Assembly (NCBI GenBank): GCA_002898795.1 | Contig: BEIG01000025.1 | Span: forward strand, 1 to 34,879 | Length of the DNA: 34,879 nucleotides | Direction of reading: 5' to 3' | Source: a bacterium HR30 | GTDB lineage: Bacteria; Desulfobacterota; Binatia; HRBIN30 | Part shown: positions 1 through 34,879 of the stretch, piece after piece | How positions within the stretch are numbered: position 1 is the first letter of the stretch | Layout of the letters: each line of letters begins with the position of its first letter | Notes under the pieces: model-generated | The model's database searches: none | The model's input: only the letters and a program-made list of their open reading frames with translations | What the model was told of the DNA's origin: nothing | Translations under genes and position numbers: made by a program

Positions 1-45
1 GCAAACCATCACCTCTGGCCGCCCCGTTCGAACCGAACTGCGAAG

Positions 46-1065
46 GTGGGCGGGGATAGGCGGCACTGGTGGGTCGGTGTTCTGCTGGCGAGCACGTTCG
101 TGACTTCGGGCGCTTTCGGGGAGGTAACGGTCGACAAGGAAGCCTTTCTCGGCTGGCCGAATACTTACGTGCTGCGCAACGAAGCGGTGGAGGTGCGGGT
201 GGTGACGGACATCGGCCCGCGCATCATGGCCGTGGCCAGACGTGGCGGGCCCAATTTACTTTACGTCAGGGAAAGCGAGGCGGGGAAAAGCAACGAGCCG
301 GAGTGGGTCTTTCGGGGTGGTTGGCGGCTTTGGATTGCTCCGGAGCGGCGCGAGACGACGTACGAGCCGGACAACCAGCCGTGCCGGGTGACCGTGGAAG
401 GGGATACCGTCGTGGTCATGGGCCCACCTCAACCCCGTGCTGGCATCCAAAAGATTGTGGAGATCAAGTTATCCCCAAGCGAGCCGCGGGTGCGCTTGAA
501 AAGCCGGATTCGGAACATCTCGTCCCAGCCTGTCGAATATGCTCTGTGGAGCTTAGCGGTGATGCGCCCGGGCGGACGGGCGCTGGTGCCCGTAGATCGC
601 GGGCCGTTAGACGCGTTCGACGCCGTGCGGCGGTATATCTTGTGGAGTTACGCGCAAATGGAAGATCCACGCTATCGGTGGGGGAACGAACTTGTGCAGA
701 TCGATCATCGTCGCGTGGGCAAAGCCGACGCATGGCCAGGTGCCAAGCGGCGTCGCGATGAGAGCAAGATCGGCACGGATTCGCACCAGGGCTGGGCGGC
801 GTACGTGTGGGAGGACACGTTGTTTCTGAAGCGCTTTGCCTATGTTCCTGGGGCCACGTATCCCGACGGTGGCGCGACAATTGAAGTGTACTCCAGTGCT
901 GAGTTTCTCGAGCTGGAGCACCTGGGACCGCTCACTGTGATCCCGCCAGGCGAGGAAGCCATTATGCCCGAGGATTGGTGGGTTCTTCCGCACGAGAACA
1001 TCCCCGAGGACGAAGCCGGTGCCCTGAAGGCGTTGCGTCCGTGGCTCGAGCGGACCCAGTGGTAG
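46..1065 (+). CDS. Secreted DUF4380-type protein
   Basis: A 339-aa protein with an N-terminal hydrophobic segment (about residues 9-25) resembling a signal peptide, with possible cleavage near SGAFG/EV. The body is beta-rich and begins with a pattern typical of DUF4380 or galactose-mutarotase-like folds (LRNEAVEVRVVTDIGPRIM, then GGWRLWIAPE near residues 90-100). I infer a periplasmic or secreted carbohydrate-related role; no catalytic residues can be assigned. The GTG start at 46 is the first plausible start in the window, but the frame is open to the left edge, so the true start could lie upstream. No good ribosome binding site is visible. It ends 6 nt from the convergent sugar-binding protein gene, so sugar metabolism is a plausible context, although it is not in that operon. 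Confidence 0.7.
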   Translation: MGGDRRHWWVGVLLASTFVTSGAFGEVTVDKEAFLGWPNTYVLRNEAVEVRVVTDIGPRIMAVARRGGPNLLYVRESEAGKSNEPEWVFRGGWRLWIAPERRETTYEPDNQPCRVTVEGDTVVVMGPPQPRAGIQKIVEIKLSPSEPRVRLKSRIRNISSQPVEYALWSLAVMRPGGRALVPVDRGPLDAFDAVRRYILWSYAQMEDPRYRWGNELVQIDHRRVGKADAWPGAKRRRDESKIGTDSHQGWAAYVWEDTLFLKRFAYVPGATYPDGGATIEVYSSAEFLELEHLGPLTVIPPGEEAIMPEDWWVLPHENIPEDEAGALKALRPWLERTQW

Positions 1066-1071
1066 GTAGAG

Positions 1072-2028
1072 CTACCCTTGCGTCCCTTGCTCCCACTGGC
1101 GCCACTGTTCCAGGTACGCGTTCAAATTGTCGGCAGTGACGATATCGATTCCGGAATACTGCAAGGGTTGATCGAGCCGTTCACCTCGATGCAGGCGGTG
1201 CAGGAGGCGTACCGACTCAGCGCCCCAGCCAAAGTACTTCTGCCCGATCAGTAAATGCACCTTTCCAGCACGGATGAGGTCGGGTGCGGGCGGAATGGTG
1301 TCAAAGGCGACGACTTTTGTGCGAGTGGTATCTACAGGATCGAGGGCGTTTCGAAGGAACACCGGCCAACCGCCTACAGAAAGCCAGCCAGCGAGATCGG
1401 GGTAGCGTTGCGTTCCCGTGGCAATGACTTCACTGACACGCACGGCATCGTCGCGAATGTCGAAGACTTCCACGATTTGGATGCCGGGGTGTTGCGCCAG
1501 CGCTTGCCGCGCCCCATCGAGTCGTTTTTGCAAGTTGTCCGCGCCCAGGGCCGTTATTAGCGCTACCTTCCCGCGGCCCCCCAAAAGCCGTGCGAGCCCT
1601 TCGCCCAAGGCTTTTCCCGCTTCGAAGTCATTCACTCCATAAAAGGCGAGGCGTTTGCTCTTTGGCGCGTCGGAGTCCCACGTCACCACAGGAATGCCTG
1701 AGTCCACCGCGCGGTCGATGGCATCGGTCAGCAAATCTCCATTGAGGCACGAAATGGCAATTCCGTCCACCCGTTGGGCGATGAATGCTTCGAGGATTTC
1801 CTTTTGGCGAAGTTCGTCGGTCGTTTCGGGTCCGCGCCAAATGATTTCGATGCCACCGATCCGCTTGGCCTCGCGTTCCGCCGCAACACGGGCATAGTGG
1901 AACACGGGGATGTGGAGAGCTTTGGGAATGAAGACAAAACGCAAGGGGCGGTTGCGGTTCGAACCCTGAGGCTGACACCCAGGGGCAAAAACGACCAACA
2001 TGGCGATTGCCGCAACGAAACCCTTCAT
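1072..2028 (-). CDS. Sugar ABC transporter substrate-binding lipoprotein (RbsB-like)
   Basis: A 318-aa type I periplasmic binding protein of the ribose/LacI fold. It has a short signal peptide ending in a weak lipobox (VFAPGC, Cys18), so it is probably a membrane-anchored lipoprotein. The mature part starts with a beta strand (FVFIPKALHIPVF) and continues with family patterns such as VDGIAISCLNGD, IPVVTWDSDAP and GKVALITALGADNLQKRL. It delivers a substrate, probably a sugar, to the permease encoded just upstream; the ligand cannot be read from sequence. The ATG at 2028 has an AGGGGA ribosome binding site and follows the permease stop by 3 nt. It is the last gene of the ATPase-permease-binding-protein operon. 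Its length is normal for the family. Confidence 0.88.
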   Translation of the reverse strand: MKGFVAAIAMLVVFAPGCQPQGSNRNRPLRFVFIPKALHIPVFHYARVAAEREAKRIGGIEIIWRGPETTDELRQKEILEAFIAQRVDGIAISCLNGDLLTDAIDRAVDSGIPVVTWDSDAPKSKRLAFYGVNDFEAGKALGEGLARLLGGRGKVALITALGADNLQKRLDGARQALAQHPGIQIVEVFDIRDDAVRVSEVIATGTQRYPDLAGWLSVGGWPVFLRNALDPVDTTRTKVVAFDTIPPAPDLIRAGKVHLLIGQKYFGWGAESVRLLHRLHRGERLDQPLQYSGIDIVTADNLNAYLEQWRQWEQGTQG

Positions 2029-2031
2029 GGG

Positions 2032-3021
2032 CTATCCCCTTTCTTGCAACGCTTTGCGAGTTGCGAGCCGATCGAGCACAACGACAACCAGTACGGCGAT
2101 TCCTAGTACAAGGCGGTCCGCGAACGTGCCTCCGGGAAACTGCGTCAGCGCATTGCGAAGCACGCCGAAGATCAGCGCGCCGAACACTGCTCCGACAACG
2201 GAAGCTCGCCCACCGCTAAGCGAAGCACCGCCGATGACCGCTGCCGCAATGATATCGAGCTCGTAACCCAGAGCCAAATCCGCCTTGCCTTGTCCTTGCA
2301 CGAATGCCAGCAGCACACCGGCAAGGGCCGCGAGAAAGCCACCGCAAACGTACACGAATGCTTGCACGTGGGCGACTCTGACGCCGGCGTACCGAGCAGC
2401 AACCGGGTTACTGCCGACCGCCAGAATGTGCCGGCCAAGCGCTGTGCGCGTTAGCAGCAGGTGGAATACGGTGGTGCAAAGCAGCACGAGCAGCCCAGGC
2501 CACCAGTTCAATGGCACTCCGAGCGGCTGAAAGTCGCGTGGTAGATGGGCGGAAAGGTCGTAAAAGCGCCCTTCTGTGATGAGGAAGGCGCTGCCGCGCG
2601 CTACCCCCATCGTGCCGAGGGTAGCCACAAACGGGGGCAGCTCCAGCAGCGTGACCAGAACGGCAGCAAGGGCGCCGAATGCAGTGCCCACGGCGAGGCT
2701 TGTAAGCGCTGCATTGCCCCACGACCAACCTTCGTTCGTCAACAGATGCCCGGCCACGACGGAGGCCAAGGCCATGACGGCTCCCGGGGCAAGGTCGATA
2801 CCGCCCGACCCGATGATTAGTGCGGCCCCAATGGCACCAAGGCTAAACACCGCGGAGTACTTGAGCACGAGAGCAAAGTTCTCGAGATTGGCGAAAGAGT
2901 GCGGGCGGCCATCGGTGGGAGCCAAAAGCCAAGAAAATAACAGCACTTCACCAACGAGGAGCACAGCGGCACTCCACCCAGGTACGAGGCCCAAACGCCC
3001 GAGTTTCAGCCGCGACTTCAT
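2032..3021 (-). CDS. Sugar ABC transporter permease (RbsC-like)
   Basis: A 329-aa polytopic inner-membrane permease of the BPD_transp_2 (RbsC/XylH) family with roughly eight to ten hydrophobic segments. Family hallmarks are GSGGIDLAPGAVMALASVVAG near residue 75 and the cytoplasmic loop AVGSNPVAARYAGVRV, which contacts the ATPase. I chose the ATG at 3021 rather than the far-upstream start of the open frame. It begins MKSRLKLGRLG, matches family length, and overlaps the ATPase stop by 4 nt (ATGA), a usual sign of translational coupling. The upstream extension would lie inside the ATPase gene. It forms the transmembrane channel of the importer; a homodimer is expected because only one permease gene is present. 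Confidence 0.9.
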   Translation of the reverse strand: MKSRLKLGRLGLVPGWSAAVLLVGEVLLFSWLLAPTDGRPHSFANLENFALVLKYSAVFSLGAIGAALIIGSGGIDLAPGAVMALASVVAGHLLTNEGWSWGNAALTSLAVGTAFGALAAVLVTLLELPPFVATLGTMGVARGSAFLITEGRFYDLSAHLPRDFQPLGVPLNWWPGLLVLLCTTVFHLLLTRTALGRHILAVGSNPVAARYAGVRVAHVQAFVYVCGGFLAALAGVLLAFVQGQGKADLALGYELDIIAAAVIGGASLSGGRASVVGAVFGALIFGVLRNALTQFPGGTFADRLVLGIAVLVVVVLDRLATRKALQERG

Positions 3022-4451
3022 GGTTGCTCCGAGATCACCGCTCCATCTGCTCCAGTGATGAGTGCCACCAACTGGGCTTCGTTCAGCGCTACGGCAGCAG
3101 TGTCGGCAACCACACGGCCGTGGCGAAGCACGATTACCCGGTGGCTTGCTTGCAGGAGCTCGTGGGCGTCGCTCGACGCCCAAACCACGGCGCAGCCTGC
3201 ATGCGCCAGTTCTTGAAACAAACGGTAGATGTCGGCTTTGGTCGCGACGTCTACTCCGGCCGTAGGTTCGTCGAGAAGGAGAAGGCGAGGCGCACGGCGC
3301 AGGGTGCGCGCGAGCAAGACCTTTTGTTGGTTGCCACCGGAAAGGGACGATATCGGGGCTTCGACCCCGGAGGCGCGGATGCGCAGTCGTTCGAACCACT
3401 GGTTCAGCTCGTTGCGCTCCCATTTTGGCTGTAGCCAGAAGGACGGGGCGGGTAGGAAGACGTTGTCGCGTATCGATAGGCGATACAGGAGACCTTTACG
3501 AAAGCGGTCCTCGGGAACAAAGGCGGTGGGCTCGGCCCGCCAAAACTGGCGGGCGCGAAACCGGCGAATACCGGCCAGGGCTTCGAGCAACGTGGAGCGG
3601 CCGGAGCCCGCCAGCCCTGCGACTCCGACGATTTCTCCCTGGCACACAGAAAGGGAAACATCACGAACGATGCCGGTGCCAAGACGGTCCACATACAAGC
3701 AAAGATCGCCGGGCGCGCCCGTTTGCCGCGGGGGTGGTCCCGCCCCTGAACCAGCCATCAGGCGGACAAGATCTTCGGCACGGAACGACTGCTGTGTACC
3801 GCTGGCTACCACGTGCCCGTCGCGAAGCACGGTAACTCTGTTGGCAAGCGCTTGGACTTCGGCCAAGCGGTGAGTGACGTATACGATAGCCGTGCCCTGG
3901 TCCCGCAGCTTCCGAAGGTGGCGAAACAGGGCTTCGCTATCAGCTTGCGAAAGGGGCGCAGAAGGCTCGTCGAGCAAGAACAGGTCCGGTTCCATCCGCG
4001 CAGCGCGAACGATTTGCACCCACTTGAGTTGAGGCGTGGAAAGCGAAGCGAGCGAAGCCTTCGGGTCCAAGGCAAGGCCAAACCGTTGCAACCATTCTCG
4101 TGCCAGGATCTGCTCGCTTCGAAGATCGAGCCAACGCCACCGGGTTTTCCGTTCTTGGCCGAGGAACAACCAGTCGGTGACCGTGAGAGTCCACGGCAGC
4201 TCGAGTTCTTGGGGGACATACGCAATGCGTACTCCGGGTTTCATGGTCACACACCCCGTTTGCGGTGTGAGGAGCCCGGCTAGCACCTTGAGCAGGGTCG
4301 ATTTGCCAGCGCCATTTTCTCCCAGCAAGGCATGCACTTCACCCGTGCGAAAGGCCAAGTCAATTCCATCGACGGCACGCGTATCGCCGAAGTGCACACC
4401 GACGCGCTCGAGTTTCGCCACCACGTGGCGCTGGTTGGGGCAAGAACTCAC
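3018..4451 (-). CDS. Sugar ABC transporter ATP-binding protein with two nucleotide-binding domains (RbsA-like)
   Basis: A 477-aa cytoplasmic ATPase with tandem nucleotide-binding domains, the architecture of RbsA/XylG/MglA. The first domain has a perfect Walker A (GENGAGKST, residues 44-52), a divergent signature (LSTPQLKWVQI) and Walker B LFLLDEPSAPLS. The second has a degenerate Walker A (GLAGSGRST, Arg for Lys), a canonical signature (LSGGNQQKV) and LLLLDEPTAGVD. This asymmetry is normal for the family. It powers import through the downstream permease. The GTG start at 4451 has no clear ribosome binding site; GTG codons at residues 10-11 are alternatives. The gene lies 161 nt downstream of the alpha-glucosidase gene and overlaps the permease by 4 nt. 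Confidence 0.92.
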   Translation of the reverse strand: MSSCPNQRHVVAKLERVGVHFGDTRAVDGIDLAFRTGEVHALLGENGAGKSTLLKVLAGLLTPQTGCVTMKPGVRIAYVPQELELPWTLTVTDWLFLGQERKTRWRWLDLRSEQILAREWLQRFGLALDPKASLASLSTPQLKWVQIVRAARMEPDLFLLDEPSAPLSQADSEALFRHLRKLRDQGTAIVYVTHRLAEVQALANRVTVLRDGHVVASGTQQSFRAEDLVRLMAGSGAGPPPRQTGAPGDLCLYVDRLGTGIVRDVSLSVCQGEIVGVAGLAGSGRSTLLEALAGIRRFRARQFWRAEPTAFVPEDRFRKGLLYRLSIRDNVFLPAPSFWLQPKWERNELNQWFERLRIRASGVEAPISSLSGGNQQKVLLARTLRRAPRLLLLDEPTAGVDVATKADIYRLFQELAHAGCAVVWASSDAHELLQASHRVIVLRHGRVVADTAAVALNEAQLVALITGADGAVISEQP

Positions 4452-4612
4452 AAACGATCAGTTGCCCCAATTGTGCCCTCGAGGCAACCGCTGATCGCCG
4501 GGCTAGGGATGCCTTGGGGCATACGCGGGCAACAATCCACGAAGCTGAGGCTCCCGAGGTGGAAGCTCGGTCGACGGCAGCCGGCGCACGACTCGGCCCG
4601 TCACGGTATCAC

Positions 4613-6232
4613 CTAAGCGGTACGGCTTCCTTCCAACTCGACGACGATCCCTTCGGAGGCCGCCAGGTTCCAGTGCAAACCCTCCGTCTCCAAGCGGCCG
4701 ACGTTGGTGGACAGCCACAACTTTCCCGCACGAGGCAACGTGACCGTTACTGGCTCGTTCCCAAAGTTCAACGCGACAGCGAGGTTTTGCTCTGGATGTT
4801 CGCGCAGGTAAGCGAATACGCCGTCCGGCGAGGGTAGAGTACGGTAACCCCCTTCGAGCAATGCAAGGCTTCGCTTTCGCTTCCAGATGAGTTGCCGATA
4901 AAAAGTGAGCAGCGAGCAGGGGTCGTGGAGCTGCGTTTCGACGTTACACTGGTCGTACTCTTCGGCTAACGGAAGCCAGGGTTCGACGGTGGAAAAGCCA
5001 GCGTAGGGGCCGGCACTCCATTGCATTGGGGTACGTTCAGGGTCGCGCCCGAGACCAGGGAAGCGCTGACCCACGGGGTCGCAAATGCGCTCAGGCGGAA
5101 TCGGTACGTCTCGCATGCCGATTTCCTCGCCGTAGTAAAGAAACGGGGTGCCACGCAGTGTGAGCAGCATGAGGGCAGCAACCCGCGCACGAGCATCGCC
5201 AAGCGAGGGATGGTCGAAGCGCGTGCGGTGCCGAGGGGCATCGTGGCTCGAAAGAACGTACGTGGGTTGAGCGCTCCGTGGCAGTAACGCCTCGATGGTT
5301 TCCACCTCGCGCCGGAATGCAGTGGCGTCCCATGGGCTCCACAGGAATCGAAAATTAAAAGCGAGGTGCAGCTCGTCTGCGCCGTTACCGTAGTAGCGAG
5401 CCAGCCGTTCGGCGTCGAAGAGATACACTTCTCCGACCAGCATGCGCTCGCCGTAGTGATCCAAAAGTTTCCGCCACCGCCGGATGATGTCGTGCACCTC
5501 CGGTTGATCCTCGTCGTAAAGGTGCACCTGGCCACCAAAATGGTACACTGGATGTTCTTCTTCTGGTGGTGGCTTGGGGTTGTCGCGGAGGGCCCTGTCT
5601 TTCACGAGTTTGTGAATGACGTCTACGCGGAAGCCGTCCACACCCCGGTCGAGCCAGAAGCGAAGGACATCTTCCATTGCCTCGATCACGCGAGGGTTGC
5701 GCCAGTTGAGATCGGGCTGCTCCGGCAAGAAGGAATGCAAATAATATTGCCCGGTAGAGGGATCGAGAGTCCAAGCTGGTCCACCGAAAGAGCTCACCCA
5801 GTTGTTTGGGGGAGTGCCGTCGGGCTTCGGATCACGCCAAATGTACCAGTCGCGGCGCGGATTGGTTCGACTACTCCGCGATTCTCGGAACCAGGGGTGA
5901 TCCGACGAGGTGTGGTTGGGGACGAAATCCAGAACGACTCTGATCCCGCGCCGGTGGGCCTCTTCAACAAGACGGTCGAACGTTCGGAGGTCCCCAAACA
6001 AAGGATGAACGCTGCAATAGTCGGCCACATCATAGCCGAAGTCACGCATGGGGGACGGGTAAATCGGTGTGAGCCAGAGGGCATCCACACCGAGGGAAGA
6101 GGGAGTTCCGTCATTGAGGTAGTCGAGGCGTTGGATGATGCCCTCGAGGTCGCCAACACCGTCGGCATTGGAATCTTGAAAGCTGCGAACGTAAATCTCG
6201 TAAAAAACCCCTCGCCGCCACCAGTGGGTCAT
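4613..6232 (-). CDS. Alpha-glucosidase / GH13 family glycoside hydrolase
   Basis: A 539-aa GH13 enzyme of the oligo-1,6-glucosidase/alpha-glucosidase type, without a signal peptide, so probably cytoplasmic. The (beta/alpha)8 barrel shows a Ca2+-type loop (DSNADGVGDL, 20-29), VVLDFVPNHTS (99-109), the nucleophile Asp204 in GFRVDV, the acid/base Glu268 in LVGEVY and the transition-state Asp331 in SSHDAPR. The usual N-H-D of the last motif is S-H-D here; the essential His-Asp is kept. A C-terminal beta domain follows the FLYYGEEIGM region. It hydrolyses alpha-glucosidic bonds of small oligosaccharides; linkage preference cannot be told. It sits 18 nt after a small gene and upstream of a sugar importer, which may supply its substrate. 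Confidence 0.9.
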   Translation of the reverse strand: MTHWWRRGVFYEIYVRSFQDSNADGVGDLEGIIQRLDYLNDGTPSSLGVDALWLTPIYPSPMRDFGYDVADYCSVHPLFGDLRTFDRLVEEAHRRGIRVVLDFVPNHTSSDHPWFRESRSSRTNPRRDWYIWRDPKPDGTPPNNWVSSFGGPAWTLDPSTGQYYLHSFLPEQPDLNWRNPRVIEAMEDVLRFWLDRGVDGFRVDVIHKLVKDRALRDNPKPPPEEEHPVYHFGGQVHLYDEDQPEVHDIIRRWRKLLDHYGERMLVGEVYLFDAERLARYYGNGADELHLAFNFRFLWSPWDATAFRREVETIEALLPRSAQPTYVLSSHDAPRHRTRFDHPSLGDARARVAALMLLTLRGTPFLYYGEEIGMRDVPIPPERICDPVGQRFPGLGRDPERTPMQWSAGPYAGFSTVEPWLPLAEEYDQCNVETQLHDPCSLLTFYRQLIWKRKRSLALLEGGYRTLPSPDGVFAYLREHPEQNLAVALNFGNEPVTVTLPRAGKLWLSTNVGRLETEGLHWNLAASEGIVVELEGSRTA

Positions 6233-6250
6233 GGACCGACCGTCTCCCCC

Positions 6251-6520
6251 TCAGGCTGCTTCCGGTACGACCACCGCATTGGGAGAGTTGAGCCGACCCA
6301 ACTCCCACTCGGCGCGGCCCTGATAAGCGAAGGCGCTCTCGAGTTCCTGCACCGGCCAGACAGCATCGGCATGGACGTGCTCGCTAGCACAGCGAGGATC
6401 TCCGCACTCAATGTCGGTCACTTGTACCGTGTCGTCGCCCAACATGGCGACCACACGGCCATAAAGCGGATAGGGGGCAAATCGAGGCCGACAAACCAAC
6501 GTTCCCGGTTCGATACGCAT
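6251..6520 (-). CDS. Small protein of unknown function (89 aa)
   Basis: An 89-aa frame starting MRIEPGTLVC and ending 18 nt before the alpha-glucosidase start on the same strand, which suggests co-transcription. I do not recognise a family. The first half reads like a small beta-barrel (GTLVCRP, YGRVVAML, TVQVTDIE). The middle has a possible metal-binding cluster: Cys39, Cys44, His48 and His50, with Cys10 nearby. The composition is protein-like, unlike the upstream part of the same open frame, which is rich in Arg, Cys and His and looks non-coding. No strong ribosome binding site is visible. It could be an accessory or regulatory protein of the sugar operon; that is inference from position only. 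Confidence 0.55.
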   Translation of the reverse strand: MRIEPGTLVCRPRFAPYPLYGRVVAMLGDDTVQVTDIECGDPRCASEHVHADAVWPVQELESAFAYQGRAEWELGRLNSPNAVVVPEAA

Positions 6521-6663
6521 GGGCGGCCTAGGTAATTCGCACTGTGACCCGTTGCAACACTGCCCTTGCCGGGAACGCGAAGCGATCGCGAGCTTGGGAA
6601 GCCACGCGGCCCGGGGGAAAGTCGCGGGCTTGAACGAGTTTCTTCTTAGCTTGCCGAAGCGGT

Positions 6664-6978
6664 CTAGTTGCCCTTCACGATCGTGCAGAATGTGCCGATG
6701 ATGCCGAGGATATGGTTCGATTCGAAGTCCACGGACACGATCTGCTTGATGCCTCCAGCCCGAGCAGCAGCATCGATGCTGGCATCGCCCGTTGCCACCA
6801 ATCCCAGAATGTTTTGAGCACAAGCACGCCCTTGCTTTGTAGCTGACGCCCCCTCGGTGGCAGTGATTGGGCCTTTAAGGTCAATGTACAAGCCCCCCAT
6901 GAGCGGGGAGACAACCGGTTGACATGCTGCCAAGAGCAGCGGCAAAAGCGCGGCAAAAACGAATCCACGTTTCTTCAT
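6664..6978 (-). CDS. TRL-like small lipoprotein
   Basis: A 104-aa lipoprotein. The signal peptide MKKRGFVFAALLPLLLAAC ends in a classic lipobox (LLAAC, Cys19). The mature part follows the TRL-like family pattern: GLYIDLKGPITATEG, then CAQNILGLVATGDASIDAAA, GGIKQIVSVDFESN and a hydrophobic end LGIIGTFCTIVKGN. The function of this family is unknown; members are envelope lipoproteins, some near tRNA loci. An AGGAGG ribosome binding site lies 7 nt before the ATG. It is transcribed away from the dockerin-like gene, with about 170 nt between the two starts that must hold both promoters. The family length is normal and the gene looks intact. Confidence 0.85.
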   Translation of the reverse strand: MKKRGFVFAALLPLLLAACQPVVSPLMGGLYIDLKGPITATEGASATKQGRACAQNILGLVATGDASIDAAARAGGIKQIVSVDFESNHILGIIGTFCTIVKGN

Positions 6979-7147
6979 CAGATCCCTCCTTGTCCTTTTT
7001 CCTCATCGAATGAGAAGGTTCGGCCCCCCGGGCCGCCGGCACGGCTCTACTTGGGAAATGAGCCTTAGTCAACCGTGAGATTTGTGCCTTGCATCGATTG
7101 CTCTGGTCCTGTAGCAAGGCAAAATCACTTGTACGGGAGGTGCCTGT

Positions 7148-8455
7148 ATGGGGAGCACAGGGCAGCGGGTTCGGGTTGCTTTGGTTACGGTCGTGGTGGC
7201 GCTTTCGCTGACGCATGGAGTGGGTCCCCGTCGAGTCGATGCCGAACAGTCGTGCGACGTTGGGAATCCATGCATGAGTGGTGGGGTTTGCCAACCGGAC
7301 GGGTCGTGCCTTGGGAGCCCATTACCTGACGGTACTCCATGCGACGATTTCAACCCCTGCACGGAGAACGACTCGTGTTTGGCTGGGGCATGCGTAGGTC
7401 AGCGGGTGCCGGATGGCACGTCTTGTACGGATGTCTTGGGAGCTTGTACAACGAACGACCGTTGCCAATCCGGTTTTTGCTTGGGCGAGCTTCAGTGTGA
7501 ACTTCCAACCGACTTGTGTACCGCTTCGTGTAACCCGCTGACGGGCTCGTGTGGCACGTTTCCGCTCCCGGTTTGCAATGACCCATGCAAGGTGGGGGGA
7601 ACGTGCGATCCGGAGACAGGTTCCTGCACTTACACGGGCAACGCGCCCGACGGGACATCGTGTGACGACGGCAACGAGTGCACGGCCAACGATGTATGCG
7701 TGGCTGGGGAATGCCGCGGCCAGGTCATTACGCCAGCGCCGACGCCGCCCACGCCAACCCCGAGCCCAACGGATACGCCCACTCCGGAGCCTACGATAGC
7801 ATCGAGCCCGACGATTACCCCCGAAGCTTCGGCTACCCAGACGCCGGAGGGATCGCCCAGTGGGACAGCTAGCCCCGAAGCATCTCCAACGCCGACGCCA
7901 GGAGAGTCTCCCACGCCGGAAGAATCACCCACCGCAACGGCCACTCCGGAGGAGACGGCAACCCCCAGCGAATCTCCCACGCCTTCGGTGACACCGGAGG
8001 AGACGCCCACGCAGGCGCCAGAAGAATCGCCCACAGCGACAGCTAGCCCCGAAGCATCTCCAACGCCGACGCCCGAAGAGTCCCCCACCGCAACGGCCAC
8101 GCCGGAAGAGACCCCGACTCCGGAGGAATCGCCAAGCCCGACACCGACTCCTGAAGAGACGCCCACGCCTGAGGAGCCAACGCCAACGGCCACGCCTGAA
8201 GAAACGGGAACACCAACGCCCGAAGAGTCACCCACGCCAACGCCGACGGAGCCATCCCCACCTGCCTGCGTTGGTGACTGTAACGGCGATGGTGCGGTGA
8301 CCATCGAAGAGCTCATTCTGGGTGTGAACATCATTTTGGAGCGAGTCGGCGTCACTGCGTGTGTGGCGATGGATCTCAACGGTGACGGTGCAGTGACCGT
8401 CGATGAACTCCTGATTGCGGTGGATGCGGCTCTTGCGGGCTGCCCTGCGACTTAG
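7148..8455 (+). CDS. Secreted cysteine-rich, Pro/Thr-rich protein with C-terminal dockerin-like EF-hand pair
   Basis: A 435-aa protein with a signal peptide (residues 1-32, cleavage near VDA/EQ). Residues 35-195 hold cysteine-rich repeats of the DGTxCDDxNxCTxND type, expected to be disulfide-bonded. Residues about 196-370 form a low-complexity stalk of Pro, Thr, Glu and Ser. The C-terminus has two calcium loops typical of type I dockerins, [12 protein letters not shown] (from Asp377) and [12 protein letters not shown] (from Asp409), each followed by a helix. This suggests a surface or extracellular protein with a protruding stalk and a calcium-dependent docking module. No cohesin gene is visible in the window. 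The ATG at 7148 has a GGGAGG ribosome binding site 7 nt upstream. The stalk contains recently duplicated DNA. Confidence 0.85.
7735..8260. repeat. Coding low-complexity PT/E repeat tract with an exact 36-bp duplication
   Basis: The stalk-coding part of the dockerin-like gene is made of degenerate short units encoding patterns such as PEESPTPTP and [10 protein letters not shown]. One 36-bp segment occurs twice without mismatch, at 7864-7899 and 8038-8073, a distance of 174 nt (58 codons). This implies in-frame duplication of a larger block. The tract is likely to vary in length between strains and may be misassembled from short reads. Confidence 0.85.
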
Positions 8456-8479
8456 ACCGTAGGGAGTGCTGAAGCTTGT

Positions 8480-8525
8480 GGCGACGGGGGCGGCGCAACA
8501 CACCGTCCCCCGTCGCCGGTGTGTT
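8480..8525 (+). other. Strong stem-loop with an overlapping alternative hairpin
   Basis: An 11-bp perfect inverted repeat (GGCGACGGGGG at 8480-8490, its complement at 8507-8517) lies 25 nt after the dockerin-like gene stop and 93 nt before the KAS III-like start. A second, mutually exclusive pairing joins AACACACCG (8497-8505) to 8517-8525. No U-tract follows, so it is not a standard intrinsic terminator. It may stabilise the upstream mRNA end, weakly terminate transcription, or act in the leader of the next gene. Confidence 0.45.
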
Positions 8526-8609
8526 CCCGAGCCCGTTATACTGGTCGAAGCTTTGAACGCCGAGCTCTGCGCTCGCATCGACTCTGGCAACTCGCTAGGA
8601 AAGCACTCC

Positions 8610-9542
8610 ATGTTTGCCAAAGTTCTTGCTTGGGGCCATGACTTGCCGCCCACGGCGGAGCGCGTCGGACGACTGCTTCCGATCGCACAGGAGCCGGTCG
8701 GGCCATCCACTTTGGCAGCTCGGGCAACGAGTATGGCCTTCGAACGCAGTGGCCTTCGCAACGAGGATATCGACTTCATCATATTTGCGACCACGACGCC
8801 GGATGTCACCTTTCCGGGCTCTGCCTGTTTCCTTCAAGATCAGTTGCAGTGTGGCACTGTACCGGCCCTAGACATCCGCGCTCAGTGTGCCGGCTTTCTG
8901 TTTGCGTTGCACGTGGCAGAGAGATTTTTGCGCGCTGGGCAATACCGATGTATCTTGCTTGCGGGTGGCGAAGTTTATTCGTCCATGGTGGACTACGAGC
9001 GGCAGCCCGATGTAGCACAATTGTTTGGTGATGGAGCTGGCGTGGTGATTCTCGGCCCCTCGGGCAACGAGGCAGGAATCGAGGCCGTTGTCACTCACGC
9101 GGACGGAAGCGGCCATCGCGCGTTTTGGTGTGAGTTTCCTGCGAGTCGCCAGCACCCGCATCGGGTAACGCGGGAAGACTTTGGGTTAGGCCGACACCTG
9201 CCCCGCATCGACTCGCAAGTCGTGGCCTCGTTTGGACGCGAACATCTCCCTCACGTTGTCCGCGAAGTGATCGAGCGGGCTGGTCGCCGAGTGAGCGAAA
9301 TCGACGGGTTCGTTCTTAGCCACGTTTTTCCGGAGGTGGCTCAAGATGCCGCCCGCGTCCTCGGTTTGCCCAAGGAATCTGTATGGATCCCCTCGGAAGA
9401 CTACGGGCATTTAGGCGCAGCCGCACTGCCAGTGGCGGTGAGTAAATTGGTGGAAACTGGTTCGCTCGGAGCTGGAGCGGTCGTGTGCCTCGCCGCTTGT
9501 GGTTCGGGGTTTGCCTGGGGTGGTGCAGTACTGCGCGTGTAG
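8610..9542 (+). CDS. Atypical beta-ketoacyl-ACP synthase III-like (thiolase-fold) enzyme
   Basis: A 310-aa FabH-like protein. The start ATG at 8610 gives MFAKVLAWGHDLPP, which aligns with normal FabH N-termini and has an AGGA ribosome binding site; the open frame extends to 8466 without family-like sequence. The catalytic Cys93 (QCAGF) and His238 (LSHVF) are present. However, the HQAN motif is HVFP, and the third triad residue, Asn in YGNT of FabH, is His267 (YGHLGAAALP). About 20 residues that include the DEWI..RTGI segment of FabH are also missing. FabH normally condenses acetyl-CoA with malonyl-ACP. These changes suggest a different acyl transfer or condensation, as in secondary-metabolite KAS III relatives. 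The gene stands alone between a stem-loop and the mer remnant. Confidence 0.8.
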   Translation: MFAKVLAWGHDLPPTAERVGRLLPIAQEPVGPSTLAARATSMAFERSGLRNEDIDFIIFATTTPDVTFPGSACFLQDQLQCGTVPALDIRAQCAGFLFALHVAERFLRAGQYRCILLAGGEVYSSMVDYERQPDVAQLFGDGAGVVILGPSGNEAGIEAVVTHADGSGHRAFWCEFPASRQHPHRVTREDFGLGRHLPRIDSQVVASFGREHLPHVVREVIERAGRRVSEIDGFVLSHVFPEVAQDAARVLGLPKESVWIPSEDYGHLGAAALPVAVSKLVETGSLGAGAVVCLAACGSGFAWGGAVLRV

Positions 9543-9734
9543 CTCCTGCACCGTGACCTTTGTGCCGAGCCGGGCAAAAGGCTAGGCGAGTTGAAGGGCA
9601 CGCGGCGCGGCTACCGGTGACCATCATGCCTTTGGGGGGCGTGGCGAGCCCCAGAGCCTTGGTCTTGTAAGATAGCGCTGCTTGAAAAGGCCAGGAAATG
9701 GCTGGAGGCTCCAGCCTTGCACCCTGGGCAAGCG

Positions 9735-10155
9735 CAACTTTTCGGACTCGCACGGGCCTCCCCGTTACCAGCATGGAGCTGCCTGTCCCTTGCAAGCAGG
9801 GTTACCGTCGGAATGAGTGGCAGAAACGTCGCGATACTTTGATTGCCGGAACGGCCCGACGAACTGGTCGTGCTCACCCATGACCGCCGCGAACCGCGTT
9901 GGGTCGAGCGTCGCTCGAAGGCGGGCAAAGCCTCGATGTGATGCGCAATAGACAAGCTTCGGTCACGAGGATCAGCCGCGTTGGAGGGCACAACCGACAT
10001 GGACACTCATGCCACCGGGTGCGGCCCTTTCGACAACCGTTGCGCTACCAACGCGTTGAGAGGCAGCGTTCGGATCTGTGCCGCGAAAACGGCAGATCCG
10101 TCGCCGACAATCACGAGACCAAACTGCCGATCGTTCGGGAGCCGTTCGACGCGCA
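9735..10155 (-). pseudogene. merA: merA remnant (N-terminal part of mercuric reductase, frameshifted)
   Basis: In three minus-strand frames the sequence follows the start of the MerA catalytic core. QFGLVIVGDGSAVFAAQIRT matches the FAD-binding GGGSAAFAAAI region. ATVVERAAPGGMSVHVGC matches the redox motif GGTCVNVGC with the first Cys lost. HRGFARLRATLDPTRFAAV, then HDQFVGPFRQSKYRDV, then PTVTLL follow the next part of the family in order. Frameshifts separate these blocks. Roughly 130 of about 470 residues are recognisable. A possible further fragment (MMVTGSRAA) lies near 9610-9630, and the rest is absent. MerA reduces Hg(II) to Hg(0); this copy cannot do so. It lies directly after the merR remnant on the same strand. 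Confidence 0.72.
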
Positions 10156-10527
10156 GTGGCCGGCGCGGCCTTTGCGGGCACAGGAAGCCGGACGAAGACC
10201 AAGCGCACGCCTTCTGGTGCGGAAGGCTCGGATTTTGCGCTCGACCTCGGTGTTTTTCCTTCAGAAGCAGCATTGACCTCCGAACAGGCCCTCTCTTGGT
10301 CATCACGGAGCCGAAGCAGTCCGTCGATTTCGGTAAGCGCGACGCCGAGTTCTTGCGCGCGCTTCACGAAACGGCCGAGCGGAACCGCGCTGCCCCGTAC
10401 GCCTGGTAGGCAAAAAGCGCTCACAGAGTTGATCGAGGAGACCTTGGCGCTCGTCATCGTGGACAATTTGGATGTTCGTGCGCACCTCGGCAGCCGCCTG
10501 GCCGGTGCGGAGAGTTCCGCGCTCCAT
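10111..10527 (-). pseudogene. merR: merR remnant (mercury-type MerR regulator, two frameshifts)
   Basis: The 417 nt from an ATG at 10527 to a TGA at 10111 equal 139 codons, the usual MerR length, but the frame shifts about twice. Block 1 (TLRTGQAAAEV and ERQGLLDQ) resembles the MerR helix-turn-helix and wing with damaged residues. Block 2 (FVKRAQELGVALTEIDGLL, then RLRDDQERACSEV) matches the MerR dimer helix start and the first Hg-binding Cys. Block 3 (EVERKIRAF, then CARKGRAGHC) keeps the Cys-x8-Cys pair that MerR uses with the first Cys to bind Hg(II). MerR controls mer operons. Its end overlaps the merA remnant, as expected for a compact merR-merA pair. It is clearly non-functional as it stands. 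Confidence 0.78.
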
Positions 10528-10802
10528 CGTTTTTGCGATCGTCTCGTGATACACGTTGTACCATAAGTACCGAGTCAAGCGTGCCAGTTGGCGTCGCTGG
10601 AGCCTATGGGGAAAGCCACTGTTGGCCTCGCTGCGGGATCTTGCCGGAAAGCGGGGATGTCTCTACCGGGTAAACTGGAAGGAAAGAAGAGAGGGCGGAT
10701 AGGAGTTGGGCTGGAGACTTCTGAGGCAGAAACATTGCCCAGTGCGGGATCGAGCAACGAAGAAGAACTAAACCGAAGCGGGGTAAGTTAATGCAGCCAA
10801 AC

Positions 10803-10809
10803 GAGGAGG
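10803..10809 (+). promoter_or_regulatory. Ribosome binding site deciding the fabH start
   Basis: GAGGAGG ends 8 nt before the in-frame GTG at 10818. The upstream in-frame ATG at 10791 has only a weak G-rich sequence in front of it. The GTG start also gives the family-typical N-terminus MRRSHILGVGHCVPE. Confidence 0.7.
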
Positions 10810-10817
10810 TTCGAGTT

Positions 10818-11819
10818 GTGCGGCGGTCGCATATCCTTGGGGTAGGTCACTGCGTGCCAGAGCATGTGGTCACGAACCAAGATTTGACCCGCCTCATGGA
10901 TACGTCAGATGAGTGGATCCAACAACGCACGGGGATTCGCGAACGCCGATACAGCGATGGCTGTACTGGAGCGTCCGACATGGGGGCCGTTGCCGCTAAG
11001 GAAGCTTTGACACGCGCCGGCCTCGATGCAAGCGCGATTCAGTGTATCGTGTTTGCCACGTTAAGCCCCGATGTCGACATGCCCGCCAGCGCCTTCTTGT
11101 TACAAGAAAAACTTGGCATGTCCGGCATTCCTGCATTCGACGTCCGCAATCAGTGTAGCGGGTTCGTCTATTCGCTTGCCGTGGCCGACCAATTCGTCAA
11201 AACCGGCGCCTATGATTACGTGCTCGTGGTGGGCTCAGAGGTCCATTCCACCGGCTTGGACCTCAGCACGCGGGGACGCGATGTCGCGGTCATCTTTGGC
11301 GACGGTGCTGCAGCCGCAGTTGTGGGGCCGTCGCCCGATCCAGACCGAGGAATCCTTTCCACCCATCTGCATGCGGAAGGAAAGTACGCCGAGAAGCTCT
11401 GGGTCGAGGCGCCGGGCAGTCGGCTTCGACCGCGTTTGACGGAGGAAATGATCACGGGCCCAGATGGGCGGGTGTTCCCTCACATGGAGGGGCGTTACGT
11501 TTTCCGCCACGCGGTAGTCCGGCTCGCGGAGGTGATTCGCGAAGCGCTCGACGCCAACGGCGTGAGTGCCGCCGACCTCGATTTACTGATCCCCCACCAG
11601 GCCAACTTGCGGATCAACCAAATGGTTGCCGGCGAACTTGGGCTTCGCGACGAGCAGGTCGTCAACAACATCGACCGCTATGGCAACACCACCGCTGCTT
11701 CGATTCCGCTGGCATTGTACGAGGCATTGGAAACTGGTCGGCTGCAACCTGGAATGCTCGTCTGCCTGGCAGCGTTTGGCGCCGGCTTTACGTGGGGGAG
11801 TGCTCTCTTGCGGTGGTGA
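10818..11819 (+). CDS. fabH: Beta-ketoacyl-ACP synthase III
   Basis: A 333-aa FabH that starts type II fatty acid synthesis by condensing an acyl-CoA, usually acetyl-CoA, with malonyl-ACP in the cytoplasm. The catalytic triad is intact: Cys113 in NQCSGF, His260 in IPHQANLRI and Asn290 in RYGNTTAAS. The substrate-gate segment TSDEWIQQRTGIRERR (29-44) is also present. I prefer the GTG start at 10818 because of its strong ribosome binding site; an ATG at 10791 would add nine residues. It ends 3 nt before rimI, so the two are probably co-transcribed. No plsX, rpmF or fabD is adjacent, unlike many fabH loci. A second, divergent KAS III-like gene lies upstream across the mer remnant. Confidence 0.92.
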   Translation: MRRSHILGVGHCVPEHVVTNQDLTRLMDTSDEWIQQRTGIRERRYSDGCTGASDMGAVAAKEALTRAGLDASAIQCIVFATLSPDVDMPASAFLLQEKLGMSGIPAFDVRNQCSGFVYSLAVADQFVKTGAYDYVLVVGSEVHSTGLDLSTRGRDVAVIFGDGAAAAVVGPSPDPDRGILSTHLHAEGKYAEKLWVEAPGSRLRPRLTEEMITGPDGRVFPHMEGRYVFRHAVVRLAEVIREALDANGVSAADLDLLIPHQANLRINQMVAGELGLRDEQVVNNIDRYGNTTAASIPLALYEALETGRLQPGMLVCLAAFGAGFTWGSALLRW

Positions 11820-11822
11820 GCC

Positions 11823-12320
11823 ATGATTGAGACGAGCGAGCTGCGGCTCGAGCCCATGTGCGAGGATGACCTTGGTGCGGTCATCGAAATCGAGCGGCAG
11901 TCGTTTTCCGAGCCGTGGTCGGTGGGTCTGTTTCGGCACGAGCTGCGGCTGCCGTTTTCGAGATGCTTGGTGGCACGTGGCGACAACCGTGCCGTGGTGG
12001 GGTATGTTTGCTGGTGGTTGGTAGGCGACGAAGTGCATTTGCTGAACCTTGCTGTGCACCCACAGTACCGAAGGCGAGGCATCGGGCGGGCGTTGCTCGA
12101 GGTTGTTCTCGAGTCGGCTCGCCAGGCCGGGGCCAGGCTGGTGACCTTGGAAGTTCACCACGACAACGAAGCTGCGCAGGGATTGTACTCGGCCCATGGA
12201 TTCGTGCAAACCGGCCTACGCCGCAATTACTATGCGCCCGGAAGGCACGCCGTGGTCATGACTCGCTACTTTCCACGCGTGGAGAAACGCGAAGCCTCTC
12301 CGGCAAGGCGAGCAACTTGA
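11823..12320 (+). CDS. rimI: Ribosomal protein S18-alanine N-acetyltransferase (GNAT)
   Basis: A 165-aa GNAT acetyltransferase with the RimI pattern. SFSEPWSVGLFRHEL (28-41) is the substrate-binding region. HLLNLAVHPQYRRRGIGRAL (72-91) includes the acetyl-CoA pyrophosphate loop. The catalytic Glu110 is in TLEVHHDN and Tyr122 in LYSAHGF. RimI acetylates the N-terminal Ala of ribosomal protein S18 and may acetylate other proteins. The start ATG lies 3 nt after the fabH stop. The C-terminal about 12 residues (EKREASPARRAT) are a short charged tail beyond the usual domain. A gap of 106 nt separates it from argS. The GNAT assignment is certain; the exact substrate follows from family resemblance. 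Confidence 0.85.
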   Translation: MIETSELRLEPMCEDDLGAVIEIERQSFSEPWSVGLFRHELRLPFSRCLVARGDNRAVVGYVCWWLVGDEVHLLNLAVHPQYRRRGIGRALLEVVLESARQAGARLVTLEVHHDNEAAQGLYSAHGFVQTGLRRNYYAPGRHAVVMTRYFPRVEKREASPARRAT

Positions 12321-12426
12321 CTCGACTAGGCTTGCTGCGTATAGCGCGCGAGACCTGTTCGGCCCGCGCTGCCAAGGCAGGTCCCGTGAAACTGCCCGTC
12401 AGGCGGGTGCTCATTAGGGTACAAGG

Positions 12427-14073
12427 ATGAAAAAGCCGGTCGAAGCGGTATTGGAGCGTGCTTTGCGCGAAGCTCGACGCCAAGGTTTGCTGCAAAGCGA
12501 GCCTCCGCCAGCGGTGCTGGAGATTCCAAAAGATCCGGCATTGGGCGACCTGGCAACTCCTATTGCCTTGAGTTTGGCGCGGGCAGAACGCCAGGCGCCG
12601 CGGGCGGTAGCGGAGAAAATCCTGCGTTGCCTCGAAGATCCCGAGGGATTGTTTGTAGGGGTCGAAATCGCTGGCACGGGGTACATCAACTTTCGCCTGT
12701 CCCCACAGTTTTGGTCGCGATGTCTGGCGGAGATTGAATCCCCTTCGTTCGGGCCGAGTGCCTTTGGTTCTCAGCAGCGGGTGCTGGTAGAATTCGTTTC
12801 AGCAAACCCGACCGGACCGCTCACCGTCGGTCACGGGCGCAATGCCGTGCTGGGCGATGCGATTGCGCGATTGTTCGAAGCCACCGGGCATAGTGTGACT
12901 CGGGAATACTATTTCAACAATGCCGGGCGCCAAATGAAGCTGCTCGGGGAGTCGGTAAAAGCCCGGTACTTAGAGTTGCTGGGTGACCCGGTTGCGTTTC
13001 CTGAAGAAGGCTATCAGGGCGAATACATCCGCGAAATTGCCGCCGGGTTAGTCGGTGAACACGGAGACGCCCTCCGCAATGAGCCGGCGACGGGTGTGTT
13101 CAAAGAGGCGGCAGAAAAAGCCATCTTTGCGGATATCGATCGCACGCTGGAGCGGCTTGGAATTCGGTTCGATTCTTATTTCAACGAAGATTCGCTCTAC
13201 AAAGACGGGAGTATCGAACGAACGCTAGCAGACCTTCGCCAACTCGGACTCGCCTTCGAACGCGACGGTGCCGTGTGGTTGCACGGGAAAGCGGTAGGGC
13301 TGGATCAAGATCGGGTGCTCGTCAAGTCAACCGGTGAGCCCGCATACCGCCTTCCCGACATTGCCTACCATCGCCACAAGTTCGCTCGCGGGTTCGATCT
13401 ACTGGTAAACGTGCTCGGGGCGGATCACGTGGCCGAGCACGAAGACGTGCGGGCGGCGTTGCGGGCGTTGGGTTATGATGTCAGTCGGCTGCGGGTGATT
13501 TTGTACCAGTTTGTGACCCTGACCCGTGGGGGCGAGCAGGTGAAGATGTCCACGCGCCGCGCTGAGTATGTCACCTTGGACGAGCTCATTGACGAGGTTG
13601 GTCCCGATGCGGTGAGATTTTTCTTTCTCACGCGCAAGGCCGACAGTCATCTCGAGTTCGACCTGGAACTCGCGAAGCGGCAGTCAACCGAGAACCCTGT
13701 GTTTTACGTTCAGTATGCGCACGCGCGGGTGTGCAGCTTGATGAAACAGGCGGCTTCCTTAGGTGTCGTCCGGCCTCAGGCCAGCGATGCGCCACTGCAC
13801 TTGCTTACCGCTGCAGAGGAGGTTGCGGTGACGAAACTGCTGGCGTCGTACCCTGACATAGTGGAAGAGGCTGCCCGTTTTTGCGAGCCTCACCGAGTGG
13901 TGTTTTATTTGATCGACTTGGCCGGCGAGTTTCACCGTTTTTACAACCGGCACCGGGTGCTGACGGAGGATGCAGAACAGTCGCAGGCGCGGCTCTATCT
14001 TGTGTGGGCAGTGGGGAAGGTTGTGCGGTTGGGCTTGGAGTTGCTGGGCGTGCGCGCCCCGGAAGAGATGTAA
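12427..14073 (+). CDS. argS: Arginine--tRNA ligase
   Basis: A 548-aa class Ia aminoacyl-tRNA synthetase that charges tRNA-Arg. The N-terminal additional domain (about 1-110) is followed by the family stretch VEFVSANPTGPLTVGHGRN with the HIGH-like element VGHGR (about 134-138). The EYYFNNAGRQM element, the PAYRLPDIAYHRHK element and a KMSKS-like loop KMSTR (373-377) follow. The C-terminal anticodon-binding domain ends near LLGVRAPEEM. Length is normal for the family. The ATG at 12427 has only a weak AAGG before it. Its stop is 4 nt before the SPOR gene, so it probably opens the tightly packed part of the block. Confidence 0.97.
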   Translation: MKKPVEAVLERALREARRQGLLQSEPPPAVLEIPKDPALGDLATPIALSLARAERQAPRAVAEKILRCLEDPEGLFVGVEIAGTGYINFRLSPQFWSRCLAEIESPSFGPSAFGSQQRVLVEFVSANPTGPLTVGHGRNAVLGDAIARLFEATGHSVTREYYFNNAGRQMKLLGESVKARYLELLGDPVAFPEEGYQGEYIREIAAGLVGEHGDALRNEPATGVFKEAAEKAIFADIDRTLERLGIRFDSYFNEDSLYKDGSIERTLADLRQLGLAFERDGAVWLHGKAVGLDQDRVLVKSTGEPAYRLPDIAYHRHKFARGFDLLVNVLGADHVAEHEDVRAALRALGYDVSRLRVILYQFVTLTRGGEQVKMSTRRAEYVTLDELIDEVGPDAVRFFFLTRKADSHLEFDLELAKRQSTENPVFYVQYAHARVCSLMKQAASLGVVRPQASDAPLHLLTAAEEVAVTKLLASYPDIVEEAARFCEPHRVVFYLIDLAGEFHRFYNRHRVLTEDAEQSQARLYLVWAVGKVVRLGLELLGVRAPEEM

Positions 14074-14077
14074 GAGA

Positions 14078-14806
14078 ATGAAGTCGATTCGCCGCTCCCA
14101 ATCGGGTTTGACTTCGCTCCAGGTTGTTTTGTTGTTCCTGTTGTTTGCGGGCGCCTCTGTGCTGATTTTTCTATTCGGAATGTGGGTCGGACGCGACACC
14201 GCGGAGCGACGGCTACTGCGAGAGGAACGCGTTGTCCGGGCGCCGATTGTGAGGAGCACTCCGTCACCGGCGCGGGCCGAAGAACGGCCAGAAGAGGTTG
14301 TCGACCGCGCCTTTTACGAGCGACTTCGGCAAAAGGCGGCGGAACGGTTGGTGCAGGCGGCCCCTTCCGTGAACCCAGAGCCCTCAGTCGGCGTTGTCCC
14401 GGCCGCCACACCCACGCGCGCTGTGAGTCCTGGGGGGGTGACTTTTCTTCCGACTTACACTCCGATTTTGGTTCGTCCGACCGCGCGGCCCACCAACACG
14501 CCGCGGCCCCGAGCGACTCCGACCATGCAACCGCGGTTGCGGGGCGAGGCGGGGGACGCCTGGGCAGATGCCGGCTGGACGGTACAGGTCACCGCCACCA
14601 CCGATGTGACCGAGGCGCGTGCCTTGGTGCAGCGGTTACGGGCTCGCGGCTATGATGCGTACTTGGTGCAGGCTCCAAGCCGCGAAGGTGCCACCTGGTA
14701 TCGGGTGCGTGTGGGTCGTTTCGCTTCGCGAGAAGAGGCACGGCAATGGGAGGCGCGCCTCAAGGGCGAACTCGGGCTCTCCGGAGCATTTATCACGCCG
14801 CGCTGA
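14078..14806 (+). CDS. SPOR-domain membrane protein (DedD/FtsN-like)
   Basis: A 242-aa protein. A short basic N-terminus is followed by one transmembrane helix (about 14-38, LQVVLLFLLFAGASVLIFLF). A Pro/Thr/Arg-rich periplasmic linker follows, including RPTARPTNTPRPRATPT. A C-terminal SPOR domain (about 166-242) shows GWTVQVTATTD, LRARGYDAYLVQ, WYRVRVGRFASREEA and AFITPR. SPOR domains bind denuded septal peptidoglycan, so a role at the division site is likely. I chose the ATG at 14078, just after argS, because the longer open frame would run inside argS and would add no domain. It lies 11 nt before trpE, leaving no room for a trp leader or attenuator. Confidence 0.85.
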   Translation: MKSIRRSQSGLTSLQVVLLFLLFAGASVLIFLFGMWVGRDTAERRLLREERVVRAPIVRSTPSPARAEERPEEVVDRAFYERLRQKAAERLVQAAPSVNPEPSVGVVPAATPTRAVSPGGVTFLPTYTPILVRPTARPTNTPRPRATPTMQPRLRGEAGDAWADAGWTVQVTATTDVTEARALVQRLRARGYDAYLVQAPSREGATWYRVRVGRFASREEARQWEARLKGELGLSGAFITPR

Positions 14807-14817
14807 GGAAGGAGCCG

Positions 14818-16302
14818 ATGTTCGAGCCAGATTATGCCGAGTTTTGCTCCCTTGCGGCAAAAGGGAATCGAGTTGCCGTCATCCGCGAGATTCTTGCCGA
14901 CCTCGAGACCCCGGTGTCGGCATTCCTCAAACTGGATAAGGGCGGAGATGCCTTCTTGTTCGAAAGCGTCGAGGGACCAGAAAAGTGGGGGCGCTTTAGT
15001 TTTCTCGGCATTGAGCCGGCTGCGGTGCTCAGTGCAAAAGGAACGCAAACCACTCTGACATTCCGGGGCGAAGAGCCGCGGGTGATCGTAGGCGAGAATC
15101 CATTAAACGAGGCCCGGCGGGTTCTCAGGCAGTTGCAGACGGTATCGTCCCGCCCGCTCCCGAGGTTCGACGGGGGGTGGGTAGGCTACCTTGGCTATGA
15201 TCTTGTGCGGCACTTCGAACGCCTGCCGTCTCCACCTCGGGACGACCTGCACTTACCCGACGTGTACTTGATGCTCGTCGATACCTTCTTGGTCTTCGAC
15301 AACCTGAAGCACACGATCACTGCCGTAACTTATGCACCGACGGAAGGGCAAGCCCTCGATCAGAGCTACGCGGATGCATGTCGGCGCTTGCAGGGTTTGG
15401 TGGAGAGGCTGCGCCGCTCGGTGGACGCCCCGATCGAGTTTGGCGCAATGGAGCATTCGGCCGAGCTGCCTCGTGCCAACGTTTCCCGAGAACAGTACGA
15501 GGCCATGGTGCGCAAAGCGAATGACTACATCGTCGCGGGTGACATCATTCAGGTCGTGCTAGCTCAGCGCTTCGAGGGCGAGCTCCGCAGCGACCCGTTC
15601 CAGGTGTACCGCTGCTTGCGGAAGATCAACCCGGCACCGTACATGTTCTTCTTGCGCACGGGCGAAGCCACACTGGTGGGTTCTTCGCCGGAGGTCATGG
15701 TGCGCTTGGAAGGGCGGGAGGTGACCGTTCGCCCAATTGCCGGAACGCGCCCGCGAGGCACCGACGAGGTGTCGGACCGGGAGCTGGAAAACGAACTTCG
15801 CCAAGATGCGAAGGAGATCGCCGAACACATTATGCTGGTCGACCTCGGGCGCAACGACGTCGGCCGCGTGGCGGAGGTGGGGTCCGTCGAAGTGACCGAG
15901 TGCATGGTGGTGGAACGTTACTCCCACGTTATGCACTTGGTTTCCAACGTGCGCGGCACGTTAAAGCGGGGACTCGACGCCTTCGATGCTCTCGCAGCCA
16001 CATTTCCGGCGGGAACGCTTACCGGTGCACCGAAGATTCGAGCCATGGAAATCATCGACGAACTCGAACCTACGCAACGCGGCGTGTACGGGGGAGCCGT
16101 CGGCTATTTTGGTTTTTCCGGTAACATGGATACCTGCATCACCATCCGAACGATTTTGATCAACGGTGGGCGGTATTACGTCCAGGCTGGAGCTGGGATC
16201 GTGGCCGATTCGGTTCCTGAGCGCGAGCATCAGGAATGCGTAAACAAGGCGCGCGCTGCGTTGCAGGCCATTCGCCTGGCAGAGAGGCTCGGACGCGACT
16301 AA
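14818..16302 (+). CDS. trpE: Anthranilate synthase component I
   Basis: A 494-aa chorismate-utilising enzyme that makes anthranilate with TrpG, the first step of tryptophan synthesis. The N-terminal domain has [19 protein letters not shown], which contains the E-S element tied to tryptophan feedback binding. The catalytic domain shows [59 protein letters not shown] and [19 protein letters not shown], all in family order. The ATG at 14818 has a strong GGAAGGAG ribosome binding site; the longer frame from 14746 lies in the SPOR gene. It is followed after 16 nt by trpG. The subunits are separate, not fused as in some lineages. Confidence 0.96.
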
Positions 16303-16318
16303 GTTCCGCTTCGCCGCG

Positions 16319-16888
16319 ATGCTGTTGATGATCGACAATTACGATTCGTTTACCTACAACCTCGTGCAGTACTTTGGCGAGCTCGGGGCAGAGGTTCGCG
16401 TCGTACGCAACGATGCAGTAACCCTCGAAGAAATTGCTTCCTGGCGACCCGAGCAAATCGTGATCTCGCCGGGGCCTTGCACCCCCGCAGAAGCGGGGAT
16501 CTCGGTGGCTGTGGTCCAGCATTTTGCCGGAAAGGTGCCTCTTCTGGGCGTGTGCTTGGGTCATCAGAGCATCGCTGTGGCTTTCGGGGGACGCGTGGTG
16601 CGAGCGCAACGCCTGATGCACGGTAAAACCTCGCAAATTTTTCACGACGGGAAAAGCATTTTCTTTGGGCTTCCCAACCCATTCACGGCGACGCGCTACC
16701 ATTCTCTCCTGGTGGAAGAAGCTTCTTTGCCGTCGTGCCTCGAGGTGAGTGCTCGGACGGCGGAAGGCGAGATCATGGGATTGCGCCACCGGCACTACAC
16801 GGTAGAGGGGGTGCAATTCCATCCCGAATCGATTTTGACCACGGCCGGTAAAGAATTGCTTCGCAACTTCTTGTCCCTGACGGCCTAA
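16319..16888 (+). CDS. trpG: Anthranilate synthase component II (glutamine amidotransferase)
   Basis: A 189-aa class I glutamine amidotransferase that supplies ammonia to TrpE. The catalytic triad is visible: Cys79 in GVCLGHQ, His168 and Glu170 in VQFHPES. The N-terminus [18 protein letters not shown] and the [12 protein letters not shown] motif are typical of TrpG/PabA. Because the gene lies inside a full trp operon, TrpG is the better name, although it may also serve aminodeoxychorismate synthase, as PabA-type subunits can be shared. The ATG at 16319 is the first of two close starts (the other is at 16328). It is complete and of normal length, with a 7-nt gap to trpD. Confidence 0.95.
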
Positions 16889-16895
16889 AACCACG

Positions 16896-17912
16896 ATGTC
16901 TTCGCTGGTAAGCCACGCCCTGAGGACTCTGGTCGAGGGACAGCACCTCGAAGCAAGCGAAGCCGAAGCGCTGGTCCTCGAGATCATGAGCGGTGAGGTG
17001 AGCCCCGTACACCTGGCCGCCTTGTTGGTGGCGTGGCGCATGAAGGGAGAAACCATAGCCGAGCTTGTCGGTGCAGCGCGTGCGCTGCGGGCGCGTGCCG
17101 AGGCAATCCACCCCAACGTTCCGGTGGTCGACACCTGCGGTACCGGTGGCGACGGATCGAACTCCTTCAACATTTCCACGGCAGCAGCGCTGATTGCTGC
17201 AGCCGCTGGGGTGGCCGTAGCTAAGCATGGAAACCGCGCTGTGTCGGGAAAAGTGGGAGGGGCGGATATTCTGGAAGCTTTAGGCATGCGTATCGACCTG
17301 CCCCCGGAAAAAGTGCGGGCATGTATCGAGGCAACGGGGTTCGGATTTTTGTTTGCCCCACGATTTCATCCCGCTATGCGGCACGTTGCCGGGGTACGAA
17401 GGGAGCTTGGACTGCGCACGATCTTTAACCTGCTTGGTCCATTGGCGAATCCTGCCGGAGCAAAGCGACAGGTGGTCGGTGTGTTTGCCCCGAAGTGGCT
17501 TCAGCCCATGGCCGAGGCACTTGGCGAGCTTGGCGCGGAGCATGCCTTAGTCGTACACAGCGAGGATGGCCTGGATGAAATTTCCTTGTCGGCTCCAACC
17601 CGAGTGTGCGAGTGGCGAGAAGGCAAGGTGCGCGTGTGGCTCCTGGACCCGGCAGAACTGGGTTTCCCGCGCTACCCGAGAGAGGCGTTTGTTTGTCCTG
17701 ACTTGCACACCGCCCTCGACCGCATGCGCGCGGTCTTGCGGGGGGAGCCAGGTCCCTGCACCGATGTCGCCAAGCTCAATGCTGCAGCAGCTCTGTATGT
17801 TGCGGGGCGGGTGACAACACTGGGCGAAGGGGTGTCGCTTGTCCACGACACGCTCAGTCGCGGGCTAGCAGGAGAGAAGTTGGCAGAAGTTGTGGCTTGG
17901 ACCAATCGATGA
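16896..17912 (+). CDS. trpD: Anthranilate phosphoribosyltransferase
   Basis: A 338-aa enzyme that joins anthranilate and phosphoribosyl pyrophosphate to give phosphoribosylanthranilate. The glycine-rich PRPP loop is DTCGTGGDGSNSFNIST (79-95). The second loop, KHGNRAVSGKVGGAD (110-124), differs slightly from the common S-S-K-x-G-S-A-D form. RRELGLRTIFNLLGPLANPA and the anthranilate-side Arg region follow as expected. The ATG at 16896 is 7 nt after trpG. Its stop overlaps the trpC start in an ATGA arrangement, implying translational coupling. Length is normal. Confidence 0.95.
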   Translation: MSSLVSHALRTLVEGQHLEASEAEALVLEIMSGEVSPVHLAALLVAWRMKGETIAELVGAARALRARAEAIHPNVPVVDTCGTGGDGSNSFNISTAAALIAAAAGVAVAKHGNRAVSGKVGGADILEALGMRIDLPPEKVRACIEATGFGFLFAPRFHPAMRHVAGVRRELGLRTIFNLLGPLANPAGAKRQVVGVFAPKWLQPMAEALGELGAEHALVVHSEDGLDEISLSAPTRVCEWREGKVRVWLLDPAELGFPRYPREAFVCPDLHTALDRMRAVLRGEPGPCTDVAKLNAAAALYVAGRVTTLGEGVSLVHDTLSRGLAGEKLAEVVAWTNR

Positions 17913-18682
17913 TCCTCGAACGTATTTTATCCGCCAAGCGGGCGGAACTGGAACAGGCGAAAAAGCAGGTCCCTTTGAGCGAGCTCGCTCAGATGCCGGG
18001 CTACCATGCCCCACGGCGCGATTTTGGGGCGGCCTTGCAGCGGCCGCGGGCAATCATTGCCGAAGTGAAAAAAGCTTCTCCCTCGAAGGGAGTCATTTCT
18101 GCGGATTTCGATCCCGTGGGCTTGGCTCGATCGTACGAAGCCGGAGGCGCAGCGGCGATTTCTGTTCTGACGGAAAGGCAGTTTTTCCTCGGAAGCTTGG
18201 AGCACTTACGTGCCATTCGCGAAGCAGTTACACTGCCGCTACTGCGCAAGGACTTTTTGTTCGACCCTTACCAGTTGCATGAAGCTAAGGCCTACGGTGC
18301 CGATGCCGTGTTACTGATCGTTCGGGCTCTCGACCCGGCGCTCCTGCGTGTACTCCTCGATGAGGCGAAAGAAATCCAGCTGGCAGCGTTGGTCGAGGTC
18401 CACAACGAACAAGAGATCGAAACAGCCTTGGGTTCTGGAGCACGACTCATCGGGGTGAATAACCGCGACCTGGCGACCTTCGCCACCTCCCTCGAAGTCA
18501 CCGAGCGCCTCGCCGCCCATGCTAGCCGTGGTGGGGCGGTGGTCGTCGCGGAAAGTGGAATTGAAACCCCGGCAGACATCCGACGTTTGGAACAGGCGGG
18601 CGTGCGCGCGTTCTTAATTGGAGAGGCATTGGTGCGCGCGGGGAATCCCACCGCCAAGCTCGCGGAACTTTTGGGTGCGTAG
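17909..18682 (+). CDS. trpC: Indole-3-glycerol phosphate synthase
   Basis: A 257-aa (beta/alpha)8 barrel enzyme that closes the indole ring of CdRP. Catalytic residues can be placed: Glu52 and Lys54 in AEVKKASPSKG, Lys in LLRKDFLFDPYQL, the Asn in GVNNRDL and the phosphate-binding AESGI and LIGEALV segments. The ATG at 17909 overlaps the trpD stop; a TTG at 17897 is possible but unlikely. It is a separate enzyme, not fused to TrpF as in E. coli. trpF follows after 14 nt. Confidence 0.95.
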   Translation: MILERILSAKRAELEQAKKQVPLSELAQMPGYHAPRRDFGAALQRPRAIIAEVKKASPSKGVISADFDPVGLARSYEAGGAAAISVLTERQFFLGSLEHLRAIREAVTLPLLRKDFLFDPYQLHEAKAYGADAVLLIVRALDPALLRVLLDEAKEIQLAALVEVHNEQEIETALGSGARLIGVNNRDLATFATSLEVTERLAAHASRGGAVVVAESGIETPADIRRLEQAGVRAFLIGEALVRAGNPTAKLAELLGA

Positions 18683-18696
18683 GCCCGACCCAACGC

Positions 18697-19308
18697 ATGG
18701 TTGTCGTAAAGATCTGTGGGATTACCACTTGCGAAGATGCAATCGCGGCGGCGCGTTCGGGCGCCGATTGGCTGGGGTTGAACTTTTGGCAGGGGAGCCC
18801 GCGCCACGTTACCAGAGAGAGAGCCCGAGAAATCGTGGCTGCCCTTCCTCCGCACATTCGCAAGGTCGGGGTTTTCGTGAACGCCACACGTGAGGAAGTG
18901 GAAAGCACGGCTGCCGAACTGGGGCTGGATCTGTTGCAGTTCCATGGGGACGAGCCCCCGGAGTATTGCCAGGGCTGGCGCTGGCCGGTGATCAAGGCCG
19001 TACGAGGGCACTCCAAAGGTGATTTGGAGGCTGCCTGTCTGTACCGAGTGGATTACTTCTTGGTGGATGCTCAGGTTCCGGGGCGCTACGGTGGCACGGG
19101 CCAGAGGGCGAACTGGGCTGCGGTTGCGCAGTGGGCGCCGGGACGACCCGTGATTCTTGCGGGTGGATTGAATCCAGAGAACGTAAGCGAGGCGATCCGC
19201 TTGGTGCGTCCGTTTGGTGTCGATGTCGCCAGTGGTGTGGAAACGAGTCCAGGGGCCAAGGATCCTGGGGCCATGAGGAGGTTTGTTCAGAATGCAAAGT
19301 CTGCCTGA
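18697..19308 (+). CDS. trpF: Phosphoribosylanthranilate isomerase
   Basis: A 203-aa barrel enzyme that carries out the Amadori rearrangement of phosphoribosylanthranilate. The general-base Cys7 is in VKICGIT and the general-acid Asp near residue 124 is in FLVDAQ. The family strings [25 protein letters not shown] and [12 protein letters not shown] are present, and the phosphate site is in [14 protein letters not shown]. The ATG at 18697 gives the standard N-terminus. The gene's last 17 nt overlap the start of trpB in another frame, so the two are probably translationally coupled. Confidence 0.95.
19275..19281 (+). promoter_or_regulatory. Ribosome binding site of trpB inside trpF
   Basis: GAGGAGG lies within the last codons of trpF and ends 10 nt before the ATG at 19292. 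It decides between that ATG and the upstream TTG at 19283, which is only 1 nt from the motif and therefore unlikely. Confidence 0.6.
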
Positions 19309-20485
19309 CCGACATGGTCATTTTGGAATTTTCGGCGGGCGTTACGTCGCGGAAACCCTGATGCCTGCCTTGATCGAGCTCGAGAGAGCGTACCGGCAAA
19401 TTTCCCGTGACCGCAGCTTTCGCCAAGAGCTTCAGGGCTACCTTCGCGATTACGCGGGGCGCGAGACTCCTTTGTATTTTGCGCAGCGGCTGACCGCAAA
19501 GCTCGGGGGCGCAAAGATTTATCTCAAGCGAGAAGACCTGTGCCACACCGGTTCGCACAAGATCAACAACGCTCTCGGGCAAGCGCTTTTGGCGCGGCGC
19601 ATGGGTAAGCAACGGCTGATTGCGGAAACCGGCGCCGGGCAACACGGTGTGGCTACGGCAACGGTAGCGGCCTTGCTTGGGTTTCCTTGCGAGGTGTTCA
19701 TGGGCAGTGAAGATGTGCAGCGCCAATCCCTGAACGTGTTTCGCATGAAGCTGCTCGGTGCACAGGTGCGGCCGGTGTCTTCCGGCAGCGCAACGTTGAA
19801 GGATGCCATCAACGAAGCACTCCGCGACTGGGTGACGCACGTCGAAACGACGTACTACTTGGTGGGATCCACCATGTCTGCCCACCCATACCCGATGATC
19901 GTCCGCGACTTTCAATCGGTGATCGGCAAGGAGACGAAGCGACAAATTCTCCGCCGCGAGGGACGACTGCCCGATTACCTTGTCGCGTGTGTCGGCGGCG
20001 GTAGTAATGCCATGGGCTTGTTCTACCCATTTTTGGACAACCCCGAGGTGAGGCTGGTTGGCGTCGAAGGCGGAGGCAAGGGGCTCGACACCGGCGAACA
20101 TGCGGCGTCGATTAGTGCCGGAACCATCGGCATCCTGCACGGGAAAAAAACCTACATCTTGCAGGACGAGATGGGCCAAATCCGTCCCGCGCATTCGATT
20201 TCCGCAGGGCTAGACTATCCGGGTGTCGGGCCAGAACACGCCTACCTACATTCCATCGGGCGAGCGCAGTATGTCGCGGTGACCGACGGGGAGGCGCTGG
20301 AGGCATTCCAACTTCTCTCCGAAAGCGAGGGCATTATCCCAGCATTAGAAAGTGCCCATGCCGTGGCCTATGCGGCAAAGCTGGCTCCAAAGCTCGGGCG
20401 TGATCGGATCGTTGTGGTGAACTTGTCGGGCCGTGGGGATAAGGATATGGCCACTGTGGCCAAGGCACTAGGGGTGACGTTGTGA
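19292..20485 (+). CDS. trpB: Tryptophan synthase beta chain
   Basis: A 397-aa PLP enzyme that condenses indole with serine to give tryptophan, in a complex with TrpA. The PLP lysine is Lys90 in [10 protein letters not shown]. The phosphate cup GGGSNAMG is near residue 236. The N-terminus [19 protein letters not shown] and the [12 protein letters not shown] motif are diagnostic of the TrpB1 type, the normal alpha-chain partner. The start at 19292 fits the GAGGAGG motif and the family N-terminus. It overlaps trpF by 17 nt and trpA by 4 nt. No missing residues were noted. Confidence 0.97.
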
Positions 20486-21357
20486 GCGAGAAACCGCTTC
20501 GCGTTTTGGACAAAACCATGGCCTCGCCCAAAAAGAATCGAATCGACCGTGTGTTCGCGAGTTTGCGCGAACGGGGGGAGGTAGCGCTGATTCCGTTCCT
20601 CACCTTGGGCGATCCAAGCTTGGAAGGCACCTTGGATCTGTTGCACACAGTAGAGGAGGCTGGCGCCGACCTGATCGAACTGGGTGTGCCGTTCTCTGAC
20701 CCAACTGCGGATGGGCCAGTGCTGCAACATTCGCTCGAGGTCGGTTTGCGTGCCGGAGCGAGCCTACCGCGGGCCCTGGAACTGGTGCAGGAGTTTCGCC
20801 GCAGCTCGGAGACGCCCATAGTCCTGTATGGCTATTACAATCCTATTTTCCGCTACGGGCTGGAAGCCTTTGCCCGCGACGCAGCCGCTGCCGGTGTCGA
20901 TGGGTTGCTCGTGGTGGATTTGCCTCCCGACGAGGCGGAGGAGTTGTTGCAGTGGACACGGCCCGCTGGCGTGCATTTCGTGTGTTTGTTGGCGCCCACC
21001 AGCGGCCGAGAACGTGTCCGAGTCGTTTTGCGGCATGCCGCGGGTTTTATTTACTACGTGTCGGTGACCGGGGTCACTGGAGTGAAGCCCGTTCAGCCGT
21101 GGGAAGTGCGGCCGGTGATCTTGTCGCTAAGGCAGCAGACGGCGTTGCCCATTGGTGTGGGCTTCGGAATTTCGACGGCGGAACAAGCCGCGGCCGTAGC
21201 GGAGTTTGCGGATGCAGTGGTGGTCGGTAGCGCCATCATGCGACTCGTCGACCAACACCGCGATCAAAGCGATCTACCGGAGGTGGTTGCGCAATTCGTG
21301 CGCCGACTCAAACAGGGAACGATTGGCGTCAAGCGCCCGCCATCGGGGGCGGTGTGA
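20482..21357 (+). CDS. trpA: Tryptophan synthase alpha chain
   Basis: A 291-aa barrel enzyme that cleaves indole-3-glycerol phosphate and channels indole to TrpB. Catalytic Glu66 ([11 protein letters not shown]) and Asp77 (PTADGP) are present, as are [29 protein letters not shown] and GVGFGIST. The GTG start at 20482 overlaps the trpB stop (GTGA) and has an AGGGGTGA ribosome binding site; it gives a roughly 16-residue N-terminal extension compared with most family members. An ATG at 20518 would remove part of it but lacks a ribosome binding site. A short Lys/Pro-rich tail ends the protein. folC follows after 18 nt, with no accD between. Confidence 0.95.
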
Positions 21358-21375
21358 TTCCAAGCGAGAGCGTTC

Positions 21376-22692
21376 ATGATCGCCGCAACGTACTCGGAGC
21401 TGCTCGACTGGTTGTACGGGCTAGAGGCCCGCAAAGGCATGGATTTCAAGCTCGAGCGAATCGAGCTGGTATTGCAGGAACTTGGCCGCCCGGAACGAAA
21501 GTACCCGATCGTTCACATTGCTGGCACCAACGGTAAAGGCTCTGTCGCGGCGATGCTTCACGCCATGGCCTGTGGAGCAGGGCTGGAGGCGGGCCTTTAC
21601 ACCTCTCCCCATCTCATCCGCTTTACCGAGCGCATTCGAGTTGGCAACGATGAGATCTCGCCGGAGGACGTGGTCAGGGGGGCACGTGAGGTTCACCGTG
21701 CGGCCACCTTACGTGGGATCGAGCTCACCTTTTTTGAATTCACCACCGTGCTGGCCTTTCAGTATTTTGCGCAGCGAAAAGTTCCCCTGGCGGTGATCGA
21801 GACGGGGCTCGGGGGCCGCCTCGATGCCACCAACGTAGTGCTGCCGCAAGTGTGCGTGATTACGAGTATTGGCTTTGATCACCAAGAATTCCTTGGCAAC
21901 TCGCTCGCCTCGATTGCCTCGGAAAAGGCCGGGATCATCAAACATGGTGTTCCCGTAGTCGCGGGCGCGCTGCCGCCCGAGGCGAGGGCAGTGATCGACT
22001 CCCGTGCTCGGTCGCAAAACGCACCGGTGTGGTGGGCGCACAGTGACTTTACGTGGTGGGGAAATGATCAGTGTTGGTCGTTCCGCGGCCCTCGAGGAGA
22101 ACTGGGCAACGTTCGGCTAGGGCTGCGTGGGGCTCATCAGTGCGAGAATGCCGCTGTTGCCCTAGCAACCGCACAGGTCCTCTCCGACGGCCTGAAGTGG
22201 TCGGAGGAAGTGTGGCGGTGGGGCTTGGAGAATGTGCGATGGCCGGGGCGGCTGGAAGTGTTGACGGAGAGGCCGTTGGTGATTCTCGACGGCGCGCACA
22301 ACGTGGACGGCGTGCGGGCGCTGGTCGCAGCGCTGCCGCACTTATTAGGGCAGCGCCGCGTGCATTTGCTCTTCGGCGTCATGAGCGACAAGGACTGGCC
22401 GGCCATGGTCGACATTCTGGCTCCTTACGTGCAATCTGCGGTTGTGACCCGCCCTTGGCCTCAGCGGAGCGCAGACCCCGCGCGCCTGGCCGAGCGGTGG
22501 CGCGCTTGGGTACCCACGCGGATCGAAGACGACCCCGCGGTTGCCTTCGAGCAGATCGTGAATGCGCTTCGGGAGGACGAGGTCCTGTTGGTTGCTGGCT
22601 CCCTGTTTCTTGTCGGACAGGTGCGAGCGGCGTTCTTCCGTCACGAAGGCGGACGGGAGAGTACCTCGAGGATTGCCCGTGCCGACGTTTGA
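21376..22692 (+). CDS. folC: Folylpolyglutamate synthase / dihydrofolate synthase
   Basis: A 438-aa Mur-ligase-family enzyme that adds glutamate to folates and probably also to dihydropteroate. The ATP-binding loop is HIAGTNGKGS (47-56). The family strings YTSPHLIRFTERIRV, FFEFTTVLAFQYF, ETGLGGRLDATNVV, SIGFDHQEFLG, SEKAGIIK and LDGAHNVDG are all present. It begins at the ATG at 21376, 18 nt after trpA. Its end overlaps lptD by 14 nt. Downstream linkage to trp genes is known in several proteobacteria, usually with accD between trpA and folC; that gene is missing here. Confidence 0.95.
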   Translation: MIAATYSELLDWLYGLEARKGMDFKLERIELVLQELGRPERKYPIVHIAGTNGKGSVAAMLHAMACGAGLEAGLYTSPHLIRFTERIRVGNDEISPEDVVRGAREVHRAATLRGIELTFFEFTTVLAFQYFAQRKVPLAVIETGLGGRLDATNVVLPQVCVITSIGFDHQEFLGNSLASIASEKAGIIKHGVPVVAGALPPEARAVIDSRARSQNAPVWWAHSDFTWWGNDQCWSFRGPRGELGNVRLGLRGAHQCENAAVALATAQVLSDGLKWSEEVWRWGLENVRWPGRLEVLTERPLVILDGAHNVDGVRALVAALPHLLGQRRVHLLFGVMSDKDWPAMVDILAPYVQSAVVTRPWPQRSADPARLAERWRAWVPTRIEDDPAVAFEQIVNALREDEVLLVAGSLFLVGQVRAAFFRHEGGRESTSRIARADV

Positions 22693-24928
22693 TCGGTGGA
22701 GCCCGCTTGTTTTCCTCGGGCTGGTGGTCATCCCCGCTCTGACACTTTTTACCGTGCGTGCGGCGCACTCTTTGACGGGCGAGTTGCCGGCTGGCTTGCC
22801 GGTGCAAGTCGAGGCAGACACGTTAGCGTACGACCGCGACCGCGATGTGGTGACGGCCGAAGGACACGTGGTCGTGCGGTACGGGGAAATCGAAGTACGC
22901 GCCGCGCGCGTCGTTGTGGAACGCACCACTTCCGTGGTGCACGCAGAGGGCGACGTTCACGTCGACAGCCCTGAAGGCGTGCTTTTTGCCGATCGGGCCC
23001 GCATCGACCTAGAACAAGAAGTGGGCGAGTTAAAAGGTGCGGCGCTGCGTTCCCGGAAATTGCAGTACTCGTTGTGGGGAAGTTCGATCGAAAAGTTTGG
23101 TGGTCAGCGTTACCGCATCATCAATGGCCGTTTCACCACTTGTAACTGCGAAGAGGGTCGGCAGAGTTGGAGCATCACCGCCAAACACCTCGATGTTACG
23201 GTGGAGGGTTACGGCGTCGCACGAGGAGCAACGTTCAATGTCCTTGACGTTCCCGTCCTGTACCTGCCCCGCATTGCCTTCCCGGTACAGCGTGAACGAC
23301 AAAGCGGCTTTTTGATGCCGCGTTTTGGTGCGTCGAACCAGCGCGGGTTTCAGACCGTGGTTCCGTTTTATTGGGCGATCGACCCCAGTCGCGAGGCAAC
23401 GTTTGGGCTGGACCTGGAGACCGGAGCCCGCATAGGCCTGCTGGGAGAGTACAACTACCGAGCCAGTCTGGACGATCGAGGAACGGTAGCACTTTCCTAT
23501 TTCAACGAGTTTTTGCGGGCGGACCGCGTGCGCGGGTCAACGATCGTCCCGCAAGACCGGTGGAGCGTCTTTACCGCCTTGGATCATCGTCTGGGGCAGT
23601 CCGCGCAACTCTACGCCGATGGGAAACTGGTCAGTGACGATCAGTTTTTTCGTGAAATCAACACGTACTCTTTTGAGCGCGGGCGTACGGTGTTGCTGCG
23701 AACCCTGCCTTATACCACTTCGCGTGTTGGTGGGATCTACGTCTTCCCTCGCTCTCTTTTGGCTTTTGATGCGGCCTATTTTCAGGACCTTACGGACCCG
23801 CTCGAGTCCCGGACTGTGCAGACGGTACCGCGCGTGTGGTGGGGTGGTCAGTTGCCGGTGCAAAGGTGGCTGCTCGCAGATTGGTCAGCAGAATGGGCCC
23901 AGTTCGAGCGGGGGCAGGGACCAGCGGGGGCGCGACTGCTGGCGCAGCCGCGGGTGGTTGCAACCGTGCCGCTCGCCCCTTGGGGGTATGGTTTGGCTTC
24001 TATCCGGTTTTGGCAGAATGCCTACGCGCTGCATCGCACAGAGCCGCTGGCCGCTCCCGGAGTTACCCGGAAATTGCCAGCTGCGTCGCATCGCGAACAG
24101 GTAGAGGTGCGGGTCGAAGCTGGAAGTACTCTGCAAAGAGTGTACGATTTTCCTTATTGGGGAATGGACCGCGTGAAGCATACCCTCGAGCCAGTGGCCC
24201 AGTACTACTACGTGCCGTCGGTGAGCCAGGAAAGTCTCCCGTTTTTCGACGCCTTGGATCGGGTGAACCGACGCAACGTTCTCGCGTTTGGGGTTGTCAG
24301 TCGGCTGATCGGTCGTTTTCCGTCGGTGGGCCGCCAAGATGGGAGTGCGACAGCAGGGGGAACGACGCGTGAACTAGCACGTGTGTCCCTGCTGCAGGCC
24401 TACGATGTGAGCCGAGTCGTTCAGCCGCTGACGGAGCGACTTTCGGAAAGTCACTTGTCCGACCTCGATATTTTAGGGCGGGTAAACCCGAGTCGGCTTC
24501 TGTCTTTCCGCTTCGCGGGTACGTTGGATACGAAGGCCACCGAGTTTAGTTCAACGAACGTGGGAGTGTTTCTCGAGGACCCACGCGAAGTTGACAGTGC
24601 GGCAGGGCGCCGATTGGGCACGCGCACGAGTATGGGGGTGGCTTACCGCTTATTGGCAAACAATGTGCTCCAGCAAATTGACGCCAACTTTGTGCTGCGG
24701 CTCACCGACTGGGCCGGGGTGTCGTATGCGACGCGCTACAACGTGCCCGCAAGTCGTTTTCTAGAAAATTACTTCGGCTTGCGTTTTGTCTCCCTTTGCG
24801 ACTGTTGGTCTGTCGACGTGGCGCTGTCGAACCGTACCAACCCGAACGAGACAGAAGCGCGGCTACAGTTGACTTTGGTTGGTCTTTCGAGCGTTCGGCA
24901 AGCCTCGCGCGTTGCAGTTGCTCCCTAG
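22679..24928 (+). CDS. lptD: LPS-assembly outer-membrane protein LptD
   Basis: A 749-aa outer-membrane beta-barrel that inserts lipopolysaccharide into the outer leaflet together with LptE. An N-terminal hydrophobic signal segment (about 8-30) precedes an OstA/LptA-like jelly roll (about 42-150: VQVEADTLAYDRD, VTAEGHVVVRYGE, VHAEGDVHVDSPEG). The rest follows LptD, including VLYLPRIAFPVQRERQSGFLMPRFG. Two CxC pairs, Cys155/157 (TCNCEEG) and Cys707/709 (LCDCWSVD), probably form the interdomain disulfides. The GTG at 22679 has GAGGA 6 nt upstream and gives a signal peptide; the longer frame lies in folC. It is the last gene of the block. Confidence 0.92.
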   Translation: MPTFDRWSPLVFLGLVVIPALTLFTVRAAHSLTGELPAGLPVQVEADTLAYDRDRDVVTAEGHVVVRYGEIEVRAARVVVERTTSVVHAEGDVHVDSPEGVLFADRARIDLEQEVGELKGAALRSRKLQYSLWGSSIEKFGGQRYRIINGRFTTCNCEEGRQSWSITAKHLDVTVEGYGVARGATFNVLDVPVLYLPRIAFPVQRERQSGFLMPRFGASNQRGFQTVVPFYWAIDPSREATFGLDLETGARIGLLGEYNYRASLDDRGTVALSYFNEFLRADRVRGSTIVPQDRWSVFTALDHRLGQSAQLYADGKLVSDDQFFREINTYSFERGRTVLLRTLPYTTSRVGGIYVFPRSLLAFDAAYFQDLTDPLESRTVQTVPRVWWGGQLPVQRWLLADWSAEWAQFERGQGPAGARLLAQPRVVATVPLAPWGYGLASIRFWQNAYALHRTEPLAAPGVTRKLPAASHREQVEVRVEAGSTLQRVYDFPYWGMDRVKHTLEPVAQYYYVPSVSQESLPFFDALDRVNRRNVLAFGVVSRLIGRFPSVGRQDGSATAGGTTRELARVSLLQAYDVSRVVQPLTERLSESHLSDLDILGRVNPSRLLSFRFAGTLDTKATEFSSTNVGVFLEDPREVDSAAGRRLGTRTSMGVAYRLLANNVLQQIDANFVLRLTDWAGVSYATRYNVPASRFLENYFGLRFVSLCDCWSVDVALSNRTNPNETEARLQLTLVGLSSVRQASRVAVAP

Positions 24929-25524
24929 AGCTGAGCGTAAAAAACCGTGTGGCTCCCCGGCGCAAACCTGTGGTTAATGGGCGAAGTGTCACCTACCATG
25001 TCGGGCTCGACCTCGACGTTTGCACTTTTCGGGGCATCGCTCGGACGTTTACAAGTCTGAGCTGCTTTGAGCCGGAGGTCGAGCGCTTCGCGAGTTGCTT
25101 ACTTGACAGCCGCCGAAGCGCAAGTTCCGAGCAGGCGTCGGCACTCCGCACTTGCCCATTCGCAACATCGGAACGGTCCAGGTCGGGTCGTTTCAGAGGG
25201 ACTGCAATCCGCCCTGATCCCGCAAGTCACCGCACCCGGTGCCTTTTTACTAGCTACCCGCGCAGGCGATCTGCTCACGCTTCGAGCCAAAGAAGGCCGC
25301 GAAGGACACCGCTGCGCAAGCGGAGGCGTGTCCTGCTTCACAGGTTTCGCGTTTGCGACGGAAAGTGATGCACCGTGAGCAAGTCGCGGAAGAAGGGAAC
25401 CGAGGCGCTCGCGTTGCCAACCAACAGTTCCGAAGTCGCATTTCGTGCGATGGTCCCTTGTGCCTTGCAGTTAACGTGTTTCCCGAGTTGCACGCAACGC
25501 ACGGATCGAGTCCAAGGGGCCCAA
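24929..25524. other. Gene-poor convergent intergenic region
   Basis: About 600 nt lie between the converging lptD and paralog A genes. The open frames here, on both strands, are rich in Arg, Ser and Cys and have no family-like strings, so I see no convincing gene. One compound hairpin is visible at 25304-25333: GGACAC pairs with GTGTCC and CGCT with AGCG, with a 5-nt bulge and no U-tract. I found no intrinsic terminator with a U-tract for either gene. A decayed gene cannot be excluded. Confidence 0.5.
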
Positions 25525-26574
25525 TTAAAAGCTGCTCGGCAGTACGATAACGTCTCCTTGCAGGGCCCCGCCGATGAAATGTGGCTTTAGGGCGGTGCTT
25601 TGGCCGTTCCCAAGGGACTCTTCGGCGATCAAAATCACCCCGGTTCCTACCCCCACCGAGCGCGTAGGCACCGGACGGATTCGAGTCTGGCCTACGATGG
25701 TCCCTTGCATGGCAAAATGAAAAACGGAACGAGTTGGATCGGGCCGACTATCGACCCAGGTAAGGGGCAGGTCAGCAAAGCACGTCACTTGGAGACTGGC
25801 CGAAAGCCGCTGTTCGAACTCATTGAAGGTATCGAACGCCAGGCTTGTCGTGGTAGGGACGGCGCGGTCGAAGTCAGCACTGCAAGGCACGAACGTGACC
25901 GTGGTACTTACGGGGCTGCCGGTGACGGGGTCTGGTGCTTGGTCGTAATAGTGGTTCAGCAACAAAATCCGCGGGCAAGCGCTGTACTCTCGATCATCCA
26001 ACGCAAGAACGGTATCGCGATTGTTTCCACCCATCGAGCGCAGGGTGAACGCAGGGTATTTGCGCAGTGAGCCGCCGGCACGGTCGATCACGGTTGCTTC
26101 ACCCGTGAGCGCATTCTTGGAGCTAGGCACCTCGCCTTCGTCAATGACGACGCAACGGAGTTCTCCCAGAAACCCTTGTGCGAGCGGGGGAACAAGCCCG
26201 GGGTGAAGGTCTTCTGGCCGGCCATCCGAAGGACGAGGCCCGAGGCCGGTGCTCGCAACCCAAACTGTGGGCTGCTGGCGAGTGAGGGAGATTTGGAAGT
26301 CGACCACCTGCCAAAGGGGCTCACCGGTATTGGGATTTGGTGCGGCATTCACGTACAAACAGAGCAAAGAGATTCTCACACCAGTTGTGTTGGTGAGCTG
26401 AATAATCGTGTCACGATTGGCATCGTGGACGACCTTGGGAAACCACACAATTGCCCCAGGCTGGTCCGTGCTGATTTCCGCTTGTGTGACGGCGCCCAAG
26501 GAAAGGCAAGCGAGGGCAGCAACGCAAAAGACAACGGTACTTTGAGCACGGATCTTTGGCGTGGCGCTTAGCAT
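25525..26574 (-). CDS. Secreted protein of unknown family, paralog A (349 aa)
   Basis: A 349-aa protein with a signal peptide (about 1-32, cleavage near VTQA/EI). I do not recognise the family, but it is clearly homologous to the two upstream proteins. Shared blocks in order are: AIVWFPKVVHD, DTIIQLTNTTG, LCLYVNAAP, LTRQQPTVW, GFLGELRCVVID, GEATV, the ACPRILLLNHYYD block, VPCSADFD, FNEFEQRLSAS, GQTRIRPVP and VILIAEESL. Beta-rich composition and a few conserved Cys suggest an extracellular, disulfide-stabilised beta fold. The ATG at 26574 has a TAGGAG ribosome binding site 7 nt upstream. It is separated from paralog B by an intrinsic terminator and so probably has its own promoter. Confidence 0.82.
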   Translation of the reverse strand: MLSATPKIRAQSTVVFCVAALACLSLGAVTQAEISTDQPGAIVWFPKVVHDANRDTIIQLTNTTGVRISLLCLYVNAAPNPNTGEPLWQVVDFQISLTRQQPTVWVASTGLGPRPSDGRPEDLHPGLVPPLAQGFLGELRCVVIDEGEVPSSKNALTGEATVIDRAGGSLRKYPAFTLRSMGGNNRDTVLALDDREYSACPRILLLNHYYDQAPDPVTGSPVSTTVTFVPCSADFDRAVPTTTSLAFDTFNEFEQRLSASLQVTCFADLPLTWVDSRPDPTRSVFHFAMQGTIVGQTRIRPVPTRSVGVGTGVILIAEESLGNGQSTALKPHFIGGALQGDVIVLPSSF

Positions 26575-26669
26575 GGGGCACTCCTAGCGAACTTTGGGGA
26601 GAGAACGAAGCCCAGGGAAGCCGGCAGATCAACTTGACGGGCGACGGCAGTCGCCTTCGCGGACGCTGA

Positions 26670-26712
26670 AAACAGCAAACAAAAAGGGCAGAAGCACAGT
26701 GCTTCTGCCCTT
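26670..26712 (-). terminator. Intrinsic terminator downstream of paralog B
   Basis: A 14-bp perfect inverted repeat (AAGGGCAGAAGCAC at 26684-26697, its complement at 26699-26712) ends 24 nt after the paralog B stop. Read on the minus strand, the hairpin is followed by TTTTTGTTTGC, a good U-tract. It should end the paralog C-B transcript before paralog A. A smaller hairpin (GGCGAC/GTCGCC, 26640-26655) lies just beyond. Confidence 0.88.
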
Positions 26713-26735
26713 CGAACCCACAGGAACGCCGTGAC

Positions 26736-27977
26736 TTACTGATTCGGGCTCAAGAAAATGAAGTCGGAACGATCGCGACTACCAGTAAAGTGGACATTCT
26801 CTGCGCTACTGTTGACGGCGCCCTCCCTACCCCCGGCCAAGAAGCGCTCTGCGACGACCATAATGCCATTCGCACGGTCGGCCTGCTGAACGGACCGAAT
26901 TCGGGTCTGCCCACTCAATGTGCCCTGGACCCCCACGCTAAAGATGGAAAACGCGTTATCCGCTCCACCGGGTCGCGTGTCGATGTCCGACAGTTGGACT
27001 TCGCGGAAGCAGGTAAACCGTGTCGAACTCGAGAACCGCTGTTCGAACTCGTTGAAGATCAAGAACTGCAGTGTTGCCCCACCGAGGTTGTTTTCCTGGA
27101 GCAGGAAGTCCTCACTACATGGCACCACGGTGATGTCCGTCGTCGCTGTTCGCGACACTCCCGGACTGCCTCCAGAGAAATGCGACTGGATCACGGCACC
27201 GTCGAAGAAATGGTTCAAAATCCAAACGTTCGGGCAACCGTCGTACTCCGCGTCTGGGCCACCGAGAACCAGGGTGTCGTCTTGGTTGTTCACAGTGGTC
27301 GACTTCAGAGTGATGGCATTGTACTTCCGCGCGTCCACGTCAGGCGCATCAGCGGGCAGTGCAGATACGATAGTCGCGTGGCCGGCTAGGTCACCCGCGG
27401 CATTGTTGGCGGGGTTGAAGCCAATGGTTGGCCGGTAATCCTCAGGGTTGACCTGAATACACTTAAGCTCGCCGATAAACGGATCCTCCGGCACCGGTGG
27501 GATAGATGAGTCGGCATTGGTTTGACCACCAGGGCCCTGGTTACCGCCAGTAAGTGGAAAGACGGTCAAGCCATCGGCCGCACTGAACGAAATGGGTTGT
27601 CTTTTCGTAAGTCGGAAGCGGAAATCGGTTTCCGTCCAACCCTCCAAACAGCGACCTCCTTCGGGGCAACGGCTGGACGCTGTTTCTGGGGTGCAGGCTA
27701 CGTCGGGTGCGTTGCTACAATGCCCCGTCGCGTTGACCCAGTAACAGCGCGCAGCAATGATGGAATTTGAGGTGTTCGTAATCTGAATTTCCGTATCTGT
27801 CGGGCGGCCGAACAGTACGCCACTCGTATCCACCACTACCTTCGGGAACACCAAAATCGCCCCCGAACTGTCGGAGCCAATCGTGGCGCCCGCGATCCCC
27901 GGGATCCACAAGCTTGCTACGCCAAGGGCCAAACCCCACAGCGCCCTGCTGAGCTTTTTTGCCGTCATGGTGCTCAT
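26736..27977 (-). CDS. Secreted protein of unknown family, paralog B (413 aa)
   Basis: A 413-aa protein with a signal peptide (about 1-31, cleavage near AGA/TI). It shares with paralogs A and C the blocks AILVFPKVVVD, TEIQITNTSN, CYWVNATG, LTKRQPISF, FIGELKCIQVN, GHATIV, YNAITLKST, GCPNVWILNHFFDG, VVPCSEDF, LQFLIFNEFEQRFSSS, GQTRIRSV and IMVVAERFL. It has an extra cysteine-rich insert after the first Cys (HCSNAPDVACT to RCPEGGRC), like other cysteine-rich proteins in this window. Function is unknown. The ATG at 27977 is preferred to the longer frame because AGGAAAGGAG lies just upstream and the signal peptide then starts normally. It is 48 nt from paralog C, so the two probably form an operon. 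Confidence 0.82.
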   Translation of the reverse strand: MSTMTAKKLSRALWGLALGVASLWIPGIAGATIGSDSSGAILVFPKVVVDTSGVLFGRPTDTEIQITNTSNSIIAARCYWVNATGHCSNAPDVACTPETASSRCPEGGRCLEGWTETDFRFRLTKRQPISFSAADGLTVFPLTGGNQGPGGQTNADSSIPPVPEDPFIGELKCIQVNPEDYRPTIGFNPANNAAGDLAGHATIVSALPADAPDVDARKYNAITLKSTTVNNQDDTLVLGGPDAEYDGCPNVWILNHFFDGAVIQSHFSGGSPGVSRTATTDITVVPCSEDFLLQENNLGGATLQFLIFNEFEQRFSSSTRFTCFREVQLSDIDTRPGGADNAFSIFSVGVQGTLSGQTRIRSVQQADRANGIMVVAERFLAGGREGAVNSSAENVHFTGSRDRSDFIFLSPNQ

Positions 27978-28025
27978 CACGTCGTCTCCTTTCCTCACCA
28001 CCTGCTGATGGCCCTTCATGACGCT

Positions 28026-29189
28026 CTACTCGACCGGCACCGAGATTACGTCGGTCGCATTGGGCGAGGGCAGCGGGTCGTCATTCTCACCCTGTGTCGC
28101 GCCATCGTATCGGTTTCCTTGGACGTACGGATTGTACGCTGCCCACGCAGTTACGTTCGGAACGGACGTCCAACGCAGCTCTTCGGCGACCATCAGCACA
28201 CCGCCTTGTCCGGGTACGGGCCGGAAGCGCGTGTGTCGAGTGGTCGACCCGCCGAGCGCCCCCGGGGTGAATGCTGCCGACAGTTGCCCCAAGGGTGCTG
28301 TCATCCAGCAATTTACGGAAAAGCTACCGCTTAACCGAGCTTCAAATTCATCCCACGTGAGAAATTGCAACGTAACCGTCGTGGTCCGCCCGTTCTCGAA
28401 ATCTTGGGTGCAAGGAACCACAGTCAAGAACGTTTCCACCGGGCAGTTATTTCCAGCGCACAACCCAACGGGCCCGAGAGAAGTTGCGGAAGAAAGAGAA
28501 AGCTGTGGGGTACCATGAGCAAAGTGATTCAGAATGGTTGTGTCCGGACAGGCTGCGTACTCGCCACCAGGGTTGGCGTCGGTCAGTGTGAGTTCCAGGT
28601 CCGCTCCTGGCAGCACTTGCGTATTTGCCGGCAGGGCAATGGCATTGTAGGTCGCCACATCGCCATCGTTTCGCTGGATGGTTGCTTCGCCTTTCAGTCG
28701 GTTTCCTGGCCAGGGTTGCCCGGTTTCATCCACTTGCACGCACTTAAGTTCGCCTCTGAAACCGGTCGGCACCGGGGGGATTAAGCCGGGGTCAAAGCCC
28801 GAGCCGTAGGCACCAAACGGACTGGTGTGATCCACACGCCGCCCTGCGCTCGCGACCCACATGGTGGGTTGTTGCCTTGTCAAAACTAGCTCGAAGTCGG
28901 TCACCGACCAAAGCGGTGGGTTGGTCGGCCCAGGTGGCAGATTCGGGTTTACCGGAGCGCCATTCACGTAAAAACAATGTACGAAGGCTAAGCTGTTGCC
29001 TGTGTTGGAAAGCTGAATGATGGTATCCCGCGTGCCATCCCAAACGACCTTGGGGTATACCACCACAGAGCCGCTGATTTCTGTCGTGACACTCCGAATT
29101 TCTTGGCTGAGCCCTGTGCTAGCCCAGGCAAGTAGGCCAAGAGCGGAAAGCCCCAGCGTCCTCAAGCCCCAAAACCGCTTCTTCTGCAT
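28026..29189 (-). CDS. Secreted protein of unknown family, paralog C (387 aa)
   Basis: A 387-aa protein with a signal peptide (about 1-29, cleavage near LSQ/EI). Shared family blocks are SVVVYPKVVWD, DTIIQLSNTGN, CFYVNGAP, LTRQQPTMW, PPVPTGFRGELKCVQVD, GEATI, YNAIALP, ACPDTTILNHFAHG, VVPCTQDFENGRTTTVTLQF, WDEFEARLSGS and VLMVAEEL. It lacks the complete GQTRIRPV block of the others but keeps TRFRPVP. I chose the ATG at 29189, which has AAGGAG 8 nt upstream; the long frame from 29297 would hide the signal peptide behind about 36 residues. It is probably the first gene of the C-B operon, with a candidate promoter at 29323-29351. Function is unknown. Confidence 0.82.
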   Translation of the reverse strand: MQKKRFWGLRTLGLSALGLLAWASTGLSQEIRSVTTEISGSVVVYPKVVWDGTRDTIIQLSNTGNSLAFVHCFYVNGAPVNPNLPPGPTNPPLWSVTDFELVLTRQQPTMWVASAGRRVDHTSPFGAYGSGFDPGLIPPVPTGFRGELKCVQVDETGQPWPGNRLKGEATIQRNDGDVATYNAIALPANTQVLPGADLELTLTDANPGGEYAACPDTTILNHFAHGTPQLSLSSATSLGPVGLCAGNNCPVETFLTVVPCTQDFENGRTTTVTLQFLTWDEFEARLSGSFSVNCWMTAPLGQLSAAFTPGALGGSTTRHTRFRPVPGQGGVLMVAEELRWTSVPNVTAWAAYNPYVQGNRYDGATQGENDDPLPSPNATDVISVPVE

Positions 29190-29322
29190 CCGCTTTCTCC
29201 TTTCTTCGCCGGACAAGAACCGCAACTCCAAGCTCGTGTCGGCTGGTTCGAGCCAAGCAAGCTTCGAGACTACCACGTCCCCGTTTTCCGGCACCAACGA
29301 GCCGCACTACGCAAGCCCCGCC

Positions 29323-29351
29323 CAAATACTGCAACCCCCTATCCTTGTCAA
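29323..29351 (-). promoter_or_regulatory. Candidate sigma70-type promoter for paralogs C and B
   Basis: On the minus strand a perfect -35 (TTGACA, 29351-29346) is followed after 17 nt by TATTTG (29328-29323), which matches only three of six -10 bases. It would give a leader of about 125 nt before the paralog C start. The -35 and the spacing are good, but the -10 is weak. Confidence 0.4.
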
Positions 29352-29542
29352 GCTGAAAAGCCGCTGGACGCCTTGTCTTTCCATGCCGAAACGCGCATCT
29401 GCCCTACGCTTGACCACGGTAGAAGCGTTTGGTATGAGCGCGGCCACTCTCGGATAAGGATAAGGGCGCAAGTTGCCCTGAGGTGGAAATGACGAGCCGC
29501 TGGGAGGGGGCGGCAACCCCGGGGGGAGTGAGGAGCAGGTAG

Positions 29543-31204
29543 ATGAGGAAAGTGGATTGGTTTTTGTCTGTTGCGTGCGGCATGTCGCTGACGATCTTTC
29601 TAGCAGGTTGTCCGGCTCGAAAACCTACGGCCGTGAAGGAAGTCCCTCGGGTCACCGGAAAGATCCCCCAGTACACCCCAGCTCGAGCCGGGTTACCGAT
29701 GACGAAGATCTGGAAGAGCCAAATTGCCTTCGGGGATATCAATAACGACGGCTTTGCCGACCTGGGTGCTGTATCCCGGCTGGCTGATGGACCGTGGATT
29801 TGGGCAGGCGACGGCAAGGGAGGATGGACCGACGCGTCTTCCGGCCTTCCGCGAGAGTCCTTTTGTGGTGGGGGGATGGATTTTGGCGACGTGAATCGCG
29901 ACGGAAAAATCGATGTCGCGATTGCGGACCACTGCAAGGGCGTTTTTGTTTTCCTGGGCGATGGTGCGGGGCGGTGGGTGTCGGCCTCGGCTGGCTTACC
30001 GACCGTGGGATGCGAAGACGTGGCTTTTGGGGACTTCAACAAAGATGGCTGCCTCGACCTGGTCACCGTAGCTGCCTCGGAGGAAGGAGTGAGAGCGTTT
30101 ACGGGCAACTGCAAAGGCGTGTGGCGCGAAAGTTCTACCGGCCTTGCGCAAAGTGAATGGGGTAACTCCGTCACGGTGGCAGACATGAATGGCGACGGTA
30201 ACCCCGACGTAGTGGCTGCCTATGCGGCGGGCCCGCGCGTGTGGTTGGGCGACGGGAAGGGCAATTGGCAGGAAGCCTCGGCTGGCATGCCGGCCCCCGA
30301 GGTCCACGGCCTGTACTGGGGTATCGCGGTTGGAGATATCAATGGCGACGGACGCTTGGATGTGGTGGCTACGGACCAGTCCCGCGGGCCCCAGGTCTTT
30401 TTGCAAACGGAGGCGGGTGGCTACGTGGCCACCGATTCCCGGCAGTGCATCGGAGGTGCGAACGACGGACTTTTTTGCATGTCATCTGCTGATTGCCCCG
30501 GAGGCTCGTGCGCCACGCACGTATGCAAGGGTGTGTGCGTGAAAGGTGCACGCGGGAATTCTTGCTTTACCGACGATGACTGCGAAGATCCGAGCCCCCC
30601 GCGCCCTGGCCGGGAACCCGAGGAACCGAAGTGCGACTTACCGAAGAATGTGGGTCAGCAGTGCAACGCCGAAGGCAACCCGGCCCAATGTGTGCCCGGA
30701 GTTTGCGCGCCCGTTCAAAATGGCCATGGCTTACCTCTCATGAACGCTTTGGGGGTGGCCGTCGGAGATCTGAACAACGACGGTAAGGCGGACCTTGTGG
30801 TCGCGGGCAAAACGAACACCCGAGAAATAGGCGGGGTGTACGGAGTGTTTGCCTTTCTGGGTGATGGCAAAGGGAACTTTACGTTGATTCCTGCCTCGGC
30901 AGGGCTGCCACACGATGGCCGCGAACGCACGTGGGGAGTGGGCCTAGCGGACATCGACCGTGACGGCGTGCTCGACATCGGAGTTGCTTTCGGGGACGTG
31001 TTGCCGCCCTCGTTCCGCTCGGGTGACTTGAGGCCAAAGGCAACGAAGAAGCAGCCAAAGGAACGGGGCTGGTTCTCTCGCTTGTTTGGGGGCAAGGCCT
31101 CTGACCAGTCGCAGTCACCAACCGCGTCGACTTCCGAGGCCCCGAAGCCACCGGAGCGGGGTCATTTCGGCTCGATTGAAGTTTGGCGCGGCTCGCTACC
31201 TTAA
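29543..31204 (+). CDS. Lipoprotein with seven FG-GAP/VCBS repeats (predicted beta-propeller)
   Basis: A 553-aa lipoprotein with lipobox IFLAGC (Cys23). Seven calcium-loop motifs of the DxNxDGxxD type mark FG-GAP repeats, starting at residues 65, 116, 164, 214, 265, 409 and 470. This is the count of a seven-bladed, integrin-like propeller. Between repeats five and six there is an insert (about 296-396) with many Cys (302-388), containing CIGGANDGLFC and CPGGSC. The tail (about 490-553) is Lys/Pro/Ser-rich. It is probably anchored on the envelope surface or in the periplasm; the ligand is unknown. An AGGAG ribosome binding site lies 8 nt before the ATG at 29543. It is divergent from the paralog C-B operon, with 353 nt between starts. 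Confidence 0.85.
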   Translation: MRKVDWFLSVACGMSLTIFLAGCPARKPTAVKEVPRVTGKIPQYTPARAGLPMTKIWKSQIAFGDINNDGFADLGAVSRLADGPWIWAGDGKGGWTDASSGLPRESFCGGGMDFGDVNRDGKIDVAIADHCKGVFVFLGDGAGRWVSASAGLPTVGCEDVAFGDFNKDGCLDLVTVAASEEGVRAFTGNCKGVWRESSTGLAQSEWGNSVTVADMNGDGNPDVVAAYAAGPRVWLGDGKGNWQEASAGMPAPEVHGLYWGIAVGDINGDGRLDVVATDQSRGPQVFLQTEAGGYVATDSRQCIGGANDGLFCMSSADCPGGSCATHVCKGVCVKGARGNSCFTDDDCEDPSPPRPGREPEEPKCDLPKNVGQQCNAEGNPAQCVPGVCAPVQNGHGLPLMNALGVAVGDLNNDGKADLVVAGKTNTREIGGVYGVFAFLGDGKGNFTLIPASAGLPHDGRERTWGVGLADIDRDGVLDIGVAFGDVLPPSFRSGDLRPKATKKQPKERGWFSRLFGGKASDQSQSPTASTSEAPKPPERGHFGSIEVWRGSLP

Positions 31205-31240
31205 ACTACGGCGTCCGCGCTAGTTCTGTTCGGATCGAAT

Positions 31241-31270
31241 GAGGGCTTTCGGCTCGAGCTGAAAGCCCTC
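31241..31270 (+). terminator. Stem-loop after the FG-GAP lipoprotein gene
   Basis: A 10-bp perfect stem (GAGGGCTTTC at 31241-31250, GAAAGCCCTC at 31261-31270) with a 10-nt loop lies 37 nt after the stop codon. The following GTCGTTTGCG is only weakly U-rich. It is a likely terminator separating this gene from the ABC exporter genes. Confidence 0.6.
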
Positions 31271-31338
31271 GTCGTTTGCGTACTATGGCCGTGGCCCGGC
31301 ATTGCACCGGCGCGGGCGTGTGAGATGATCCAGGGGTC

Positions 31339-33072
31339 ATGAAGCGACTGTGGCCTTACTTGCGTCGTTACCGGGGACGCTACGCTTTGGGGGCGGCCGC
31401 ATTGCTTCTGACGGCGACCATGGCGATGTCCGTTCCCTATCTCTTGAAGCGCGCGGTAGACGCCGCTGCCGTGGGGGCTGGGCGGGACGTGGCGGAGTTT
31501 GCCCTTCTTGTCGTTATTGTCGCCGCCGGGCAAGCCATCGTGCGCACGGCTTCTCGGGCGCTTGTATTCAACGTCGGTCGCGATGTGGAGTACGATTTGC
31601 GCAACGACCTTTTCGCTCACTTGCTGCGCTTGCCAGTGGCTTACTACCGCCGCAATCCCACCGGCGACATTATGTCGCGGTTGGTAAATGACATCACTGC
31701 AGTACGCATGGTGCTTGGCCCGGGTGTGCTGAACCTGATCAACACGCCCCTGTACTACGCGTACGGGCTGGCGATCATGTGTCACTTAAACACACGCCTC
31801 ACATTGCTGGCGCTGGCACCGTACCCGATTTTGCTCGTCGGTGTGAAGATTTTGAGCCGGCGATTGATGGAGGGCACCCTACGCGTCCAAGAGGGTCTCG
31901 CTGGGCTTGCCGCGTTGGTTCAAGAAAACGTTAGTGGCGCTCACGTCGTGAGGGCACATGCTGCGGAACAAGTGGAGATCCAGCGCTTCCGTAAGGCCAA
32001 CGATGCCTTCCAAGCCGCGAGTGTCGAACTTGCGCGCGTCCGAGGTCGGCTCTTTCCCCTGATGCGTCTGGCCGCGGGGACCGGTTCCTTGGTGGTCCTG
32101 TGGTACGGAGGGCATTTAGTCATTCGCCAACAACTCACCGTGGGCGACTTAGTGGCATTTCTTGGATACCTGAACTTGTTAGCTTGGCCCACTATGGCCC
32201 TCGGCTGGATTTTGTCGGTGTTCCAGCGCGGGCGGGCGGCCATGCAAAGGCTGGAAGAAGTTTTGTCCCTCGAGCCTGCGATTGCCGAGCCAAGCGAGCC
32301 GGTTAGGGTCGAGCACGTCCGCGGAGAGATCGAGTTTCGCAACGTTACCTTTGCCTACCCCGGACGGGAAAATGCACCGGCGCTCCGCGATGTTACGTTT
32401 CGGATCCCACCGCGGTCATTGGTTGCCGTTGTCGGACGCACTGGAGCAGGGAAAAGTACCCTGGCTGCGCTGTTGCCTCGGCTGTGGGACCCTAGCGCGG
32501 GTCGCGTGTTTCTCGATGGAGTCGACTTGCGTGCGTGGTCGTTAGCCGCACTTAGGCGGGCGATTTGTGTTGTTCCCCAGGACCCATTTTTGTTCTCTGC
32601 AACTCTACGGGAAAACATCGCGTTTGGGGCGGAGGAACCGAGCGACGAGGAGATTCTGCGTGCGGTTCATTTGGCTGGTTTAGAGGCAGACGTGGAACGC
32701 CTTCCTCGAGGGCTCGACACGTTGGTGGGGGAACGGGGAGTGTTGCTTTCGGGGGGCCAAAAACAGCGGGTGACGTTGGCTCGGGCACTGCTTTCGGCCG
32801 CGCCTGTTGTGGTCTTGGATGATCCACTGTCCAGCGTCGATGCGGAAACCGAGCGCAACATTTTGGAACGCTTGCTGCCCTTCTTACGCAGCAGAACGAC
32901 TTTGCTGATTTCGCACCGAATCTCCACGGTGCGTTATGCCGATTTGATCCTTGTACTCGAACGGGGGCGGGTTGCCGAAGTTGGCCGCCACGAGGAGCTG
33001 CTCGCCCGGCAGGGGCTGTACGCTGCTTTGTTTCGCCAACAAGAGCTGGAGGAGGAACTGGCAGCCTTATGA
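31339..33072 (+). CDS. ABC exporter half-transporter, degenerate-site subunit
   Basis: A 577-aa MsbA/MdlA-type half-transporter. An N-terminal six-helix membrane domain (about 1-310) is followed by an ATPase domain with Walker A GRTGAGKST (from residue 366), signature LSGGQKQR (from 470), Walker B VVVLDDPLSS with Asp494, and switch ISHRIS. The residue after Walker B is Asp495 instead of the catalytic Glu, as in the degenerate partner of heterodimeric exporters such as TM287/288. It overlaps the next half-transporter by 4 nt (ATGA), so they almost certainly form a heterodimer. The substrate is unknown; lipid or drug export are family possibilities. The ATG at 31339 has AGGGG close upstream. 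Confidence 0.92.
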   Translation: MKRLWPYLRRYRGRYALGAAALLLTATMAMSVPYLLKRAVDAAAVGAGRDVAEFALLVVIVAAGQAIVRTASRALVFNVGRDVEYDLRNDLFAHLLRLPVAYYRRNPTGDIMSRLVNDITAVRMVLGPGVLNLINTPLYYAYGLAIMCHLNTRLTLLALAPYPILLVGVKILSRRLMEGTLRVQEGLAGLAALVQENVSGAHVVRAHAAEQVEIQRFRKANDAFQAASVELARVRGRLFPLMRLAAGTGSLVVLWYGGHLVIRQQLTVGDLVAFLGYLNLLAWPTMALGWILSVFQRGRAAMQRLEEVLSLEPAIAEPSEPVRVEHVRGEIEFRNVTFAYPGRENAPALRDVTFRIPPRSLVAVVGRTGAGKSTLAALLPRLWDPSAGRVFLDGVDLRAWSLAALRRAICVVPQDPFLFSATLRENIAFGAEEPSDEEILRAVHLAGLEADVERLPRGLDTLVGERGVLLSGGQKQRVTLARALLSAAPVVVLDDPLSSVDAETERNILERLLPFLRSRTTLLISHRISTVRYADLILVLERGRVAEVGRHEELLARQGLYAALFRQQELEEELAAL

Positions 33073-34879
33073 AGCTGCTCTCGTGGTTGGCATCGTGGCG
33101 AAAGCAGGAGCAAGCAGCCTCAGAGGGCCAAGAGCCCACCTACGACGTCCGTTTACTTCTGCGTTTGTGGGCGTTCATCCGTCCCCACCGGTGGTGGTTT
33201 GTCGGTGCCATGCTCACCCTGCCCGTGGCTACCGCGTTTTCTTTGTTGCAGCCGTATTTGCTCAAGGTGAGTATCGATCGATACGTGACGGCTGGTGTAG
33301 AAGGCGGGCTCTTGCGCATGGGCATGGCGTACCTGGGCGCGCTGGTGGCTGAAGCCCTGTTTCTTTACCTCGAGTACTACTTCACCATGGTCTTGGCGCA
33401 AAAGAGCCTAGGCGACTTGCGCTTGCGCCTCTTCGAACGTTTACAAGCACTGGATATCCGGTACTTCGAGCGAAACCCCGTAGGCCGGGTGGTCACGCGG
33501 CTGACGACCGACATCGATGTCATCAACGAGGCGTTCTCGGCAGGGGTGATGACGTTGGTGACGGACTTTCTCACCCTCCTCGGGATCGTGGCCATCCTTG
33601 TTTGGATCGATTGGCGGTTGGCCCTCGTGAGCTTAGCTAGTGTACCGGTATTGGTGGCGGTGGTGGATTTTTTTCGGATCCGGGCCCGCAAAAGCTACCG
33701 GATGATTCGGGAGCGGGTGGCACGTTTGAATGCCTACCTGCAAGAGGCCGTAACCGGAATGGCCGTGGTGCAACTGTTTGCACGAGAAAGCTTCGTTGGG
33801 CGAGAGTTCGACGAACGCAACCGCGCCCATCGCGATGCGAACCATTGGGCCAACATCTACGAAGCGGCGCTGTTTTCCTTGATCGAGGCGGTGGCAAGCA
33901 TCTCGTTTGCCGCAATCGTTTGGTACGGTGGCGGCGAGGTCATTCGTGGCGTGCTCGCGTTTGGCACTTTGGTGGCTTTCATCGAATACGTGCAGCGCTT
34001 TTTCGCCCCGATTCGAGATTTTTCGAGCAAATACGCGGTGATGCAGTCTGCCATGTCGGCTGCAGAGCGTGTATTCGAATTGCTGGAAACACCGATCGCA
34101 CAACCGCAGCGTGCCCGTGCTGTGCGACCAGCCGTACGGAGGGGTTTGGTGGAATTCCAAAACGTTTGGTTCGCCTACCGGGAAAAGGAGTGGGTGCTGC
34201 GGGACGTTTCTTTTAAGGTCGAGCCAGGCGAGCGATTGGCCATCGTTGGCGCCACGGGGTCAGGAAAGAGTACGGTGGTGAAACTGTTGCAGCGGTTTTA
34301 CGACCCCGCTCAGGGCGCGGTACTGATCGATGGGGTAGACGCGCGCGACTGGGATGTGCACGCCCTTCGCAAGTACGTGGGAGTTGTAAGCCAAGACGTG
34401 TTTTTATTCTCAGGCACCGTGGCGGAAAACATTGCATTGGGGCAGCCTCAACTTGCGCGGGAGCAACTCGAACACCTTGCTCGCGCCGTACATGCCGACA
34501 CGTTTATTCGCAAACTCCCGCGGGGATTCGAAGAGCTGGTGGGTGAGCGGGGCGCCAACCTGTCGTCGGGGCAGCGGCAGCTTTTGGCCTACGCGCGGGC
34601 ACTTGCGCAAAATCCGGGAATTCTCGTTTTGGATGAAGCGACCTCGGCTATCGATCCCCAAACCGAAGCACTGGTCGAAGATGCCGTTCAAACCCTCATC
34701 CGCGGGCGCACCGTGATCGTGATCGCTCACCGGTTGGCGACCGTGGAGAGCGCTGACCGCATCCTTGTCCTGCACCGCGGCGAAATCCGCGAACAGGGCA
34801 CCCATCAGGACCTGCTCCGACGCGGGGGCCTTTACGCGCGGCTTTACGAGTTACAGCGAGCCGCTACCGCTCTCGATTC
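33069..34879 (+). CDS. ABC exporter half-transporter, canonical-site subunit (3' end cut by window)
   Basis: At least 603 codons are visible, running off the right edge. A cytosolic N-terminal stretch (MKLLSWLASWRKQEQ) precedes a six-helix membrane domain starting near WAFIRPHRWWFVG. The ATPase domain has Walker A GATGSGKST (from residue 394), signature NLSSGQRQ, Walker B ILVLDEATSAID with catalytic Glu523, and switch IAHRLAT. The catalytic Glu is intact, unlike in the upstream partner, matching the MdlB/LmrD/TM288 role. The ATG at 33069 overlaps the upstream stop (ATGA). The alignment is near its usual C-terminus at the edge, so little is missing. Confidence 0.92.
   Translation, partial: MKLLSWLASWRKQEQAASEGQEPTYDVRLLLRLWAFIRPHRWWFVGAMLTLPVATAFSLLQPYLLKVSIDRYVTAGVEGGLLRMGMAYLGALVAEALFLYLEYYFTMVLAQKSLGDLRLRLFERLQALDIRYFERNPVGRVVTRLTTDIDVINEAFSAGVMTLVTDFLTLLGIVAILVWIDWRLALVSLASVPVLVAVVDFFRIRARKSYRMIRERVARLNAYLQEAVTGMAVVQLFARESFVGREFDERNRAHRDANHWANIYEAALFSLIEAVASISFAAIVWYGGGEVIRGVLAFGTLVAFIEYVQRFFAPIRDFSSKYAVMQSAMSAAERVFELLETPIAQPQRARAVRPAVRRGLVEFQNVWFAYREKEWVLRDVSFKVEPGERLAIVGATGSGKSTVVKLLQRFYDPAQGAVLIDGVDARDWDVHALRKYVGVVSQDVFLFSGTVAENIALGQPQLAREQLEHLARAVHADTFIRKLPRGFEELVGERGANLSSGQRQLLAYARALAQNPGILVLDEATSAIDPQTEALVEDAVQTLIRGRTVIVIAHRLATVESADRILVLHRGEIREQGTHQDLLRRGGLYARLYELQRAATALD

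Follow-up and report, generated by a model that had tools for sequence, protein, structure and literature searches.

A strict order of type I and type II genes, linkage to an orthologous propeller gene and strong purifying selection characterize the family of secreted proteins to which genes A, B and C belong. These observations are best explained, with about an even chance of the explanation being right, if the A/B/C proteins are extracytoplasmic I+II heteromers of double-ASRAH proteins that bind a ligand together with an FG-GAP beta-propeller lipoprotein. The features located in the window (the whole 34,879-nucleotide stretch of DNA that was analysed) are collected in Table 1.

Table 1. Features of the A-B-C cluster and its flanks (positions in the window)
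Feature	Positions	Strand	Description and basis
LptD, synteny marker in convergent orientation to the cluster	22562..24928	+	Pfam PF04453
Paralog A, type II, branch IIa	25525..26574	-	349 aa; ORF, tree; secreted by inspection
A domain 2, predicted ASRAH-type beta-sandwich	25564..25983	-	AlphaFold2 alone, pLDDT 71.2, pTM 0.70
A domain 1, predicted ASRAH-type beta-sandwich	26035..26463	-	mature residues 6-148; AlphaFold2 pLDDT 83.5, pTM 0.84
Terminator-like hairpin between B and A	26683..26713	-	14-pair stem, then TTGTTTG tail
Paralog B, type II	26736..27977	-	413 aa; ORF, tree, type profile; secreted by inspection
Four-Cys loop, domain 1 of B, type II-typical	27648..27719	-	position counted from protein
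Paralog C, type I, first gene of the I-II pair	28026..29189	-	387 aa; ORF, tree, type profile
FG-GAP beta-propeller lipoprotein, divergent partner of C	29543..31204	+	PF13517 6.1e-45; LAGC lipobox; top-ranking match of the G090 propeller in the source genome

The sequence-only reading had described A, B and C as secreted paralogs sharing ordered blocks, and the ORFs confirm it: A shares 38% of its residues with B and 42% with C, and the common blocks keep their order, albeit with variations (FPKVV/YPKVV, IQLTNT/IQITNT/IQLSNT, LTRQQP/LTKRQP, GELKC/GELRC, LNHF/LNHY, VPCxxDF, NEFEQR/DEFEAR and GQTRIRP/GQTRIRS/RHTRFRP). The signal peptides are borne out by inspection (a basic start, a hydrophobic core and A-x-A-like ends, judged by eye), and a simple pattern search found no lipobox in any of the three proteins. 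The ORF of B (26736-28019) would give 427 aa, the start at 27977 being the better one, with a GGAGA-type ribosome site upstream. The hairpin between B and A suggests that C and B may share one transcript, with A as a separate unit; this hairpin is a consensus match only, the region containing 2 such terminator-like matches versus 5.5 in shuffles. Five Cys are common to all types and type II has four more. Each Cys of the four-Cys loop is found in 25-27 of the 27 type II, 3-7 of the 26 type I and none of the 5 IIa members, all five of which (the branch of A) have the common Cys and lack the loop. An old duplication followed by specialisation, as originally proposed, is supported.

The view of a three-member family, on the other hand, had to be given up. 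A profile built from the three proteins and run on other genomes, as the same reading had advised, retrieved relatives with E-values down to 3.7e-165, a similarity far above chance. The source genome has ~15 copies spread over five clusters, two of them strongly divergent, and the family is present in all 15 genomes examined of the same order (Candidatus Binatia, bacteria termed yet-uncultured in the title of a 2021 paper, PMC8262859). Few genomes outside the order have it (3 among the 133 others of the class and a few in the sample of one phylum). G504, G522, G090, G098 and G549 make do with one or two genes each. A mobile origin is thought unlikely, since tblastn with B found no match among 72,556 plasmid and 50,697 phage records and the clusters occupy recurring syntenic places; a distant family member is likewise without a match among the plasmid records.

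The paralogs divide into two types, I (C) and II (B and A), and the clusters are I-II repeats. In the careful tree the I/II split was supported 97/97 and recurred in 96% of bootstrap trees; when distant members serve as the outgroup, type II still forms one clade, and type I may be paraphyletic (the fragment L056_G007_S4_9791 was left out of both trees). With locus L053 (8 ORFs, broken copies) set aside, a type II gene comes next after 59 of the 61 held-out type I genes, and each of the other two is the last on its contig. The corresponding shuffle test of 133 held-out genes, in which orthologous I-II pairs are not independent of one another, contrasts the observed 59 I>II and 0 I>I junctions with a shuffled I>II mean of 21 and maximum of 33 (20,000 shuffles). 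When L053 is included, the held-out loci give 62 I>II, 22 II>I, 6 II>II and 1 I>I, and the tree loci 26, 9, 6 and 1, respectively, both I>I cases (L053 and L056) being overlapping fragments. The median spacing over 82 I>II junctions (with the tree loci, without L053) is 49.5 nt. Type II can occur without a type I gene of its own, as in the lone genes of L138, L143, L150 and L151, the II-II runs of L141 and L163 (L138 and L163 lie near contig ends) and A itself.

The neighbouring propeller lipoprotein, also pointed out from the sequence, was verified as an FG-GAP protein with a lipobox, reaching 152.1 bits for PF13517 (cut-off 26.9) over 7 stretches. Its ortholog stands divergently beside the counterpart of C in 13 of 13 examinable genomes, and the linkage extends to some distant relatives. 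For example, in G090 the propeller gene directly follows the family gene and contains all 6 FG-GAP_3 matches of the genome (E<=1e-5); its best match in each of G000, G007 and G012 is the propeller beside the C-type locus (E 1e-64 to 1e-70), and the next match drops to 2e-19. At the same threshold, the gene one gene off the family gene accounts for 4 of 5 matches in G504, 5 of 6 in G522 and 6 of 8 in G531, with one further FG-GAP gene each in G504 and G522. The nearest of the 18 FG-GAP_3 matches in G549 lies ~21 kb from its family genes, G098 has none at E<=1e-8, and the other family clusters of the order have no propeller in the stretches read, except L055 at ~6 kb. In G098 the single family gene is, as here, convergent with an adjoining LptD gene (L079). 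Overall, the link between the family and the propeller is real and old: by Pfam score the partner is a member of the FG-GAP_3 proteins, distinguished from the other FG-GAP proteins of the genome as the specific ortholog tied to the present family. In G504, G522 and G531 the run of family gene and propeller ends in a gene for a DsbA-like domain, which fits a disulfide-rich client; as the propeller proteins of three distant genomes contain 4-6 Cys, the propeller itself may be that client.

The pN/pS ratio is 0.07-0.14 for B, C and the copies measured in two other clusters, 0.20-0.24 for A and 0.23-0.31 for FolC. The family genes, A excepted, are more constrained than FolC and LptD within the same genus, and such low values make antigenic variation, or a fast-changing surface antigen, unlikely.

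The statement that no known domain comes to mind holds at the level of sequence and fails for the fold of A. Profile searches of Pfam, NCBIfam, PHROGs and PDB gave no significant match to the family, Pfam PF07100 (ASRT) included; a known domain across the full length, the outcome named beforehand as a refutation, was not among their results. The advice to predict structures was followed for A, a derived branch and the sole paralog modelled, whose two halves were submitted separately to AlphaFold2. Among solved structures the domain 1 model is closest to 1nc7, Thermotoga TM1070 (Z 12.6, with an rmsd of 1.9 for 106 residues), and the next row is at Z 6.2. For domain 2, 1nc7 is again the best (Z 9.6), followed by four ASRT entries at Z 6.7-6.8 and then by 5.4, the top five being the five TM1070/ASRT entries known from the PDB sequence search. 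The Foldseek probability for 1nc7 is 1.00 in both cases, and both predicted models display an eight-stranded sandwich matching TM1070. The Foldseek top twelve for the whole A model (transglutaminases and others; TM <0.2, rmsd >=19) and similar matches in a viral structure library were set aside as noise. RbmA, a biofilm scaffold, has a tandem fibronectin-III-like fold, and its entries reach Z 4.0-4.3 with domain 1, within the range of common arrangements. Overall, A is predicted to consist of two tandem ASRAH-fold beta-sandwiches (TM1070/Anabaena sensory rhodopsin transducer), and B and C probably share this two-domain fold.

Hidden homology to ASRT was not found by hhalign, which gave a probability of 0.1% for each half of A's family (up to 120 family rows) against 10 or 14 ASRT sequences, below the reversed controls for domain 1 (5.5% and 1.5%); nor do the two domains show detectable sequence similarity or an internal repeat. 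Since kinship with ASRAH is undetected by sequence profiles, we claim the fold for A and not membership of the superfamily. According to De Souza, Iyer and Aravind 2009 (PMC2739507), a nearly absolute Asn ends strand 2 of ASRAH domains. N62 closes strand 2 of the domain 1 model and is conserved in 96% of the aligned members, as compared to 93% for D55 and 100% for T56 (123 members, ungapped rows); domain 2 has Pro-Cys at this place. In a register set on the Asn, D55/T56 would match the TM1070 cleft residue H25 and the one after it. The SHEshChhN signature of ASRT is absent from the family (D-T stands for H-E, and the place of the cleft residue C29 is unconserved), and strand 1 of the family alignment has no conserved Trp corresponding to that of ASRAH. 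The same paper attributes to other ASRAH families residues of their own at the SHEshChhN strand, and describes secreted ASRAH proteins as dyads or tetrads, a pattern with which the predicted two domains per chain of A would agree.

Among known systems, the nearest in that account are the two-domain secreted lipoproteins of actinobacteria that make up the third ASRAH family (PMC2739507). Like them, A is secreted, has two tandem domains of predicted common fold and carries the strand-2 Asn in domain 1. Unlike them, A-C lack a lipobox, form I-II paralog pairs in many copies and lack detectable similarity to ASRT in sequence, and none of the neighbours given there (WhiB, glycosyltransferase, zincin) was noticed here. 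TM1070/ASRT (1nc7, 2ii7; PF07100), which both domains of A are predicted to resemble, is described as single-domain, intracellular and tetrameric with a SHEshChhN strand, whereas the present family has D-T-x-x-x-x-x-N and is secreted, double and Cys-rich. Tandem PF07100 proteins of the same class (G004:C97, G033:C38, G040:C44) combine two ASRT-type domains in one frame, preceded in G004 and G040 by a lipobox-like Cys. These proteins score above the Pfam cut-off, which the present family does not reach, and no member of the latter occurs in G033 or G040.

In the proposed mechanism, A, B and C would each form two tandem ASRAH-fold sandwiches outside the cytoplasm (the fold being predicted for A and extended to B and C). 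C and B, presumably translated from one message, would assemble as a I+II heteromer, whose two chains of two domains would bring together four ASRAH domains, as many as in the TM1070 homotetramer. TM1070 is a tetramer in which the dimer interface forms part of the cleft wall, and ASRAH domains were predicted in 2009 as sugar binders (PMC2739507); DNA looping has been reported for ASRT itself (PMC8660804), so sugar binding does not follow from the fold. The putative ligand would be a glycan or other small polar molecule, bound either at the cell surface or within the periplasm, and the propeller lipoprotein may work with the complex. The I-II duplicates elsewhere in the genome would be the same device for different ligands, and A a shortened descendant of type II. 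A more specific version, which we consider possible but doubtful, postulates obligate heteromers with a dedicated propeller, some six or more specificities at conserved loci within one order, and an older four-gene form in another lineage (family gene, small secreted protein, propeller and DsbA-like folding factor).

The ASRAH match could also reflect convergence on a common sandwich topology with neither ancestry nor binding mode shared. The missing sequence signal to ASRT and the moderate domain 2 model (pLDDT 71) would agree with that. However, two separately predicted domains pick out one small fold family, for domain 2 down to all five of its PDB entries, and the strand-2 Asn is common to ASRAH and domain 1, which leaves convergence rather unlikely. 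A structural matrix, in line with the surface structure or matrix suggested from the sequence alone, would have I and II as alternating, disulfide-held and ligand-free bricks that build a surface layer or a sheet in the envelope, anchored by the propeller lipoprotein. It would account for the high copy number, the many Cys, the purifying selection, the alternation of genes and the DsbA-like neighbour in three distant genomes. We consider it unlikely, as one or two genes are enough in G504, G522, G090, G098 and G549, the old divergence between pairs at different loci is easier to reconcile with separate partners than with a single lattice, and no S-layer match was seen in the Pfam and NCBIfam scans.

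The I-II order itself might be a relic of an ancestral pair copied as a block, the proteins acting singly as homo-oligomers. Such a history is consistent with the clustering of genes by chromosomal place (10 label changes versus 31 when shuffled, the genome label needing 44) and with the existence of A and the lone type II genes. It appears improbable, since all 59 held-out type I genes away from contig ends (L053 left out) precede a type II gene despite best-match identities of roughly 35-75% among held-out members, and since solitary and consecutive type II genes do occur while type I keeps its follower.

The strict I-II order across an order of bacteria, combined with the tight constraint (A excepted), argues for an important extracytoplasmic role. 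A large family unnamed in the libraries searched acquires a predicted fold, a partner and a rule for its assembly and, if ligand binding is true, ASRAH domains would extend to a set of outer receptors with many members.

The blocks that the sequence-only reading had described as shared are present in A, B and C in the same order (B and C are 38% and 42% identical to A), and each protein begins, by inspection, with the signal peptide claimed for it; a simple pattern search found no lipobox in any of the three. The genes C and B are separated by a gap of 48 bases, and a hairpin lies between B and A. The lipoprotein named in that reading as a neighbour is encoded upstream of the cluster, in divergent orientation, by a gene for an FG-GAP propeller, and an LptD gene lies downstream, in convergent orientation.

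The window is one entire contig of a 3.73 Mb genome. When A was used as a query against this genome it retrieved 18 matching pieces in five clusters, and by our own count the genome holds 15 family open frames, so that the three members first described are not the whole family. All 15 genomes of the order (Candidatus Binatia) that were searched contain matches, with 11-27 pieces (not genes) each, and the 18 matching genomes among 148 of the class are these 15 together with G018, G090 and G098. A sample of the phylum gave matches in 4 of 395 genomes (two from the order, plus G504 and G522), to which a broader profile added one weak match, in G417; of 39 genomes from the order to which G504 belongs, 4 have matches. 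Neither B (tblastn against plasmid and phage collections) nor a distant family member (against the plasmid collection) gave any match. Since the sampling covered one phylum, occurrence beyond it is possible. Several unusual loci are included in the table. One of the two divergent members in the window's own genome carries a Pro/Ser/Thr-rich stretch; for the large open frames of three genomes, weak BLAST matches are the only tie to the family, and the sole one scanned (L042) has no Pfam or NCBIfam match.

Coordinates of the cluster, the four-gene run and other features observed
Feature	Locus	Positions	Remarks
Genes A, B and C	window	25525-29189	minus strand; filled by the three
Hairpin between B and A	window		14-pair stem and T-rich tail, coding strand; consensus match only
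Conserved four-gene run, distant lineage	L077	10426-15691	
Conserved four-gene run, distant lineage	L078	1947-7070	
Conserved four-gene run, distant lineage	L097	689-6075	
Two highly divergent members	L044 (G000:C21)	7361-8290; 8299-9840	about 100 bits; outside four main clusters
Run of eight family open frames	L053 (G007)	7515-15378	overlapping, apparently broken copies
Large open frame near fourth cluster	L042	4931-7579	883 aa
Large open frame near fourth cluster	L047	12839-15634	932 aa
Large open frame near fourth cluster	L060	2508-4841	778 aa
Third cluster	L043	8746-11807	near UDP-sugar dehydrogenase gene and a protein with near-cut-off MYXO-CTERM tail (19.4 vs 20 bits)
Proteins with two PF07100 domains	L082-L087	G004:C97 14592-15203; G033:C38 2716-3321; G040:C44 60616-61266	above Pfam cut-off; same class
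Short Cys-rich stretch, propeller lipoprotein	window	30446-30511	C..C..DCPGGSC type
Short Cys-rich stretch, secreted protein	window	7340-7393	C..C..DCPGGSC type
Secreted protein	window	7148-8452	weak dockerin/EF-hand matches

In a tree, 58 paralogs taken from seven genomes fall into two halves, type I (including C) and type II (including B and A); in a careful tree, with one fragment removed, this split has a support of 97/97 and occurs in 96% of the bootstrap trees. The genes group by chromosomal place (10 label changes versus 31 when shuffled, the genome label requiring 44; the places of L104 and L105 were assigned from their genes and propeller, not from wider synteny), which indicates old copies, passed on for the most part at the same place, in agreement with the old duplication proposed earlier. 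The two types are paired along the chromosome. At loci outside the tree, typed with profiles, neighbouring genes are ordered I>II in 62 cases, II>I in 22, II>II in 6 and I>I in one, the last coming from L053, where a broken gene is present as fragments. With this locus left out, type I accounts for 61 of 133 genes, which are followed by type II in 59 cases and by the contig end in two, versus a mean of 21 and a maximum of 33 I>II neighbours in 20,000 shuffles; one type I call, in a locus cut by the contig start (L164), has a small margin (+4 bits), some of these loci share genomes with those used for profile building, and orthologous loci are not independent, the number of distinct clusters behind the rule being about four to seven by our estimate. 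The median spacing, with gene starts picked by a score, is 49.5 bases for I>II (82 junctions), 71 for II>I (29) and 160 for II>II (10). Each Cys of a four-Cys loop in domain 1 is found in 25-27 of 27 type II proteins, in 3-7 of 26 type I proteins and in none of A's branch.

The family is also under selective constraint. Within the genus, identity is 84-93% for C, B and the copies from two other clusters and 72-80% for A; the corresponding pN/pS values, which cover three of the four main clusters and are rough because synonymous sites are near saturation, are 0.07-0.14 and 0.20-0.24, with 0.16-0.21 for LptD, 0.23-0.31 for FolC and 0.10-0.12 for the propeller.

The propeller is a constant neighbour at this place: all 13 loci with enough flank, each from another genome, have an FG-GAP ortholog in divergent orientation to the type I gene. 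Flanking genes identified the place in five of them (window, L045, L048, L052, L057), the tree did so in two (L104, L105), and best gene matches in six (L134, L140, L145, L148, L156, L159). A contig end truncates the counterpart in G005 (L131), and no locus of this place was seen in G014. In the 72 loci searched, L055 alone has another strong propeller match, at a distance of about 6 kb from the cluster there. The simple pattern for the Cys-rich stretches listed in the table also matches 10 of 64 family members.

Linkage extends to distant genomes. In G090 all six FG-GAP_3 matches (E<=1e-5) fall in the gene directly after the family gene, and the best match of this propeller in G000 (the window's own genome), G007 and G012 is the propeller of the window's place. 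In G504, G522 and G531, 4 of 5, 5 of 6 and 6 of 8 matches, respectively, are in a gene separated by a single gene from a family gene, the remainder being in other genes; in this four-gene run the family gene is followed by those for a secreted protein about 265 aa long, a propeller and a DsbA-like protein. The small protein matches DUF4440 below the cut-off in two of the three, and the DsbA-like protein has a SurA-N-like stretch, above the Pfam cut-off in G522 only. As both the family proteins of these genomes (9 Cys after residue 30) and the propellers (4-6) contain Cys, with 0 or 1 in the small protein, either may be the DsbA client. Two genomes count against linkage: the nearest of 18 FG-GAP_3 matches in G549 lies about 21 kb from the family genes, and G098 has no FG-GAP match at E<=1e-8. 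LptD lies convergent to the family gene in G098, as it does in the window.

An AlphaFold2 model of mature A (13 input sequences, all from the window or retrieved related loci) is mainly beta, with pLDDT 83.5 and pTM 0.84. In VIA-align 2, domain 1 (residues 6-148) matches TM1070 (1nc7, a chain of 116) with Z 12.6 and 1.9 A over 106 residues, the next-best row having Z 6.2. Domain 2, modelled by itself (pLDDT 71.2, pTM 0.70), again has TM1070 on top (Z 9.6; 4.0 A, 111 residues), followed by four entries of the Anabaena sensory rhodopsin transducer (ASRT) with Z 6.7-6.8 and by unrelated rows at 5.4 or below. Since models without a clear match typically reach a best Z of 7 to 8 according to the tool's note, the first match is clear and the second moderate; that both predicted domains single out one small fold family, ASRAH (the subject of De Souza and others, PMC2739507), is a stronger argument than either Z. 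Profile-profile comparison of the family with ASRT sequences (two PDB stretches, six plasmid genes and two from G369; four domains of tandem ASRT proteins added in a larger set) did not detect kinship, reversed controls scoring above the real comparison for domain 1. For this reason we claim for A a predicted ASRAH fold, with a likely similar mode of working, and do not claim membership in PF07100.

True kinship with ASRT, which is reported to loop DNA (PMC8660804), is nevertheless favoured by residue conservation: the Asn of strand 2 (N62, in 96% of ungapped rows) and, on the same strand, D55 and T56, which are nearly invariant and in our register align with the TM1070 cleft residue H25 and its neighbour. 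C29, the other cleft residue, has no conserved counterpart in the family. Five Cys (C72, C141, C200, C231, C265) are kept in 116-120 of 123 aligned rows; their odd number makes a bond between chains conceivable, as a guess. The proteins with two PF07100 domains, which in G004 and G040 follow a lipobox-like Cys, are a possible bridge between ASRT and the A-B-C family.

Searches of one paper library for ASRAH, TM1070 and Binatota/Binatia gave no description of this family, and no paper on Binatota with FG-GAP. Among the ASRAH papers listed, PMC2739507 alone is on topic to judge by its title, and the one paper that combines Binatia with a secreted protein deals with sponge microbiomes. The main rival reading of the cluster is a matrix that binds no ligand. 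In the mechanism that we propose, C and B would assemble as a heteromer with four ASRAH domains, sited at the cell surface or in the periplasm; we infer that this complex, together with the propeller, would bind a glycan or a small ligand.
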